Shown in pieces: positions 1 to 64,000 of a DNA stretch of 64,000 nucleotides. Below the pieces are notes generated by a model, which ran no database searches, was not told the origin of the DNA, and was given only the letters and a program-made list of their open reading frames with translations. The translations under genes were made by a program, and so were the position numbers. The stretch lies in the NCBI RefSeq assembly GCF_027568515.1, contig NZ_JANKZF010000013.1, positions 62,001 to 126,000 of the forward strand, written 5' to 3'. The stretch's first letter is position 1; every line of letters begins with the position of its first letter. Source of the stretch: Arthrobacter sp. HY1533. GTDB lineage: Bacteria; Actinomycetota; Actinomycetes; Actinomycetales; Micrococcaceae.

Positions 1-305
1 GCACAGCGGTCAAACAGTTCCAGGTGGGCCGCCGCCCCCATGGCCGCAAGACCCTCGCGCACCCAGCGGTCCAGCTCCGCCCGATCCGGTGCCATGAACG
101 CATACTGGGCGAATCCGCCGTCGAGAGCCTGGGTGATGTAAAAGTCCACAAAATAGCTGCGCAGGGCGTTGGGCGCGATGTCATCGGTGCCCACCAGGGA
201 GCGGTTCATGGCGTTGACCACGGAGACGTTGTCGCCCACCACGTCCTCATTGTTGCCGGCGGCACCGGCGGTGGTCAGGACAACGGGTATGCGGTGCGCG
301 GCCAT
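1..305 (-). CDS. DMP19/DUF4375-like protein (3' end lies outside window)
   Basis: The frame opens with ATG at 305 and runs off the left edge, so only about the first 101 residues are seen. The protein starts MAAHRIPVVLTTAG and carries RSYFVDFYITQALDGGFAQY around residues 50-70. A short 'YF-DFY..Q-L-GGF-QY' block of this kind is typical of DMP19/DUF4375 proteins, whose function is not settled. No signal peptide or membrane segment is visible. The call rests on this one motif and could be another small globular family. Confidence 0.45.
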   Translation of the reverse strand, partial: MAAHRIPVVLTTAGAAGNNEDVVGDNVSVVNAMNRSLVGTDDIAPNALRSYFVDFYITQALDGGFAQYAFMAPDRAELDRWVREGLAAMGAAAHLELFDRC

Positions 306-425
306 GGAAGTTCCTTTGCTCTTGGGGTGTTGCTGACCCCTTCAAGTTATGTCCCGGGCCCTGGCCGCAGCATCAGCGCAGGGTGAACGTCAGGCGAAGA
401 ACCGTGGAATGTTGGTGTGCGCCGC

Positions 426-1922
426 CTAACGTCCCTCGTGTGCGGCCAGAAAACGGTACACCTCGGTCTCGTCCACGCCGGGAAATGCCCCCTGCGGCAT
501 GGCGGCGAGCAGGTGCGAGTTGGCGCGCGTGGACGGCCAGGCGTTGCCGGCCCACTCGGCCGAAAGCTCCGCCGGTGGCCGCCGGCAGCAGCCCGGGTCA
601 GGGCACCGGGACTTGGAGCGTTCAGTGGTTTCCCGGCCCCGGAACCACTTGACGTGTTCATAGGGAACGCCGATGCTCAGCGAATATTCGCCCGAGGAAT
701 GCCGCTCGGTGCGGGCCGTGCACCAGTAGGTCCCCACAGCGGTGTCGGTGTACTGGTTGAAGGCGCGGAACTTGTCCGGAACGTCAAAGACGGCACGCGA
801 GGTCCAGAAACGACACACGGCCTGCCCCTCGATGGCTCCGGTGTGGTCGGCGGGGAAGTTCACGCCGTCGTTCTCGTAGGCCTTGTGGATGATGCCGGAC
901 TCGTGCACCTTCTGGAAGTGCGTGGTGATGCCCAGGTGCTCGGTGGCCAGGTTGGTGAAACGGTGCGCGGCCGTTTCATAGGAGACCGCAAACGCATCCC
1001 GGATGTCCTCAATGGCGAGCTCCTTGGCCGCCTTCGCCTCCTTGAGGAAGTCCACAGTGGCCCGCTCGGGCATCAACAGGGAAGCGGCAAAGTAGTTGGT
1101 GTAGACGCGCTGGCGCAGAAAGTCGGAGTAGTCGGTGGGCGTCTGGTGCCCCAGGACGTAGTGCCCCAGCGCCTGCAGCAGCACCGAACGGGGGTCATGG
1201 TCGGCGCGCTGGCCGTGTGTGAGATAAATTCTTCGATTCTTCAAATCCGTCACGGAGCGTGTGGAATGGGGCAAATCACCCACGTAGTGCAAGTCGAATC
1301 CAAGGTGCTCGGCCACGTCGGCGGCCACGTGGTGGGACAGCGGCCCCCGGTCGTGGCCCACCGCTTTGAGCAGCTCCTGCGCCTGCCGTTCAATCTCCGG
1401 GTAGTAGTTGTTGCGCTCGCGCATTTCCATGCGCAGCTCGTTGTTGGCCCGGCGCGCCTCCTCCGGGGTGGCCGACTGCTCATCGAGCCGGCGCTCCAGC
1501 TCATGCTGCAGGCCCACCAGGGACTCGAGCACCTCCGTGGAAAGCCGCGAGCTGACGCGGACCGTGGGCAGTCCCAGCGACTGGTAGAGCGGTCCGCGCT
1601 GTGCCCGTTCGAGCTCAATTTCCAGTGCTGCCCGCCGGCTGGGCGGTTCGGCCCCCAGCAGTTGCTCAAGCCCCACTCCGAGTGCCCCGGCGAGTCCCTG
1701 AAGCAGCCCCAGCTTGGGTTCCCTCTTGCCGTTTTCGATGAGTGAAAGCTGCGACGGCGCGGCGCCCACCTTTACGCCCAGATCATCCAGGGTCATGCCC
1801 TGCGCCTTGCGCAGGTGCCGCACCCGGCGCCCGAGTGAAATGACGTCCAGTTCGCCGTTCGCGGCCGCATTGCCGCCGCGCGGCTCCCGCATTTCACCTG
1901 TGTTCCAGCCCACATTGCTCAT
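426..1922 (-). CDS. ramB: RamB-type XRE/ScfR family regulator of acetate metabolism
   Basis: 498 residues. An N-terminal XRE helix-turn-helix (about residues 27-85, LGRRVRHLRKAQGMTLDDLG) is followed by a long middle region and an IrrE/ImmA-like (DUF955) segment with ALGHYVLGH. That segment lacks the Glu of a catalytic HExxH, so it is probably a ligand or fold domain. A C-terminal cysteine cluster (CPDPGCC) fits the DUF2083/ScfR part of the family. In Corynebacterium and Mycobacterium, RamB controls isocitrate lyase and malate synthase genes, and here the gene diverges directly from aceA with 192 bp between starts. TATCCT sits 6 nt before the ATG, which would suit a leaderless transcript. The divergent arrangement makes aceA, aceB and ramB itself the likely targets. 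Confidence 0.85.
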   Translation of the reverse strand: MSNVGWNTGEMREPRGGNAAANGELDVISLGRRVRHLRKAQGMTLDDLGVKVGAAPSQLSLIENGKREPKLGLLQGLAGALGVGLEQLLGAEPPSRRAALEIELERAQRGPLYQSLGLPTVRVSSRLSTEVLESLVGLQHELERRLDEQSATPEEARRANNELRMEMRERNNYYPEIERQAQELLKAVGHDRGPLSHHVAADVAEHLGFDLHYVGDLPHSTRSVTDLKNRRIYLTHGQRADHDPRSVLLQALGHYVLGHQTPTDYSDFLRQRVYTNYFAASLLMPERATVDFLKEAKAAKELAIEDIRDAFAVSYETAAHRFTNLATEHLGITTHFQKVHESGIIHKAYENDGVNFPADHTGAIEGQAVCRFWTSRAVFDVPDKFRAFNQYTDTAVGTYWCTARTERHSSGEYSLSIGVPYEHVKWFRGRETTERSKSRCPDPGCCRRPPAELSAEWAGNAWPSTRANSHLLAAMPQGAFPGVDETEVYRFLAAHEGR

Positions 1923-2114
1923 TTCTTGAGGATACGTGAAGAAGTGCGAATCTTTCCAGCATTTGCCCCTAGATACCCCTTGAAAACCACTGAATAGTTG
2001 AAATCACGAAGAAGAACCACGGATCCCAAGGTTCTCTCGGTTTCGGCAGGCTCAACCACCGAGGCACCGACGCCGCCGAGACCACGGGATCCACACCGCA
2101 AAGGAGCGAACACC
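1923..2114. promoter_or_regulatory. ramB-aceA divergent intergenic region
   Basis: 192 bp between two divergent starts. On the minus strand TATCCT (1928-1933) is a candidate ramB -10 element. No convincing aceA -35/-10 pair is visible; TTGAAA at 1980-1985 is the best -35-like string. The aceA-proximal half holds one copy of the dispersed GGCTCAACCACCG palindrome half. RamB sites should lie here, but I do not see a clear match to the corynebacterial RamB motif. Confidence 0.45.
2039..2063. repeat. Dispersed REP-like palindrome, half copy
   Basis: GGTTTCGGCAGGCTCAACCA and the following CCGAG match the half-unit also found at 3445-3526, 5283-5324 and 19559-19609. It lies in the aceA 5' region about 50 bp before the start codon. 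Confidence 0.55.
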
Positions 2115-3437
2115 ATGACCGCAGCATTTGACCCCGCAACGACGCCGGAGCCGAGCAACACCGAGGCTGCGGCCGCCCTTGAACTCGAGTGGGCAGCCAA
2201 CCCCCGCTGGGACGGCGTGGAGCGCACCTTCACCGCAGACGATGTGGTCCGCCTCCGTGGCCGGGTCCAGGAAGAACACACACTGGCCCGCCGCGGTTCC
2301 GAAAAGCTGTGGAAGCAGCTGCGCAGCGCAGCACCCGGCGGCTACACCAACGCACTGGGTGCGCTGACCGGCAACCAGGCAGTCCAGCAGGTCAAGGCCG
2401 GCCTGAAGGCCGTGTACCTGTCCGGTTGGCAGGTCGCCGCCGATGCCAACTCCAACGGCAACACCTACCCCGACCAGTCCTTGTACCCCGTTGACTCGGT
2501 GCCCAAGGTTGTCCGCCGCATCAACAACGCCCTGCTCCGTGCGGACCAGATTGAGTTCTCCGAAGGAAAGCAGAGCGTTGAGGACTGGCTGGTGCCCATT
2601 GTTGCCGATGCCGAGGCCGGCTTTGGTGGCCCGCTGAACGCGTACGAGCTCATGAAGTCCATGATCGACTCCGGCGCATCGGGTGTCCACTGGGAAGACC
2701 AGCTGGCCAGTGAAAAGAAGTGCGGGCACCTGGGCGGCAAGGTCCTGATCCCCACGGCCCAGCATGTCCGCACGCTGAACGCGGCAAGGCTCGCGGCCGA
2801 CGTCGCCGGCGTCCCGTCGGTCATCATTGCCCGCACCGACGCCGAGGCGGCCACCCTGATCACCTCGGACGTGGACGAGCGCGACCAGCCTTTCCTGACC
2901 GGCGAGCGCACGGCCGAGGGTTTCTACCACGTCAAGAACGGCCTGGAGCCCTCCATCGCCAGGGCCCTCGCCTACGCACCCCACTCCGACCTCATCTGGA
3001 TGGAAACCGGAACCCCGGATCTCGAGCACGCGGCGAAGTTTGCCGAAGGCGTCAAGTCCGAATTCCCCGACCAGATGCTCGCCTACAACTGCTCGCCGTC
3101 GTTCAATTGGAAAAGGCACCTGGACGACTCAACCATCGCCAAGTTCCAACGGGAGCTCGGCGCCATGGGATACACATTCCAGTTCATCACCCTGGCTGGT
3201 TTCCACTCCCTTAACTACTCGATGTTTGATCTTGCCCATGGCTACGCCCGCAACGGCATGAGTTCCTACGTCGAACTGCAGGAGCGTGAATTCGACTCCG
3301 AATCCCGCGGCTACACCGCAACCAAGCACCAGCGCGAAGTGGGCACAGGCTACTTCGACCTGGTGGCGACAGCGCTGAACCCTAACAGCGGCACCCTCGC
3401 ATTGGCCGGCTCCACAGAAGCCCAGCAGTTCCACTAA
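2115..3437 (+). CDS. aceA: Isocitrate lyase
   Basis: 440 residues. It cleaves isocitrate to glyoxylate and succinate in the cytoplasm, the first step of the glyoxylate shunt. The catalytic KKCGH motif lies at residues 201-205, with the active Cys at 203 and LGGKVL following. The substrate-binding blocks [18 protein letters not shown] and YNCSPSFNW are intact. The ATG at 2115 is chosen because AAAGGAG stands about 8 nt upstream; the open frame extends back to 1998, but that part reads through the palindrome at 2039-2063. Length is close to the usual 430-440. aceB follows 111 bp later on the same strand. Regulation by the divergent RamB is likely by analogy with other actinobacteria. Confidence 0.97.
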
Positions 3438-3444
3438 CACTTCC

Positions 3445-3526
3445 CGGTGGTCGAGCCTGTCGAGACCGAGGGCCTGTCGAGACCAGGAGCCTCTCGAGGT
3501 CTAGATCTCGACAGGCCCGACCACCG
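3445..3526. repeat. Dispersed REP-like palindrome, complete inverted pair
   Basis: Arms of 21 bp at 3445-3465 and 3506-3526 pair with one mismatch (core GGTCGAGCCTGTCGA). The 40-bp loop holds further GCCTGTCGAGACC and CTCGAGGTC copies. It fills the aceA-aceB gap and may act as an intercistronic hairpin that affects mRNA stability or attenuation. It has no T-tract. Confidence 0.7.
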
Positions 3527-3548
3527 CCCCAAGACTTGGAGAACTCCC

Positions 3549-5204
3549 ATGAACTCAACGAACAGCCTGAACGGGATCACGTTCAACGGCATCACCCTGA
3601 CAGCACCGCCCATCCACCGCCAGGAAGAGATCCTCACCCCCGAGGCCCTGGACTTCATCGCAGCACTGAACCGCACCACCACGGCGCGGCGTGCCGAATT
3701 GCTGGCAGCCCGCCGGACCCGCCGCTCCCAGATCCTCAGCGGCACCGACCCCCGCTACCTGCGAGAAACCTCCGCCATCCGGGAAGATCCCCGCTGGCGC
3801 GTTGCACCCCCGGCCCCCGGCCTGGAAGACCGTCGCGTGGAAATCACCGGCCCGGTTGACAGGAAGATGACCATCAACGCCCTCAACTCCGGCGCCAAGG
3901 TTTGGCTGGCCGACATGGAGGACTCCTCCACACCCACCTGGGGCAACGTGATCCGCGGCCAACTCAACCTCATTGATGCACTGGAGCGGCGCATCGACTT
4001 CACCAGCCCTGAGGGCAAGGAGTACAAGCTGGCTCCGGCCGAGGAACTGCCCACCATTGTGGTCCGCCCCCGCGGCTGGCACCTGCCGGAAAAGCACCTG
4101 CTCATCAACGGCAAGCCCATGGCCGGCGGCGTTGTGGACTTTGGCCTCTTCTTCTTCCACAACGCCCGGAGGCTCATCGCCCAGGGCAAGGGCCCGTACT
4201 TCTACCTGCCGAAGATTGAAAACCACCTCGAGGCACGCCTCTGGAACGACATCTTCATCCAAGCCCAGGACCTGCTCTGCATCCCACAGGGCACCATCCG
4301 CGCAACCGTCCTGATCGAGACCATCACGGCCGCCTTCGAGATGGAGGAAATCCTGTACGAACTGCGGGACCACGCATCAGGGTTGAACGCCGGCCGCTGG
4401 GACTACCTGTTTTCAGTCATCAAGAACTTCCGCACCCGCGGCCCGCGCTTCGTGCTCCCGGACCGCAACCAGATCACCATGACGGCCCCGTTCATGCGGG
4501 CCTACACCGAGCAGCTGGTCCGCGCCTGCCACACCCGCGGGGCGATGGCCATCGGCGGCATGGCGGCGTTCGTCCCCAACCGCCGCGACCCGGAGGCCAA
4601 CGCGAACGCCATGGCCAAGGTCAGGGCGGACAAGACCCGCGAGGCCAATGACGGCTTTGATGGTTCCTGGGTGGCCCACCCCGACCTGGTCCCCGTTGCC
4701 ATGGAGGTCTTCGACGAGGCCCTGGGCTGGAACCCGAACCAACTCAGCCGCACGCGTGAGGACGTGGAGCTCGACGACAGGGCCCTGCTGAACGTTGAGG
4801 CCACCCAGGGCAACATCACCGAGCAGGGCATCCGCGACAACCTCTGGGTGGGCATCCAGTACATCGAGTCCTGGCTGCGCGGCCACGGTGCCGTGGCCCT
4901 AAACAACCTGATGGAGGACGCCGCCACAGCGGAAATCTCCCGCTCGCAAATCTGGCAGTGGATCCACAGCCAGGCCATCACCGACACGGGCGAGCTCATC
5001 ACCTACGACTGGGTCAAGGAGCTGCTGGAGGAGGAATTCGCCCGGCTCCCCCGCTTTGACGAGGACCGCTTCGAGGACGCCCTGGAAATCTTTGAAGCCG
5101 TGGCCCTGGGCGAGGAGTTCCCGGCCTTCCTGACCACCTCCGCCTACGAGCACTACCTGCACGCCCACGCCGAGCAGCGCGAACGGCAGCTCGCGGCAGC
5201 ATAG
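3549..5204 (+). CDS. aceB: Malate synthase A
   Basis: 551 residues. It condenses glyoxylate with acetyl-CoA to malate, completing the shunt begun by AceA. The family signature appears as [16 protein letters not shown]. Other blocks visible are [29 protein letters not shown] and [15 protein letters not shown], and the C-terminal region contains [10 protein letters not shown]. Length and motifs indicate the A-type (short) enzyme rather than the about 720-residue GlcB type. ATG 3549 is preferred because GGAG lies about 8 nt upstream and the protein homology begins there; the frame stays open back to 3447 only through the palindrome. Probably co-regulated with aceA. Confidence 0.96.
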
Positions 5205-5282
5205 ATTTGGTTGCCCCAGCTGGACGCGACGCCACTGCAGGCCCGAGATCCGGGTCCCGGCGGGGCAGCCATAATTTCCGAG

Positions 5283-5324
5283 TTCGAAAGGCTCGATCAC
5301 CGATCCGGTGGTCGGGCCTTCGAG
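5283..5324. repeat. Dispersed REP-like palindrome, diverged copy
   Basis: TTCGAAAGGCTCGATCACCG (5283-5302) and CGGTGGTCGGGCCTTCGAG (5306-5324) form an imperfect hairpin with a 3-nt loop. It lies just after aceB and may serve as its 3' structure. It is a diverged relative of the copy at 3445-3526. Confidence 0.55.
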
Positions 5325-5402
5325 CTGTGGGGGCGGCCGGGGAGCGAGCCTGTGTGAGCAACGTCTTGGAATAATCCGCCAAGCCCGTCCGTTGCCGCCA
5401 GT

Positions 5403-6107
5403 ATGAAGATTGAGATCTGGTCCGACGTGGCCTGCCCCTGGTGCTACATTGGCAAGCGCCGCTTTGAAACCGCCCTGAACGGCTTTGCACACAAGGATTC
5501 CGTGGAGGTGCAGTGGCGCAGCTACCAGCTGGACCCCACCATCCCCGAGCACTACGACGGCACCGAGCTGAGCTACCTCAGCGACCGCAAGGGCATGGAC
5601 CCGGCTCAGGTAAAGGGCATGTTTGCCCACGTCACCGAGCAGGCTGCCGGTGAAGGCCTGAACTACAAGTTCGACGACGTGGTGGTGGCCAACAGCTTCA
5701 ACGCCCACCAGCTGCTGCACCTGGCCGCCGCAAACGGCCTGGGCGACGCCGTCAAGGAAGCCCTGCTCTCGGCCCACTTTGAGCACGGCGTGGACATTGG
5801 TGCCCGCGAGGCCCTGGTCAAGGTGGGCACCGACGCCGGCCTGTCCGCCGCCGACATCAACGAGGCGCTGGACACCGACAAGTACGCCGACGACGTCCGC
5901 CACGACTTCGCCGAGGCCCGCGCCCTGGGCGTGACGGGTGTTCCGTTCTTCGTGATCGATCGCAAGTACGGCCTGTCCGGCGCGCAGCCGGCCGAGCTGT
6001 TCGCGCAGGCGCTCGAGCAGGCGTGGCAGGAAGCCAACCCGCTGACCATGGTGTCCGCCGGCGGCTCCGACGCCGAGGCGTGCGGCCCGGACGGCTGCGC
6101 CATCTAG
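5403..6107 (+). CDS. DsbA family oxidoreductase (FrnE-like)
   Basis: 234 residues with a thioredoxin-fold opening MKIEIWSDVACPWCYIGKRR. The CPWC active-site pair is Cys11 and Cys14. The cis-Pro loop appears as GVTGVPFFVI near residue 180. No signal peptide is seen, so it is cytoplasmic, as expected for the FrnE/2-hydroxychromene-2-carboxylate isomerase branch of the DsbA superfamily. Members of this branch act as disulfide isomerases or dithiol oxidoreductases; the substrate is unknown. The C-terminus has a CGPDGC pair as a possible extra redox or metal site. No strong ribosome-binding site precedes the ATG. A strong terminator follows. Confidence 0.85.
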   Translation: MKIEIWSDVACPWCYIGKRRFETALNGFAHKDSVEVQWRSYQLDPTIPEHYDGTELSYLSDRKGMDPAQVKGMFAHVTEQAAGEGLNYKFDDVVVANSFNAHQLLHLAAANGLGDAVKEALLSAHFEHGVDIGAREALVKVGTDAGLSAADINEALDTDKYADDVRHDFAEARALGVTGVPFFVIDRKYGLSGAQPAELFAQALEQAWQEANPLTMVSAGGSDAEACGPDGCAI

Positions 6108-6134
6108 GCGTTGCCTTCCTTGATCAAAGTGCCG

Positions 6135-6168
6135 AAAGGGCCGGCCGGATTCTTCCGGCCGGCCCTTT
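6135..6168 (+). terminator. Rho-independent terminator after the DsbA-like gene
   Basis: Perfect 14-bp stem AAAGGGCCGGCCGG / CCGGCCGGCCCTTT with a 6-nt loop and a short T run (CCCTTTCTGT). It begins 28 bp after the stop codon. Confidence 0.85.
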
Positions 6169-6274
6169 CTGTGTCCCCTGCAAGCACCGGCCCGGGCTGC
6201 CGCTGGCCGGGCACGGCATGACGTAGCATGGGGAATTCCACCGCCCCGGCGGCCTTTTTCGATCGGAGCATCCC

Positions 6275-7365
6275 ATGCAAACACCGCAAAGCCCTGCCTG
6301 GTTCAGGCGACTTCCTCTCCCCGCAGTGGTCGCGGCTGCCGTGGCCCTTGCGCTTGTGGCAGGACTTGCGGGTGGCTGGATCGGCACGCTTCTCACCCGC
6401 CCGGCAGCCGCACCGGCATCCGTGGCCGGCACCTGCGACGCGACCCAGGTTGCCCTAGGCGTGCTGCCCGGCGTCGTCACCGTCTCCGTCAGCAACGGCA
6501 ACGCCAGCGGCGTGGGCAGTGGTGTCATTGTCCGCAAGGAGGGCTACATCATGACGAACAACCATGTCATCTCCGCGGCGGCCACCGGCGGCACCATTGA
6601 GGTGCTGTTCAGCGACGGCAACAGCGCGGAGGCGGAGCTGGTGGGCCGTGACCCCAAGTCGGACCTTGCTGTCCTGAAGGTCAAGTCCAGCAAGGGCCTG
6701 CCCACTGTTGAACTGGGCAAGTCGGCCAACGTTTTGGTGGGTCAGCCGGTGGTTGCGCTGGGCGCTCCCCGGGGCTCTCCAGCACGGTGACCTCAGGCAT
6801 TGTCAGCGCACTGGGCCGCAACGTGCCCGTCCCGAGCGACGACGACTCCACCGCCATATTGGTGGGCGCCATCCAAACCGACGCCTCCATCAATCCCGGA
6901 AACTCCGGCGGCGCATTGGTTGACTGCGCAGGGAAGCTGATAGGCATCAACAGTGCCATCGCCACCATCCCCAACGAGCTCGAGGTGGCCAGCGGCAGCG
7001 TGGGCATTGGGTTCTCCATCCCCATTGACCTCGCGGCCCGCATCACCGAGCAACTCATCGACACGGGCAAGGTGGCCTACCCCTACTTTGGTGTGAGCGC
7101 CGTGCCGCTGCCGCCCGAGGCCGCAGAGCACTTTGGCGTGGAGGACGGCCTGTACCTGCAGTCCGTGGAGCCAGGTGGCCCCGCAGACAAGGCCGGGCTG
7201 AAGCGCAGCGACATCGTCACCCTCCTGGACGGGCGGCCGGCCACCAGCATCGCGGTCCTGACGGAAGTCACGCTGGCCAGGAAGGCCGGGGACACCCTCA
7301 AGGTGAGCTATGTGCGCGGCGGCAAGACAGCCACCACCAACCTCACCCTGGGGACCATTCCGTAG
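6275..7365 (+). pseudogene. HtrA/DegP-type trypsin-like serine protease with PDZ domain, split by a frameshift
   Basis: The 5' part (6275-6790) encodes a signal anchor (VVAAAVALALVAGLAGGW, about residues 12-30) and the start of an S1C protease with NNHVI (catalytic His) and DLAVLKV (catalytic Asp). It then goes out of frame at GAPRGSPAR and stops. The remainder continues in the next frame from about 6772 to 7365, with [21 protein letters not shown] (catalytic Ser) and a PDZ domain ending in [17 protein letters not shown]. One added base near 6770 would restore [19 protein letters not shown], the usual family sequence. All three catalytic residues survive across the two frames, so this is either a recent one-base deletion or a sequencing error. 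GGAG lies about 7 nt before the ATG. An intact product would be membrane-anchored and act in envelope protein quality control. Confidence 0.85.
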
Positions 7366-8266
7366 CTTCCGCCAAGGGGTAGGCGACAATCGCGATCTTG
7401 CGGCCGTCTGGCGACCAGCTGGGCACGTTCATGGTTCCCTGCCCGCCAAAAACGTGGGCCAGCTCCCGCACGGTGCCGTTTTTCTCCAGAAGCCGCACGA
7501 CGACGGGCACGTCCGCCGGGTGCCCCAGCGTTCCCGGCGGGAAGCTGACAAAGGCAATCCTTGAGCCGTCCGGTGAAGGGTGCGGGAACCAGTTGACCTG
7601 TTCGTCAAAGGTCAGCTGCTCCGGGGTGCCGCCTACTGCCGGCATGCGGAACAACTGCGCATGGCCCGGCACGCTTGAGCCGCGTTCGGAATTGAAATGG
7701 ATCCATGCCCCGTCGGGCGAGAACTCGGCGCCGTCGTCGGGGAAGTCGTCATCCGTGAGTTGGATGTCCGGGCCGCCTGCGGCAGGGACCGTGAACACGT
7801 TTGTGCGAACTTTCCCGCCGTCCACGGTGAGGCCAATGTAGGCCAGGGTTCCGCCGTCCGGGGACACCCCGTGCAGGTAGTGGCGGAAGCCCGCACCGTT
7901 GTCATTCGTGACGCGGCGCGGCGCATCCCGGCCACCGCCGTCGACGGTTGCGGTGTCGAGGCCGACCGCATAAATGTGGCCATCCTCGCTGGAGACGTAG
8001 GCCGTGGCGCCGTCGGGGCTGATGACGTGGTCGTTGTTGATCTCGGCAATGCCGCCCAGCCCAATTTCCTCAAGCCCGCCGGTCCCCTCGGCCGCCAGGC
8101 GGAACAGGCGACCGTCCCCGTTGATGAGCAGGCTCTTCCCGTCGGGACTCCAGTTCGGCGCCTCAAACAACAGCTCGTCGGAGGAGAAACGGAGCGTCGC
8201 CGCGCCCGTCTCGACCTCGATGATCTGCAGCTCAGCTCGTTGGCCGGGCCGCAGCCGGCGGCTCAA
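7343..8266 (-). CDS. TolB-like beta-propeller (PD40 repeats) protein
   Basis: 307 residues with repeated blades of the form SPDG ([54 protein letters not shown]), typical of PD40/TolB-like propellers. There is no signal peptide, so it is probably cytoplasmic. The TTG start (8264-8266) overlaps the TGA stop of the upstream ThuA-like gene (TTGA), which indicates translational coupling and placement as third gene of this operon. Function is unknown. Propellers of this type also occur in oligogalacturonate lyase-like proteins, so a carbohydrate role is possible. The 3' end overlaps the convergent protease gene by 23 bp. Confidence 0.75.
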
Positions 8267-9006
8267 GGCAGGAACGATTCGCGGGCCGGATTGGTCACTT
8301 CGGGCTGCTGGCGGTGCTGCCCGGGCTGTGCCACCCAGCCGACGCCGTTGGCGATGACCCGCTGCACCTGGGGGTGGTGGTAGACGGGGTACTCCTGGTC
8401 GCCGGGGCTGAAGTAGAAGATCCTGCCCTTGCCGCGTGAGAAGGTGACGCCGGAGCGGAACACCTCTCCCCCGGTGAAGGAGCTGATGAAGATCAGGTCG
8501 TCGGGCTCGGGGATGTCGAAGAGTTCCCCGTACATTTCCTGTTCCGGGATGACGATGGGGCTTTCAATGCCCGCTGCGATCGGGTGGGAGGGCTTGACGG
8601 TCCACACCAATTCCCGTTCACCTTCATTGCGCCACTTCAACGAGCAGGTGGTGCCGAGCAGGCGGGTGAAGATCTTGGCGAAATGCGCCGAGTGCAGCGC
8701 AACCAACCCCATGCCACCGAGCACGTGGCGCTGCATGCGCTCAACCACTTCCTCGGAGACGGCGTCGTGGGCAATGTGGCCCCACCACAGCACCACGTCG
8801 GTCGTGGCCAGGGTTTCCTCGCTCAGGCCGTGCTCGGGGTCGGCCAGGGTGGCGGTGGTGATGTTGGCATTGGGGTAGAACTCCCGCAGCGACTCCGCAA
8901 TGGCGCCGTGCATGCCTGTGGGGTACATGCTGCCGATGGTGGCGGGTTCGTTGTTGAGTTCGTGGACGCCTTCGTTCCACACCAGGATGTTGAGTTTTTC
9001 AGCCAT
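8263..9006 (-). CDS. ThuA-like (trehalose utilization) domain protein, copy 1
   Basis: 247 residues with the ThuA fold, a glutamine-amidotransferase-like flavodoxin relative: NILVWNEGVHE at the N-terminus, then [58 protein letters not shown] and FYFSPGDQEYPVYHHPQV. In rhizobia ThuA is encoded with ThuB (a Gfo/Idh/MocA dehydrogenase) for trehalose and related disaccharide use through 3-keto sugars. The same pairing occurs here: the Gfo/Idh gene ends 2 bp upstream. A paralogue with the same blocks lies at 47321-48109. The exact reaction of ThuA is not established. Confidence 0.85.
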   Translation of the reverse strand: MAEKLNILVWNEGVHELNNEPATIGSMYPTGMHGAIAESLREFYPNANITTATLADPEHGLSEETLATTDVVLWWGHIAHDAVSEEVVERMQRHVLGGMGLVALHSAHFAKIFTRLLGTTCSLKWRNEGERELVWTVKPSHPIAAGIESPIVIPEQEMYGELFDIPEPDDLIFISSFTGGEVFRSGVTFSRGKGRIFYFSPGDQEYPVYHHPQVQRVIANGVGWVAQPGQHRQQPEVTNPARESFLP

Positions 9007-9008
9007 GG

Positions 9009-10106
9009 TTAGAGCCTCACTTCACGCTGTTCGAGTGCGGATTTGTAGCATGCGTCAATGATCAGTGCCCGGGTCAGCGCCACAGAGCCGTCGTACTCGC
9101 CCCAAACTTCTTCACCGCCACGGATGGCCGCAATGAACTCGTCCACCACGGCCTGGTGGTTTCCGTCGGCCGGAACTTCGGCCGCATAGTCTGCGTTGAC
9201 CTCTTCCTTGTCGGTGAAGATCTTCAGCCCGGAGTCCGCGACTTCAAGTGAATGGGCAACCCGAAGTTCGGCACCGCCGTCGGTCCCGTAGACGCGGAAG
9301 TCCATCAGGTCTGCGGGGTCACGGTAGCTGGCCCAGCCAGCCTCCACCACCAGGGTGACACCGCCCTCAAGGCGGATGAAGGCCGAGGCGAAGTCCTCGA
9401 CCTCAAACTTGTTGTTGGCCGATGCAGCCGTGAAATTGCTGCCACCGCCCAGTCCACGCGGCCCCAATTCGGAATACGCGGACGCCGAAACAGAGATGAC
9501 CTTGGGCTCGCCCAGCAGGTGCAGTGCGTAGTCCAGCACGTGCACGCCGAGGTCGGCCAGGGGCCCGCCACCGGCCAGTTCAGGGCTCGTGAACCAGCTG
9601 CCAAGCGTGGGGATCCCGCGGCGTCGCAGCCAGGAGGCCTTGGCGTAGTAGGGGCGGCCCAGTTCGCCGTCGTCGATGATGGTCTTGAGCTTTGTGATGT
9701 CTCCGCGGCGGCGGTGGTTGAACACCACGTCCAGGACGCGGCCGGCCTGGCGGGCCGCGGCAACCATGGCCGCACCTTCCTCACCGTTGCGGGCCAGCGG
9801 CTTTTCGCTCAGGACATGCAGCCCGCGTTCCAGGGCCGCAATGCTGATGGGTGCGTGGAGGAAGGTGGGAACGGCAACGCTGATGGCGTCCAGCCCGTCC
9901 AGTTCCAGCAGGTCCTCCCAGCGGGCAAAGCCATGGGCGATGTTGTACTGGGCCTGGAGCTGGGCCAGGAGTTCGGCCTCCATGCCGGCCACGGCAACAA
10001 CCTCCACCCCGGCCACGTTGCTGAACGCCTCGATGTGTTGCTGGCCTGCCCAGCCAACGCCCACAACACCAACCTTGAGGGTTGCCGGCACAGTCATATC
10101 ACTCAC
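9009..10106 (-). CDS. Gfo/Idh/MocA family oxidoreductase (ThuB-like), copy 1
   Basis: 365 residues. The N-terminal Rossmann fold contains VGVVGVGWAGQQHIEAF, and HVLSEKPLARN is the conserved EKP motif after the NAD(P) domain. The C-terminal beta-sheet domain contains GGPLADLGVHVLDYALHLLG, where the conserved H is the usual catalytic base region. It is predicted to oxidise or reduce a sugar or polyol with NAD(P). It is first gene of the operon with ThuA-like and PD40 genes and follows a promoter (10194-10222) shared with two other operons of this locus. Substrate is not predictable; oxidation of a glycoside at C3 is the analogy from ThuB. Confidence 0.88.
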   Translation of the reverse strand: MSDMTVPATLKVGVVGVGWAGQQHIEAFSNVAGVEVVAVAGMEAELLAQLQAQYNIAHGFARWEDLLELDGLDAISVAVPTFLHAPISIAALERGLHVLSEKPLARNGEEGAAMVAAARQAGRVLDVVFNHRRRGDITKLKTIIDDGELGRPYYAKASWLRRRGIPTLGSWFTSPELAGGGPLADLGVHVLDYALHLLGEPKVISVSASAYSELGPRGLGGGSNFTAASANNKFEVEDFASAFIRLEGGVTLVVEAGWASYRDPADLMDFRVYGTDGGAELRVAHSLEVADSGLKIFTDKEEVNADYAAEVPADGNHQAVVDEFIAAIRGGEEVWGEYDGSVALTRALIIDACYKSALEQREVRL

Positions 10107-10193
10107 TCAATTACCTTTTCTTGATGGCTGAAAACGGCCCGTAACCCGGACGGTCAATTCACAGTGCGCCATGAAGACGACGCTCTCTTGACC

Positions 10194-10222
10194 AACCTAA
10201 TCGAACTTAAATTTACGGTCAA
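10194..10222 (-). promoter_or_regulatory. Promoter with shared operator, ThuA/Gfo-Idh operon
   Basis: Minus-strand -35 TTGACC (10217-10222), 17-bp spacer, -10 TAGGTT (10194-10199). The -35 is preceded by CTTTTGA and the spacer contains AAGTT, as in the promoters at 13826-13854 and 16472-16509. Confidence 0.7.
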
Positions 10223-10331
10223 TCAAAAGTGTCCACATGACGAGACAGCAATTTGCTGGCCGGTGCGCCGGAACGCTCATGCGGGGCCCACTGGCGCCGG
10301 AATCTTTTGCCACTGCACCACCAAAAGGGAT

Positions 10332-10372
10332 GCGGCACCCGGGTGGGTCAGGGAGACCCACCCGGGTGCCGC
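10332..10372 (-). terminator. 18-bp perfect hairpin after the ABC importer operon
   Basis: Arms 10332-10349 and 10355-10372 pair without mismatch around AGGGA. Read on the minus strand it is followed by ATCCCTTTTGG, so it probably terminates the permease operon. It separates that operon from the ThuA/Gfo-Idh promoter. Confidence 0.7.
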
Positions 10373-10405
10373 CGTCGTACTCGGACAGGCTAGAGACTGG
10401 GACCC

Positions 10406-10500
10406 GGTTACTGGGCCCACGCCAGCGAGGGGTCCCAGTCGAGGCCCGCGACTGCGAGCTGGTTGCTGGGCCCACGCCAGCGAGGGGCCCCAGTCGAGGC
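10406..10500. repeat. Two 40-bp direct repeats, period 55 bp
   Basis: Units 10406-10445 and 10461-10500 match at 38 of 40 positions (core CTGGGCCCACGCCAGCGAGG). Each contains or borders CCCAGTCGAGG, and GACTGGGACCC before the first unit pairs with GGGTCCCAGTC inside it. It lies just downstream of the permease stop codon. No gene is seen in 10107-10524. Confidence 0.75.
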
Positions 10501-10524
10501 ACGAGACTGGGGAGCTGGTGGGGA

Positions 10525-11364
10525 TTACTTCACGGCGCCAGCGGTCAGCCCTGCCACGAAGTTCTTCTGCAGGAGCAGGAAGCCGATGACAATCGGGATG
10601 CTGACCACCACGGAGGCGGCCATGATCTGGTTCCAGTAGACGTTGGTCTGCGTCGAGTAGAGCTGCAGGCCCACGGCCAGGGTGCGGTTGGCGTCGGTGG
10701 TCATGACGGACGCGAACAGGACCTCGCCCCAGCTGGTCATGAAGCTGTAGATGGCCACGGCCACCAGGCCGGGCCGCGCCGTGGGCAGGATGATCTTGAA
10801 CAGGGCCCGCATGGGACCGCAGCCATCCACCTTGGCGGCTTCGTCGAGCTCACGCGGGATTCCGTTGAAGTACCCGGCGAGCATCCAGATGGAGAACGGC
10901 AGCGAGAACGTCAGGTAGGTGATGATCAGCCCCGCGCGGGTTCCCACCAGTTGGACGCCGAAGTTCGTGTTGATGTTCACGAAGATCAGGAACAGCGGAA
11001 GCAGGAACAGCACGCCTGGCAGCATCTGCGTGGAAAGGACGGCTCCGGAGAACAGGGAACGGCCGCGGAACGTGTAGCGGGACACCGCGTAGGCGGCGAA
11101 GACGGCAATGATGAGCGAGAGCACCGTGGACACGGTGGAGACGATCACCGAGTTCACGAAGTAGTCGGCCAGCGGGACCGTCTTCCACATGTCGATGTAG
11201 GGCTGGATGGTCAAGGTGGTGGGCCACCACGAGAACGCGCCCTGCACATCCTGCAGGGGCTTCAGGCCGGAGATGACCATGACGTAGATCGGGATGATGG
11301 TGAAAATGCTGAGCAGGGTGATGGTGGCGACCCTGAAGACCTTGGTTCCGGTTGTGTCATGCAT
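10525..11364 (-). CDS. Carbohydrate ABC transporter permease (MalG-like, CUT1)
   Basis: 279 residues with about six transmembrane segments, the first at VATITLLSIFTIIPIYVMVISG. The binding-protein-dependent permease EAA loop, which contacts the ATPase, appears as ELDEAAKVDGCGPMRALFKIILP. It is paired with the permease at 11357-12340, whose stop it overlaps by 8 bp, and with the lipoprotein at 12432. No cognate ATPase is in the window, which is common for actinobacterial CUT1 systems that share one MsiK-type ATPase. Confidence 0.9.
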   Translation of the reverse strand: MHDTTGTKVFRVATITLLSIFTIIPIYVMVISGLKPLQDVQGAFSWWPTTLTIQPYIDMWKTVPLADYFVNSVIVSTVSTVLSLIIAVFAAYAVSRYTFRGRSLFSGAVLSTQMLPGVLFLLPLFLIFVNINTNFGVQLVGTRAGLIITYLTFSLPFSIWMLAGYFNGIPRELDEAAKVDGCGPMRALFKIILPTARPGLVAVAIYSFMTSWGEVLFASVMTTDANRTLAVGLQLYSTQTNVYWNQIMAASVVVSIPIVIGFLLLQKNFVAGLTAGAVK

Positions 11365-12340
11365 TGTCTTTCCTCCGGTTCATGAAGAGAACGTAGATTC
11401 CGCTGACAACCATCAGGAACAGCAGGAGCAACACTGACATGGCGGCACCGGAGCCGAAGTTCCAGGTCAGGAATGAGGCGTTGTAGATGTGGAAGGAGAT
11501 CAGGTCGCCGGCTGGCGGCTGGGATCCGCCGAACAGGACGAACGGGGTGTTGAAGTCGTTGAAAGTCCACAGGAACATGACCAGCACCAGGGACATGTTG
11601 ACCGGGCGGAGCATGGGCAGCGTGATGTTCCACCACTGGCGCAGCGGCTTGGCACCGTCAACGGAAGCGGCCTCGTAGACATCGGCGGGGACGGACTGCA
11701 GCCCGGCCATCAGCATCAGGAATGCGAAGGGCCACAACCGCCAGATGGCGACGATGACCACGGCAGCGAAGGCGTTGTCGCCAATGAGCCAGAAGGGCTT
11801 GTCGCCGGGCAGGCCCAGGTTGTCAAAGATGAGGTGGTTCAGGGCGCCGTTGTCCTTTTGCAGCATGAACTTCCAGGCAATGACGCCGGCGTACATGGGC
11901 AGGGCATAGGGGATCAGGAACAGGGTGCGGAAAATGGCGCGGCCGCGGAACGTCTTTTGCAGGGCCACCGCAGCGGCCATGCCCAGTCCCCAGGACAGGC
12001 CGACGACGAGGACGGTGAAGGCGACGGTGACGCCGAAGGACTTCAGCAGGCCCAGCCCCACGGAGGAGTCGAAGTCCAGGGCGACCTGGTAGTTCTTCAG
12101 GCCAACGAACGGTGCGTTGCCCCAGTTGGCAATGAACATCTTGGTGAGCTTGAGAAAGCTCATCCAGATGCCTGTCAGCATGGGGATGACGTGGATGACG
12201 AGTTCAAAGATGACGGCGGGGGCCAGCAGCGCGTAGGGCAGCCACCAACCGGCACGGCGGGGCTGGCGGTCCTTCTTGCCGGCTGGCCCAGGAGCGGGGT
12301 CGGACTTCTTTATGGCGGTGGTTGCAGACACTGCGAACAC
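11357..12340 (-). CDS. Carbohydrate ABC transporter permease (MalF/UgpA-like, CUT1)
   Basis: 327 residues. A basic N-terminal region (KKSDPAPGPAGKKDRQPRR) precedes about six membrane segments. The EAA loop reads DVYEAASVDGAKPLRQWWNITLPML. It forms the second channel half with the downstream MalG-like protein. The start at 12340 is the only long option, and 91 bp with a hairpin separate it from the substrate-binding protein gene. Substrate should be an oligosaccharide or glycoside; nothing in the permease defines which. Confidence 0.9.
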   Translation of the reverse strand: MFAVSATTAIKKSDPAPGPAGKKDRQPRRAGWWLPYALLAPAVIFELVIHVIPMLTGIWMSFLKLTKMFIANWGNAPFVGLKNYQVALDFDSSVGLGLLKSFGVTVAFTVLVVGLSWGLGMAAAVALQKTFRGRAIFRTLFLIPYALPMYAGVIAWKFMLQKDNGALNHLIFDNLGLPGDKPFWLIGDNAFAAVVIVAIWRLWPFAFLMLMAGLQSVPADVYEAASVDGAKPLRQWWNITLPMLRPVNMSLVLVMFLWTFNDFNTPFVLFGGSQPPAGDLISFHIYNASFLTWNFGSGAAMSVLLLLFLMVVSGIYVLFMNRRKDNA

Positions 12341-12370
12341 TCACCTTTCTTTCATGAACAGTTGAGGGGC

Positions 12371-12404
12371 CCGGCGGCGGGTGCCTGTGGCAGCCCGCCG
12401 CCGG
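12371..12404 (-). promoter_or_regulatory. Intercistronic hairpin between binding protein and permease genes
   Basis: CCGGCGGCGGG (12371-12381) and CCCGCCGCCGG (12394-12404) form an 11-bp stem with no T-tract. Hairpins in this position commonly keep binding-protein mRNA more abundant than permease mRNA. A similar structure lies at 50013-50046. Confidence 0.6.
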
Positions 12405-12431
12405 TAGTGCTGTGCAGCTTGCTCGGAGGTG

Positions 12432-13736
12432 CTATCCCGCTGCTTCAACTGCTTCCTGCGCCGTGGTCAGCGCAGCCTTGATGTCGTCCTTGCTGACGGT
12501 GCCGCCGGAGGCAACCGTGGCGAACATCTGGTTCATGGCCTTGCCCACTGTGCTCTCGAACTGGTCCTCGGCAGCGACCAGGGGAAGGGGCTTGGACTTG
12601 TTCTCGTAAATGTCGGAGAAGGTCTTGGCGAGTTCGGCGTTGTCGGTGAAGCTCGGCGTCACCCCGGCCAGCACGGGCAGGGCTGCGAAGGGCTTGTCGA
12701 GGGCGGCCTGGGTGGCTTCACTGGTCATGAACTTCACGAACTGCAGTGCGGAGTCCTTGTTCTTGGTGTTCTTGAAGATGGACATGTTGATGCCGGCCAC
12801 CATGGTGGCCACTTCCTTGGCGCCCGCGGGGGCAGGGTAGGCCACAACACCGAAGGCATCATCCTTCATGCCCTGGGAGGCGATGGAGCTGTTGGCGTTG
12901 CTCTGGCTGAGCATCATGGCAACCTTGCCGTTGGCAAAGTCGTTGACGGCCTTGGTTGCGTTGTCGTACTGGGCGTTGCCCGGGTCAACCACCTTGTCCG
13001 TCTGCATCAGGTCCAGGTAGCGGGAGATGCCGTTGACCACGCCGTCCGAGGTGAACGTGGGCTTGCCCTCTGCATCGAAGAATTCGGAGTCGTTCTGGGC
13101 AGCGTTGATGAACGCGAAGTGGGAGTTTTCGGTGTAGCTGCCGGCGGCCAGGGCGAAGCCGTGCTTGTCACCGGTGGTGAGCTTCTTGGCGGCGGCCACC
13201 ATGTCTTCCCAGGTGGTGGGCGGGGTCAGGCCGGCATCCTTGAACATGGCCTTGTTGTAGTACAGGCCGTAGGCCAGGCCGTACAGGGGAACCGACGTGG
13301 GGTCCTCTCCGGGGACGCCGCCGGTGTCCATGGCGGTCTTGACGAACTTGTCCTTGCCGCCGATTGCGGTGAAGGCTGCGTCATCGAAGGGCATGAACGC
13401 GCCGGTGGACTGCAGCGAGGCAGCCCAGGTGTTGCCGATGTTCAGCACATCGGGTGCCTGGCCGGAGGTCACGGCGGTCTGGATTCGGGTCTGGAGGTCG
13501 TTCCAGCCGATGACTTCAAGGTTGACCTTGATGCCCGTCTCTTCCTCGAACTTCTTCAGCTGCGGGGTGAGAACTTCCTTGTCGTTGTCCAGGCTGGTGC
13601 CCTGGTTGCTGGCCCAGTAGGTCAGGGTCTTGCCGTCCGAGCTGCCCGAGCCGGCATCGCTGCCGCCGCTGCATCCGGTGGCGGTGATGGTCAGTGCCGC
13701 AATGGCCGCTGCTGCGGCAAAAGTACGTAATTTCAC
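12432..13736 (-). CDS. Sugar ABC transporter substrate-binding lipoprotein (CUT1)
   Basis: 434 residues from a GTG start at 13736, chosen because AAGGAAG lies about 8 nt upstream and the signal peptide begins here (KLRTFAAAAAIAALTITATGC, lipidated Cys22). The open frame extends to 13826 without initiation features and overlaps the promoter. The mature part is a family 1 extracellular solute-binding protein: YWASNQGTSLDNDKEVLTPQ near the N-terminus and DVLNIGNTWAASLQSTGAFMP in the first lobe. It captures a sugar outside the cell for the two downstream permeases. Confidence 0.9.
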   Translation of the reverse strand: MKLRTFAAAAAIAALTITATGCSGGSDAGSGSSDGKTLTYWASNQGTSLDNDKEVLTPQLKKFEEETGIKVNLEVIGWNDLQTRIQTAVTSGQAPDVLNIGNTWAASLQSTGAFMPFDDAAFTAIGGKDKFVKTAMDTGGVPGEDPTSVPLYGLAYGLYYNKAMFKDAGLTPPTTWEDMVAAAKKLTTGDKHGFALAAGSYTENSHFAFINAAQNDSEFFDAEGKPTFTSDGVVNGISRYLDLMQTDKVVDPGNAQYDNATKAVNDFANGKVAMMLSQSNANSSIASQGMKDDAFGVVAYPAPAGAKEVATMVAGINMSIFKNTKNKDSALQFVKFMTSEATQAALDKPFAALPVLAGVTPSFTDNAELAKTFSDIYENKSKPLPLVAAEDQFESTVGKAMNQMFATVASGGTVSKDDIKAALTTAQEAVEAAG

Positions 13737-13825
13737 TTCCGTGACTTCCTTGTCTGTGGGTGGGAATATCCGCAAATCTTCGAAAATGGCGGGCGCCGAA
13801 ACTCGTGGCACCCGACGTGAAACCA

Positions 13826-13854
13826 AACCTAGATGAACTTATGACGATGGTCAA
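13826..13854 (-). promoter_or_regulatory. Promoter with shared operator, ABC importer operon
   Basis: Minus strand -35 TTGACC (13849-13854), 17-bp spacer ATCGTCATAAGTTCATC, -10 TAGGTT (13826-13831). Upstream ACTTTTGA and spacer AAGTTC match the promoter at 16472-16509, with the same ATCGTCA between. Confidence 0.75.
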
Positions 13855-14010
13855 TCAAAAGTCGTGAAATATTTCCTAACATATTGATTCGAGGCATCTC
13901 AAGGAAGGCCGCGGTGGCGGATATTGGCCCGTGGAAATGAGCCATGGGGGCCAAAGTTGCCCGGAATCCAGGCATTTTTGCCCCACAAAAGGCGATGTAA
14001 CCAGAGTAAC

Positions 14011-14022
14011 TGAACCGGTTCA
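14011..14022. promoter_or_regulatory. CG-centred palindrome TGAACCGGTTCA (LacI-type operator candidate)
   Basis: A perfect 12-bp palindrome with central CG, the usual form of LacI-family operators, in the 346-bp gap between the lacI-like stop and the binding-protein gene. It lies about 157 bp upstream of the binding-protein -35. It may be the site of the adjacent LacI regulator. No gene is visible in this gap. Confidence 0.5.
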
Positions 14023-14082
14023 CTGTTGGGCGTTTGTTATTGATTCGTTATCGCAGTTTGGGTGCCGCCGAGACGTCGGCAG

Positions 14083-15156
14083 CTATCCGAAGGGGTTGTT
14101 GCCCAGGCTCTCGCGCAACTGCAGGACGCCGGGCTGTGCCGCCATGTTGCGCGGCTCATGGCCGGCCACCAGGTCCAGGAGCAGCAGGGCGGAATTCCGG
14201 CCCAGGTCCGCCACATTGCGTCCCAGCGCGGCCACTCCGGGGGAACTCAGCCTGCACAGGATGGAGTCATCCCAGCTCAACACCGAAACCTGCCCCGGAA
14301 CGTCAAGACCCAGGCGCTTGAGGGCTTGCAGCCCGCCCACGGCCATGAGGTCGTTGCCATAGATGACCGCCGTGGGGAACTCGGGCGACCCCGGCGCGAG
14401 CCCGGCCATGACAGCGATGGTGGCCGTGCCGCCGTCGTCCGCGGAATAGTCGGCGGGGCACAGCACAACCGTCATGCCCAGGCGGGCGGCCTGATCCACA
14501 ATCTGCGCCGACTTGGTCTCCTCGTGCAACAGCTCGACGGGGCCGGAGACGAAGGCGACGTGCCGGTGCCCGCGCTCGTGCAGCGCCTGAACCACTGTGG
14601 CAACATCCACCGCCTGAGACACGGTGAGGTTGGAATTCCGGGCCGACGGGGCAATTTCAGGGCCGACACCCAGCCGCACATACGGGAGCCTGTGGCTCTC
14701 GAGCAGTGGCGGGCGGGGGTCCTCGCGGACATGGTCAAAGAGGATGACGCCGTCAACACGCCCCTCCCCCGCCCACCTCTCGTAGACGGCCAGGTCCCGG
14801 TTTTGCCCTTCGGGAACGGTGAGGGGGTCCACCATGCGCAGCATCAGGCTCATGTCGCGGGCGCCGAGAACGCCCTCAATGCCGGCCAGGATGCTCATGT
14901 AAAACGGCTCCGCACCGATCTGTTCGGGATCGCGGTAGAGCACAATTCCCACCACGTCGCTGCGGGACTGGGACAGTGCCCGCGCGCTGGAACTGGGGTA
15001 CCAGCCCAGCTCGCCGGCCAGCTCAAGGACACGGGCGCGGGTGGAGTCACTGACCCCCGGCTGGCCGTTCAGCGCGTAGGAGACCGACGCCTTGGAGATG
15101 CCGAGCCGGCGCGCCAGGTCGCTGATGGTCACCTTGCCGGCGGAGGGGGATGCCAC
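14083..15156 (-). CDS. LacI family transcriptional regulator, copy 1
   Basis: 357 residues. The N-terminal helix-turn-helix reads VTISDLARRLGISKASVSYALNG (about residues 9-31), followed by a hinge and a periplasmic-binding-type effector domain (GIVLYRDPEQIGAEPFY, RVDGVILFDHV, TAVIYGNDLMAVGGLQAL, VLSWDDSI). It begins 5 bp after the ROK gene stop and so is co-transcribed with it. By position it should control the sugar importer and neighbouring operons in response to a sugar ligand. The palindrome at 14011-14022 is a candidate target. Confidence 0.9.
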   Translation of the reverse strand: MASPSAGKVTISDLARRLGISKASVSYALNGQPGVSDSTRARVLELAGELGWYPSSSARALSQSRSDVVGIVLYRDPEQIGAEPFYMSILAGIEGVLGARDMSLMLRMVDPLTVPEGQNRDLAVYERWAGEGRVDGVILFDHVREDPRPPLLESHRLPYVRLGVGPEIAPSARNSNLTVSQAVDVATVVQALHERGHRHVAFVSGPVELLHEETKSAQIVDQAARLGMTVVLCPADYSADDGGTATIAVMAGLAPGSPEFPTAVIYGNDLMAVGGLQALKRLGLDVPGQVSVLSWDDSILCRLSSPGVAALGRNVADLGRNSALLLLDLVAGHEPRNMAAQPGVLQLRESLGNNPFG

Positions 15157-15161
15157 CTTGA

Positions 15162-16409
15162 TCAGGCCTGCGCGTGGGCGGTGACCAGGCGTTCCACCGA
15201 CGCCGGGGACAGCACGTGGTCAACCACCATTCGCCCGGCACCCAGCACGCCGGCGTGGTCCCCGGCCATGGACTGGACAATCCGCAGCCGTGCCGTGGCC
15301 AGCGGCAGTGAGCGCTGGTAGACGATCTCACGGACCCCGGCCATGAGGTATTCGCCGGCCGAGGACAGCCCGCCACCAATGACAATGACGGAAGGGTTCA
15401 GCAGGTTCACGGAGGCCGCCAGGACATCGCCCACATCGCGGCCCGCCTGGCGCATGGCCTGGATGGCGGCCAGGTTTCCGCGGCGGGCCAGTTCCAGCAC
15501 GTCTTCGCCTGTATTTGCCGGGACACCGCCGGCGTTGAGGGCCGCGGCCACCGCCGGGCCCGATGCCATGGCCTCCAGGCAGCCGTAGTTGCCACAGCGG
15601 CACAGCACCTCGCCGCCGCGCGGCACCCGCACGTGGCCAATGTCCCCGGCCGTGCCGTCCGCGCCGCGTTGCAGCAAACCGCCGCTGATGATGCCGGCGC
15701 CAATGCCGGTGGCCACCTTGATGAAGAGCAGGTCCTGGGCGTCGGGCCAGAAGTTCGCACGCTCGCCCAGCGCCATGATGTTCACGTCGTTGTCCACCAG
15801 CACCTCGGTGGGGAAGCGCCGCTGCACGTACTCCGGCACGTCAAAGCCGTCCCAGCCGGGCATGATCGGCGGGCTGGCCGGCCGCCCGGTGGAGTGCTCC
15901 ACGGGGCCGGGCAGCCCAATTCCGATGCCCACCAGCTCGCGTTCGTGGCGCCCGGCCCGGGCGAGGACCTGCGTGCACAGCTCCAGCACGGCGTCGAGCA
16001 CGTCGGTGGGGCCGGCCGCGACGTCCATGGATTCGCGCAACTCGCTGAGAACGCGCCCGCCCAGGTCCGTCAGGGCGATCAGGACGTGCGTTGCACCAAC
16101 GTCAACGGCGAGGATCACCCGCGATGACGGGTGGAAGGCAAAGCGCGACGGCGGACGCCCGCCCGAGGAGACTGCCTCACCTGCGGGGCCGATGAGTCCG
16201 GCGGCACTGAGTGCCTCGATGCGCGCCGCCACGGTGGAGCGGGCCAGTCCGGTGATTTCGGCCAGCTCGGCGCGGGTGCGTGCCTGCCCGTCACGCAGGA
16301 TCTGGAAGACGTCACCGGCCCGTGAGTGGCTGAACGGCTCCGCGGCAGCAGGGCCGGCCGGGCTGGGGGCGGCTTGTCGCGGGCGTGGCTGGACTGGTGA
16401 CTTTGGCAT
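15162..16409 (-). CDS. ROK family protein (regulator with N-terminal winged helix)
   Basis: 415 residues from ATG 16409. The winged helix (residues about 30-90: ARTRAELAEITGLARSTVAA) precedes an ASKHA kinase-like domain with VDVGATHVLIALTD, IGIGLPGPVE and VDNDVNIMALGE. It also has the ROK zinc motif CRCGNYGCLE and a terminal phosphate-binding VIGGGLSSAG. The helix-turn-helix marks it as an XylR/NagC-type repressor rather than a pure sugar kinase, although kinase residues look intact. TATTTAT just before the ATG suggests a leaderless mRNA; the frame remains open to 16472 but no ribosome-binding site supports that. It diverges from the isomerase operon at 16549 and is a candidate for the shared operator. 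Confidence 0.87.
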   Translation of the reverse strand: MPKSPVQPRPRQAAPSPAGPAAAEPFSHSRAGDVFQILRDGQARTRAELAEITGLARSTVAARIEALSAAGLIGPAGEAVSSGGRPPSRFAFHPSSRVILAVDVGATHVLIALTDLGGRVLSELRESMDVAAGPTDVLDAVLELCTQVLARAGRHERELVGIGIGLPGPVEHSTGRPASPPIMPGWDGFDVPEYVQRRFPTEVLVDNDVNIMALGERANFWPDAQDLLFIKVATGIGAGIISGGLLQRGADGTAGDIGHVRVPRGGEVLCRCGNYGCLEAMASGPAVAAALNAGGVPANTGEDVLELARRGNLAAIQAMRQAGRDVGDVLAASVNLLNPSVIVIGGGLSSAGEYLMAGVREIVYQRSLPLATARLRIVQSMAGDHAGVLGAGRMVVDHVLSPASVERLVTAHAQA

Positions 16410-16471
16410 GCCCAATAAATAGCACGCGGGCTTACATCTGTCACAATCCGAGAAAGGGGGCGTGTTTCGCA

Positions 16472-16509
16472 AACTTTTGCTTGACCATCGTCAAAAGTTC
16501 CCCTAGGTT
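16472..16509 (+). promoter_or_regulatory. Promoter with shared operator, isomerase/oxidoreductase operon
   Basis: -35 TTGACC (16481-16486), 17-bp spacer ATCGTCAAAAGTTCCCC, -10 TAGGTT (16504-16509). AACTTTTG (16472-16479) and CAAAAGTT (16492-16499) form an inverted repeat straddling the -35, a good repressor site. It is the most symmetrical of the three copies in this locus. Confidence 0.78.
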
Positions 16510-16548
16510 GATTTGTGGACACACATTCATGCCTTCAAGGAGTTTTCA

Positions 16549-17283
16549 ATGACGTATTCCCTGCAGTTGTACACGGTCCGCAAGCCCCTTGAGGAAGACC
16601 TTCCCGGCACCATTGCCCGCGTTGCCGAACTTGGCTTCACCAAGGTTGAACCCTACAACTTCGCGGCCACGGCCGACGCCCTCGCCGCAGCTTTTGCGCA
16701 GCACGGCATCACCGCTCCGTCCGGCCACGCACCCCTGCTCAGCGCCGACCAGGATGAAATCTTTGCCGCAGCCAACAAGCTCGGCATCACCACTGTCATT
16801 GACCCCTTCATTCCCGCCGATCAGTGGCAGACCGAAGAGGACATCCAGAAGATTGCCGACGGCCTGAACGCGGCAGCCAAGAAGGGTGCCGAATACGGCG
16901 TCCGCGTTGGCTACCACAACCACGCATGGGAACTGGAGTCCAAGATCAACGGCACCACGGCCCTTGAGTACTTTGAAACCCTGCTTGACCCCGAGCTGGT
17001 CCTGGAGGTGGACACCTACTGGGTGTCCGTGGGCGGGGAAAGCGCCGTGGACATCCTTGGCAAGCTGGGCGAGCGCGTGAAGTACATTCACATCAAGGAC
17101 GGCCCGCTCAACACGGACACCTCCGCCCAGCTGCCCGCGGGCCAGGGCGAGGTTCCCATCTGGGATGTCATTGGCGCGGCCAAGCACCTGGAGGTCGGGG
17201 TCGTGGAGTTTGACGACTACGCCGGCGACATCTTCGAGGGCATTGCCGCAAGCCTTGCCTTCCTCAATGCAGGAAAGGCCTGA
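16549..17283 (+). CDS. Sugar phosphate isomerase/epimerase family protein, copy 1
   Basis: 244 residues, a xylose-isomerase-like TIM barrel (AP endonuclease family 2). Blocks seen are GFTKVEPYNF, GVRVGYHNHAWEL (metal-binding His-Asn-His), LVLEVDTYW (metal Glu/Asp) and VKYIHIKDGP. ATG 16549 is supported by AAGGAG 6 nt upstream. It is first gene of a four-gene operon with two Gfo/Idh/MocA proteins and a second barrel protein. Proteins of this fold in such operons can be isomerases, dehydratases or lyases of keto-sugars; the exact reaction cannot be read from sequence. Confidence 0.88.
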   Translation: MTYSLQLYTVRKPLEEDLPGTIARVAELGFTKVEPYNFAATADALAAAFAQHGITAPSGHAPLLSADQDEIFAAANKLGITTVIDPFIPADQWQTEEDIQKIADGLNAAAKKGAEYGVRVGYHNHAWELESKINGTTALEYFETLLDPELVLEVDTYWVSVGGESAVDILGKLGERVKYIHIKDGPLNTDTSAQLPAGQGEVPIWDVIGAAKHLEVGVVEFDDYAGDIFEGIAASLAFLNAGKA

Positions 17284-17289
17284 TCCCCA

Positions 17290-18396
17290 ATGGCTAAGAC
17301 AGGACCCGTCGGCGTAGCCTTCATCGGCGCCGGAAACATCAGCAAGCAGTACCTGGACAACCTCACAACCTTCCCGGACGTCAAGGTCCTGGTAGTTGCG
17401 GATCTCTTTGAGGAAGCCGCCGCAGCGCGTGCCGCGGAATACGGCATTGAGGTTTCGGGCGGCGTTGACGCAGCGCTGAACCACCCCGACGTCGAAATCA
17501 TCGTGAACCTGACCATCCCGGCAGCCCACGTGGAGGTGGCCACCGCGGCCGTCCGCGCCGGCAAGCACGTGTGGACGGAAAAGCCGTTCTCCCTGGACCG
17601 CGACAGCGGACTGGGCCTGCTGAAGGAAGCCCAAGCCGCTGGTGTCCGCCTGGGCTGCGCCCCCGACACCTTCCTTGGTGCGGGACTGCAGACGGCCCGC
17701 CGGCTCATCGACGCCGGTGAGATCGGCACGCCGCTCACGGCATTGACCATGTTCCAGTCGCCGGGCCCCGAATCCTGGCACCCCAACCCCGCATTCCTGT
17801 TCCAGCAGGGCGCCGGACCGCTGTTCGACATGGCCCCCTACTACCTGACTGCCCTGGTGCAGGCCTTCGGGCCCATCGCCAAGGTGGCCGCCGTGGGAAG
17901 CACCGCATTCCCCACCCGCACGGTGGGCTCCGGCCCCAAGGAAGGCGAGGTGTTCGACGTCGAGGTTCCCACGCATGTCAGCGCCATCGCACAGTTTGAA
18001 TCCGGCGCGTCCTCGCACAGCGTCTACAGCTTCGAGTCCCCCAAGGCCCGCATGGGATTTGTGGAGATCACAGGCACCGAGGGCACCATCTCCCTGCCGG
18101 ACCCGAACAACTTCGACGGCGAGATCAAGCTGTGCAAGCGTGGCGAGGAGGACTGGACCGCCATTGCGGCCGAGGGCCCCGCCGACGGGCGCGGCCTGGG
18201 CGTGCTGGACATGGCACGCGCCATCCGCGCCGGCGTCCCGCACCGGGCCACGGGCGAGCTGGCCTACCACGTGCTTGATGCCATGGTCTCCATCACCGAA
18301 TCCGTGGACAGCGGCGAATTTGTCACCGTGGCCAGCACGGCACCGGCTTCCGAGCCCGTGCCCGTGGACTGGAACCCGACCGCAGCAACCCTCTAG
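17290..18396 (+). CDS. Gfo/Idh/MocA family oxidoreductase, copy 2
   Basis: 368 residues. The Rossmann part has VAFIGAGNISKQYLDNL and GKHVWTEKPFSLDRDS (EKP motif). The C-terminal domain contains GAGPLFDMAPYYLTALVQAFGP. Here the family's usual 'D-G-H' block reads D-M-A-P-Y-Y, so the catalytic His is replaced and Tyr may serve. NAD(P)-dependent sugar oxidoreduction is inferred. It starts 6 bp after the isomerase stop. Confidence 0.87.
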   Translation: MAKTGPVGVAFIGAGNISKQYLDNLTTFPDVKVLVVADLFEEAAAARAAEYGIEVSGGVDAALNHPDVEIIVNLTIPAAHVEVATAAVRAGKHVWTEKPFSLDRDSGLGLLKEAQAAGVRLGCAPDTFLGAGLQTARRLIDAGEIGTPLTALTMFQSPGPESWHPNPAFLFQQGAGPLFDMAPYYLTALVQAFGPIAKVAAVGSTAFPTRTVGSGPKEGEVFDVEVPTHVSAIAQFESGASSHSVYSFESPKARMGFVEITGTEGTISLPDPNNFDGEIKLCKRGEEDWTAIAAEGPADGRGLGVLDMARAIRAGVPHRATGELAYHVLDAMVSITESVDSGEFVTVASTAPASEPVPVDWNPTAATL

Positions 18397-18407
18397 GAAA
18401 AATACAC

Positions 18408-19634
18408 ATGACCTCCCCCCAGTCCCGCCCGCTTGGCGTGGCCGCAATCGGCTATGCGTTCATGGGCCAGGCGCACTCCAACGCCTGGCGCACCGTGGCC
18501 AACCACTTCGACGTTCCCGCCTTTGAGCAGAAGGTCCTGGTGGGGCGCAATGCCGAAGCCGTGGCCGCGGCAGCCGCCAAGTACGGCTGGAGCGAATCGG
18601 CCACGGACTGGCGGGAGGTCATTGCGCGCGAGGACATCGACATCGTTGACATCTGTGCGCCCGGCTGGCTGCACGCGGAAATAGCCGTTGCGGCGCTGGC
18701 CGCAGGCAAGCACGTGCTGGTGGAGAAGCCGCTGGCCAACACCATGGCCGAGTCGGAGACCATGGTGGCCGCGGCACAGGCCGCCCGCGCCGCCGGCGTC
18801 CGCTCCATGGTGGGCTTCAACTACCGCCGAGTCCCGGCACTCGCCCTGGCCCGCAAGCTCATTGCCGACGGCGGCCTGGGCACCGTCCGGCAGGTCCGCG
18901 CGTCGTACCTGCAGGACTGGCTGGCCGACGGCGACGCCCCCATGACGTGGCGGCTGCGCAAGGAAACCGCCGGCTCGGGTGCGCTGGGCGACATCGCCTC
19001 ACACGCCATTGACCAGGTCCAGCACCTGCTGGGCGACGCCGTCACCGGGGTGTCTGGGCGGCTGCACACCTTCACCACTGAGCGGCCCGGCCCCGAGGGG
19101 CCCGAACCCGTAACGGTCGACGACGCCGCCTGGGCCACGCTGTCCCTGGCCGGCGGGGCCGTGGCTAGCGTTGACGTGTCCCGGGTGGCGCTGGGCCAGA
19201 AGAACGCTCTGCGCCTGGAGGTTTATGGCACGGCCGGGTCACTGACGTTCAACCTGGAGAACCCCAACGAGCTGCACTACCTGAACGGCTCAGAGCCGAT
19301 CGAGGTGCAGGGCTTCCGGCGCATCCTGGTCACCGAACCGGAGCACCCGTACATTTCCGGCTGGTGGCCGCAGGGCCATGTGATTGGCTGGGAGCACAGC
19401 TTCACCCACCAGATCCGCGACTTCCTGCTGCACATTGCCAACGGGACCGACCCCTCGCCGTCGTTCGAGGAGGGCCTGGGCGTGCAGCAGGTCCTGGCAG
19501 CCATTGAGGAATCCTCCGCTGCCGGCGGCGCCACCGTCCCGGTGGTCTCGGCGGCATCGGTGGTCTCGGTGGTTGAGCCTGTCGAAACCATCGAAACCGT
19601 CGAAACCGTTTCCATCCCCTCGTCAAAGGACTGA
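18408..19634 (+). CDS. Gfo/Idh/MocA family oxidoreductase, copy 3, with palindrome-encoded tail
   Basis: 408 residues. The N-terminal nucleotide domain reads GVAAIGYAFMGQAHSNAW with GKHVLVEKPLANTMAES. The catalytic region is GSGALGDIASHAIDQVQHLLGD, with the Asp and His of the family. The conserved fold ends near VLAAIEESSAA. The last 30 or so residues (VSVVEPVETIETVETVS) are a translation of the dispersed palindrome at 19559-19609, so the C-terminus has been extended by a repeat. It is third gene of the operon, 11 bp after copy 2 and 3 bp before the next gene. Confidence 0.88.
   Translation: MTSPQSRPLGVAAIGYAFMGQAHSNAWRTVANHFDVPAFEQKVLVGRNAEAVAAAAAKYGWSESATDWREVIAREDIDIVDICAPGWLHAEIAVAALAAGKHVLVEKPLANTMAESETMVAAAQAARAAGVRSMVGFNYRRVPALALARKLIADGGLGTVRQVRASYLQDWLADGDAPMTWRLRKETAGSGALGDIASHAIDQVQHLLGDAVTGVSGRLHTFTTERPGPEGPEPVTVDDAAWATLSLAGGAVASVDVSRVALGQKNALRLEVYGTAGSLTFNLENPNELHYLNGSEPIEVQGFRRILVTEPEHPYISGWWPQGHVIGWEHSFTHQIRDFLLHIANGTDPSPSFEEGLGVQQVLAAIEESSAAGGATVPVVSAASVVSVVEPVETIETVETVSIPSSKD
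19559..19609. repeat. Dispersed REP-like palindrome inside a coding sequence
   Basis: GGTTGAGCCTGTCGAAACC followed by two more TCGAAACC steps, preceded by two GGTGGTCTCGG copies. It matches the elements at 2039, 3445 and 5283 and is read in frame as the C-terminal tail of the Gfo/Idh/MocA protein ending at 19634. Confidence 0.75.
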
Positions 19635-19637
19635 ACC

Positions 19638-20639
19638 ATGGCCCGCCCGTACACCTTGTTCACCGGCCAGTGGGCCGACCTGCCCCTCGAGGAAGTGGCC
19701 AAGCTGGCCTCCGAGTGGGGTTATGACGGCCTGGAAATCGCCTGCTCCGGCGACCACCTGGACCCATGGCGCTGGGACGAGCCCGGCTACGTCGCCGGCA
19801 AACTCGCCATGCTGGAGGGCTACGGCTTGAAGGTGTGGGCCATCTCGAACCACCTGAAGGGCCAGGCGGTGTGCGATGACCCCATTGACTTCCGCCACCA
19901 GGCAATTGTTGGCTCCAAGGTGTGGGGCGACGGGGACCCGGAAGGTGTCCGCCAGCGCGCGGCCGAGGAAATGAAGCTGACCGCCCGGCTGGCCCAGGCC
20001 CTGGGCGTGAAGACAGTTGTCGGTTTTACGGGCTCTTCCATCTGGCAGTACGTGGCCATGTTCCCGCCCGTCCCGGAATCAGTGATCGAGGCCGGCTACC
20101 AGGACTTTGCCGACCGCTGGAACCCCATCCTTGATGTCTTTGACGAGTGCGGCGTGCGCTTTGCCCATGAGGTCCACCCCTCGGAAATCGCCTACGACTA
20201 CTGGACCACCGTCCGGACGCTGGAAGCCATCGGGCACCGTGAGGCGTTCGGGTTGAACTGGGACCCCAGCCACTTCATGTGGCAGGGCATCGACTCGGTC
20301 TCCTTCATCTGGGACTTCAAGGACCGGATCTACCACGTTGACTGCAAGGACACGAAGCTGCGCCCCACCGGCCGGAACACGGTCATGGGCTCGCACCTGC
20401 CGTGGGGCGATCCGCGCCGCGGCTGGGACTTTGTCTCCGCGGGCCGCGGCGACGTGCCCTGGGAATCGTCCTTCCGCGCACTGACGGCCATTGGCTATGA
20501 CGGCCCCATCTCCATCGAGTGGGAGGACGCCGGCATGGACCGGCTGCAGGGCGCACCCGAGGCCCTCGCAGCACTGAAGAAGTTCGACTTTGCCCCGTCC
20601 GCACTGTCCTTCGACGCGGCGTTCAGCAACCAGGGCTGA
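19638..20639 (+). CDS. Sugar phosphate isomerase/epimerase family protein, copy 2
   Basis: 333 residues, TIM barrel of the xylose isomerase-like family. Blocks: [59 protein letters not shown] (metal Glu and His), [12 protein letters not shown] (Asp, His), [11 protein letters not shown] and [11 protein letters not shown] (Glu). It is longer than copy 1 and clearly different in sequence, so the two probably catalyse different steps. It is last gene of the operon and is followed by a large hairpin. Confidence 0.88.
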
Positions 20640-20647
20640 CCTCTCCT

Positions 20648-20724
20648 GCGCCGAGTCTGACGGAAAGCTGCCCGCGGAGACGTTGCGCAACGTCTCCGCC
20701 GCAGCGTTCCGTCAGACTCGGCGC
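20648..20724 (+). terminator. Nested perfect palindromes (cruciform/terminator) after the isomerase operon
   Basis: Outer arms of 18 bp (20648-20665 and 20707-20724, GCGCCGAGTCTGACGGAA) enclose a 26-bp perfect palindrome at 20674-20699. No T-tract follows. It probably terminates the operon ending at 20639 and insulates the S4 gene. Confidence 0.7.
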
Positions 20725-20747
20725 GCCCCGCTAGAGTGGATGGCACC

Positions 20748-21131
20748 ATGAGCATTCCCAAGAGCGAGCCAGCGTCCGTGCGCATCGACGCATGGCTGTG
20801 GTCCATCCGTGCCTACAAGACGCGTTCCATGGCCACGGCGGCCTGCCGCGCCGGCCACGTCAAGCTCAACGATGCCAACGCGAAGGCCTCGCAAACCGTT
20901 GTCCCGGGTGACACGATCCGCGTCCGCCAACCCGGCTACGACCGGATCCTGGAAGTCCGCCGCCTGATCAACAAGCGCGTTGGGGCCGAGGCTGCCGCGC
21001 ACTGCTTCACCGACCACACTCCCCCGCGCCCCGTGCTGCCGGCCCTGGGCTTGCCGCAGCGGGACCGCGGCACCGGCCGCCCCACCAAGAAGGACCGCCG
21101 CGACATGGACCGGCTCCGCGGGGACCACTAA
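20748..21131 (+). CDS. S4-domain RNA-binding protein (Hsp15-like)
   Basis: 127 residues. The S4 fold covers residues 8-70: VRIDAWLWSIRAYKTRSMATAACRAGHVKLN, then GDTIRV. The tail is basic and poorly ordered (GRPTKKDRRDMDRLRGDH). The family's Hsp15 members bind the 50S subunit carrying nascent chains. TAGAGT at 20732-20737 with the ATG 10 nt beyond suggests a very short 5' leader; GTG 20736 is an alternative start. Confidence 0.85.
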   Translation: MSIPKSEPASVRIDAWLWSIRAYKTRSMATAACRAGHVKLNDANAKASQTVVPGDTIRVRQPGYDRILEVRRLINKRVGAEAAAHCFTDHTPPRPVLPALGLPQRDRGTGRPTKKDRRDMDRLRGDH

Positions 21132-21163
21132 GGGCCCGCGGCGGCCATGCCACCGTGGGTTCA

Positions 21164-21177
21164 ACAACGGTCGTTGT
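21164..21177. promoter_or_regulatory. Palindrome ACAACGGTCGTTGT upstream of the cyclase gene
   Basis: A 14-bp inverted repeat with a 2-bp centre in the 216-bp gap before the cyclase/dehydrogenase pair. It could be an operator. I see no clear -35/-10 pair around it. Confidence 0.35.
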
Positions 21178-21347
21178 GCCCAACTTAATTCGCCTTATGG
21201 CGTCAATTGTCCAACTTGCTGGCTTTTGTCCCAATAACCTCCCGTTGCGGTCATGGGGTGTTTTAGGCTGCGTGTGGCGCCTCACATTCAAGTGATTGTC
21301 CGGTGCCGCGTACACCTATTCATCCCGCGTCACCAAGGAGCCCAGGC

Positions 21348-22316
21348 ATGCGGCCTCACGAAGCCACTGATGATTTAACCGATGAAACAGCTGCAATTGG
21401 CGGGCCCGCCGTTTCGCAGCAGGAATTCGACCAGCTCTTTGAACAGGTCAAGACCTGGGGCCGGAATGAAAACCCGTCCGCAGGCGCCTGGGAGGCAGTG
21501 GGCCCGGCAGCGGCCATCGAGGCTGCGTCACTGGTCAAGAGTGGACGGACGGTGGCCATGGCCCTGCCGTGGAACACCACCAGCGGACCTGGCAACGCCA
21601 ACCCTGCCCTCCATTACATGACGGACCTTGGCGTCCGTGAGGCCCCGGAGCCATCCTGCAACAAGGACTTCATTGGCGTTGACTACCACGGCAAGGCGGT
21701 CAGCCACCTGGACGCACTGAGCCACATTGCCTACAAGGGCCAGCTCTACGACGGGAACAATTCCCGCGACGTCGTCACAGCCGTTGGTGCGGATTTTGGT
21801 TCCGTCACAGAGCTTGGCACCCTGGTCACCCCTGCCGTGCTGCTCGATTTTACTGTCCTGTTCGACGAGCCTTGGCTTGAGCCGGGGACGGCAATCCGCG
21901 CTGAGGACATCCTGGCGGCGGAGGCAAAGCTTGGCGTGAAGATCCAGCCGGGCGACGCCGTCCTGATCCGGACCGGGCACTTCCGCCGGCAGCGTGAATG
22001 GGGCGTCTGGGACCCTTCCAACTCAAGTGCCGGGCTGCACGTTGACTGCATGCCGCTCCTTGCCGAGCGCCGCCCGAGCGTGCTGGGCGGCGACGGGGAT
22101 TCGGATGTGCGTCCGTCCCCCACACCGGGCATCCACTCGCCCGTCCACATTCTTGCCATCACAGCCATGGGGCTGCCGCTGCTGGACAACCTCGACCTCG
22201 AGGCCCTGGGCCAGGCATGCAAGGACGAGGGACGCTACCGCTTCATGTTCGTTGTGGCGCCCCTGAACATTCCGCGCGGAACCGGCTCCCCGGTCAACCC
22301 GATTGCGGTGTTCTAA
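21348..22316 (+). CDS. Cyclase family protein (kynurenine formamidase-like)
   Basis: 322 residues of the cyclase/formamidase superfamily. The metal-binding signature is DYHGKAVSHLDALSHIAYKGQLYDG, matching HxGTHxDxPxH in its spacing of His and Asp (SHLDALSH). VLIRTGHFRRQ is a later family block. Members hydrolyse N-formylkynurenine or cyclic amides/esters. The ATG at 21348 is 7 nt after AAGGAG. The stop overlaps the next start (TAATG), so it is coupled to the D-2-hydroxyacid dehydrogenase. The substrate here is unknown; the divergent sulfatase and importer make a role in degradation of an imported compound likely. Confidence 0.82.
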   Translation: MRPHEATDDLTDETAAIGGPAVSQQEFDQLFEQVKTWGRNENPSAGAWEAVGPAAAIEAASLVKSGRTVAMALPWNTTSGPGNANPALHYMTDLGVREAPEPSCNKDFIGVDYHGKAVSHLDALSHIAYKGQLYDGNNSRDVVTAVGADFGSVTELGTLVTPAVLLDFTVLFDEPWLEPGTAIRAEDILAAEAKLGVKIQPGDAVLIRTGHFRRQREWGVWDPSNSSAGLHVDCMPLLAERRPSVLGGDGDSDVRPSPTPGIHSPVHILAITAMGLPLLDNLDLEALGQACKDEGRYRFMFVVAPLNIPRGTGSPVNPIAVF

Positions 22317-23356
22317 TGACATTCTCGGTCGGAATCTCCAGGGATTTTCTTGGCGCAGACGGCAAGAACGTCTGGGGCGACATTGGGCTTTCCGGACTGG
22401 ACGCCGCGGGGATCCCCTGGGAGTACATGGATGCCTTGGAGCCCACACTGACCCCGGAGCAGATGGAGCGCTATGACGCGATCCTCTACGCTGCGCCGGC
22501 GGTCACGGCTGCGTCATTCGAAGGCGTTGCCAATCCCCCGGCACTGTTGGCCCGCTTCGGTGTGGGGTACGACGCCGTCGACCTCGAGGCGTGCACCCGC
22601 GCAGGCACGGCAGCCACCATCACCCCCGACGGCGCCCGCCGGCCCGTTGCGACGGCGGCACTGTCAATGTTGTTGTCGGTGGGGCACCACACAGTGGTCA
22701 AGGACCGCCTGGTGCGGCAAAAGCAGTGGGGGCTGCGGGAAAGCTACATGGGCACCGGACTGACCGGCAAGACAATCGGATTCCTCGGCGTGGGCAATAC
22801 CGGCAGTGAACTGATCCGGCTGCTTGAACCGTTCGACGTCCGGTGCATCGGCTACGACCCCTACTGCCCGCCGGAACGCGCCCAGGAGATCGGTGTGGAG
22901 CTCATGGACCTGGAGGACGTGGCAAAAAACTGCGATGCCCTCGTGATCATGGCCCTGCTGACCGAAGCAACCCACCACATCGTCAACGATGCGCTTTTCG
23001 CCCAGATGAAGCCAACGGCGTCCCTGATCAACATTGCGCGCGGGCCCATTGTGGACGAGCAGGCGTTGATCAGGGCGCTGCAGAACGGAACAATCGCCGC
23101 TGCCGGCCTGGATGTGTTTGAGGAAGAGCCCGTGGCCAACGAGCTTCTGGACCTGGAGAACGTGACGTTGTCGCCGCACTGCCTCGCCTGGACGGACGAG
23201 ATGTCGCTGGGGAACGGTTCCAGCTGCGTCCGTGCCATCATCAACGTGGCATCCGGAATCGCGCCTCCGTTCATCGTCAACCGGGACGTTGCCGAGACGG
23301 CAGCCTTCAACGACAAGCTCAGCCGCTGGCAGGCTGCCGCCGAAACCAGCGCGTAG
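22316..23356 (+). CDS. D-isomer specific 2-hydroxyacid dehydrogenase
   Basis: 346 residues. The NAD-binding Rossmann motif is KTIGFLGVGNTGSELIRLL, followed by NIARGPIVDEQALIRAL (catalytic Arg region), DVFEEEPVAN (Glu) and LSPHCLAW (catalytic His). The N-terminal part contains ARFGVGYDAVDLEAC, the usual substrate-domain block. It reversibly converts a 2-keto acid to a D-2-hydroxy acid. Start by TAATG overlap with the cyclase gene, which fixes it at 22316. A strong terminator follows. Confidence 0.9.
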   Translation: MTFSVGISRDFLGADGKNVWGDIGLSGLDAAGIPWEYMDALEPTLTPEQMERYDAILYAAPAVTAASFEGVANPPALLARFGVGYDAVDLEACTRAGTAATITPDGARRPVATAALSMLLSVGHHTVVKDRLVRQKQWGLRESYMGTGLTGKTIGFLGVGNTGSELIRLLEPFDVRCIGYDPYCPPERAQEIGVELMDLEDVAKNCDALVIMALLTEATHHIVNDALFAQMKPTASLINIARGPIVDEQALIRALQNGTIAAAGLDVFEEEPVANELLDLENVTLSPHCLAWTDEMSLGNGSSCVRAIINVASGIAPPFIVNRDVAETAAFNDKLSRWQAAAETSA

Positions 23357-23401
23357 GCGCAAGACCTGCAGGACAGCCAACGGCGCCTGCCCTGCAAGCA
23401 A

Positions 23402-23442
23402 GGAAATGGACTCCACACCTTGAGGGTGTGGAGTCCATTTCC
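23402..23442 (+). terminator. Terminator after the 2-hydroxyacid dehydrogenase
   Basis: 18-bp perfect stem, arms 23402-23419 and 23425-23442, loop TTGAG, with A and T runs at the stem base (GGAAATGG / CCATTTCC). It may work on both strands. Confidence 0.82.
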
Positions 23443-23485
23443 GTTTGCCCCGGTTTCGCTGCATCCGACGGCAGCAACGGCAAAA

Positions 23486-23517
23486 GCCAGGTTCCCCGCG
23501 TGAACGGGGAACCTGGC
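23486..23517 (-). terminator. Terminator for the sulfatase operon
   Basis: 13-bp stem GCCAGGTTCCCCG / CGGGGAACCTGGC; on the minus strand the stem is followed by TTTTG. It lies 37 bp beyond the sulfatase stop. Confidence 0.8.
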
Positions 23518-23553
23518 CTTCTCAACGCGCGTAGCGTTCGATGGGTGCGCCCT

Positions 23554-24981
23554 TCAGTCGGCCAACCCGTTTCCCTGTTCCAACTCGACTTCCTCGTGCT
23601 CCGGATAGTGCATCAGCTCGGCGTCAAGGGTCCGCCACAACCCAAGCAATTCCTGGACCACCTCGGGATGCATTTCAGCAACGTCTGCCTTTTCACGGTC
23701 ATCTGTGCCCAGGTCAAACAGGCGTGTGCGTGAACCTGCAAAGTCGTCGTCCTTGTGCCACAGGGGTTTCGCCACCCGGTCATGAAGCAGCTTGAACCTG
23801 CCCTTTCGGACCGCCCCCTGTCCCCGGGTGCGCCAGAGCAGTGCATCCTCGGGTTCGCTGTTCCCGTCCACCAGCCAGCCCAGCAGCGACTGCCCGTCGA
23901 GGGGCTTGTCTGGGTGGGGTGCAGTTCCGGCGGCGTCGAGGATGGTTGCCGTCCAGTCCATGGTGACGACAGGCGTCCCACTGACCTGACCGGCGTCGAG
24001 TGCGGCCGGCCACCTGACCAGGAACGGCACACGGATCCCGCCCTCTTCCAGGTCCCCCTTCTCGCCGACAAATGGCCACAGGAAGGCATACCTTTCGCCG
24101 CCGTTGTCGGAAGCGAAAATGATTATGGTGTTGTCCCGGATGCCCTCGTCGTCGACGGCCTCCAGTACCCGGCCAATGCCGTCGTCCATGGCCTTGATCA
24201 TGCGCCTGTACGTGTCCCTGGACCCGCCCTCAAAGTGGAACATTCCCCGGGCCCCCTTGGTGTCGATGGCGGCGAGGACCTTTTCACTGACCGCTTCATC
24301 TCCCGGTGCCTCCCAGGGGAAATGGGGGGCCGTGTAGTTCAGTTGCAGGTAGAAAGGCTTCGAGGTGTCCCGGGTGCGGATGTAGTCCACTGATTTGTCG
24401 GACAGGATGTCGGTGTAATAGCCCACCACCTCAACTGGCTCTTTGCCCTCATATAGATCAGGCATGCCTTTGCTGTCGACGTGTCCATAGTAGTCAAGGA
24501 CACCGTCCATGTTCCCGAAGAAGCGTTCAAACCCTATGTCCAGTGGGCTGAACCACGGCAGCCAACCGCAATGCCACTTTCCGAACATGGCCGTTTGGTA
24601 GCCGGTGTCCTTCAGCATTGAAGGCAATGTTGGGTGTTGGGCCGGTATTCCATGCTCGGCGTCGCGGCTCAGCAGGGGTTCTTCCAGGCCCACCGGCAGC
24701 CGTCCCGGGTATCGGCCTGTGTAGAGTGCCACACGGGTAGGCGAACAGGTGGGGGAGGCTGCGTAGGCGTCGGTGAACCTGACCCCGTCTGCTGCCAGCT
24801 GGTCCAGGACTGGAGTGTCGTTGTGCAGGGAGCCGTAGCAGCCCAGGTCGCCCCAGCCGAGGTCATCGGCAAAGATGAAAATGACGTTTGGTTGTGCCGG
24901 ACGGTCTCGTTTTGATGCCTTGAACGGCTGCTCTTGCCGAAGCCATTGCTCCCGCCGATCGGGGACGGTACTGAGTTTCAT
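23554..24981 (-). CDS. Type I (formylglycine-dependent) sulfatase
   Basis: 475 residues from ATG 24981, which has AGGAG about 8 nt upstream; the frame is open to 25206 but that stretch overlaps the ATPase gene. The sulfatase signature CSPTR (Cys79, C-x-P-x-R) is the site converted to formylglycine. Metal ligands DD39-40 (FADDLGWGD) and the later FASDNGGE block are intact. No signal peptide is seen, so it would act inside the cell on an imported sulfate ester. Sulfate release fits the adjacent SsuABC/TauABC-type importer. The formylglycine-generating enzyme is not in the window. Confidence 0.92.
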   Translation of the reverse strand: MKLSTVPDRREQWLRQEQPFKASKRDRPAQPNVIFIFADDLGWGDLGCYGSLHNDTPVLDQLAADGVRFTDAYAASPTCSPTRVALYTGRYPGRLPVGLEEPLLSRDAEHGIPAQHPTLPSMLKDTGYQTAMFGKWHCGWLPWFSPLDIGFERFFGNMDGVLDYYGHVDSKGMPDLYEGKEPVEVVGYYTDILSDKSVDYIRTRDTSKPFYLQLNYTAPHFPWEAPGDEAVSEKVLAAIDTKGARGMFHFEGGSRDTYRRMIKAMDDGIGRVLEAVDDEGIRDNTIIIFASDNGGERYAFLWPFVGEKGDLEEGGIRVPFLVRWPAALDAGQVSGTPVVTMDWTATILDAAGTAPHPDKPLDGQSLLGWLVDGNSEPEDALLWRTRGQGAVRKGRFKLLHDRVAKPLWHKDDDFAGSRTRLFDLGTDDREKADVAEMHPEVVQELLGLWRTLDAELMHYPEHEEVELEQGNGLAD

Positions 24982-25000
24982 GATGGGTCTCCTGGGCTGG

Positions 25001-25831
25001 CTAGACGGTCTCGGTCTTGGGATGCCGGACCAAGTCCAGCGCGACAGCGCGGATTTCACCGAACTCCGGGAGAACCCGGGTTTCTTCCTGTGTCCGGGGC
25101 GTCGGGAAGTCGACATCGAGGATGCGACTGACCGTGGAGGGCGACTTGGACAAGACCACCACCCTGTCCGCCAGGTAGACGGCTTCGTCAATGTCGTGCG
25201 TGACAACGATGATGGAAATCTTGAATTCGTTCTTGATCTTCAGGACCAGGTCTTCCAAGTCCATCCTCGTTTGTGCATCGACAGAAGCGAAGGGTTCATC
25301 CATCAACAAGATTCGGGGATTGCAGGCCAGTCCCCTTGCGATGGCGACGCGCTGCTGCATGCCACCTGACAGTTGCCATGGATGCCACGTCTCTTTCCCG
25401 CCGAGGCCCACATCGGCCAACGCCTCACGGGCGCGCTTCTTGGCTTCCGCCCTCGGCACACCTTGTGCCCTCAGTGGCAGCATGACGTTGCCCTGCAACG
25501 TCAACCAAGCCAGCAGCGAACGGCTGTAGTCCTGGAACACAACGGAGATGCCCTCTGTTGGGCCTTTGATCGGTTTTCCGTCAACCTTGATGCTGTCCTC
25601 GCCGTCCGGTGACAGGAGTCCGGCGATGCATCGGAGGATGGTTGTCTTGCCCGCGCCTGACGGTCCAACAAGGGCAATGAGCTCCTCGGGCCTGACATCA
25701 AAGTTCACGCCGCTGACGGCAAGGTGCTTCCCAAAACGTCCGTCGTAGGTGATGGACAGGTCCGAAACTTCGACGAGGGATGTCCGGCTGGCAGAACTGG
25801 CCATTGCGGATTCCTGGTGAACATTATTCAT
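25001..25831 (-). CDS. ABC transporter ATPase (SsuB/TauB/NrtD type)
   Basis: 276 residues. Walker A GPSGAGKTT, Q-loop VVFQDYSRSLLAW, signature LSGGMQQR, Walker B ILLMDEP and H-loop VVTHDIDEAV are all canonical. It energises uptake by the two permeases and lipoprotein encoded just upstream. The family imports sulfonates, taurine, nitrate or aromatic compounds. ATG 25831 or 25804 (MASSAS) are both possible starts. The sulfatase start lies 19 bp past its stop. Confidence 0.92.
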   Translation of the reverse strand: MNNVHQESAMASSASRTSLVEVSDLSITYDGRFGKHLAVSGVNFDVRPEELIALVGPSGAGKTTILRCIAGLLSPDGEDSIKVDGKPIKGPTEGISVVFQDYSRSLLAWLTLQGNVMLPLRAQGVPRAEAKKRAREALADVGLGGKETWHPWQLSGGMQQRVAIARGLACNPRILLMDEPFASVDAQTRMDLEDLVLKIKNEFKISIIVVTHDIDEAVYLADRVVVLSKSPSTVSRILDVDFPTPRTQEETRVLPEFGEIRAVALDLVRHPKTETV

Positions 25832-25842
25832 GGTGGTTGTCC

Positions 25843-26634
25843 CTACTTAATAGTTCTGGCCATTGGCGAAATGCCGGATCGCCTGAGCATGGGTCGTTCA
25901 AACATGAGGTACAGGGCGTTGAGCCCGATGCCCAATACCGCGACCATCACCATGCCGGCCCACATGGTTGAGTATTGAAATGACTGTTGGGACAAAAGCG
26001 TCACTGCGCCGATTCCCGCGGACGCCCCCACCATTTCGCTGACGACCATGATGAGGATTGAGAGCGACAATGCTGCACGCCCAGCGCCCAGCAAGCGGGG
26101 GGCAATGGAAGGCAAAAGCACCAGCAGTATCTGCCGCCATCCCCGAATCCTAAACACATGGTTGACGTCAACCAGGCCGCTGTCGACCTTGACCAGGCCG
26201 TCAACCGTGTTAACCAGAACGTACAGCGTGACAGCGAAGGCAATGATGCTTTGGGACATGGCAGGGCCAATGCCGGCAACAGTGATGAACAGGGGAACCA
26301 GTGCCACCGCCGGGAGCGCCAGCAGGAAGGAAACTATGGGCATTACGGCGATTCTGACCACTGTCATCCTTGACAGCAAAACTCCTAGGACCAGGCCCAG
26401 AATCACACCGGAAATGTACCCGACGGCCAGGTTTGTCAGGCTCGGAACAACATTTTCCACGAACCCATCCCCGCCCCAGGTCTCCACAAAGGCGACAGCT
26501 ATGACGCCCACCGTGGGAAAGAAGGGACTCTGTGCACTGCTGGCCCAGAGTTGGTAGGCCACAATGAGCACCAGTGGCAGGGCAATGAACTTCAGCCACC
26601 TGCTGTGCCTGACCGCCAGGAGAATTTCTTTCAC
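25843..26634 (-). CDS. ABC transporter permease (SsuC/TauC type)
   Basis: 263 residues with about six membrane segments. The start is FIALPLVLIVAYQLWASSAQSPFFP, and the EAA-like loop reads HVFRIRGWRQILLVLLPSIAPRLLGAGRAA. The start overlaps the previous permease stop (ATGA). With the next permease it makes a heterodimeric channel, less common than the usual SsuC homodimer. Confidence 0.88.
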   Translation of the reverse strand: MKEILLAVRHSRWLKFIALPLVLIVAYQLWASSAQSPFFPTVGVIAVAFVETWGGDGFVENVVPSLTNLAVGYISGVILGLVLGVLLSRMTVVRIAVMPIVSFLLALPAVALVPLFITVAGIGPAMSQSIIAFAVTLYVLVNTVDGLVKVDSGLVDVNHVFRIRGWRQILLVLLPSIAPRLLGAGRAALSLSILIMVVSEMVGASAGIGAVTLLSQQSFQYSTMWAGMVMVAVLGIGLNALYLMFERPMLRRSGISPMARTIK

Positions 26635-27431
26635 TCTGCACCACCTTTGGGTCCATGGTTTTTCAGGGCAAACCGTTCCAGCCCACGAAACAGGATTGCC
26701 ACGATCAACCCGAGCAGGCCGGTGAACCCCGTCAACGCATAAATGAGCGGAAGGTCATTGCCGGCCTGGGCGGAGATCAAAAGCTGCCCGACACCCGGGA
26801 CGCCGCCGATCAATTCGCTCATGATCTCCACCGCGAGGGAGATGCCTGCAGCAATGCGAAGTCCCGTCGCGATGATGGGAGCAGCCGACGGAAGGCGGAA
26901 TATCAGGTAGCGACGCCAGGGGCCAACCCTGAACACGGTGGCCGTGTCCAAGGCGACGGGCGCGATCACAGTTGATCCATAGGTCACCTGGAGCAGGATG
27001 ATCCAGAACACGCCCTGGCCGATCATGACTGTGGTGAACGACCGGCCGGATCCCATGACCAGAATGGCCAGCGGCAACAGCACAATCGGTGGAATGGGTC
27101 GCACCGCTTCAAATGTGCTGTGAAACCACTTCCATGCCCAAGGATTCGCTCCGAAGAGCAAACCGATCGGGATTGCCAAGGCGGCCGTGACGGCGAACCC
27201 GAACAGCCACGCCGACAAGGTGTCGCGGACTGCTGCCTGGAAGTCACTCTGCGGGAGGAGGCTGCCCAGTTCCGCTGCCGTGTCCATGAAAGAGGGAGCA
27301 ACATCGGGGCGCAGCCACCCTGTTCGGCTGGCACCTTCCCACAGGATGAAGAATGCCAAAACCCCACCCAGGCTGATGCCGAGCCGGACCCATCTGTTGG
27401 ATGTCAATGAGCGCTGATTCTGCACTTGCAT
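26631..27431 (-). CDS. ABC transporter permease (SsuC/TauC type)
   Basis: 266 residues. The first membrane segment is LGISLGGVLAFFILWEGAS, and the EAA loop reads TVFRVGPWRRYLIFRLPSAAPIIATGLRI. ATG 27431 shares a base with the stop of the lipoprotein gene (TGATG); the frame is open to 27476 but only inside that gene. Paired with the permease at 25843-26634. Confidence 0.88.
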   Translation of the reverse strand: MQVQNQRSLTSNRWVRLGISLGGVLAFFILWEGASRTGWLRPDVAPSFMDTAAELGSLLPQSDFQAAVRDTLSAWLFGFAVTAALAIPIGLLFGANPWAWKWFHSTFEAVRPIPPIVLLPLAILVMGSGRSFTTVMIGQGVFWIILLQVTYGSTVIAPVALDTATVFRVGPWRRYLIFRLPSAAPIIATGLRIAAGISLAVEIMSELIGGVPGVGQLLISAQAGNDLPLIYALTGFTGLLGLIVAILFRGLERFALKNHGPKGGAE

Positions 27432-28417
27432 CACCCGGTAACGAAGCTGGCGAGATCCGGTGCCTTGGTGATCCATTTCTGCTGGACCATGGCGTCAACC
27501 AGAATCTGAAGGCTGGCAGCATCCACATCCACGGAGAAATGTGAGTCCGGAAGGGTAAGAGCCTGGGCCTCGTCGAGGCCTGCGCGTGCAGCGCCCTTGA
27601 GCTTCACTTCCTTGGGATTGGCATTGCCATACTCAACAGCCTTGACCATGCCGGCCTGGAAGGCCTTGATTGCATCCCCCATGGAGCCCTGGACTTTGTC
27701 AGTGGTGAAGAAGCCGGTGTAGGCAGAGCCCTCGGGCAGAACGAACGCGGTCGAGTCGCCCAGAATCTTCAGGTTGGGGAATTGTTCGGTTCCCTGGACA
27801 TCAAACGGTGCAGCAACGGCGGCAGCATCGACGGTGCCTTCGGAGACTGCCCGGGCAACTTGGGCCTGCGGCAGGGGGACGATCTTCACGGGCTTTGAAG
27901 GATCTCCGCCGGCCTTGTTGATGGCGGCCTGCAACGTCAGGGCTGTGAGCGACCGAGGCGACGTTGCCGCGACCGTGCGGCCCTGCAGATCCTTCCAGCG
28001 CGAGATGCCCGCATCGCTGCGAACCAGTGTTCCGCCATTGTGGCCTTCGGCCCCGATGGTTGCAAGGCCGGAGACCACCTTGAGTTTGGTGCCGCTCGCC
28101 AGTGCAAGCAGCGGCGGCGCATACGCGGCGTAGGCCAGATCGAACTGACCCGAAACCACGCCGGTCACAACCTGCGGCCCCTGAACGTCGGTCAGGTCAA
28201 GCTCCAGACCCTCATCCTTGAAGTACCCTTTCTCGATTGCGATGTCCAAAAGGCCAACATCAATGCCCGGGACCACGCCAACCTTCAGATGCATGCCCGA
28301 TCCTGCGGCCCCACCGGACGGAGACGCATCCGTGTTTGAGGGCGAACACCCCGTGGCGGCAGCCAGGAGGGGGATGGAAAAAAGTGCTGCTGCAACACGC
28401 AAGCGCCATTGCTTCAT
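27431..28417 (-). CDS. ABC transporter substrate-binding lipoprotein (SsuA/NrtA type)
   Basis: 328 residues. The signal peptide ends at a lipobox near LLAAATGC (Cys24). The mature protein has the NMT1/SsuA-like pattern: LKVGVVPGIDVGLLDIAIEKGYFKDEGLELDL, VVTGVVSGQFDLAYAAY and DLQGRTVAATSPRSL. It should bind a sulfonate, sulfate ester, nitrate analogue or similar small anion outside the cell. AGGAG precedes the ATG by 8 nt. It is first gene of the lipoprotein-permease-permease-ATPase-sulfatase operon. Confidence 0.88.
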   Translation of the reverse strand: MKQWRLRVAAALFSIPLLAAATGCSPSNTDASPSGGAAGSGMHLKVGVVPGIDVGLLDIAIEKGYFKDEGLELDLTDVQGPQVVTGVVSGQFDLAYAAYAPPLLALASGTKLKVVSGLATIGAEGHNGGTLVRSDAGISRWKDLQGRTVAATSPRSLTALTLQAAINKAGGDPSKPVKIVPLPQAQVARAVSEGTVDAAAVAAPFDVQGTEQFPNLKILGDSTAFVLPEGSAYTGFFTTDKVQGSMGDAIKAFQAGMVKAVEYGNANPKEVKLKGAARAGLDEAQALTLPDSHFSVDVDAASLQILVDAMVQQKWITKAPDLASFVTG

Positions 28418-28842
28418 GTGGGAACTCCTCAGTGGATACCGAAATACGAATATGTTCTTCTGCCGGCTTCATTGGTGCCTGGCCACATGGCCGGATATGC
28501 CACGAGGCCGGCCGACTCACAGGAGGCCGCCTCAATTAGGGGCTCTCGAAATCGTTTGTTCTCTTGGACTGCCTCAAGTATCAAGTTCAATCACGGGCCT
28601 GTGAACCCCGCATTGTTGAATATTGGCAATGATGAACAAAGTCTCGTGATTCGGCACATTTGGCCTCCGCTGGGCTCTCGATCCGGGCGGTGGCCGAGCT
28701 CGGTTTGAACGCCGAGCCGTCAAATGTCCCGGTACGGCGAGCATTTGTTCAGCTTCGGGGAATTAGTGGCCGAGTTGTTCTTGTGGGGCCTTTGACGGCG
28801 GATACTCAAAAGGAAACCATCAACCTCAAGGAAGCAGTTGAA
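28418..28842. promoter_or_regulatory. Divergent control region between importer operon and VOC gene
   Basis: 425 bp without a convincing gene. It holds an inverted pair TTTGTTC (28555-28561) and GAACAAA (28634-28640), the TGTTC/GAACA type favoured by SorC/LsrR-like regulators, plus CATTG/CAATG arms near 28610-28631. The SorC-type regulator at 29369-30334 is the natural candidate to bind here. No clear -35/-10 pair is seen. Confidence 0.4.
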
Positions 28843-29379
28843 ATGGCAAATTCCACTATGTCGTTCAAAATGGCAATGCACCACGTATGCCTCGTCGTTT
28901 CGGATCTCCAGACCACACGCGATTTCTACGTAGATGCCCTGGGGTTTACGGAGATCATCCGCCCCACCGACTTTGTTTTTCACGGGGCCTATTTCCACAA
29001 CGGAAATGTGGAAGTGCATGTGGTGCAGGAGAGCACCCCGGGAAAGCTCAAGAAGGAATCGATCGTTTGGGACCACGACGAGCTGCGCACGGGACTCTGC
29101 AGCCACTTTGCCGTCATGGTTGATTCATTTGAGCCATTCCTGGATGCGCTGGCCAAGCGCGGAGAATCCAGGGTTGGCGGCCCTCGGGTCAGGGATGACT
29201 TTGTGGAGCAGATCTATATTTCCGACCCTGACGGAAACATCATTGAACTGCTGACCCAGCACAGCGAGGAGGTCGGGCGGCAGCGGCGGCTGGACATTTT
29301 TGACCAGGGCATCGCCGTGCCAGTGGCGCCCGGGTACCCGGTCATTGACCCGCGCGAAAAGTTTGGTGTCAACGGGTAG
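28843..29379 (+). CDS. VOC superfamily (glyoxalase/extradiol dioxygenase-like) protein
   Basis: 178 residues. VOC metal ligands appear as MHHVCLVVSD (His), VEVHVV (His) and SDPDGNIIELL (Glu). These are typical of glyoxalase I, epimerase or single-domain dioxygenase members. ATG 28843 is chosen because AAGGAAG lies 8 nt upstream; the frame is open to 28660. It diverges from the importer/sulfatase operon and overlaps the convergent regulator by 11 bp, so it is probably part of the same catabolic route. Reaction unknown. Confidence 0.82.
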   Translation: MANSTMSFKMAMHHVCLVVSDLQTTRDFYVDALGFTEIIRPTDFVFHGAYFHNGNVEVHVVQESTPGKLKKESIVWDHDELRTGLCSHFAVMVDSFEPFLDALAKRGESRVGGPRVRDDFVEQIYISDPDGNIIELLTQHSEEVGRQRRLDIFDQGIAVPVAPGYPVIDPREKFGVNG

Positions 29380-30334
29380 CTGTTGCCAGCAATTCCCTGG
29401 CGGTGGATTCGTCAGTCACCAGTTCATTGACGAATCCACCCCGGATGGCGGCCGCCAGCGATCCCACCTTCGGGGAACCTGCCACCACCATCACACGGCG
29501 GGGAATCCCCAGCAGTTCCGGCAACGATATGCCGATAATCCGGGAGGACAGCTCGGATTCCACTTCCACTCCCCTGGCGTCAAAGAAATGGCCGCACAGG
29601 TGGCCTGCGGCGCCAAGGCCCTGCAGATCGGCAAGCGCAGCAGGGGACACCGGGCTGTAGCTTCCCGTTCCATCAAAACGTTGCATCGAGCCCAATCCAA
29701 GCAGGGCAACATCGCTGGCCCTCGCCCACTCAAGCCCGGCCTGGACTTCCGGCATTTCCATGGCCCTGTCCCTTGCCGCAGCTTCCCGGTAGACGAAATT
29801 GGCCGGCAGCGGCTTGAAGTCCGCCCCGAGACGCCGTGCGATGTTTTCACCCACATGGTTCCGCTCGTCGCTGTCCCGGTCCACCCTGGGCGGGCAGGCC
29901 AGAAGGTCGACGACGGTCAGCTCGGAGTCGGCTTTCGGCTCCAGAGCCGAGGCCACTGCCGCCAGGGTGCGGCTGGCCGCCACGCCAAGCTGCACAGCTC
30001 CTGACAGGGAAGCCTCCAAGTAGCGGGCAGCTACATAGCCAAGCTGGTTGGCCCGCTCCTGAAGCGATTGCGGCCGGTCCATGGAAATGACACATCCAGC
30101 CAGACCGAATTGCTTCTGGACTTCCTTCTCCAGTTTCGGCAGGCGGTCGATGGGTGGGCCGATGCGGATTTGCACCACTCCGCGGCGTCGTGCCTCGGAG
30201 AGCAGCCGGGAAACAGTGGCGCGGGACAAGTTGACCGATGACGCTATGTCAGCCTGCGTCAGGCCCTGAATGTGGTACATGTAGGCAATCTTCTGGATGA
30301 GCAGGTCGTTGCGCCTGGCATGCTCACTCACCAT
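29369..30334 (-). CDS. SorC family transcriptional regulator
   Basis: 321 residues from ATG 30334, which follows AAAGGGA by about 8 nt; an in-frame ATG at 30361 is possible. The N-terminal DNA-binding domain reads YHIQGLTQADIASSVNLSRATVSRLLSEARRRGVV. The effector domain has the SorC sugar-binding pattern (LGVAASRTLAAVASAL, DVALLGLGSMQ, GHLCGHFFDARGVEV, RVMVVAGSPKVGSLAAAIRGGFVNELVTDESTA). It likely responds to a phosphorylated or free metabolite of the neighbouring pathway and controls the divergent region at 28418-28842. Region 30335-30583 behind it holds no gene I can support. Confidence 0.88.
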   Translation of the reverse strand: MVSEHARRNDLLIQKIAYMYHIQGLTQADIASSVNLSRATVSRLLSEARRRGVVQIRIGPPIDRLPKLEKEVQKQFGLAGCVISMDRPQSLQERANQLGYVAARYLEASLSGAVQLGVAASRTLAAVASALEPKADSELTVVDLLACPPRVDRDSDERNHVGENIARRLGADFKPLPANFVYREAAARDRAMEMPEVQAGLEWARASDVALLGLGSMQRFDGTGSYSPVSPAALADLQGLGAAGHLCGHFFDARGVEVESELSSRIIGISLPELLGIPRRVMVVAGSPKVGSLAAAIRGGFVNELVTDESTARELLATATR

Positions 30335-30583
30335 CTGATTCCCTTTCTGGTAGGTCTCCATTCCCGTTTCATCGATTCTAATCCGGTGGATCTGCCGCGC
30401 AGAATGATGTCCAGATCGCGACGCGGCCCACCCGGCCGCCTTGGCGAAATTGCGGGCCGATGCCGCCATGAAATTCCCCACGAGGTGGTGCGGCGTTCGG
30501 CAAAACACGACACTAAGTGGTGCGGCGTCTGAGGGGCGGGGCCGCGCAGTAGTCCAGCACAAGGTGAGCCACCCCTTAAACGC

Positions 30584-30624
30584 ACGTGCCGCCGTCGTGC
30601 CTGAAAGCACGGACGGCGGCACGT
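30584..30624 (-). terminator. Hairpin of the GCCGCCGTCGTGC family after rnj
   Basis: Arms 30584-30600 and 30607-30624 pair with one bulged base around CTGAAA. It lies 23 bp beyond the RNase J stop and is followed on the minus strand by GCGTTTAAGG. Relatives stand at 32474-32519 and 35275-35311. Confidence 0.7.
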
Positions 30625-30647
30625 GGGCCGAGCGAAAAGCGGGTGGC

Positions 30648-32321
<1,674 letters not shown>

Positions 32322-32473
32322 GGGTTCCCGACTCTAGGGTGTGGTGGGCGGCTGGCGGCGGAATTTCGCTGCCATCTTGTGCGATGCATTCGGCCAATGG
32401 TGGTCCAATGTCGCTAAAAGTTAAGGGGGATTGCTCCGCTCCCGATTTTACCACCGTGCCCGGAGGGCCAAAT

Positions 32474-32519
32474 CCAGCTGCCGCCGTGCCTGTTTCTGAG
32501 GCACGACGGCGGCAGCTGG
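32474..32519. repeat. Hairpin of the GCCGCCGTCGTGC family
   Basis: Arms 32474-32490 and 32500-32519 pair with a 3-nt bulge. It lies between the divergent rnj and RidA starts, so it is not a simple terminator there; it may belong to the RidA 5' region. It shares GGCACGACGGCGGCA with the elements near 30607 and 35297. Confidence 0.6.
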
Positions 32520-32560
32520 TTCCGTGAAACGGGTTCGGTGCGTCTGCAACAATCGGTGGC

Positions 32561-32968
32561 ATGACCAGTGCCGTGAAATTGATCCGTTCCGAGACCCTGG
32601 CGGATGTTGCCCAGTACGCCTACGCCGCGACCGCCCCGAAAGACGCCCGCCTGATCTTCCTGGCGGGCGCATGCCCCCTGACCTGCGAAGGCACGACGGC
32701 GGCCGTTGGAGACTACGCCGGCCAGGCAGCCGCCTGCATCGAAACCATGGTGGGTGCACTGAACGCGGCCGGGGCCACCATCGAGGACGTCATCAGCACC
32801 CGCGTGCTGGTTGCGTCATCACGCCAGGCGGATCTTGTGTCAGCCTGGAATGTTGTGCGCGAGGCCTTCGGCGAGCACGACGCGCCAAGCACGCTCATGG
32901 GCGTCACCGTGCTTGGCTACGACGACCAGCTGGTGGAGATCGAGGCCGTGGCCGCAGTCATGGACTGA
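32561..32968 (+). CDS. RidA/YjgF family protein
   Basis: 135 residues. RidA-like blocks: YAYAATAPKDARLIFLAGACPLTCEGTTAAVGDYAGQAAACIETMVGALNAAGATIEDV. In true RidA an Arg near residue 105 hydrolyses reactive enamines/imines; here STRVLVASS and APSTLMGVTVLGYDDQLVEIEAVA cover the region, and the Arg appears to be absent. It is therefore possibly another Rid subfamily. No clear ribosome-binding site before the ATG. Confidence 0.83.
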   Translation: MTSAVKLIRSETLADVAQYAYAATAPKDARLIFLAGACPLTCEGTTAAVGDYAGQAAACIETMVGALNAAGATIEDVISTRVLVASSRQADLVSAWNVVREAFGEHDAPSTLMGVTVLGYDDQLVEIEAVAAVMD

Positions 32969-32988
32969 AAGCCCAAGAATTCAAGCTT

Positions 32989-34617
32989 CTATTCCAGTTC
33001 GATGACCCGCACTGAGCCGGGCCCGTCGATGAGCAGCATGATCCGCGGGCCCGCACCATCCACCGAGGCGATTGCCGCGACCAGCTCTTCCTCGGTGGCC
33101 TGGTATTCGTCGCCGGCCCTGGCCAGCAGCCGGACACGGGCACCTGTCGATTTCGCCAACGCTGCACGGAGCGGATCGGCGTCGCCTCCGGCCACCAGGA
33201 GGATCGACTCCAGGGCGCCATCCCGCTGGGTGTCGGTGGTTTCCAGCACCGTGCGGTCCGCCCGCCATACAACAAAGTGGTACACCGAAACCAGTGCGGT
33301 TGCCGTGAGCAGCCCGATTGGCGCACGGACCGAGTCAAGCAGGCCCGAGGCCAGTCGGTCGGGATCCAGCAGGAACTCGAAGATCCGGAATCCCGCCACC
33401 AGCAGTGCGATCAGGGCGACCACGGCGCTGATGCCGAAGACCGCGACGAGGTAGACCCTACGCGCGCGCGGATCCGCCGGCTGCCCAGGACGCCAGGCCC
33501 GCCACCACGTCAGTCCGCCAAGCACCAGCCAGATCGCACCGGCAAGCAGCAGGCTCTGGGTGTTGTCGCCGGCCAGCGGCGGAGCCAGTGCGGCAAGTGC
33601 TGCGTTGACGCAGACCCCGAGCCCCGCGGCAGCCGCTGCCAGGCCTAGCCCGGAAACCACCTGGCGCCCGGCTTCCAATGTGCTGGGCAGGCGTCCTGCA
33701 AACCAATGCGGCGCGAGGCTGGCGACCAGGGCCCCGGCAAGTGCCGTTCCCAGCGCCAACGGTGCAGGAGAAAGCAGCTGCAGCGATGGACCGCGGAGTG
33801 CGGCATTGCCCAGCGTGTACAGCAGGTACCCGGTGCCGCCCAGCGTTGCGGCGCCGGCACCCAAGACACCCACGAGCACCAGTGCAACATCGGCGAACCC
33901 GCCGCGCACCAACCCCATGCCCCTGCGCACCCAATGCCACCACCACACGGCCAGGCCGCCGGCGATCCATGGCAACTGCGCCAGTATGCCCGTCCACCAG
34001 GGGCTGCCGATCGAGGGTGCGGGGAAGAACGTGCCAAGCGCTGCGGAAAAGAGCGCCGACAAGGCAAATGCCACCGCGGTGAAGCCCACGACCAGGCCGT
34101 ACCAGCTGCCCAGGATCCCGGGCAGGTTGGCGAGGACCCGGGGCGTGATCCGGGCGTTGCGCCAGATCCGCTGGTGCCACCACCAGACCCCGCACCAGAC
34201 CAGCGCCCGCGCGAAGTTCTGCGCCCAGCCTCCCGTATGGCCCGAGGCCAGTGTGCCCAGGAGGGAAAACAGCGAGGTGCTTGCCGTGGTCAGGGCCGTG
34301 GCATACATCGCCGCCAGGTAAAGGCCCCAGGCGGGAGCCCCGGATTCAGCCGGCTGCCCCAGCCTTTTGGACAGCGCCCGCCAAAGCAGCATTGCCAGCG
34401 GGCCCGCGATGACCAGGAACGCGATCGACCGGGCCAGTGCGGATGTGCGGTCGGTCCCTGCCAGCTGCCCGGGGTCCACAACAAGTGCCAGCAGCCCCGA
34501 GGCACCAATGGCCGCGACTGTGACGAGTGTAAAGAAGAGAATGTAAACAATCAGGCGTCGCACCGTCGGCAGCGCGCCCGCGGCCTGTACGCCCATTATT
34601 TGCGGGGAGGCGGCCAT
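32989..34617 (-). CDS. Multi-pass membrane protein with DUF5671 domains
   Basis: 542 residues with about twelve predicted membrane segments in pairs, starting RRLIVYILFFTLVTVAAIGASGLLALVV. The repeated pattern 'Y.....L...G....A...L..W' and a soluble C-terminal tail (ESILLVAGGDADPLRAALAKSTGARVRLLARAGDEYQATEEELV) suggest a DUF5671-type protein. Function unknown. The start lies 1 bp after the stop of the 153-residue membrane protein gene, so the two are one transcription unit. Confidence 0.7.
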   Translation of the reverse strand: MAASPQIMGVQAAGALPTVRRLIVYILFFTLVTVAAIGASGLLALVVDPGQLAGTDRTSALARSIAFLVIAGPLAMLLWRALSKRLGQPAESGAPAWGLYLAAMYATALTTASTSLFSLLGTLASGHTGGWAQNFARALVWCGVWWWHQRIWRNARITPRVLANLPGILGSWYGLVVGFTAVAFALSALFSAALGTFFPAPSIGSPWWTGILAQLPWIAGGLAVWWWHWVRRGMGLVRGGFADVALVLVGVLGAGAATLGGTGYLLYTLGNAALRGPSLQLLSPAPLALGTALAGALVASLAPHWFAGRLPSTLEAGRQVVSGLGLAAAAAGLGVCVNAALAALAPPLAGDNTQSLLLAGAIWLVLGGLTWWRAWRPGQPADPRARRVYLVAVFGISAVVALIALLVAGFRIFEFLLDPDRLASGLLDSVRAPIGLLTATALVSVYHFVVWRADRTVLETTDTQRDGALESILLVAGGDADPLRAALAKSTGARVRLLARAGDEYQATEEELVAAIASVDGAGPRIMLLIDGPGSVRVIELE

Positions 34618-34618
34618 C

Positions 34619-35080
34619 TCACTTCACCCCTGCCTCGGTACAGGCCAGCAGCGGCCAAGGTGCGGAGTTGATGGCCCAGCTATCCTGCCGCGGAACTAGC
34701 GTGAAGGAATCCTCGTACCCTGAACCGCCCACTCCGAAGGGGCCTCGGACACTCGTTTCGGTGATCGAAACCAGGACCGTAGCGCCGGAGCCTGTGAGCG
34801 TCGTGGACAGTAGTGCAACGCGGACGTTCGACTGGCCAGGATTCGCCCCGACCGGGCAGTCATTGGCTGCTTGGGCCGTCAGCAACGCGGCAGCCTGTTC
34901 TTGGTCGCCCGCCAGCAATAAAGTGACATAGCTTTGCACGACACCCTCGGGGGAATTCGGATCCACCGTGGCACTGGTTCCGCGGGTGAACACCAGCACG
35001 ACCGCGGCGACAACCAACAGCACCGTAATGCCGAGCAGAATCAGCGGCGTGCGGTTCCCATCCCTTGGCAGGCCTTCCAT
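34619..35080 (-). CDS. Single-pass membrane protein with extracellular domain, function unknown
   Basis: 153 residues. One membrane helix (LILLGITVLLVVAAVVLVF, about residues 13-31) precedes an extracellular domain that begins NSPEGVVQSYVTLLLAGDQEQAAALLT, a pattern like NTF2/Tim44-like or 'lumazine-binding' lipoprotein domains. Two Cys (NDCPVG and LLACTEAG) could form a disulfide. It is coupled to the DUF5671 gene that follows. Confidence 0.6.
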   Translation of the reverse strand: MEGLPRDGNRTPLILLGITVLLVVAAVVLVFTRGTSATVDPNSPEGVVQSYVTLLLAGDQEQAAALLTAQAANDCPVGANPGQSNVRVALLSTTLTGSGATVLVSITETSVRGPFGVGGSGYEDSFTLVPRQDSWAINSAPWPLLACTEAGVK

Positions 35081-35274
35081 GCCCCAATTATGCAGCTGAA
35101 ATCACTGCGCACCTATCACCTCCGGCCATTCAACCGGTTTCCCGCGCCATTGGGGCACCTTTCCGTCATGGCCTGCGCTTCATGGTGATTGCTTCCCTGG
35201 CCCCACATCAGACACTCCCCGATGGTCCGCCGTAACGTCACCACCGCAGAGCCGGCCCCATCCGCCAAAGCCAG

Positions 35275-35311
35275 GTGCCGTCGTCGTACTTTTCATGCAC
35301 GACGGCGGCAC
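35275..35311 (-). repeat. Hairpin of the GCCGCCGTCGTGC family
   Basis: Arms 35275-35289 and 35297-35311 pair with two mismatches around the loop TTTTCAT. It lies 25 bp beyond the stop of the luciferase-like gene and probably terminates it. Confidence 0.65.
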
Positions 35312-35335
35312 TCGGCTCTTCGTGGCGCTGTTGCG

Positions 35336-36385
35336 CTAGGCGCTGGCCGGTTCCCAGCCGATCGCCGGTGCAATGTGCTTGGCAATGTTTTCCAGCATCT
35401 TCGTGTTGTACGCGACGCCCAACTGGTTGGGGACGGTCAGCATGAGGGTGTCGGCTGCCTGCACGGCCTCGTCGGCAGCCAGTTCAGCGGCAATCTCGGC
35501 GGGGTCGCCAATGTAGCTCTTGCCGAAACGTGAAACCAGCCCGTCAATGATGCCCACCTGGTCGCTGCTGTCAGCCTGGGCGCGCAGCCCGAAGTACATC
35601 TGGTCCACGTCGTCCACCACGGGGATGATGCTGCGGCTGACCGAGACGCGGGGTGTGAAGCCGTGGCCGGCCTGCGCCCATGCGTCCCGGAAGCGCTGGA
35701 TCTGCTCGGCCTGAAGCTGGTGGAACGGAATGCCGGTGTCCTCGGTGAGCAGCGTGGAGCTCATGAGGTTCATGCCCTGGCGTGCCGTCCACTCGGCGGT
35801 GTCGCGCGTGGCGGCGCCCCACCAGATGCGCTGGGACAGGCCCGGCGACTGCGGCTCAATGCGCAGCAGGCGCTCCCCGCCCATGTAGGCGTGCTGGCCG
35901 GGCTCGGCAATGCCGGCGCCGGAAATTGCGTGGAGGAACGCCGCCGTGTGGCGCCTGGCCATGTCGGCCACAGTTTCGCCGTCGAGCGGGTAGTGGCCAA
36001 AGTCGGCCGCACCATTGGCGGCGGGCTCGGGTGAACCACGGCTCACACCGATCTGCAGCCGGCCGTCGCTGATGAGATCCGTGGCCGCGGCCTGCTCTGC
36101 CATGTACAGCGGGTTTTCGTAGCGCATGTCAATGACGCCAGTTCCGATTTCAATGCGGCTGGTCCGCGCGGCAATGGCGGCCATGAGCGGGAAGGGCGCC
36201 GCCTGCTGGCGGGCAAAGTGGTGGACGCGGAAGAATGCGCCGTCAATGCCCAGTTCCTCCGCGGCCACGGCCAGGTCAATGGCCTGGTGCAGGGCATCGG
36301 CGGCCGTGTTGGTCTGCGAGCCGCGGCCCGTCCCGTAGTGGCCGAAGGACAGGAAGCCTATGCGCTTCTTGAAAGTTGTTTCCAT
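35336..36385 (-). CDS. LLM class flavin-dependent oxidoreductase (luciferase-like), copy 1
   Basis: 349 residues from ATG 36385. A TIM-barrel luciferase-like monooxygenase: RIGFLSFGHYGTGRGSQTNTAADALHQAIDLAVAAEELGIDGAFFRVHHFARQQAAPF at the start, then SRIEIGTGVIDMRYENPLYMAEQAAATDLISDGRLQIGVSRGSPEP. It should use reduced FMN or F420 on a small substrate, not identified. A second LLM protein at 53240 is a distinct relative. Confidence 0.85.
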   Translation of the reverse strand: METTFKKRIGFLSFGHYGTGRGSQTNTAADALHQAIDLAVAAEELGIDGAFFRVHHFARQQAAPFPLMAAIAARTSRIEIGTGVIDMRYENPLYMAEQAAATDLISDGRLQIGVSRGSPEPAANGAADFGHYPLDGETVADMARRHTAAFLHAISGAGIAEPGQHAYMGGERLLRIEPQSPGLSQRIWWGAATRDTAEWTARQGMNLMSSTLLTEDTGIPFHQLQAEQIQRFRDAWAQAGHGFTPRVSVSRSIIPVVDDVDQMYFGLRAQADSSDQVGIIDGLVSRFGKSYIGDPAEIAAELAADEAVQAADTLMLTVPNQLGVAYNTKMLENIAKHIAPAIGWEPASA

Positions 36386-36459
36386 GTTCGGCACAACACA
36401 GGCCACGGCCGGACTATTCCATGCATACGCATATAGACCGGCCGCGGCCCGCGCTTCCC

Positions 36460-36609
36460 CTACTGCTTGTTCTTCTTGGTGATATGGGCCACCGGGTCCG
36501 CGGACTCATCCGCAGCACCCCGGGCCTTCTTCTCGGCGCGCTTGGCCTTGATGGCGTGGCCCTTGTCCATCTTCTTGTGTTCATGGTGGTGCGGCTGCTT
36601 GTCAGGCAC
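36460..36609 (-). CDS. Small basic histidine/lysine-rich protein, 49 residues
   Basis: GTG at 36607-36609 preceded by AGAGGAG with a 6-nt gap, a near-ideal start; an upstream in-frame ATG (36627) contains that site, so the GTG is preferred. The product begins PDKQPHHHEHKKMDKGHAIKAKRAEKKARGA and ends HITKKNKQ. No membrane or known domain. It is below the size that automated tools usually keep. Function unknown; nucleic acid binding is conceivable from the charge. Confidence 0.7.
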   Translation of the reverse strand: MPDKQPHHHEHKKMDKGHAIKAKRAEKKARGAADESADPVAHITKKNKQ

Positions 36610-36741
36610 GGCGAACTCCTCTTGCATTGAAAGCTCTTCGCACCGGGCCGGGGCGGTCCGGCGTGCCCCCTTTCCTGAACGTTACGCCTGTTGCCGCCGC
36701 CGCGACAGGGCGGGCCAACGGCAACAGGGCGTCCGCCGTTG

Positions 36742-38487
36742 CTAGGCGTCTTGGCGCCAGGAGTGCCACAGCGCGGCGTAGGAGCCGTTCTTGGCAACCA
36801 GTTCGTCGTGCGAGCCAAGCTCCGAGATCCGTCCGGCCTCAACCACTGCCACCCGGTCGGCGTCGTGCGCTGTGTGCAGCCGGTGCGCAATGGCCACAAC
36901 CGTCCGCCCCTCAAGCACGGCGCTGAGCGAGAACTCGAGGTCGCGCGCGGCCTGAGGGTCGATCAGCGACGTGGCCTCATCCAGCACGAGCGTGTGCGGA
37001 TCGGCCAGGACCAGGCGGGCCAGCGCCAACTCCTGCGCCTGGGCCGGGGTGAGCGTGTGCGCACCCGAGCCGACCTCCGTGGCAAGCCCGTCCGGGAGGG
37101 CGCGCACCCAGGCGAGGGAGCCGACGTCGGCCAGGGCCTTCTCAATCTCGGCGTCACTCGCGCCGGCCTTGCCCAGGCGGACGTTGTCGGCCAGCGTGCC
37201 CACGAACACGTGGTGTTCCTGGGTCACCAGGGCAACCTCGCCACGCAGTTCATCCAGGGGACGGTCCACGAGCGGCACGCCGCCCACCGTGACAGAGCCT
37301 GCCGTGGGCCCGTGGATGCCCGCGAGCAGCCGGCCCAACGTGGACTTGCCCGCGCCGGACGGGCCCACCATGGCCAGCCGCTCCCCCGGCACCAATTCCA
37401 GGTCGATCCCGTGCAGCACGTCATGCCCGGGCCGGTACGCGTAGCGGGCCTTGTCCACCAGGATTTCCTCCCCGGCCGGGACGGCATCCGTGGCCGTGCG
37501 GTCCGCGTCGACATTGCGGATGCCCACGATGCGGGCCAGCGACGACGCACCCACCTGGATCTCATCAATCCACATGATGAGGGTGTCCACGGGGTCGATC
37601 AACTGCATGGCATACAGTGCCACGGTGGCCACCATGCCCGTGGTGACGGTGCCCTGCGAGGCGAGCCAGCCGCCCCAGAGCAGAACGGCGGCGACGGGCA
37701 GCCAGAAGGAGAACTCGGCGGCGGGGAACAGCACTGTGCGCAGGCCCAGCGTGTACTTTTCCTTCTCAAAGCAGTTCCTCAGGGCGGCATCGATCCGGCC
37801 GCGCCGGTGCGCGCCGAGGCTCAGTGCGTCCACGGTGCGGGCGCCCTCAATGGTCTCGGTGATGGCGCCGTTGAGCCCGGCGTAGCTTTCGCGTTCGGCC
37901 AGGTAGCCGGGCGTGGCCCGCTTGAGGTACCAGCGCGTGACCGGCACCAGCAGGGGCACCCCCACCAGCAGCGCGAGCGCCACGAGCGGGCTTGTCAGCA
38001 AGGCGGCCGCGGCCGTCAGGGCGATGGTTGCCACCGACACCAGCACCTGCGGCACGCCGAAGCGGACCGTGTGCGAGACGGATTCGACGTCGTTGGTGGT
38101 GCGCGAGACGAGGTCGCCGGTGCCTGCCTTTTCCACCGTGGACAGCGGCAGCGAGGTGACCTGCTCCATGAACTCCTCGCGGAGCTGGGCAAACACCTTT
38201 TCGCCGAGCACCATGCCCTTTCGCCGCGCCAGCCTGGCCAGCACTGTCTGGACCAGCACAAAGCCGGCCAGGCCTGCCGCGACCAGGGCAACGAACCCCG
38301 CTGTGGTGCCTTCGCTGACGGCGTCAACGAGCCGGCCCACCAGGAACGGTCCGGCCAGGCCTGCCACGGCGGCCACCACGTAGAGGCCAACGACGGCGGC
38401 CAGCGGCCCCTGGTGCATGCGCAGCAGTCGCAGCCCCTCGGCCTTGACCTGGGCGGAATCCGCCACGGGCAGCATGGTCCCGGCCAT
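36742..38487 (-). CDS. ABC exporter half-transporter with canonical Walker A and degenerate signature
   Basis: 581 residues: membrane domain of six helices (about 25-330) then an ATPase domain. Walker A GPSGAGKST (375-383) and Walker B TLVLDEATS (499-507, catalytic Glu504) are canonical. The signature, expected LSGGQ, is LTPAQ (479-483). It begins by TAATG overlap with the partner gene and has GGAGG upstream. The pair should form a heterodimeric multidrug/lipid-type exporter in which this subunit provides the active ATP site's Walker motifs. Substrate unknown. Confidence 0.9.
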   Translation of the reverse strand: MAGTMLPVADSAQVKAEGLRLLRMHQGPLAAVVGLYVVAAVAGLAGPFLVGRLVDAVSEGTTAGFVALVAAGLAGFVLVQTVLARLARRKGMVLGEKVFAQLREEFMEQVTSLPLSTVEKAGTGDLVSRTTNDVESVSHTVRFGVPQVLVSVATIALTAAAALLTSPLVALALLVGVPLLVPVTRWYLKRATPGYLAERESYAGLNGAITETIEGARTVDALSLGAHRRGRIDAALRNCFEKEKYTLGLRTVLFPAAEFSFWLPVAAVLLWGGWLASQGTVTTGMVATVALYAMQLIDPVDTLIMWIDEIQVGASSLARIVGIRNVDADRTATDAVPAGEEILVDKARYAYRPGHDVLHGIDLELVPGERLAMVGPSGAGKSTLGRLLAGIHGPTAGSVTVGGVPLVDRPLDELRGEVALVTQEHHVFVGTLADNVRLGKAGASDAEIEKALADVGSLAWVRALPDGLATEVGSGAHTLTPAQAQELALARLVLADPHTLVLDEATSLIDPQAARDLEFSLSAVLEGRTVVAIAHRLHTAHDADRVAVVEAGRISELGSHDELVAKNGSYAALWHSWRQDA

Positions 38488-40316
38488 TACTCTTCCCCTC
38501 CGTTGTTGTTGGAATGTCCGACGCCGTTTGTTGCGTTGGCGCCCACCGCGGCGTCCGCGGCAGTGCCGTTGGCAGACGTGCCGTGCCCATCCATGCCTTC
38601 ACCCCGGACCACCACGCGGCGGTAGTCGGGCACTGTCTCCAGCAGCTGCCGGTGCGTGCCCTGGGCGTGCAGCTTGCCGTCCTTCAGGAACACCACTGTG
38701 TCCATGGCGCCGAGCAGCAGCGGGCTGGCCGTGACCACCACTGTGGTGTGGCCGGGCGTGCCTCGCTTGCGGCGCAGGGCCTGCGCAATCCTTGCCTCGG
38801 TGTGGGCGTCGACGGCGCTGGTGGGCTCAACGAGCACCAGCACCTCGGCCTCCGTCAGCAGGGCGCGGGCCAGTGTGAGGCGCTGGCGCTGGCCGCCGGA
38901 GAAGCCGCGCCCCTTTTCCGTGACCTCGTCATCCAGGCCGTATTCCAGCCCGTCCAGGACATCACCGGCGCTGGCCACGCGGATGGCGGCCATGATCTTC
39001 TCGTCGCTGTGCCGCCCGGCCGGGTCCAGCTCCTCGCGCAGGGTGCCCGTGAACAGCTGGGGCTCGGCGTCGGAGACCACAATCCGCGAGCGCACCTCGC
39101 GCAGCGGCATCAGGTGCAGGGCAGCCTCGCCCCAGCGCACCTCGGCCTCTTGCAGCACGGCGTCCTCGAAACGGCCCAGCCGCCGGGCCAGGCCTGCGGA
39201 CTCGGCAGGGTCCCCCGAAACAATGGCGCTCAGCCCGCCCGGGGCCACCACCACGCCGGAGTCCGAGTCAAGCAAAGCGCTCGGTGAGACGGGCGCCGGA
39301 ACTGTTGGGCCGGCGTCGTGCACGGCCGACGGGGTGGCCAGCACGTCGATGATGCGGCGTGCCCCCACGTGGGCGCGGATGAAGCGGGACACGGCGTCGG
39401 CGGCGGTGCGGATGGGCGAAACCAGGAAGACAGCGTAGCCGTAGAGCGCCACGAGCTGGCCCGCCTCGATCTGCCCGGACACGGCCTGCAGCGCGCCGAT
39501 CCAGGTGAAGGCCACACTGAAGGCACCCACCACCAGGACCTGGACGGCGTCGAGGTCGGCCAGCGAGTAGGCCACCTTGTTGCCGGCCAGCTGGGTTTCA
39601 CGCGAGCGTTCCCGGTAGCGGTCAACGAAGATGTGCTCGCCGCCGATTCCGCGCAAAACGCGAAGCCCGGCCACGGTGTCCGCACCCAGTGCCGTCATCT
39701 TACCTGCGGCCTCCCGCTGTTCCTTCTGGCGGCGCTGCAGGGGACGGATGACGAACAGCAGCATGGCGCCACAGAACGGCACGCCCAGCAGCACCACCAG
39801 GCCCAGCTGCCAGGAGGTCTGGAAGACCAGGAAGGTCACCAGCAGGTAGCCGGCAACGGAACCAGCCAGGCGGGCGGCCACGTCGAAAATTTCGGCGATG
39901 CGCATGGCATCGGAGGCGGTGGTGGAGACCACCTCACCCGTGGAGAATTTCCGCGGGAGCGCGTCGCCGCTGCGGGTGACCTTGTAGCCCACGGTTTGGG
40001 CCGAACGGTAGGCGGCCTGCATCCAGTTGCTCACGGAGGCCCGGTGGCGCAGCGTCGCGGCAACGGACTGCAGCAGGGTGAGCGCCACGAGCAGGCCCAC
40101 CCAGAAGGAGAGCCTGCCAAAGTCGCCGGGCAGGATGCCCTGGTCGATGGCCTGGCCCAGGATGTAGGGGGTGAACGCCTGGCACAGCGTCCAAATGATG
40201 CCGTACAGCATGGCCACAAGAAGTGTCCCGCGCTGTTCACTGGCCAGCCACAGCAGGTATCTGCCAGGGGAACGGAGGTCTGGTTTTTTGGCGGTTTTAT
40301 AGGGAAACGAGCGCAC
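38487..40316 (-). CDS. ABC exporter half-transporter with degenerate Walker A/B and H-loop
   Basis: 609 residues (GTG start): membrane domain of six helices followed by an ATPase domain. The Walker A position reads SAIVSGDPAESAG (363-375), with no GKS/T. Walker B is VLVLVEPTS, with the Mg-coordinating Asp replaced by Val496. The H-loop region is VVVTASPLL with no His. The signature FSGGQ (472-476) is intact. It thus lends its signature motif to the partner at 36742 but cannot form its own ATP site. C-terminal Asn/Gly tail (HSNNNGGEE). Confidence 0.9.
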   Translation of the reverse strand: MRSFPYKTAKKPDLRSPGRYLLWLASEQRGTLLVAMLYGIIWTLCQAFTPYILGQAIDQGILPGDFGRLSFWVGLLVALTLLQSVAATLRHRASVSNWMQAAYRSAQTVGYKVTRSGDALPRKFSTGEVVSTTASDAMRIAEIFDVAARLAGSVAGYLLVTFLVFQTSWQLGLVVLLGVPFCGAMLLFVIRPLQRRQKEQREAAGKMTALGADTVAGLRVLRGIGGEHIFVDRYRERSRETQLAGNKVAYSLADLDAVQVLVVGAFSVAFTWIGALQAVSGQIEAGQLVALYGYAVFLVSPIRTAADAVSRFIRAHVGARRIIDVLATPSAVHDAGPTVPAPVSPSALLDSDSGVVVAPGGLSAIVSGDPAESAGLARRLGRFEDAVLQEAEVRWGEAALHLMPLREVRSRIVVSDAEPQLFTGTLREELDPAGRHSDEKIMAAIRVASAGDVLDGLEYGLDDEVTEKGRGFSGGQRQRLTLARALLTEAEVLVLVEPTSAVDAHTEARIAQALRRKRGTPGHTTVVVTASPLLLGAMDTVVFLKDGKLHAQGTHRQLLETVPDYRRVVVRGEGMDGHGTSANGTAADAAVGANATNGVGHSNNNGGEE

Positions 40317-40549
40317 TACGGCCTTCTTGGTGATTTGTGATTGGCAGGCGGACTTGGCGCGATCAAGCCGTCCGCTGCGAGGCGGGGCGATCTGCGCGGG
40401 CTGGGGCTGCCTTGTCTATCTCACAAAGATTCACCCTAGCCCACTCACGCACGTGAGGACAACGCCCGGCCCGGCGGGCGCCGTCGTGCCCTGAAAATTG
40501 GCAGGCGTTGGGCTAGGCTCACGAAGATACGGTCAAGCAAGGGGGATGC

Positions 40550-41773
40550 GTGGGCACGGGTCAGGAACATTCAATGCTTGCCGTCTCCGACTTTCACCGT
40601 GAGAAACGCAGCCAGCGCCGCCAGATCTTCACCTTGTTGTTCCTGGGCTGGCTGCTGTGCCTGCTGATCCTGCAGATCCACCACCCGCTCAACACGGCGG
40701 TCGTGGCGCAGTTTGGTGACCTCAACGTGGTGTGGGCCCGCTTCACGGAACGCGTGCTTGCCCCTTTCACCAACCCCGAAACCTTCAACTTCGGCATTGA
40801 CTCGCTGGGCTGGATCATCAGCGCCACGGCAACCACCCTTGTGGCGCTCGTGTTCAGCGGGCGGAATCCGCTGGGCATGGCGAATGAATCGCAGGTCATG
40901 GCGCTGGATGAACTGTTGGAACTATTGACGCTGCTGGTGGGCATTGCGGCCGCGGCCACCATGTGGATGGCCCTGCACAACGTGGCGTTTCTGCCCGACG
41001 ACCCCGATTCCGGGCCCAAGTTCTTCCTGGGCATGCTGTGCCTGATGCTGGTCATCTTCTCCGTGGTCCGCCAACGCGACACCGCGGTGCAGCGCGAGGT
41101 GGACGAATTCCACCTCACCACCTCCATGCGCCTGCACACGCACCGGTGGGAGCGCATGTGGGGCGTCGCTTCCCGGAACCGGATCCGCGTGGACCGCGGG
41201 AAAATTCTCCAGCGAGTGGTGTGGTGGACCGGCAGCGGCTTGGCCATCACGCTGGTCTCCCTGGTCCTGCACAGCGGATTCACGCCCCTGCGGATTGTCC
41301 TTGCCGCCTTGGCCTTGACGGCTCTCGGTGTTGCGACCGCCGCAGTGACCGCGCTGGCCGTCTCGCTCTACCGCAGCAATCCGCACCCCGGCGTGGGCCT
41401 GGCCTACGCCGGGGTGCTGCTCGTGGTGGTGCTGCTGGTGGTGGCCGGCCCGCTCACCGCCGCGGCCACGCAGAACGCGCATGTGCTGATGTCGCTGCTC
41501 AGCTACTTTTTATGGCTGGTGCCTTCCCTGCTGCTGCTCTTCCGGAAGCCGCAGTCGGCACACATGACCCCGCTCGAGTACAGGCTGGCCGCGCGCCCCA
41601 AGAACCGGCTCATCCGCAGCCTGGTGGCTTGCGTCGATGGCGCGAGGGAGGCCGCGTACTGGACCGAGCTGCTCGCCGAGGCCCGGCGCCAGCGGCACTA
41701 CGAGGCGAAGCTGGACCGGCTCGAGTCCGAGCAGGCCGCGGCCGCTCCGCAGGAGGCCGCGCCACAACCCTGA
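40550..41773 (+). CDS. Multi-pass membrane protein, function unknown
   Basis: 407 residues from GTG 40550, 6 nt after AGGGGGA. About seven membrane segments are visible (IFTLLFLGWLLCLLILQIH, IDSLGWIISATATTLVALVF, LLTLLVGIAAAATMWMAL, FFLGMLCLMLVIFSVV, WWTGSGLAITLVSLVL, IVLAALALTALGVATAAVTALAV, VGLAYAGVLLVVVLLVVAGPL). The C-terminal end is a charged cytoplasmic tail (ARRQRHYEAKLDRLESEQAA) that could be a short coiled coil. No family recognised. The array of short inverted repeats follows immediately. Confidence 0.65.
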   Translation: MGTGQEHSMLAVSDFHREKRSQRRQIFTLLFLGWLLCLLILQIHHPLNTAVVAQFGDLNVVWARFTERVLAPFTNPETFNFGIDSLGWIISATATTLVALVFSGRNPLGMANESQVMALDELLELLTLLVGIAAAATMWMALHNVAFLPDDPDSGPKFFLGMLCLMLVIFSVVRQRDTAVQREVDEFHLTTSMRLHTHRWERMWGVASRNRIRVDRGKILQRVVWWTGSGLAITLVSLVLHSGFTPLRIVLAALALTALGVATAAVTALAVSLYRSNPHPGVGLAYAGVLLVVVLLVVAGPLTAAATQNAHVLMSLLSYFLWLVPSLLLLFRKPQSAHMTPLEYRLAARPKNRLIRSLVACVDGAREAAYWTELLAEARRQRHYEAKLDRLESEQAAAAPQEAAPQP

Positions 41774-41777
41774 ATCC

Positions 41778-41934
41778 AACGCTCCCTCACTTTTGGGGCA
41801 CTTCACGCTAACGCTCCCTCACTATGAGGGGTGGCGTCGGCAGGTGCCCGGGCGCAGGTGAGGGAGCGTCGTACAAATGACGCCAAGAAGTGAGGGAGCG
41901 TCTCGCCATGGAGCCCATTTGGTGAGGGAGCGTT
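41778..41934. repeat. Array of five AACGCTCCCTCAC units in opposing orientation
   Basis: Two forward copies (41778-41790, 41810-41822) are followed by three inverted copies of GTGAGGGAGCGT (41858-41869, 41890-41901, 41922-41934). Inverted copies are 32 bp apart. The array fills the gap between two converging genes and can fold into alternative hairpins. It resembles a BIME/REP cluster. Confidence 0.85.
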
Positions 41935-41978
41935 AGGGGACGGCGAGTGACCGGCGTCGTGCTTGGACGCGGGGTGGC

Positions 41979-42986
41979 CTAGCGGAACAGGCCGCTGTAG
42001 GCGTTGAGAGCGAGCTGTCCGCCGAGGTGCGCATAGAGGACGTTGCTCGTGGGCGCAATGTCCTTGCTGCGGACCAGATCAATAAGGCCGGCCATGGATT
42101 TTCCCTCGTAGACGGGGTCGATGATCATGCCCTCAAGGGATCCGGAGAGACGGATGGCCTCCATGGTGGACTCCACCGGGATGCCGTACAGGTCGCCAGC
42201 CCAGCCTTCCCTGACGTCGATTTCCTCGTCGCGAAGTTCGCGGCCCAGCCCGATGAGTTTCGCGGTGTGGCGGGCGATGCGGGCCACCTGCGCCCGGGTC
42301 TTCTCGATCGTGGCGGAGGCGTCGATGCCGATGACACGGCGCGGGCGGTCCTGGCCAGCGAACCCGGCGATCATGCCGGCATGGGTGGAGCCGGTGACAG
42401 TGCAGACAATGATCGTGTCGAAGAAGACGCCCATGTCCGCCTCCTGCTTTTCCACTTCATAGGCCCAGTTGGCGAAGCCCAACCCGCCCAAGTGGTGCTC
42501 GGAGGCTCCGGCCGGGATGGGGTACGGCTTTCCGCCGGCATCCTGGACCTCCTTGATGGCCTGCTCCCAGCTACTGCGAATGCCGATGTCGAAACCGGCC
42601 GAGTCGAGACGGACGTCGGCGCCCATGATGCGGGAGAGCTGGATGTTGCCCACGCGGTCACTGAGCGGATCCGGCCAGTCGACCCAGTTTTCTTGCACCA
42701 GACGTGCCTTCATGCCCAGCTTCGCGGCGACGGCCGCCACCTGGCGCGTGTGGTTGGACTGGTAGCCGCCGATCGAGACCAGGGTGTCCGCGCCCTGTGC
42801 AATGGCATCCGGGACGATGTACTCCAGCTTGCGGGTCTTGTTGCCACCGAAAGCCAAGCCGCTGTTCACGTCCTCGCGCTTGGCCCAGATCTTTGCACCG
42901 CCAAGGTGTGCGCTGAGCCGGGACAGATCATGGATGGGGCTGGGGCCGAAGGTCAGCGGGTAGCGTTCAAAATCTGAGAGGGCCAT
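41979..42986 (-). CDS. acdS: 1-aminocyclopropane-1-carboxylate (ACC) deaminase
   Basis: 335 residues from ATG 42986 (AAGGA just upstream). A PLP enzyme of the tryptophan synthase beta superfamily with Lys50 in [10 protein letters not shown] as the PLP-binding lysine. Distinguishing residues for ACC deaminase rather than D-cysteine desulfhydrase are the Glu in [14 protein letters not shown] and the Leu in [11 protein letters not shown], both present. It converts the plant ethylene precursor ACC to ammonia and 2-ketobutyrate, a trait of plant-associated bacteria. A strong palindrome at 43025-43044 lies in its promoter region. Confidence 0.93.
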
Positions 42987-43024
42987 GACGTCCTTATCCA
43001 CGCGGTGGGGAATTCAAACTTTTA

Positions 43025-43044
43025 GTATGCAATATATTGCATAC
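43025..43044 (-). promoter_or_regulatory. Palindromic operator in the acdS promoter
   Basis: GTATGCAATATATTGCATAC, a perfect 20-bp palindrome 39 bp before the acdS start, next to a TACT/TATATT -10-like region. This symmetric AT-rich form is typical of GntR-family sites. The GntR gene at 45455, whose promoter contains TTGCATGC, is the nearest candidate. Confidence 0.7.
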
Positions 43045-43079
43045 CGCGAAGACGTCCCTGTCAATGGTTAGAGCACGGG

Positions 43080-43418
43080 CTACAGCGGAAGATCGCCGAT
43101 GGGAAGAAGATCACCACGGGCCGCGACCAGAACTGACGGGAGCAGGCCCGGGAACCTTGCCTCAAGGTCCGCTTCACGCAAGGTGTTCAGTATCGAAGTG
43201 CCCTGGTAGCGCTGTTCGATCACGCCGGCCTCACGAAGAACCCTGAAATGGTGCGTGGAGGTTGACTTGCTAACCGGTAGCTCGAAGGCGATGCAGGCCT
43301 GGTCGTCATGGCCATCCGACAACTGACTGACGATCCGCCGACGCACCGGATCGGCCAATGCGGACAGCACCGCGTCCAACTTCAGCTCATTCTGCTCGGG
43401 GTGAATGAGATTGCGCAT
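43080..43418 (-). CDS. ArsR family transcriptional regulator
   Basis: 112 residues. Winged helix of the ArsR type: LDAVLSALADPVRRRIVSQLSDG, then ELPVSKSTSTHHFRVLREAGVIEQRYQGTS, where the recognition helix is SKSTSTHHFRVL. No ArsR-type metal Cys pair (CxC) is present, so it may sense another signal. It diverges from the OYE gene and overlapping palindromes in the gap should be its sites. AGGAGA precedes the ATG. Confidence 0.88.
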   Translation of the reverse strand: MRNLIHPEQNELKLDAVLSALADPVRRRIVSQLSDGHDDQACIAFELPVSKSTSTHHFRVLREAGVIEQRYQGTSILNTLREADLEARFPGLLPSVLVAARGDLLPIGDLPL

Positions 43419-43444
43419 CCGCGATCAGTCTCCTGGTTGCTCGG

Positions 43445-43498
43445 TTGACGTAGAACTCTATTGTACGATAAATTTCGTAGTACGAAAGATCTCGTACT
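43445..43498 (+). promoter_or_regulatory. OYE promoter with two ArsR-type palindromes
   Basis: -35 TTGACG (43445-43450), 18-bp spacer, -10 TAAATT (43469-43474). Palindrome TACGA...TCGTA (43464-43479) covers the -10, and AGTACGA-AAGATC-TCGTACT (43479-43498) covers the start site. Confidence 0.7.
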
Positions 43499-43524
43499 AG
43501 TTTTGAATGTGAATGGAGTGTCAA

Positions 43525-44616
43525 ATGGCTGAGCTTTTCGAGCCCCTGGAGCTACGGAAGCTCACCATCCCGAACCGTGTGTGGATGTCACCGATGTGCA
43601 CCTACGCCGCCGACCCGGCGCCTTCGCTGGCGGGACGGCCCACAGATTTTCACCTGAGTCACTACGCTTCCCGCGCTGCGGGCGGCGCCGGACTGGTCAT
43701 GCTGGAAGCCACCGGCGTTCGCGCCGACGGAAGAATTTCACCCTTTGACCTGGGGCTGTGGAGCGATGATCAGATCGAGAGCTTTACTCGATTGGCCACT
43801 GCAATCACGGCGGCCGGCGCTGTGCCGGCAATCCAGCTTGCCCATGCGGGCCGAAAGGCATCAATCGACCGGCCCTGGCTTGGCGGGGCTCCGCTGAACG
43901 AAGACCAGCTGGGCTGGACAACAGTCGGACCAAGCCTGGACAGCTTCCCAGGCCATCCGGCACCACGTGAGCTGACGGTTGAGGAAATCGGCGAGCTCGT
44001 ACAGTCTTTTGCTGACAGTGCCCGCCGCGCCCTCCTGGCGGGTTTTCAGGTCGTTGAGATCCACGCAGCCCACGGCTACTTGCTGCACTCCTTCCTTTCC
44101 CCGGCGTCGAACCGGCGTCAAGACCAATACGGCGGGAGCCTGGAGAACCGCGCTCGGATCGTTCTTGAAGTCATCGACGCGGTGCGCGCAATCTGGCCGG
44201 AAGACTTGCCCCTGTTCCTGCGGATCTCCACCACGGATTGGATCAGCGAGGACGACTCGAACGACCGCCAAGGATGGACCGTGACCGATTCCATCCAGCT
44301 CTCACGGTGGGCCGGCGAGCGCGGGGTTGATCTCATCGACGGATCCTCCGGCGGCCTTGAGCCAGCACCCATCCCACACACCCGCGACTATCAAACTGCC
44401 CTGGCGGCACAAGTCCGGAGCGAATCCGCACTGCCAGTGGCGGCGGTCGGACGCATCGACGATCCGCAGTGGGCGCAGGAGCTGGTGTCCTCGGGCCAGG
44501 CTGATGCCATCTTCCTCGGACGGGCCCTTCTGCGAGACGCGTCATGGCCCAACAATGCCGCCGTCGCGCTGGGCGCCAGCCCCCGCTTCATTGTTCAGTA
44601 CGATTACGCGCTCTAG
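43525..44616 (+). CDS. Old Yellow Enzyme family NADH:flavin oxidoreductase (YqjM-like)
   Basis: 363 residues from ATG 43525 (TGGAG 6 nt upstream). TIM-barrel flavoenzyme: IPNRVWMSPMCTYAADP (FMN/Cys region), FHLSHYASRAAGGAGLVMLEATGV, AIQLAHAGRKAS, EIHAAHGYLLHSFLSPASNRRQDQYGGSLENR (active-site His pair and signature) and ADAIFLGRALLRD. It reduces activated C=C bonds of enones or nitro compounds, usually in stress or detoxification. It is followed 31 bp later by the NAD(P)-binding gene; the pair is likely ArsR-controlled. Confidence 0.9.
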   Translation: MAELFEPLELRKLTIPNRVWMSPMCTYAADPAPSLAGRPTDFHLSHYASRAAGGAGLVMLEATGVRADGRISPFDLGLWSDDQIESFTRLATAITAAGAVPAIQLAHAGRKASIDRPWLGGAPLNEDQLGWTTVGPSLDSFPGHPAPRELTVEEIGELVQSFADSARRALLAGFQVVEIHAAHGYLLHSFLSPASNRRQDQYGGSLENRARIVLEVIDAVRAIWPEDLPLFLRISTTDWISEDDSNDRQGWTVTDSIQLSRWAGERGVDLIDGSSGGLEPAPIPHTRDYQTALAAQVRSESALPVAAVGRIDDPQWAQELVSSGQADAIFLGRALLRDASWPNNAAVALGASPRFIVQYDYAL

Positions 44617-44647
44617 TCTTGCGCCGGAACCAGAAGGAGAACCAACC

Positions 44648-45307
44648 ATGAAGATCTTCCAAATCGGTGCTGCCGGCGGCGTTGGCCATCGGCTCGCGAA
44701 GCTGTTGACCCAGCGCGGCGATGCAGTGACCGGCATGCACAGAAATCCCGCACAGGCCGGGATCATCTCTGAAACCGGTGCCACACCGGTGGTCGGCGAC
44801 CTGATCGCCGACTCGGTCGAAGTTCTGGCCGAGAAGTTCTCGGGGCACCAGGCTGTGGTCTTTTCAGCCGGCGCCCATGGCACGGGCATGGAGCAGACCT
44901 CCCTCATTGACGGCAAGGGTCTCGAGAAGGCAGCCGAGGCCGCACAGCGCGCCGGCGTGGCCCGCTTCGTGCTGGTATCCGCTTTCCCCGAATCCGAGCG
45001 CGGCAACGGCCTTGGCGAAGGTTTTGAGCACTACATGCGCGTCAAGAAGACGGCCGACATCTACCTCTCGCACACCACCCTGGACTGGATCATCGTCCGC
45101 CCAGGACTCCTGACCAACGAGCCCGGGAACGGAATGGTTGAAGCAGGAGTTGCCATCGAATACGGCAACGTCCGCCGCGACAACATCGCTGCCTTTATCG
45201 ACGCAGCCCTGCACAACCCAGCCCTGTCCCGGGTCATCGTCGAGCTGACCGACGGTGACACTCCAGTCGCAGAGGCCGTAAGCAAAGTAGCCTCGGCTCG
45301 CGCCTAG
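44648..45307 (+). CDS. NAD(P)-binding atypical SDR-like protein (YwnB/NmrA-like)
   Basis: 219 residues from ATG 44648 (AAGGAGA upstream). It begins MKIFQIGAAGGVGHRLAKLLTQRGDAVTGMHRNPAQ, the GxxGxxG Rossmann motif. Later blocks: ETGATPVVGDLI, AVVFSAGAHG, VSAFPESERG, and HTTLDWIIVRPGLLTNEPG. It may be an NADPH-dependent reductase or a redox sensor. Probably co-transcribed with the OYE gene. Confidence 0.83.
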   Translation: MKIFQIGAAGGVGHRLAKLLTQRGDAVTGMHRNPAQAGIISETGATPVVGDLIADSVEVLAEKFSGHQAVVFSAGAHGTGMEQTSLIDGKGLEKAAEAAQRAGVARFVLVSAFPESERGNGLGEGFEHYMRVKKTADIYLSHTTLDWIIVRPGLLTNEPGNGMVEAGVAIEYGNVRRDNIAAFIDAALHNPALSRVIVELTDGDTPVAEAVSKVASARA

Positions 45308-45319
45308 GCTCTTAAACCT

Positions 45320-45355
45320 AAAGTCCTGCACCAAGAAGTCCTGGTGCAGGACTTT
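45320..45355 (+). terminator. Terminator after the OYE operon
   Basis: 14-bp stem AAAGTCCTGCACCA / TGGTGCAGGACTTT, 8-nt loop, followed by TTTTGCG. It separates this operon from the GntR gene. Confidence 0.88.
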
Positions 45356-45454
45356 TGCGTCCTAGTGCCCAGGAGGAAACGGGCCAGCTGGTGCGAACCC
45401 GTCGCGGAGCCCGCCTTCGGGCCCGCGTTCCGGTGGCGATATATCCTATGTTGC

Positions 45455-46108
45455 ATGCCCACTCCCCCGCCGGCCGGACTCCACAAGCGGTCCCTGCTGC
45501 GCAACGACGTCTACGAATCCATCCGCGACGCCATTGTTGACGGCACCTTTGCCCCCGGCGAGCGCCTGCGCGATCCCGAGCTGGAGGCCTGGCTGGGCGT
45601 GAGCCGCACGCCGATCCGCGAGGCCCTGCTGCGCCTGGAACGGGCCGGCCTGATTGTTTCCCAGCCGGGCAGGGCCACCATGGTGGCGCCGCTGGACCCG
45701 GGCTCCACGGTCAACGCCCAGCAGGTGGTTGCGGCCATGCACGAACTGGCGGCCCGGCTGGCCGTGCCGCTGCTGGTTCCCTCTGACCTCGCTGCCATGA
45801 CCGGCGCCAATGCGCGCTTCGCCGAGGCCATCAAGGACAACGACGCCGATGCCGCCCTGGCTGCCGACGACGAGTTCCACGCAACCATGGTGGGCGCCTG
45901 CGGCAACGAGATGGTCCCCCTTGTGCTGGAGCAGGCCATGCCGGTGCTGCGGAGGGTCGAGCGGCAACGTTTCAGTTCCCAGGCCGCGCTGCATTCAGTC
46001 ACCGCGCACGCCGAGATCATCAAGTTGGCCGCCACCGGGGATGCCGATGCCGCCGCAATCGCCACGCGGGAGAACTGGCTTTCGCTGGGATCCCCGGCGG
46101 AAAGCTGA
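45455..46108 (+). CDS. GntR family regulator (FCD type)
   Basis: 217 residues from ATG 45455. The winged helix contains NDVYESIRDAIVDGTFAPGERLRDPELEAWLGVSRTPIREALLRLERAGLI, the GntR signature. The C-terminal FCD-like helical domain contains metal-binding candidates (DDEFHATMVGACGNEM, SVTAHAEIIKLAATGD). TATCCT (45442-45447) stands 7 nt before the ATG, suggesting a leaderless mRNA, and TTGCATGC overlaps the start. It may regulate itself and acdS. Confidence 0.87.
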   Translation: MPTPPPAGLHKRSLLRNDVYESIRDAIVDGTFAPGERLRDPELEAWLGVSRTPIREALLRLERAGLIVSQPGRATMVAPLDPGSTVNAQQVVAAMHELAARLAVPLLVPSDLAAMTGANARFAEAIKDNDADAALAADDEFHATMVGACGNEMVPLVLEQAMPVLRRVERQRFSSQAALHSVTAHAEIIKLAATGDADAAAIATRENWLSLGSPAES

Positions 46109-46118
46109 GGCGGGCGAA

Positions 46119-46165
46119 CCCAGTCCACGCGGGGGAACGGTGCTGGCCGCTCCCCCGCGACTGGG
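46119..46165. terminator. Hairpin between converging GntR and Gfo/Idh genes
   Basis: Arms 46119-46136 and 46151-46165 (CCCAGTC..CGCGGGGGA / TCCCCCGCGACTGGG) pair with a 3-nt bulge. Likely bidirectional; no strong T-tract. Confidence 0.6.
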
Positions 46166-46175
46166 CTGCAGGCCG

Positions 46176-47324
46176 CTAGCTGCTGAGCGCCCTGGACCTT
46201 GCGCCGGAGCCGGACAGCCGCGCCTGGGGCGATCCCCAAGCCGCCAACGCGGCCTTCACGTCCGCGTTTCGCTCGGACTCCAGTGCCTGCGTGTAGGCGG
46301 CTGCGATGACGTCGTCAATGCGCACCCGCTGGCCGGTCTCGGCGGACTGGACGGCGGCCTCAACCATGGCGAGTGAGTGGACATTGGAGTGAATCTCACC
46401 GTTGGGCAAGTTACCGGTGCGCACCGCAGACACAAATTCCGCAAGTGACCCGGCAATCTGCTCCGGGGCATCGAGGGACGCCGGAATTTCCAGCGCGGCA
46501 CCCTCCACGCCCTCGGCGGTCGGTGCGTTGTCACCGTCCCACAGCGCAGTCCCCCTCGCACCATTCACACGCCAGCTGCCATTCCACGAGGTTTCCTTGC
46601 CGTCGGCACACCACGAGCCCGAGTACACGTAGCGGAGCCCGCCAGCGAACTCAAAGATGGCGGTAGCAGCGGCGTCGGCCTTGAACCAGCTCCAACTCGG
46701 GTTGAGCTCCTCGCAATACACGCTGACGGGTTCCTGCCCCGTCAGGTGCCGCACGGCGTCGAACGGGTGGATCGCCATGTCCAGCAGCAGCACATGGTCC
46801 ATCTCCTCACGGAAGCCACCAAAGTGTGGGGCCTTGAAGAACTCCGTGGTGATGACGCCGATGTCGCCCAGTTCCCCGGCCACCGCCTTCAGCTGCGTGA
46901 GCGAGTTGAAGTAGCGGCGTGACTGGCTGATCATCAGCAGCTGCCCGCTCACCTCCGCACTCGCTGCGAGGGAGAGTGCCTGCGCCACGGTGGGTGCCGC
47001 AGGCTTCTCACACAGCACCGGCAGCCCTGCAAACATGGCTTCAACGTTGACCGGATGGTGGGCCACGGGAACCGTGACGTTGACGACGGCGTGTGCCCCC
47101 GTTGCCGCGGCAACCTCGCTGACGCTGGTGCCGACAACCACGTCCTGCAGTCCGCGGGACTCGAGTGCTGCCTGGGCAGCGTCGGTGTTCAGGTCGACCA
47201 GGCCCACGAGTTGCACGTCGGGGTTGGCGGCGATCGTGTCAAGCCATGCCTGCCCCATGCCCCCGGCCCCGACCTGCACCAGGCGCAGCGGCCCGGCGGT
47301 CTCAAATGCGGTAAATGTGCTCAA
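46176..47324 (-). CDS. Gfo/Idh/MocA family oxidoreductase, copy 4
   Basis: 382 residues. Rossmann motif [20 protein letters not shown] motif [14 protein letters not shown], and [20 protein letters not shown] (Asp, His) in the C-terminal domain. NAD(P)-dependent sugar oxidoreduction is inferred. Start overlaps the ThuA-like stop (ATGA), so it is last gene of the second CUT1 operon, again paired with ThuA. Confidence 0.87.
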
Positions 47325-48109
47325 TTCTCCATGGCTCCCTGGTAGCTGCGGCCGTTGTAAAAGTCTTCCGTTTCATAGCGCAACAGCACCGGATCGGCGC
47401 GCTCCGGGCGGACTGTCTTGGCCCATTCAACGCCATTGGAAATGACTTTGCGGATCTCCTTCTGGTGGTAGACGGGGTAGTCCTGATCGCCCGGGCTGAA
47501 GAAGAAGATTTTGCCGAATCCGCGCCTGTACGTCATTCCGCTGCGGAACACCTCGCCTCCCGTGAAGGTGGAGAGGAAAATGAGCTCGTCGGGGGCGGGT
47601 ACGTCGAAGAACTCGCCATACATTTCCTGGGCCGGAATGATGAACGGGTGCGGCACACCCTGGGCGATGGGGTGGCTGGGGTTTACCGTCCACACCAATT
47701 CCCGGTCCTGCTCCGAACGCCAGCGAAGCGTGCAGGAGGTGCCCATCAATTTGCCAAAGATCTTGGACCAGTGACCTGAGTGCAACACCAGCAGGCCCAT
47801 GCCGGCCAGGACGTGCCGGTGCACCCTCTCAACAACTTCGTCGGATACCTCCGCGTGGGCTGCGTGTCCCCACCAGAGAAGCACATCGGTATCGGCAAGA
47901 ACTTCCTCGCTCAACCCGTGTTCCGGGTCATCGAGTGTGGCGGTTGTGACGCTGACGCCGGCGCCAAGGTTCTCCTCGATGCCTTCCTTGATGGTGGTGT
48001 GCATGCCCTGGGGGTAGATGTCCCTGACTTTTTGTTCAACTTGTTCGTGCCGGTTTTCGCCCCAGACAACTACTTTGATGGGGGTCTGGGGGCTGGCAAA
48101 TTCTGGCAT
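47321..48109 (-). CDS. ThuA-like domain protein, copy 2
   Basis: 262 residues from ATG 48109 (the frame is open to 48292 but enters the permease gene). It shares the blocks of the copy at 8263: [105 protein letters not shown]. Two copies in separate operons, each paired with a Gfo/Idh/MocA gene, suggest two substrates handled by the same chemistry. Confidence 0.85.
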
Positions 48110-48161
48110 GGTGATCACTTTCTTGTCAGTGTGGCTAGCAAAGGAGAAATGGTTGTTTGGG

Positions 48162-49022
48162 CTACTTGACGGCCCCACCGGTGGCGCCGGCTGCAATGTA
48201 CTTCTGTGCAACCACCAGCAGCACAATGGCCGGCAGTGACGACAACACGGCAGTGGCCATGACTGCGCCCCAGTTGGAGACCTGGGTGCCAAGGTATTGG
48301 TAGATTCCCAGCGTCACTGGCCGGACCTCATCCGTTGTGGTCAGCGTCAGGGCAAAGAGGAAGTCGCTCCAGGCAAAGAGGAAAGCGAAGAGCCCTGCCG
48401 TGATAAGCGCATTCTTGGCGATGGGCATGGCGATGGAAACAAAGGCCCGCAGCTGTCCTGCCCCATCCACGCGCGCCGCCTCAATGATCGACGCCGGAAT
48501 GCTCATCATCGATGCGCGCATGATCAAGATGGCGAACGGAATGGCATGGCTGGCATCGGCCAGGACAAGGCCGGGGATGGAGTTGAGCAGGCCCAGGTTG
48601 TTGTAGGCGGCGTACAGGGCGTTGGCAATGACAACACCCGGGATCATTTGGGCAATCAGGATGGCCAGCAGCGCCCAACTAATCCAACGGAATTTGAATT
48701 GGGCCAGGGCGTAGGCCGCCGGCGCCGCTATGGCGAGCGTGACAACCACTGTGCCGAGGGCAATGACAAGACTTGTCAGCAGGTTCTTGCCCTGATCGGC
48801 GATGGCTTTCTCGTAGCCGGCGAAGCTGGGATTCCACGGGAAGAAGTCTGCCGAGAGCGTGTTGCCGGAGGGTTGCAGCGAGGCGTTGACCATCCAATAA
48901 ATGGGGAACAACATGATAGCCAGGAACAGGATTCCCAGGACTGTGGAGGTCCGTGTCTTAACTGTTCGACGGCGCAAAGCACTTGCGTGGACGCCGGCTG
49001 GGTTCAGGGTTGGAGCAGTCAT
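48162..49022 (-). CDS. Carbohydrate ABC transporter permease (MalG-like, CUT1), operon 2
   Basis: 286 residues with about six membrane segments ([21 protein letters not shown] first). The EAA loop reads [23 protein letters not shown]. It follows its partner permease after 9 bp and precedes the ThuA-like gene by 52 bp. No ATPase in the window, as for operon 1. Confidence 0.9.
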
Positions 49023-49031
49023 GACGATCTC

Positions 49032-50000
49032 CTACTCATCGACGGCGCGGCGATTGGCCCGCAGGTAGATGACGGCGAATACAAGGGAAATGATGATCAG
49101 GATGTTGGAGAATGCTGCACCCACCCCGAACTCAAAATTGACGAAGGATTCCTGGTATGACCGCACGGCAATGGTCTGGGTGGAGTTGGCCGGGCCGCCG
49201 TTGGTCAGGCCCAGGATGATGTCCAAAACCTTGATGGTGTAGACGACGCCGAGAATCAGGACGACGCTGACAACGGGGCGAAGGTTGGGCCAGGTGATGT
49301 GGCGAAACGCCTTCCATCCCGTGGCGCCGTCGAGCTGTCCGGCCTCATAGAGTTCCGCGGGGATGTCCTGGAGCCCGCCATACAGCAACGTGACGTTGAA
49401 GGGGATGCCCACCCAAATGTTGACAAGGATGACGGCTATCAGCGCCACATCCGGGCTTGTCAGCCACGGAATGGCGGGAATGCCCACGGTGCCCAGGAAC
49501 TGATTCAGAATGCCCGAATCCTGGTCAAGGATGGAACGCCACGTTGCGCTGGCAACGATGAGCGGCAGCAGCCACGGGAGCAACAGCATGGCCCGCAAGA
49601 AGCGGCTCAGCGGAAACTTCCGGTTGAAGAAACATGCCAGCGCGAGGCCAATGGCGAACTGGCCGACAATGGACGCCACAGTGAACAGTGCCGTGTTGAG
49701 CAGCGCCGGGCCAAACAAGTTGGAGGTGATGACGGTGACGTAGTTCTGGAACCCCACCCAGGGGGCCTCGCCGGTGAAGAAGGTCTTCGTTGTGTAGTCC
49801 TGCATGCTCATGACCAGGTTCTTGACTACTGGGTAGCCAAAATACAGGAGCATGTAGATGCCTGCGGGAACCACAAAGAGAATCTTGGCAATGTTTTCGC
49901 GGGCCCAAAAGCTCTGCCTCGGCCTTGGCGCCGGTGCCTCGGCCCTGCTGGCGGACAGCGTTCTGGACACGGCGGGTGTGTCTGTTGAAAGGGAAGTCAT
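49032..50000 (-). CDS. Carbohydrate ABC transporter permease (MalF-like, CUT1), operon 2
   Basis: 322 residues from ATG 50000, supported by AGAGGAG 7 nt upstream; the frame is open to 50096. Membrane segments start at ILFVVPAGIYMLLYFGYPV, and the EAA loop reads ELYEAGQLDGATGWKAFRHITWPNL. A substrate-binding lipoprotein gene precedes it after a small hairpin. Confidence 0.9.
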   Translation of the reverse strand: MTSLSTDTPAVSRTLSASRAEAPAPRPRQSFWARENIAKILFVVPAGIYMLLYFGYPVVKNLVMSMQDYTTKTFFTGEAPWVGFQNYVTVITSNLFGPALLNTALFTVASIVGQFAIGLALACFFNRKFPLSRFLRAMLLLPWLLPLIVASATWRSILDQDSGILNQFLGTVGIPAIPWLTSPDVALIAVILVNIWVGIPFNVTLLYGGLQDIPAELYEAGQLDGATGWKAFRHITWPNLRPVVSVVLILGVVYTIKVLDIILGLTNGGPANSTQTIAVRSYQESFVNFEFGVGAAFSNILIIISLVFAVIYLRANRRAVDE

Positions 50001-50012
50001 GGTGGCTCCTCT

Positions 50013-50046
50013 GCCGGTTCCAAAGCCCTGGGGCCGTGGAACCGGC
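50013..50046 (-). promoter_or_regulatory. Intercistronic hairpin, operon 2
   Basis: GCCGGTTCC (50013-50021) and GGAACCGGC (50038-50046) form a 9-bp stem between the binding-protein and permease genes, as at 12371-12404. Confidence 0.55.
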
Positions 50047-50064
50047 GTCGAAATGGTGGCGGCG

Positions 50065-51294
50065 TTAGCCCTTGGCAGCCTGGGTGAAGGCATCATCCAC
50101 TGATGCCTTGCCCGTCAGGACCAGCTGGATGGCCGTGTAAATGGTGGTTGCTGCCTTGGGCCATTCGGTGCCAAGGTTTCCCGTGCGCGAGCGGGCGTTG
50201 GCAATCTGCTCGGTGAAGGAGGCCATGTCAGGCATCTTGGCAATGTATTCCTTGGCCAGTTCGGGCTTGGTGGGAACCGTGTAGCGCTGGGTGCCGAGCG
50301 CGATCTGGGTGTCCCCCTTGGTGAAGCAGCTGATGAATTCGGCAGCCTTGGCCTGTTTGGCCTTGTTTCCCGTTTGCGGAACGGTCCATACTTCCCCACC
50401 CAGGGGTGCCGTGGGCGTCTGGCCTGCCTTGTTGACGGGTACCTGAACGGAGCCCCATTCGAGGGAGGGGTCTTCGTTGAGGGCGGGAATCTGCCAAGGG
50501 CCGTTGATCATCATGGCGGCCTTGCCGGCCATGAACTGGTCCTTGACGTCGCCCTGGCCCCAGTTGATGACACCCTTGGAGGTGGCGCCGCTGTCCACCA
50601 GGTCCTTGTAGAGCTGCAGTGCTTCCTTGTTCGCTGTGGAGTTCAGCTCGGTTTCGCTGCCGCCGTTGGTCCACATGAACGGCAGGAACTGCCATGCCCC
50701 CTCATAGGTGGCGATGCCGGAGAAGGCCAGGCCGTACTGGCTTCCCTTGGTCAATGCTGAGGCGGTGCTCTTGAGCTCATCCCATGTTGTTGGGGGCTTC
50801 AGGCCGGCCGCGGCCAGCAGCTTTTTGTTGTAAAACAGGCCCAGCGTGTTGGCTGTGGGAGCCAGGCCGTACACTTCACCTTCGTAGGTTCCGGCGTCGA
50901 GCATGCCTTGGGCGAATCCTGAGGTGTCCACGTTGAAGTCACTGAGCGGGGCAAGTCCACCGGTGGCCGCAATTTCCTGCAGGTCCGGATTGTCCAGCAT
51001 CAAAATGTCGGGCAGGGTCTTGGAGGAGGACTTTTGGAGAACCTTTTGAATGAGGTCCTTGCCGGGAACCGCTTCGCGCTCGATGGTGACTCCAATGTCC
51101 GCGGCGCAGTTCTCGATCTCTTTCTTGATGGCCAGGTTGTCCGGCTCATTGTTGTAGTAGTCCATCAGGGTCAAGGTCGAGGCGTCGCCACCGCTGCCGG
51201 CGCCCGCACCTCCGCCGCAGGCAGTCAGGACGAAGGGGACCAGGGCTGCCATGGCCAAGGCCTTTGTCAATCGTTTCTTGTTGTGGTTCTTCAC
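50065..51294 (-). CDS. Sugar ABC transporter substrate-binding lipoprotein, operon 2
   Basis: 409 residues from GTG 51294, with AAAGGAG 6 nt upstream. Signal peptide KNHNKKRLTKALAMAALVP leads to lipobox LTAC (Cys26), followed by a Gly/Ser-rich linker. The mature protein is a family 1 solute-binding protein (DILMLDNPDLQEIAATGGLAPL, QFMAGKAAMMINGPWQIPAL). The long N-terminal alternative frame to 51390 would overlap the operators. Imported sugar unknown. Confidence 0.9.
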   Translation of the reverse strand: MKNHNKKRLTKALAMAALVPFVLTACGGGAGAGSGGDASTLTLMDYYNNEPDNLAIKKEIENCAADIGVTIEREAVPGKDLIQKVLQKSSSKTLPDILMLDNPDLQEIAATGGLAPLSDFNVDTSGFAQGMLDAGTYEGEVYGLAPTANTLGLFYNKKLLAAAGLKPPTTWDELKSTASALTKGSQYGLAFSGIATYEGAWQFLPFMWTNGGSETELNSTANKEALQLYKDLVDSGATSKGVINWGQGDVKDQFMAGKAAMMINGPWQIPALNEDPSLEWGSVQVPVNKAGQTPTAPLGGEVWTVPQTGNKAKQAKAAEFISCFTKGDTQIALGTQRYTVPTKPELAKEYIAKMPDMASFTEQIANARSRTGNLGTEWPKAATTIYTAIQLVLTGKASVDDAFTQAAKG

Positions 51295-51394
51295 GTTGGC
51301 TCCTTTGCTCGTTGTGGTGTTACTACGTTGCGCAGCTGTTGGCTCAACGCACAGAAAAGATGTTGTGACCCGTGCTCCGCGGGGTGGCATAGGA

Positions 51395-51478
51395 AAAAGT
51401 AAAGCGCTTTACTTTTCCTGTGAGATAGATCATGCCGGGGCAATGGGGCGCCTGTCAAGCACATTTTAAAGCGCTTTA
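51395..51478 (-). promoter_or_regulatory. Importer operon 2 promoter with two LacI-type operators
   Basis: Minus-strand -35 TTGACA (51453-51458), 18-bp spacer, -10 CATGAT (51429-51434). Operator 1 (51395-51416, core GTAAAGCGCTTTAC, perfect 22-bp palindrome) lies just past the start site. Operator 2 (51467-51478, TAAAGCGCTTTA) lies just before the -35. Centres are 67 bp apart, which would permit a DNA loop by a tetrameric LacI protein. Confidence 0.85.
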
Positions 51479-51546
51479 CTTTTTGCCTGGCATGCGTCAG
51501 TATGTGTGTGAGCCAGCCGGCTGGCTTTGTATGAGGGAGGAACCGC

Positions 51547-52572
51547 TTGGCAACCATGCAGGACGTGGCCAACTTGGCAAACGTGTCTTTGGCGACGGTT
51601 TCTTTCACCATCAACAACTCAAAGCCCGTGTCCCCCAAAACGCGCGCCAAGGTGGAAGCGGCCATGAAGGATCTTGGCTACCGCCGCAATGCCGTAGGCA
51701 GCGCCCTGGCCCGCGGCCGGACCAATGTGGTGGCCTTGCTCTATCCGGCACTCCAGCACCGGTTCTCGGTAACATCCATGCAATTCTTCACAAGCGCCGC
51801 CGATCAGGCCCGCCTGCGCGGCTACACACTCGTGCTGTGGCCCATGAGCAACGAGGCCGAGGCCGTCTCCGAGCTAACGTCGTCGGGCTTGGTGGACGGT
51901 GCCGTGCTGATGGAGGTGCAACTTGACGACCCCCGGGTCCCGGAGCTGACCGGCAGCAACGTCCCCTTTGCCCTGATAGGCCGGACCCGCGACACCTCGG
52001 GAATCCCCTTTGTCGACGTCGACTTTGAACACACAGTGGAAAACGCCATTGACCGCCTCACGGAACTTGGGCACACCAATTTCATGCTGATCGACGGCGG
52101 TACCGGCAACCAGTTGCTGGGCGGCTACGGACCCATAGCGCGGACCCGAACCACTTTCGGGGAAGTGACGGCTCAGCGGGGATTGACGGGGGTCATGGTC
52201 AGCGGCGCGGCGTCATCCGAAGGTGGCCGAGCATTGGCGCGGGAATTCATCGAATCCTACCCCCAGACCACGGCCGTTTTGCTGTTGAACGAGGATGCCG
52301 GACCGGGATTTGTGGCTGGTCTGCAACGCGGCGGCCTCCGCCTGCCCCAGGACGTTTCCGTCATCTCGATCGCCTCGTCCCTGGACACGGCAAGCATGGC
52401 CGAACCTGAACTGACAACACTCGCCTCACCGGCCGATGAGCTGGGCCGCCTGGGCGTGGACGCCTTGATTGAACGGATTGAGCAGCAGGACGCCCCGCTG
52501 CCCCAACGCCTGGTCAAGTGCAGCTTCCATCCCGGCTCCACACTGGGCCCGGCTCGCTCACTAGGCGACTGA
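51547..52572 (+). CDS. LacI family transcriptional regulator, copy 2
   Basis: 341 residues. TTG start at 51547 is supported by GGGAGG with a 6-nt gap; an ATG 9 nt later is poorly spaced. Helix-turn-helix MQDVANLANVSLATVSFTINN, then the effector domain (VVALLYPALQHRFSVTSMQFF, FALIGRTRDTSGIPFVDVD, TTAVLLLNEDAGPGFVAGLQ). It diverges from the importer operon and should bind the AAAGCGCTTT operators, controlling import and ThuA/Gfo-Idh genes and perhaps itself. Confidence 0.92.
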   Translation: MATMQDVANLANVSLATVSFTINNSKPVSPKTRAKVEAAMKDLGYRRNAVGSALARGRTNVVALLYPALQHRFSVTSMQFFTSAADQARLRGYTLVLWPMSNEAEAVSELTSSGLVDGAVLMEVQLDDPRVPELTGSNVPFALIGRTRDTSGIPFVDVDFEHTVENAIDRLTELGHTNFMLIDGGTGNQLLGGYGPIARTRTTFGEVTAQRGLTGVMVSGAASSEGGRALAREFIESYPQTTAVLLLNEDAGPGFVAGLQRGGLRLPQDVSVISIASSLDTASMAEPELTTLASPADELGRLGVDALIERIEQQDAPLPQRLVKCSFHPGSTLGPARSLGD

Positions 52573-52582
52573 CGGCCAGCAG

Positions 52583-53098
52583 CTACTTCCCCGTGCCCAG
52601 CATTTCCTCGACGGCTGCGCAGGCGCCAAGATCATGGTCGGTGACGTCCGGGGTTTCACAGGCAATGCGGCGCAGCAGGGACCGGAACACCGCACGCTCC
52701 TCAGCTTCAAGCGCCCCCAGCACAGCCTCTTCAGCTGTGGCCACGCTGCGCTGCAGCTCGGCCAGCATGGCCAGTCCCGTCTCCGTGGCAACCACCATGC
52801 GGGCGCGGCGGTCGGCCGGGTTCAGCTGGCGTTCAACAAGGTTGGCCTTGACGAAGTCATCCACCAGGTACGTCATGACGGTCCTGTCGATGCCCAGGTG
52901 CTGGGCCAGGGCCAGCTGGTTGGGCTGTTCGCCGCTGGCCACCGCAACAAGGACCTGGTAGCCGCGGGCGCCATGCGGGAACTCCCCCATGGCAGCCGTG
53001 GAGGCATTTTGGTAGTTGCGCACCAGGACGCCAAGGGTCCAGCCAAAGTCTTCCCGGGGATTGGCGTGCTGTTGTGTGGCCATTGCAGTGTTGCTCAT
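52583..53098 (-). CDS. MarR family transcriptional regulator
   Basis: 171 residues from ATG 53098; ATG 53107 is an in-frame alternative. Winged helix GEQPNQLALAQHLGIDRTVMTYLVDDFVKANLVERQLNPADRRARMVVATETG is the MarR core. The frame runs open to 54172, but that part is antisense to the monooxygenase gene. It diverges from the LLM/reductase pair and an inverted repeat at 53132-53160 lies between them. Confidence 0.9.
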   Translation of the reverse strand: MSNTAMATQQHANPREDFGWTLGVLVRNYQNASTAAMGEFPHGARGYQVLVAVASGEQPNQLALAQHLGIDRTVMTYLVDDFVKANLVERQLNPADRRARMVVATETGLAMLAELQRSVATAEEAVLGALEAEERAVFRSLLRRIACETPDVTDHDLGACAAVEEMLGTGK

Positions 53099-53125
53099 GC
53101 CACCCATCATAACGGACTTCTGCGC

Positions 53126-53160
53126 TTTACAACAGATCATATTTGAGTAAGATGATCTGT
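53126..53160 (+). promoter_or_regulatory. LLM operon promoter with MarR-type operator
   Basis: -35 TTTACA (53126-53131), 16-bp spacer, -10 TAAGAT (53148-53153). ACAGATCAT (53132-53140) and ATGATCTGT (53152-53160) form a perfect 9-bp inverted repeat spanning the spacer and -10. Confidence 0.7.
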
Positions 53161-53239
53161 AGAACAACACATAATGGGGCTGACGAACAGGCCGGACCAT
53201 CATGGCAGCAGCAGGCAAGCAGACCACAAGGAGCACTTC

Positions 53240-54298
53240 ATGGAACTCGGCGTTTACAGCTTTGGGGACGTCCACCAGAACCCCGTCACTGGTGCAACCG
53301 TCAGCAGCGAGCAGCGCATGGCGGACCTCCTGGAGCGCGCCCGGCTGGCCGACGAGGTGGGCCTTGACTACTTTGGCATCGGCGAGCACCACCGTGCCGA
53401 CTTCGCCGTCTCGGCCACGGTTCCAGTGCTTGCCGCGGCTGCCGCACAGACCAGGAACATCAAGGTCGGCTCGGCCGTGACAGTGCTCAGCACCGAGGAC
53501 CCCGTCCGCGTCTACCAGCAGTTCGCCACGATTGACCTGCTCTCCGGCGGCCGCGCCGAGCTCACTGCCGGGCGCGGCTCCTTCATCGAGTCCTACCCCC
53601 TCTTCGGCGCCGACCTGAACGACTACGAGGCCCTCTACGAGGAAAAGATTGCCCTGCTGCTGGCACTGAACGAGGCCGGCCGCAAGGAGGAATCCATCAC
53701 CTGGAGCGGCAAGTTCCGCCCGGCATTGGATGACGCCACCATCTACCCGCGTCCCGTGGGCAACGACCTGGACATCTGGATTGCCACGGGCGGCACCCCC
53801 GGCTCCACCGTCCGGGCCGCACGTCTGGGCACCAATGTCATCTACGCACTTCTGGGCGGCGCAGTGAGCAGCTTTGCCCGCCACGCACAGCTGTTCCGTG
53901 CCGAGGCGGAGCAGGCCGGGCACAGCGCCAAGGCACTCAAGGTGGGGGTCAGCGCCGTCGGACTTGTCGCCAAGAGCGGCGCCGAGGACACCTTCTACCC
54001 GTACTGGCGCCACCTCATGGACGGCATTTCCCGCGAACGCGGCTTCTCGGCCCCGAACCGGATCAGCTTTGACATGCAGACCGCACCCAAGGGCGGCATC
54101 TACGCCGGGACCCCTGAGCAGGTGGCCGAGAAGATCCTGCTTACCCGTGAACACATGGGCCACGACCGCCACATCCTGCAGATGGACCTGGCCTCCGTGC
54201 CGCAGAAGGATGTCCTGAAGTCAATCGAGCTTCTCGGCACCGAGGTCAAGCCACTCATCGACGCCGAACTGGGCAGCACAAAGGAGAACAAGGCATGA
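53240..54298 (+). CDS. LLM class flavin-dependent oxidoreductase (luciferase-like), copy 2
   Basis: 352 residues from ATG 53240 (AAGGAG 6 nt upstream). Group-1 luciferase-like barrel: VYSFGDVHQNPVTGATVSSEQRM, ARLADEVGLDYFGIGEHHRADFAVSATVPVLAAAAAQTRNIKVGSAVTVLSTEDPVRVYQQFATIDLLS, AELTAGRGSFIESYPLFGADL. Its stop overlaps the next start (ATGA), so an F420/NADP-type reductase is co-translated. Confidence 0.88.
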   Translation: MELGVYSFGDVHQNPVTGATVSSEQRMADLLERARLADEVGLDYFGIGEHHRADFAVSATVPVLAAAAAQTRNIKVGSAVTVLSTEDPVRVYQQFATIDLLSGGRAELTAGRGSFIESYPLFGADLNDYEALYEEKIALLLALNEAGRKEESITWSGKFRPALDDATIYPRPVGNDLDIWIATGGTPGSTVRAARLGTNVIYALLGGAVSSFARHAQLFRAEAEQAGHSAKALKVGVSAVGLVAKSGAEDTFYPYWRHLMDGISRERGFSAPNRISFDMQTAPKGGIYAGTPEQVAEKILLTREHMGHDRHILQMDLASVPQKDVLKSIELLGTEVKPLIDAELGSTKENKA

Positions 54299-54963
54299 GC
54301 ACCACAACCATTGGCATCCTGGGCGCAGGCAAGGTGGGGACCGGCGTGGCCCGCCAGGCCCTCAAGGCCGGCTACCGCGTGCTGATCGCAGCGTCCGGGG
54401 ACCCCAAGGACATTTCCCTGATCATCTCCGTCATGGCGCCGGGCGCGGAGGCCGTCACGGCCGCCGAGGCCATGGCCGCGGCGGACCTGGTGGTCTTGTC
54501 AGTGCCGCTGCACAAATTCCGCACCCTGGACCCGACCGCCCTGTCCGGCAAGCTGGTCCTGGACACCATGAACTACTGGCGCGACACCAACGGCGACATG
54601 CCGGAGCTGGATGAGGCCCCGTCAAGCTCGGAAATGGTGCTCGCGCACATCCCGGGCGCGCGCCTGGCCAAGTCGCTGAACCACATCGGCTACCACGAGC
54701 TGGAGCTGGACTCCCGCCCCGCCGGCGCCCCGGACCGGCGTGCGCTGGCGGTGGCCAGCGACCATGACGACACCCGCGCCCTGGTACTGGAGTTCGTGGA
54801 GCGCCTGGGCTTTGACGCGGTCGACGCCGGATCCCTCGCCAGGGGCGCGGCGTTCGAGCCCGGCACCCCCATCTTCACCGGCAGCTATGACGAGGCCGGC
54901 CTGCAGGCAGAGTTGCTGGCCCACGCCGCCGGCGCGGAAATGGACCTCACGCCCGCGCGCTGA
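54295..54963 (+). CDS. NADPH-dependent F420 reductase-like protein
   Basis: 222 residues. N-terminal Rossmann motif TIGILGAGKVGTGVARQALKAGYRV, then AADLVVLSVPLHKFRTLDP and GKLVLDTMNYW. The family includes F420H2:NADP oxidoreductase and related ferric-reductase-like proteins. Coupled to the LLM gene, it might supply reduced cofactor to it; this is inference from the overlap. Confidence 0.78.
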   Translation: MSTTTIGILGAGKVGTGVARQALKAGYRVLIAASGDPKDISLIISVMAPGAEAVTAAEAMAAADLVVLSVPLHKFRTLDPTALSGKLVLDTMNYWRDTNGDMPELDEAPSSSEMVLAHIPGARLAKSLNHIGYHELELDSRPAGAPDRRALAVASDHDDTRALVLEFVERLGFDAVDAGSLARGAAFEPGTPIFTGSYDEAGLQAELLAHAAGAEMDLTPAR

Positions 54964-55447
54964 CGTGCCTTGTTGCCGGACACGGCACATGCGGCCCAAG
55001 GGTTGCCGGCTTCGCTGACTTGTTGCCTGGCATCACCTTGGGCCGTACGCGCTTTCCGTGCTTGTTGTGGCGTGCGGGCGCTGCAGCATCCCGCCATACT
55101 TACGCCCCGGCGGGTGCCGGCGGCGTCGAATCGTCACCTGGGGCACCCCACTATGGTTGCGAGGGTTGCCGCCCGACCGGCCAGGGCCGCATGGTCGGGA
55201 CTCATGATTCTGCTCACCAGTCTGGCTCGCCGCAGGTCTTGCCGCCAAGCCTTCCGTCATGTGCGGCAACATTCCCCATGGCCGCTGCGTTCGAGCCGGA
55301 CGCGGGGTTGCCTGCCAGCGCGTACATCCCCGCTTTGCGCGTATGCAGGGACATGCGCGCAAAGCGGGGACATGCGCGGCGGCTCCCGCGAGTGAGATGC
55401 ACGCCGCCCGGTCCCCCGGCCCGCCCGCAGCAACTTAAGATGGACTA
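54964..55447. other. 484-bp gap without a supported gene
   Basis: Several frames are open but none has a good start, codon pattern or recognisable domain. It contains two inverted repeats: CGGCCCAAGG/CCTTGGGCCG (54992-55001, 55036-55045) and a 14-bp pair CCCCGCTTTGCGCG/CGCGCAAAGCGGGG (55328-55341, 55356-55369). The first may mark a structured RNA or terminator after 54963. Confidence 0.5.
55328..55369. repeat. 14-bp inverted repeat in the gap before the ABC-F gene
   Basis: Perfect arms CCCCGCTTTGCGCG and CGCGCAAAGCGGGG around a 14-nt loop, 79 bp before the ABC-F start. GGGACATG appears in the loop and again right after the second arm. Could be a terminator or 5' leader structure of the ABC-F gene. 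Confidence 0.55.
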
Positions 55448-57085
55448 ATGAGCGCAACACTTGTGGCCAAGGACCTTTCCGGCGGCCACGCCCACCGCAC
55501 CCTTTTCAGCAACCTCTCCTTTACGGTGGCACCCGGCGACGTTATTGGCGTGGTCGGGGCCAACGGCGCCGGCAAGTCAACCCTTTTGGGCCTGCTGGCG
55601 GGAGCTGCTACCCCGCAGGGCGGCACCGTCAGCACGGCACCCCAGGACGCCTTTGTGGGCTGGCTGCCGCAGGAGCACGAACGCCTCGAGGGCGAAACCG
55701 TGGCCGACTACATTGGCCGCCGCACGGGTGCCACCGCAGCCACAGAAGCCATGGAGTCCTCCGCGGAGGCCCTGGGATCCGGCAATTCGGCGGACGATGA
55801 CCGTTATGCTGCGGCCCTGGACCACTGGCTCGCCTGTGGCGCCGCCGACCTGGACGACCGCATCCCGTCAACCCTGGCCGAACTGGGCCTGGACGTTGGC
55901 CCCGATGCCCGGATGACCGGCCTGTCCGGCGGGCAGGCCGCCCGGGTGGCGCTGGCTGCGCTCCTGCTGAGCCGCTTCGACATCGTGCTGCTCGACGAAC
56001 CCACCAACGACCTCGACCTGGCCGGCCTGGCCCGGCTCGAGGAGTTCGTCAAGGGCCTGCGCGGCGGCGTGGTCCTGGTCTCGCACGACCGCGAGTTCCT
56101 GGCCCGCACCATCACCTCCGTGGTTGAGCTGGATCTCGCGCAGAACAAGGTGGCCGTGTACGACGGCGGCTACGACTCCTTCCTCGAGGAGCGCGCCATT
56201 GCCAAGCGCCACGCCCGCGAGGCCTACGACGAGTTCGCCGACAAGAAGGCCGACCTCGTGGGGCGCGCCCGCACGCAGCGTGAATGGAGCTCGCAGGGAG
56301 TCCGCAACGCCATGAAGAAGGCCCCCGACAACGACAAGATCCGCCGCAAGGCAAGCTCCGAGTCCTCCGAAAAGCAGGCCCAGAAGGTGCGGCAGATGGA
56401 GTCCCGGATCGCACGCCTGGAGGAAGTCGAAGAACCCCGCAAGGAATGGGCACTGCAGTTCAGCATCGGCGCCGCGCCGCGCTCCAGCACAGTGGTGTCC
56501 ACCCTGAACGCCGCGGTGGTGCGCCAGGGCAGCTTCACCCTGGGCCCGGTGTCCGCACAGGTCAACGCCGGCGAGCGGATCGGCATCACGGGCCCCAACG
56601 GCGCCGGAAAGTCCACCCTTTTGAAGCTGCTGCTGGGCCGCATTTCCCCCGACGACGGCGTCGCCTCCTTGGGCGCAAACGTCGCCATCGGCGAGATTGA
56701 CCAGGCCCGCAGCCAGTTCCCTGAAGGGACCCCGCTGGGCGACGGCTTCGAGACGCTGGTGCCGGAAATGAACCAGGCCGAGGTGCGTACATTGCTGGCC
56801 AAGTTCGGGCTGAAGGCGGACCAGGTGACCAGCCCCGTGGGTGCCCTGTCCCCCGGTGAGCGAACCCGCGCGTCGCTGGCGCTGCTGCAGGCACGCGGCG
56901 TCAACGTCCTGGTGCTGGACGAGCCCACCAACCACCTGGACCTGCCCGCCATTGAGCAACTTGAAGAGGCGCTTGAAAGCTATGAAGGCACGCTGCTGCT
57001 GGTCACGCATGACCGCCGGCTGCTGGAAAACGTCACCCTGGACACCATGTGGGCCGTGGACAACGGGCAGCTAAAGGAACTCTAG
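55448..57085 (+). CDS. ABC-F family ATPase
   Basis: 545 residues with two ATPase domains and no membrane segment. Site 1: Walker A GANGAGKST (37-45), signature LSGGQAARVALAALLL, Walker B DIVLLDEPTNDLD. Site 2: GPNGAGKST, signature LSPGERTRASLALLQ, VLVLDEPTNHLD. The charged linker (about 260-330, with KKAPDNDKIRRKASSESSEKQAQKVRQM) is the ribosome-contact region of ABC-F proteins. These act on ribosomes in translation, and some confer antibiotic resistance; the linker alone does not settle which. Confidence 0.9.
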   Translation: MSATLVAKDLSGGHAHRTLFSNLSFTVAPGDVIGVVGANGAGKSTLLGLLAGAATPQGGTVSTAPQDAFVGWLPQEHERLEGETVADYIGRRTGATAATEAMESSAEALGSGNSADDDRYAAALDHWLACGAADLDDRIPSTLAELGLDVGPDARMTGLSGGQAARVALAALLLSRFDIVLLDEPTNDLDLAGLARLEEFVKGLRGGVVLVSHDREFLARTITSVVELDLAQNKVAVYDGGYDSFLEERAIAKRHAREAYDEFADKKADLVGRARTQREWSSQGVRNAMKKAPDNDKIRRKASSESSEKQAQKVRQMESRIARLEEVEEPRKEWALQFSIGAAPRSSTVVSTLNAAVVRQGSFTLGPVSAQVNAGERIGITGPNGAGKSTLLKLLLGRISPDDGVASLGANVAIGEIDQARSQFPEGTPLGDGFETLVPEMNQAEVRTLLAKFGLKADQVTSPVGALSPGERTRASLALLQARGVNVLVLDEPTNHLDLPAIEQLEEALESYEGTLLLVTHDRRLLENVTLDTMWAVDNGQLKEL

Positions 57086-57122
57086 GCCGCCCGGCCGGGG
57101 ACGCAAGGCGCAAAAGTGGCCG

Positions 57123-57175
57123 TTGACAAGCGGCACCGGCAGGCGCATTCTAAAAACATAGACAACGTTTTTAGA
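57123..57175 (+). promoter_or_regulatory. Promoter with inverted repeat before the DoxX-like gene
   Basis: -35 TTGACA (57123-57128), 17-bp spacer, -10-like CATTCT (57146-57151). TCTAAAAAC (57149-57157) and GTTTTTAGA (57167-57175) form a perfect 9-bp inverted repeat at the start site, a likely repressor site. Confidence 0.65.
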
Positions 57176-57185
57176 TGGAGGAGTC

Positions 57186-57647
57186 ATGGCATCGCATTCA
57201 ATCCCCGCCCCGCCCACCGGATGGACCTCCCACGCACTGGCCCGGGCCAAGGCCGAGCCCGCCTATGGGGCGTTCCTGCTCCTGTGGATCGGCTTCATCG
57301 CCATCCCGCTCATCATGGGCATGGACAAGTTCTTCAACGTCCTCACCAACTGGGAGGGCTACCTGGCCCCCTGGATCGCGAACCTCTCACCGCTGACCGC
57401 ACAGGGGACCATGATGGCGATCGGCGTCGTGGAGGTCATTGCGGCCGTCTCCATGGCCCTGCGCCCACGCTACGCCGCCTACGTGGTGGCCCTGTGGCTG
57501 GCAGGCATCATCGTCAACCTGCTCAGCTATCCGGGGTTCTACGACGTGGCGCTGCGGGACTTTGGCCTCATGGTGGCCGCGGTGGCCCTGGCCCTGCTGG
57601 CACGGACATACACCAGGCCGGGCCTCCGCAAGGGCGGCATGAAGTAG
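57186..57647 (+). CDS. DoxX-like four-helix membrane protein
   Basis: 153 residues from ATG 57186 (GGAGGAG just upstream). Four membrane segments: GAFLLLWIGFIAIPLIMGMDKF, GTMMAIGVVEVIAAVSMAL, YAAYVVALWLAGIIVNLLSY and DFGLMVAAVALALLART. The arrangement resembles DoxX-type proteins, though the classical Gly/Asp residues are not clear. Function unknown. The gene has its own regulated-looking promoter and ends 14 bp before the convergent fucosidase gene. Confidence 0.6.
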   Translation: MASHSIPAPPTGWTSHALARAKAEPAYGAFLLLWIGFIAIPLIMGMDKFFNVLTNWEGYLAPWIANLSPLTAQGTMMAIGVVEVIAAVSMALRPRYAAYVVALWLAGIIVNLLSYPGFYDVALRDFGLMVAAVALALLARTYTRPGLRKGGMK

Positions 57648-57661
57648 CCCCGCCGCAGCTG

Positions 57662-58915
57662 TCAGTCGGGAGCCTCCGTCGGGGCCAGGTACTTGATCTC
57701 GGGGACGGTCTCCACGCCCGCCAGGTACGCCGTGACGGAGGCCAGTTCCGGCTCCTCACCCTCGAGCTGGATCACAAGCTCACGGGCGGTGGCGGCCTTG
57801 AAGGCATGGATGCGCTGCGAGCCCACGGTGCCGGCATCCACCAGCAGCTCGCCGGCTTCTGCGAAGATGCGGTGGCCGGCAATCCGCTGGCCATTCTCCA
57901 GTACTTCCTCAAGCCGGAGGTGGTCGAAGGTGACCGGCGCGGCGAAGCTGGCCACCCATTTCCCGCCACCCAGCGCCCGAAGCGAGGCAGGCAGCGGAGC
58001 CGCGAAACGGCGTCGTACTTCGGCTGAGAATTCCGCCACCCGCTTCACGTCCTCCTCGGGGATGAGCCCGCGCGTATCAGGCGGCAGGTTCAGCAAAAGG
58101 TTCGCCCCAAGGCCAATGGACCGGTAGTAAATGGCCAGCAGGTGGTCCAGCTCCTTGGGGGCGTCGTCCGGGTGCCAGAACCAGCCGCGGCGGATGGAGA
58201 CGTCACACTCGGGCGGAAGGTACAGGGCCTCGGTGAGCGCGGCGGAGTGGACCGTGTAGTTGGAAAACTCCGTCTCGGTGACCACGTAGCGGACGGGATC
58301 GGCGGCCAGGCCGTCCTCGTTGCCCACCCAGCGGATGGTGGGCGCGCCCATGTTGAACACCATGGCGCGCGGCTGCAGCTCCGCAATCAGTGCGCTGATC
58401 CGGTCCCAGGCGTATTCGCGGCCCTGCGAGCCGGCTCCGTCAAACCACAGCTCAGCCAGCTCGCCGTAGTTGCTGCAGAGCTCGCGCAGCTGGGCCAGGT
58501 AAAACTCGTCGTACGCGTCCGCGTCCGGGTAGCTGGGCGCGTTCCGGTCCCAGGGCGACAGGTACAGTCCCAGCTTGATGCCGTGCTTGCGGCAGGCCGC
58601 TGCCACCTCGGCAACAACGTCCCCGTTCCCTCCGCGCCAGGGTGAGGAGGCCACGGAGTAGTCGGTGGTGGCGGTGGGCCAGAGGCAAAAACCGTCGTGG
58701 TGCTTGGCCGTCAGGACCACGTACTTGGCTCCCATGGAGGCCGCCGTCTGGACCCACTGTTCGGCGTCGAGCTCCGTGGGGTTGAAGGAGGCGGCGGGAA
58801 GCGTGCCGTCGCTCCATTCCTTGCCGTGGAAGGTGTTCAGGCCAAAGTGGAAGAACACGCCCAGGCCGTCGCGCTGCCAGGCGAGCTGTTCCGGGGTGGG
58901 GATCACAGAGTGCAT
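57662..58915 (-). CDS. GH29 alpha-L-fucosidase
   Basis: 417 residues without a signal peptide, so probably cytoplasmic. GH29 blocks: FFHFGLNTFHGKEW, YVVLTAKHHDGFCLWP (His72/His73), GLYLSPWDRN, and ELWFDGAGS with Asp159 as the catalytic nucleophile. A C-terminal beta domain follows from about residue 310. It removes terminal alpha-L-fucose from imported fucosylated sugars. No importer adjoins it; the CUT1 systems at 10-14 and 48-51 kb are possible sources. Confidence 0.9.
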   Translation of the reverse strand: MHSVIPTPEQLAWQRDGLGVFFHFGLNTFHGKEWSDGTLPAASFNPTELDAEQWVQTAASMGAKYVVLTAKHHDGFCLWPTATTDYSVASSPWRGGNGDVVAEVAAACRKHGIKLGLYLSPWDRNAPSYPDADAYDEFYLAQLRELCSNYGELAELWFDGAGSQGREYAWDRISALIAELQPRAMVFNMGAPTIRWVGNEDGLAADPVRYVVTETEFSNYTVHSAALTEALYLPPECDVSIRRGWFWHPDDAPKELDHLLAIYYRSIGLGANLLLNLPPDTRGLIPEEDVKRVAEFSAEVRRRFAAPLPASLRALGGGKWVASFAAPVTFDHLRLEEVLENGQRIAGHRIFAEAGELLVDAGTVGSQRIHAFKAATARELVIQLEGEEPELASVTAYLAGVETVPEIKYLAPTEAPD

Positions 58916-58955
58916 GGCACCAGCCTTTCACACGCTGGCGTGCTGATCCGCGTAC

Positions 58956-59010
58956 AACTCGGGCCGGGTTGTCCGCATAACAGTGCTATGCGTACAACCC
59001 GGCCCGAGTT
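58956..59010 (-). terminator. 24-bp hairpin between ccsB and the fucosidase gene
   Basis: Arms 58956-58979 and 58987-59010 pair with one mismatch around ACAGTGC. It lies 38 bp past the ccsB stop and 41 bp before the fucosidase start, so it probably ends the cytochrome c operon. No T-tract. Confidence 0.75.
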
Positions 59011-59047
59011 TGGCGCAGGTCAGAACAGGCAGGGCGCCCGAAGGTGA

Positions 59048-60121
59048 CTAGCTGCCCACACCGGCATAGGAGTGCAGGCCGGAGAAGTACTGGTTCACAA
59101 TGGTGAAGTTGAAGACCACGCACAGGTAGCCCACGATCGACAGCCAGGCGGCACGCGTCCCGGTCCAGCCCTTGGTGGCGCGGGCGTGCAGGTAGCCGGC
59201 GTAGACCACCCAGATCACGAAGGTCCAGACTTCCTTGGTGTCCCAGCCCCAGAAGCGGCCCCACGCCTTTTCGGCCCAGATGGAACCGAACATCAGCGTC
59301 AGCGTCCAGCCAACAAAGGCGATGCCGTTGATGCGGTAGGACAGGTTTTCCAGGCTCAGCGCGTTCGGAACCAGGCGCATGACGGGCGCCTTGTCCTTCT
59401 TGCCCATCGCAATGGCCGCCTCACGCTTGGACTGGAACAGCTGCAGCACCGACATGGCAAAAGTGAGCGTGAAGAACGCCGAGGACAGCACGGCAATGGA
59501 GACGTGAATGATGAGCCAGTAGCTCTGCAGCGCCGGCACCAGGTGGCCCACGGGGGTCCAGAAGCTGATGGATGCGGCAACGATCATGACCAGCACCAGG
59601 CCGATGACGAACGTGCCCAGGAAGCGCAGGTCACGGCGGGTGAGCACCAGCAGGAACACCAAGGCCACGGCGAAGGAGCCGGTGGTGCAGAATTCGTACA
59701 TGTTGCCCCACGGCACACGCCCGGCGGCCAGGCCGCGGAACAGCACGGCAAAGCCCTGCACGACGGCGGCCACAACTGTCAGGGCCACGGCCACCCGGGC
59801 CACGACGCGGCGTTCCTTGCCGTAGCGCATGGAGTCCCCGGCGGTCACGCCGTCGGATCCGCTGTGCGTCTTGGAGCTGGGGCGGATGCCGCGGTCCTGC
59901 GGGCCGGCACCGAGGTCCTGGCCTGCCGCGCCACGTGCGCCAGCCCCGACCAGGGCGGCTTCGCTTGGAGCCGTTGTGGCTCCGGCAAGGCCCTTCTTGA
60001 CTGCCTGGCTAAAGGTCACCAGGTCCCAGACGTAGGCACATAGCGCCACCGCGTAGGCCATCCCGGCCACGAGCATGAGCTGCTCGCTGAGCATGGCAAA
60101 GCCTTCATTGATCTCTGGCAT
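59048..60121 (-). CDS. ccsB: System II cytochrome c biogenesis protein CcsB
   Basis: 357 residues, multi-pass membrane protein of the CcsA/CcmC heme-handling family. The heme-binding WWD-like motif reads WGRFWGWDTKEVWTFVIW. Helices also carry LIIHVSIAVLSSAFFTLTF and YAGYLHARA, where conserved His residues coordinate heme. With ResB it transports heme and ligates it to apocytochrome c outside the membrane. The region of residues 45-80 is a Pro/Gly-rich soluble loop. Start overlaps the resB stop (TAATG). Confidence 0.92.
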   Translation of the reverse strand: MPEINEGFAMLSEQLMLVAGMAYAVALCAYVWDLVTFSQAVKKGLAGATTAPSEAALVGAGARGAAGQDLGAGPQDRGIRPSSKTHSGSDGVTAGDSMRYGKERRVVARVAVALTVVAAVVQGFAVLFRGLAAGRVPWGNMYEFCTTGSFAVALVFLLVLTRRDLRFLGTFVIGLVLVMIVAASISFWTPVGHLVPALQSYWLIIHVSIAVLSSAFFTLTFAMSVLQLFQSKREAAIAMGKKDKAPVMRLVPNALSLENLSYRINGIAFVGWTLTLMFGSIWAEKAWGRFWGWDTKEVWTFVIWVVYAGYLHARATKGWTGTRAAWLSIVGYLCVVFNFTIVNQYFSGLHSYAGVGS

Positions 60122-61842
60122 TACTGGTCCTTACTTGCCGCGGTGGCGCTTTGTGCGGAGTCGTCGTTGGTTGTTCCTTGTTCCCCATTTTGCCCTGCAG
60201 CCTCCATCGGCACCAGCCATTTTTCGTGGAGGGCCTTGTTGATGGCGGCGTATTCGCCGGCCAGGCGGTGGTCCTCACCGCGGGCCAGCAGGCCGAACTC
60301 GACCATGGTGCGGCCGTCGGGGTGGTTGCCTGTGCGGATCCAGACCCTGCGGCGGTTCAGGAACAGCGAGGCAATGAGCCCGGCCAGGGCCAGCACGGCG
60401 AAGACCAGCACGTAGACCTGGCCCGGGTCGTGCCGGATGTCCAGGGCCGCGAAGCGCTTGATCCCGTCGAAGCTGATGCTTCCGTTGCCGTCGGGCAGCG
60501 TGTAGCTCTTCCCGGGTGCCAGCACAATGCCGCCGGCGTCCACGTTGCGGGAGTTGATCTCCGTCATCTTGGACGTGTCCAGCGTGTAGACGTTGCGGGG
60601 CACGCCACTGTCCAGGCCAAGGTCGCCCGTGTAGGCGTTGAGGTTCAGCTGCGGGTTGAACGGGTCGGGGTCGGAGCCGAAGGCCACACCCTTGTCGTCG
60701 TACAGCGCGGTGGGCAGGAAGAAGCCCACAAAGCCGAGCTGCTTGGGCTTGGCGTCGGGAACCTTGATGACCATGAGCGAGGTGTACGCACCGTCGGTGG
60801 GGATGGTGATGACAGGACCCTGGAAGGCAATGTTCCCCTCGCCGTCCTTGACCGTGACGATGGGTGCGTAACCGTTGCCCACCAGGTACACGTTGGTGCC
60901 GCCCACGGCCACGGGCTCATTGACCTTCAGGGTCTTGGTCTCCGATTCGGCATCCGGGCCGTCCTTGACGGTCAGGGTGGCATTGAAGTCCAGCGGCTGG
61001 CCGTAGTGGGCCTCCGTGGAGCGGTCGTACTTGACCACCAGGCGGTCAAGCTGCAGCGAATAGGGGCTCAACTTCTCGTCCGCGAAGTTGGTTCCGGGGG
61101 TGAACGTGTCATAGCTGGAGAGCGTGTTGACGAACGTTTCGCCTTCCACCAGCACGCGCTGGCCGCTGTAGCCGAACAGGCCGCTGAAGGCCACGGCCGC
61201 CAGCACACCGATCATGGCGGTGTGGAAAACCAGGTTTCCCACTTCCTTCAGGAAGCCAATTTCGGCACCCACGGAGGGCCGGTCGGTGTCCAGGTCCCGG
61301 ATGTCCACCCGGTACCGGCGTGACTTCAGGATGGCTGCGGCGTCCTTGACGGCCGTTTCGGCGTCGATGCCGCTGCCGGCGGGGATTTCCACCGTGCCGT
61401 ATTCGGCCAGCCGGGACAGGCGCTTGGGGGTGCGCGGAGGGGCCGAGCGCATGGCCTTCCAGTGGATCTTTGCACGTGGCAGCACGCAGCCCACGAGGGA
61501 GGTGAACAGCAGCAGGTAGATGGCGGCAAACCACGGCGAGGAGTAGACGTCGAAGAGCTTGAACCAGTCCATGATGGGGCCCGAGGTGGGGTTGTCCTTG
61601 AGGTACTGGGTGACTTCCGCCGGGGCCGAGGGGCGCTGCGGGAAGAGCGATCCGGGAACTGCGGCCACGGCCAGCATGAGCAGCAGGAACAGCGCCGTGC
61701 GCATGCTGGTCAACTGCCGCCAGGCCCACCGGACCATGCCGAGGAAACCGAGCTGCGGCAGCGCTACGTCTCCCCCGCCGCCCTTGGGCGCCTTGCCCTT
61801 CGGGGCCCCGGTCTTGGGTTCTTCCACTGCTGTCTCTTTCAT
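60121..61842 (-). CDS. resB: System II cytochrome c biogenesis protein ResB
   Basis: 573 residues. Membrane segments near residues 45-65 (TSMRTALFLLLMLAVAAVPGSLFPQRPSAP), 105-125 and 215-235 (FHTAMIGVLAAVAFSGLFGY) flank a large extracytoplasmic domain (about 240-490). A last helix (VYVLVFAVLALAGLIASLFL) is followed by a cytoplasmic tail. It partners with CcsB in the heme lyase complex. Start and stop overlap its neighbours by TAATG, indicating translational coupling. Confidence 0.93.
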   Translation of the reverse strand: MKETAVEEPKTGAPKGKAPKGGGGDVALPQLGFLGMVRWAWRQLTSMRTALFLLLMLAVAAVPGSLFPQRPSAPAEVTQYLKDNPTSGPIMDWFKLFDVYSSPWFAAIYLLLFTSLVGCVLPRAKIHWKAMRSAPPRTPKRLSRLAEYGTVEIPAGSGIDAETAVKDAAAILKSRRYRVDIRDLDTDRPSVGAEIGFLKEVGNLVFHTAMIGVLAAVAFSGLFGYSGQRVLVEGETFVNTLSSYDTFTPGTNFADEKLSPYSLQLDRLVVKYDRSTEAHYGQPLDFNATLTVKDGPDAESETKTLKVNEPVAVGGTNVYLVGNGYAPIVTVKDGEGNIAFQGPVITIPTDGAYTSLMVIKVPDAKPKQLGFVGFFLPTALYDDKGVAFGSDPDPFNPQLNLNAYTGDLGLDSGVPRNVYTLDTSKMTEINSRNVDAGGIVLAPGKSYTLPDGNGSISFDGIKRFAALDIRHDPGQVYVLVFAVLALAGLIASLFLNRRRVWIRTGNHPDGRTMVEFGLLARGEDHRLAGEYAAINKALHEKWLVPMEAAGQNGEQGTTNDDSAQSATAASKDQ

Positions 61843-62597
61843 TAGATTGGCAATCTCACTTCATTGGCAAACCAAAATTGCAACTGGTTGATCCAGGTTC
61901 CCCACAGCCCGGTGACCATGAGCAGGCCCAGCACAATCAGCATGCCGCCGCCAAAGTACTGCAGCCCGCGGCGGTGCTTGCGGAAGAACGCCAGTGCACC
62001 CAGACCCTTGCGCGCACCGAGCGCGATGAGCAGGAACGGCAAGCCCAGGCCCAGGCAGTAAATAAACGTCAGGAAGGCGCCCTTGGCCGCGTTGGGCCCG
62101 TCCGAGAACGCCAGCATCTGCACGGCACTGAAAGTGGGGCCGATGCACGGCGCCCAGCCCAGTCCAAAGGTTACGCCCAGGATGGGGGCACCCCACAGCC
62201 CGGCCGGAGGCTTGGCGTGGATCTTGGCTTCGCCCTGGAACCAGCTCAAGCCACCCAGGAACACCACACCCATCAGGACCACCACGATGCCGAGCACCTG
62301 GGTGACCCAGGCGGCGTCGGGCCCCATGAGCCATGCGCCGAGCTGGCCGAACACGGCGCCAATGAGCATGAAGACCACGGAGAAGCCCAGGACAAACAGG
62401 CCAATGCCGGCAAACATGCGTCCGCGGCGCTGGTCCTGCAGGTCGGCGCCGCTGAGCCCGCTCACATAGCCCAGGTAGCCGGGGACCAGGGGCAGCACGC
62501 ACGGGGAAAGGAAGGAGACCAGCCCGGCCAGCAGGGCAACGGGCATGGCCAGCAGCATGGAGCCGCTGAGCACTGTCTCGGCGAAGGGATTGTTCAT
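61842..62597 (-). CDS. ccdA: Thiol-disulfide transmembrane electron carrier CcdA
   Basis: 251 residues with six membrane segments. The first contains FLSPCVLPLVPGYLGYVSGLSG (redox Cys, PCVLP) and a second, WAPCIGPTFSAVQML, holds the partner Cys; both motifs are the CcdA/DsbD core. It passes electrons from cytoplasmic thioredoxin outward to the ResA-like protein, keeping apocytochrome c cysteines reduced. It follows the ResA-like gene by 16 bp. Confidence 0.94.
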   Translation of the reverse strand: MNNPFAETVLSGSMLLAMPVALLAGLVSFLSPCVLPLVPGYLGYVSGLSGADLQDQRRGRMFAGIGLFVLGFSVVFMLIGAVFGQLGAWLMGPDAAWVTQVLGIVVVLMGVVFLGGLSWFQGEAKIHAKPPAGLWGAPILGVTFGLGWAPCIGPTFSAVQMLAFSDGPNAAKGAFLTFIYCLGLGLPFLLIALGARKGLGALAFFRKHRRGLQYFGGGMLIVLGLLMVTGLWGTWINQLQFWFANEVRLPI

Positions 62598-62613
62598 GGA
62601 GGTGGTGCGGCCG

Positions 62614-63201
62614 CTAGTTTTCCGCCAGGGCGGAGGTGATGAGGGCCTTCAGCGTGCCCTTTTCGGCGACGCCGAGGATGCGGGCGCTGACGCGACCCTT
62701 CTTGTCCAGGACCAGCGTTGTGGGCACGGCCGCGGGCGGCACGTACTGGGTCATGGCCAGCAGCACGCCGCCGTCCTTGTCCACAATGCTGGGGTAGCCC
62801 AGGCCGAAGTTGCGCTCGAAGGCCTCGGCCGTGGCTTTCTCGTCACGCACGTTCACACCCAGGAACTCCACGCCCTGCGGCTTGAAGTCGGTGAACAGGG
62901 CCTGCATATCGGGGGCTTCCACGCGGCAGGGCGCGCAGGCGGCGTACCAGAAGTTCAGCACGGTGACCTGGCCGGCGAACTTGGTCGAGTCCACGGCCGA
63001 GCCGTCAAAGAGGGCCGCCTTGAACTGCACGGGGTCCTTGCGGTCCGCCACACCGTACTCCGTCACGGAGCCGTCGCCGGCAATGTAGTTCTTGTTGTCG
63101 CCCGCGCTGGCCTGCTTTGCGAGCGGGTCATTGCTGGTGCACGCGGCCAGGGCCACTGCCAGCACGGCGCCGCCGGCGGCAAGGAGCGATCTGCGGCTCA
63201 T
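62614..63201 (-). CDS. ResA/TlpA-like thioredoxin lipoprotein
   Basis: 195 residues from ATG 63201; upstream ATGs at 63234 and 63243 are in frame. Twin-arginine-like SRRSLLAAGGAVLAVALAAC gives a lipobox with Cys21. Thioredoxin fold with active-site CAPC (Cys89, Cys92 in NFWYAACAPCRVEAP) and a cis-Pro block VPTTLVLDKKG. It reduces the CxxCH cysteines of apocytochromes on the outer face and takes electrons from CcdA. First gene of the ResA-CcdA-ResB-CcsB operon. Confidence 0.9.
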   Translation of the reverse strand: MSRRSLLAAGGAVLAVALAACTSNDPLAKQASAGDNKNYIAGDGSVTEYGVADRKDPVQFKAALFDGSAVDSTKFAGQVTVLNFWYAACAPCRVEAPDMQALFTDFKPQGVEFLGVNVRDEKATAEAFERNFGLGYPSIVDKDGGVLLAMTQYVPPAAVPTTLVLDKKGRVSARILGVAEKGTLKALITSALAEN

Positions 63202-63317
63202 CGAGGAAGTCACGACGCAAGTCTTTCGTCTCATGGGGCCCACCCCGGCAATCGCAGGGATGGCATTTTGTTCTACGCTACGTCGAATAGCTGATTGTCA
63301 GCTGTGTGCCGCCGGTC

Positions 63318-63980
63318 TCAGGCGCCCGGCGTGGTTGCCGCTCCGGGCAGCAGCACGGCCGCCGGCTCGCTGTACGTCACGTCCACAATGTCATCGCCGT
63401 CGAACGTCAGGGACGTCAGGGAGGCGAGTGTACATTCTCGGTTGCGGGGGTCGTGCCACAGGCGCTTGCCCTCGGCACTGCGCCGGGTGGCCCAGATGGG
63501 CAACTGGTGGCTGACCATGATGGCCTGTGCGCCGTCGCCGCCAATCTCAAACGCACGACGGCGGGCATCGCGTGCCGCTTCCAGCATGCGTTCGGCCTGG
63601 GCCGCGTAGGCCTCACCCCAGGAGGGGCGGAAGGGGTTCACGAAGTAGGGCCAGTGCTTGGGCTTGCGCAGCTCTGCCTTGCTCATGACCAGACCCTCGA
63701 AGTGGTTCTCGGCCTCAATGATGCGCGGGTCGGTCACGATGTCCAGGCCCAACGCCTCGGCCGTGGGCTGCGCAGTTTCCTGGGCCCGCGTGAGCGGTGA
63801 GGCAACGAGGTAGACCGGTGCGCCGCCGTCGTTCTTCAGGGCGGCGAAGTGCTCGGCAACCATCACCGCCATGGCGCGGCCGCGCTCGGAAAGGTGGAAC
63901 TCGGGGAGCCGGCCGTAGAGCACGCCGTCGGGGTTGAAGACCTCGCCGTGGCGCAGAAGATGAACAGTTTCTCGGGACAT
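63318..63980 (-). CDS. Histidine phosphatase family protein
   Basis: 220 residues. The N-terminal LLRHGEVFNPDG is the RHG motif with the phospho-accepting His. VASPLTRAQETAQ (second Arg), ENHFEG (acid residue) and MVSHQLPIWATRR (second His) complete the site. It dephosphorylates a small molecule or protein; phosphoglycerate mutase-like annotation is usual but not proven. The same order, histidine phosphatase-thioredoxin-CcdA-ResB-CcsB, occurs in mycobacteria and other actinobacteria. Confidence 0.92.
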   Translation of the reverse strand: MSRETVHLLRHGEVFNPDGVLYGRLPEFHLSERGRAMAVMVAEHFAALKNDGGAPVYLVASPLTRAQETAQPTAEALGLDIVTDPRIIEAENHFEGLVMSKAELRKPKHWPYFVNPFRPSWGEAYAAQAERMLEAARDARRRAFEIGGDGAQAIMVSHQLPIWATRRSAEGKRLWHDPRNRECTLASLTSLTFDGDDIVDVTYSEPAAVLLPGAATTPGA

Positions 63981-64000
63981 GCCTCCCAGTTTCTCAAACA

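Follow-up and report, generated by a model that had tools for sequence, protein, structure and literature searches.

A ROK-family regulator as the likely reader of an operator shared by enzyme and transporter promoters in an Arthrobacter sugar cluster, with a separate candidate LacI site

A sugar cluster of Arthrobacter sp. HY1533 carries one promoter sequence ahead of three gene runs and encodes both a ROK-family and a LacI-family regulator, raising the question of which protein reads which site. The window analysed here is a stretch of 64,000 nt (GCF_027568515.1, contig NZ_JANKZF010000013.1, positions 62,001-126,000, forward strand), and all coordinates are window positions, 1 being its first letter. 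Each gene run presumably forms one operon. On the minus strand, the Gfo/Idh/MocA oxidoreductase MocA1 (9009..10106) is followed by a ThuA-family protein (8263..9006; ThuA 6.3e-33) and a TolB/PD40 beta-propeller-like protein (7343..8266; PD40 4.4e-20), and the sugar ABC transporter binding protein SBP (12432..13736; SBP_bac_1 2.7e-52, probable start GTG at 13736) by the permeases Perm1 (11357..12340) and Perm2 (10525..11364), both matching Pfam BPD_transp_1. The plus-strand run comprises an IolE-like TIM-barrel sugar isomerase/lyase (16549..17283; AP_endonuc_2 3.5e-17), the Gfo/Idh/MocA oxidoreductases MocA2 (17290..18396) and MocA3 (18408..19634), and the xylose-isomerase-like TIM barrel XylI (19638..20639). 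MocA3 is a relative of levoglucosan dehydrogenase, scoring 326.7 bits against NCBIfam LevoglcsnDh (NF052479), under the 650 cut-off for naming it LgdA; XylI matches 8ro4 (E 8.1e-40) and 2zds (E 7.8e-166) and is a relative of 2-hydroxy-3-keto-glucal hydratase. The gene content suggests a soil-bacterial route that takes glycosides or anhydrosugars through oxidation, elimination and hydration. The three promoters precede 3+3+4 = 10 genes, one fewer than the eleven that a first-pass annotation had placed in the regulon.

Both regulator genes are on the minus strand. The ROK gene (15162..16409, with ATG 16409 as the probable start given the aligned start region) encodes a PF00480 ROK domain (9.5e-58, 196.5 bits) and an N-terminal helix-turn-helix, which the HTH_20, HTH_24 and HTH_IclR models place between residues 50 and 94 of the long ORF. 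Its probable promoter (16416..16444; GTGACA, 17 bp, TATTTA) ends 6 nt ahead of the ATG, and the transcript is probably leaderless; GTGACA is invariant in 14 aligned rows (the window and 13 loci), while the -10 region and start codon vary. The LacI-family gene (14083..15156; Pfam LacI 6.5e-11, Peripla_BP_3 3.1e-22) lies downstream of the ROK gene.

The sequence TTGACC-N17-TAGGTT is exact, as annotated, at 10194-10222 (minus, MocA1-ThuA-PD40), 13826-13854 (minus, SBP-Perm1-Perm2) and 16481-16509 (plus, IolE-MocA2-MocA3-XylI; TTGACC 16481-16486, TAGGTT 16504-16509), the annotated start of 16472 for the last taking in the upstream arm AACTTTTG. CTTTTG stands upstream of all three, and AAGTT occurs at an equal spacer offset in each, again as described earlier. 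A genome-wide motif search, which the annotation had proposed, returned these three exact copies in the 4,304,416-base (4.30 Mb) genome, all inside the sugar cluster. With one mismatch the core occurs at 10 further places, the reversed control giving 9 at up to one mismatch, and CTTTTGNTTGACC has three exact copies genome-wide, all in the cluster, against 0 for its reversed control. Among loci drawn as the best 80 of 472 relatives (hereafter the named loci), TAnnnT lies exactly 17 bp downstream of the -35 in 79/79 sites. These patterns identify TTGACC and TAGGTT as the core promoter; an operator role was rejected because the core recurs without flanking arms where LacI adjoins IolE.

The candidate operator is instead ACTTTTG-N12-CAAAAGT, a palindrome spanning the -35, for which the predicted ROK-bound form is ACTTNTG-N12-CANAAGT. 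It has the ROK-family trait of a palindrome whose arms are A/T-rich and stand about 11-12 bp apart. The scoring matrix drew solely on sites of other genomes and left out locus L145, whose site was missed in the first search. The best putative operator, AACTTTTGCTTGACCATCGTCAAAAGTT (16472..16499, plus; 49.9 bits), has perfect 8-bp arms around a 12-bp centre, so that the inverted repeat AACTTTTG/CAAAAGTT reported previously is indeed perfect; in the IolE promoter the site overlaps the -35 and reaches into the spacer. The second, GACTTTTGATTGACCATCGTCATAAGTT (13836..13863, minus; 43.8 bits), lies over the SBP promoter. The third best, CACTTTTGATTGACCGTAAATTTAAGTT (10204..10231, minus; 13.0 bits), lies over the MocA1 promoter and keeps an intact left arm with a degenerate right arm (TTTAAGTT). 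No other place in the window scores above -5.4; there is therefore no good match within the paralogous 46-51 kb operon, in agreement with the absence noted before. At up to three mismatches to the full pattern, no further regulon members were found in the genome. Arms-only matches with one mismatch were rarer than in the reversed control (41 vs 75), and an arms-only search was therefore not used for regulon members.

Combined with the comparative evidence below, these sites point to a local sugar regulon, to which a probability of roughly 0.87 is assigned: the ROK protein would bind the palindrome over the enzyme and transporter promoters and repress them, the MocA1 operon would be weakly controlled, and LacI would read a different site, TGAACCGGTTCA. 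At 16472 and 13836 the palindrome lies across the -35 hexamer and runs into the spacer, so that a ROK dimer bound there should exclude RNA polymerase; occupation of the ROK sugar pocket, by a sugar or by an intermediate of the pathway, would then release the dimer. We infer binding, repression, dimer and inducer alike from sequence. The protein at the palindrome may act as an activator rather than a repressor.

For the MocA1-ThuA-PD40 operon, the common core promoter with a degenerate operator would probably confer weak control. The arms at 10204 were not conserved in the near relatives L069 and L250 (G024), both carrying this operon; at the corresponding place L250 has TTGAAC-N17-TAGCTT, keeping the -35/-10 pair and losing the arms. 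In the seven named loci with MocA1 (best 80 of 472), the best match upstream of the gene had 4 to 6 mismatches in 7/7; in five of them (L093, L095, L098, L100 and L106), MocA1-ThuA lies downstream of ROK in the same direction. A third full operator at 10194 was accordingly downgraded, and of the three operons thought to share one promoter/operator, all share the core promoter and two have a full operator. A near-palindrome, CTTTTG-N12-CAAAAG with a one-mismatch arm match (10303..10327, about 80 bp upstream of the MocA1 promoter), might conceivably be a second weak ROK site.

Conservation in orthologous promoters, whose absence the annotation had named as a refutation, was found upstream of ROK and SBP. 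The palindrome lies upstream of ROK in 80/80 named loci (best 80 of 472), 79 of them with the operator at up to two mismatches and L145, recovered with a wider search window, with one arm mismatch. The motif also lies upstream of SBP in 15/15 named loci with a close SBP, four of them without LacI nearby; this set leaves out six paralogous SBP matches (47-48% identity), where the best site had 5 mismatches. In 197 host-family genomes, a strict 25-bp pattern (up to two mismatches) gave 100 sites vs 19 for the reversed control, and 84 of the 100 have a ROK match no more than 250 bp away. A ROK orthologue is present in 110/197 genomes, and the pattern in 73/197, all among the 110 and none among the 87 with no ROK match at E 1e-80 (Fisher 2e-26, kinship uncorrected and counts inflated by relatedness). 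Outside the host family, a ROK protein of 52-62% identity adjoins the pattern in 21 of the 26 loci examined, the other five having no adjoining ROK.

A shared sigma-factor promoter alone, with the CTTTTG and AAGTT arms as an extended promoter element, is a rival explanation. TTGACC-N17-TAGGTT is plausible as an actinobacterial promoter and its core recurs alone with another operator; additionally, some of the conservation is due to the promoter, the site having an asymmetric centre (TTGAC..CG). However, CTTTTG-N-TTGACC is limited to the sugar cluster within the genome, and the arms are palindromic, persist in diverged ROK clades while TTGAC changes, and track both ROK presence and the type of ROK wing. 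The strict pattern is absent from 37/110 ROK-bearing genomes; in the 36 inspected (all but G148; one match in each genome with two ROK matches), the arms are kept in 15 and lost in 21. When four pattern-positive genomes (G141, G079, G143, G161) were added, arms at up to two mismatches occurred in 19/24 of the 40 ROK upstream regions with wing residues GRPP, 0/14 with GRPS and 0/2 with others; the 36 alone gave 15/20, 0/14 and 0/2. Control windows gave 14/400 within two mismatches, and, coming from the same loci, may include true operators. A promoter-only reading is thus improbable.

Slightly less probable still is that LacI, not ROK, reads the CTTTTG palindrome, even though two of the sites flank the LacI gene and the pattern is present in 16/19 LacI-bearing host-family genomes. 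The pattern occurs only in ROK-bearing genomes and 57 of the 73 genomes carrying it have no LacI orthologue (E 1e-60), so ROK is the likely reader. Moreover, LacI loci have another palindrome with a central CG, TGAACCGGTTCA (14011..14022, plus), exact in 14/17 loci with the LacI gene vs 0/69 without it. This candidate LacI operator is an even palindrome beside a lacI-type gene, and a central CG is usual in LacI-family operators according to an excerpt of PMC4052901. Four loci with LacI beside IolE in place of ROK have both the core promoter and TGAACCGGTTCA but no ROK arms, 5 to 8 of 12 positions being mismatched in register. On this co-occurrence and the separate palindrome, we reject LacI as the protein that binds the CTTTTG motif. 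It is very improbable that the sites arose by chance or by a recent promoter duplication: the 13826 and 16481 spacers agree at 14/17 positions, but the ROK-linked and SBP sites are each conserved separately in other genomes with site-specific bases, the base after ACTTTTG being mostly C at the former and A at the latter.

LacI therefore appears to read its own, different site about 160 bp upstream of the transporter operator. GTGAACCGGTTCA was rejected as a genome-wide LacI marker because it is too short, occurring in 28/197 genomes, most of them not LacI-bearing, and only position-linked counts were used; TGAACCGGTTCA had no match in open-licence literature. With a second regulator having its own candidate site at the transporter operon, control by a single repressor is unlikely: the earlier proposal of one ROK or LacI repressor finds strong comparative support as regards a shared operator, most likely read by ROK rather than LacI. 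Upstream of the transporter operon the LacI and ROK sites are 156-161 bp apart in 17 loci (18 rows, L273 being the same locus as L080; LacI sites at up to two mismatches: 12 rows exact, four with one, two with two), an unexpected constancy given that the intervening DNA is scarcely more alike than shuffled sequence. It is possible, though rather doubtful, that the operon is under a fixed-geometry two-repressor array in which LacI and ROK, or LacI and polymerase, cooperate through a DNA loop or helical phase. Such an array would integrate two signals from one sugar pathway, and through the fixed spacing one can test how two unrelated repressor families share a promoter region.

With these findings, a ROK regulator that occurs in more than half of the host-family genomes sampled (110/197), and for which no description was found in open-licence literature, gains a candidate operator and with it a proposed regulon; its operator is also distinguished from a LacI-type candidate operator in the same cluster. 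The GRPP/GRPS correlation points to a determinant of ROK specificity that can be tested directly, and the inducer of the route could be found through the ROK operator.

Among known systems, the ROK protein matches the E. coli NagC and Mlc models and the solved Mlc structure, far under the NCBIfam cut-offs (NagC 154.5 of 650 bits, Mlc 120.3 of 530 bits). The Bacillus smithii levoglucosan pathway, in the text seen, likewise combines Gfo/Idh/MocA dehydrogenases, sugar-isomerase-like enzymes, a sugar ABC transporter and a LacI regulator, although the term ROK is absent from that paper's text (PMC7676230). RokB (Sco6115) of Streptomyces coelicolor is likewise an actinobacterial ROK regulator; as excerpted, its PnovH site TTTGTTC-N11-GAACAAA resembles the present palindrome in arm length and spacing, but differs in arm sequence, overlaps a start codon, and belongs with genomic sites having a TVCVT centre, the authors linking RokB to amino acid metabolism (PMC4856308). 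The sugar system of PMC12285236 likewise pairs LacI-type and ROK-type regulators with separate sites, there validated; its XylR sites differ from the present palindrome, being of the TTAGTTTGTTT type, its genes act on xylan, and the excerpt shows no fixed spacing of the two site kinds. AraU and NagR of bifidobacteria and XylR of Thermotoga maritima, likened here by description and not base by base, serve pathways other than that of the present cluster; in the excerpts available they too are local ROK sugar regulators with motifs from comparative genomics, the AraU motif lying between the gene and its divergently transcribed operon (PMC5928203, PMC9599254, PMC3750489).

The minus strand of the sugar cluster carries PD40-ThuA-MocA1, two permeases with the binding protein (SBP), LacI (14083..15156) and ROK (15162..16409), and the plus strand carries IolE, MocA2, MocA3 and XylI; all labels are working names derived from family matches. 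On sequence inspection, the three promoters described in the first-pass annotation, at 10194-10222 and 13826-13854 (minus strand) and 16472-16509 (plus strand), were borne out exactly, and the genome-wide motif search that it proposed returned the exact TTGACC-N17-TAGGTT core three times, all in the cluster. Likewise, CTTTTGNTTGACC has three occurrences in the whole genome, every one at the cluster. The promoters head three, three and four genes, reducing the anticipated eleven-gene regulon to ten. The enzymes are similar to those that process levoglucosan (PMC7676230) and glucosides by oxidation, elimination, hydration and reduction; MocA3 did not reach the levoglucosan dehydrogenase cut-off.

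Co-occurrence across the family set (197 genomes; 25-bp pattern with at most 2 mismatches, ROK at E 1e-80, LacI at E 1e-60) points to ROK as the reader of the palindrome ACTTTTG-N12-CAAAAGT that straddles the -35. The pattern was found in 73 genomes, ROK in 110 and LacI in 19; all 73 pattern-bearing genomes encode ROK, 57 of them lack LacI, and three LacI-bearing genomes lack the pattern. A reversed-pattern control in the same genomes gave 19 matches, compared with 100 for the real pattern. At the class level, the pattern occurred in 42 of 394 genomes, and a ROK gene (52-62% identity) adjoins it in 21 of the 26 loci inspected outside the family, being absent in five. The palindrome also fronts pathway genes remote from ROK: its arms are perfect before a distant XylI paralogue (68%) in two family-set genomes (G097 and G114) and before MocA3-XylI, 6 kb away from ROK, in a third (G079).

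The comparison with homologous loci, along the lines proposed earlier, was made on the best 80 of 472 relatives from a ROK query of named genomes, with record titles nearly all Micrococcaceae. Among these 80, 73 have opposite-strand relatives of IolE, MocA2, MocA3 and XylI upstream of ROK; the remaining seven, in all of which the DNA available on that side is shorter than 9 kb, have a partial enzyme set (six) or none (L088). The distance from IolE to ROK is at most 1.5 kb in 46 of the 80, and intervening genes, including weak permease matches, separate the two in most other loci, so that the operator there fronts the intervening genes first. Sites resembling ACTTTTG[C/A]TTGAC, oriented as promoters pointing away from ROK, were found upstream of ROK in 79 loci, with TAnnnT exactly 17 bp past the -35 in all 79, and the 80th locus carries an upstream site too. 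All 15 loci that have a close orthologue of the binding protein carry the same element upstream of it, with A replacing C after ACTTTTG. Two records, titled Sporosarcina beigongshangi (L069) and Acidobacteria MAG (L131), contain a Micrococcaceae-type cluster with ROK 90% and 76% identical; these assemblies are perhaps mislabelled or contaminated.

A matrix built from these 79 and 15 sites, all from other genomes, is near-invariant at ACTTTTG, TTGAC, CG, CA, AAG and TA..TT. It scored the predicted operators at 16472..16499 (+), 13836..13863 (-) and 10204..10231 (-) at 49.9, 43.8 and 13.0 bits, the next best in the 64 kb being -5.4, and found no ROK operator in the paralogous operon at 46-51 kb, in agreement with the absence noted earlier. 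That ABC transporter-ThuA-MocA operon (46176-51390, within 45344-52572) is flanked on one side by a gene of the GntR type and on the other by a LacI-type gene of its own.

Operator and core promoter can be separated. In ROK-bearing genomes missing the strict pattern, the arms are often kept and TTGAC is altered (e.g., ACTTTTGCTCGACAATAATCAAAAGT and ACTTTTGCCAAACTATCGACAGAAGT). Across 40 ROK upstream regions, arms with at most 2 mismatches accompany the GRPP wing type in 19 of 24, GRPS in 0 of 14 and other types in 0 of 2, making this wing motif a candidate specificity determinant. Conversely, four loci with LacI divergent from IolE (L262-L265) have the core TTGACC-N17-TAGGTT (TAAGTT in L263); the in-register arms differ at 5 to 8 of 12 positions, every arm pair in these stretches has at least 4 mismatches, and TGAACCGGTTCA lies 11-12 bp past the -10. 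This palindrome is a candidate LacI site, which in the window occupies 14011-14022, upstream of the transporter promoter. Of 17 LacI-bearing loci, 14 have it exactly and three with at most 2 mismatches, and none of the 69 loci that lack LacI has the exact form.

Upstream of the transporter, the start-to-start distance between the candidate LacI and ROK sites is 156-161 bp in 17 distinct loci (mean 158.8, sd 1.4 over 18 rows, L080 and L273 being duplicates). For the intervening DNA, the median pairwise identity is 0.47 vs. 0.45 for shuffled sequence, and 13 of 153 pairs, including the duplicate, lie above the shuffled maximum. Shared ancestry accounts for part of this; the constant length across diverged sequence suggests that selection acts on the spacing, for which DNA looping or phasing is offered purely as a hypothesis. 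In many of the transporter loci with paired sites, CATAAC..GTAAC precedes the LacI site and GTTA..GTCACA follows it, which may represent an additional promoter for the transporter operon.

The site at 10204 has an intact left arm and a degenerate right arm, and two near relatives with the MocA1 operon (L069 and L250) keep a -35/-10 pair at 17 bp and not the arms; judged by sequence, this predicted operator is young or decaying. A near-palindrome upstream of it, CTTTTG-N12-CAAAAG at 10303-10327, is possibly a second weak ROK site. A strong, very stable hairpin (10332-10372, z -7.3) separates permease 2 from the MocA1 promoter, consistent with an independent transcript, and MocA1-ThuA directly follows ROK in five other genomes, indicating that these genes are part of the system. 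L069 and L250 show a comparable inverted repeat at the equivalent place.

Because the palindrome spans the -35 and extends partway into the spacer, exclusion of polymerase by the occupied site would be the simplest reading. The probable promoter of ROK itself, GTGACA-N17-TATTTA, lies immediately before the ATG (16409); 27 bp separate the -35 of this promoter from the predicted operator upstream.

A search of open-licence literature found no description of this motif or regulon. The cluster is laid out like the local ROK sugar regulons that have been predicted in other bacteria (PMC5928203, PMC9599254, PMC3750489), and the palindrome closely resembles the RokB site TTTGTTC-N11-GAACAAA in form (PMC4856308). 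In Anaerocellum bescii, a LacI-type and a ROK-type regulator are known to control a single sugar system (PMC12285236).
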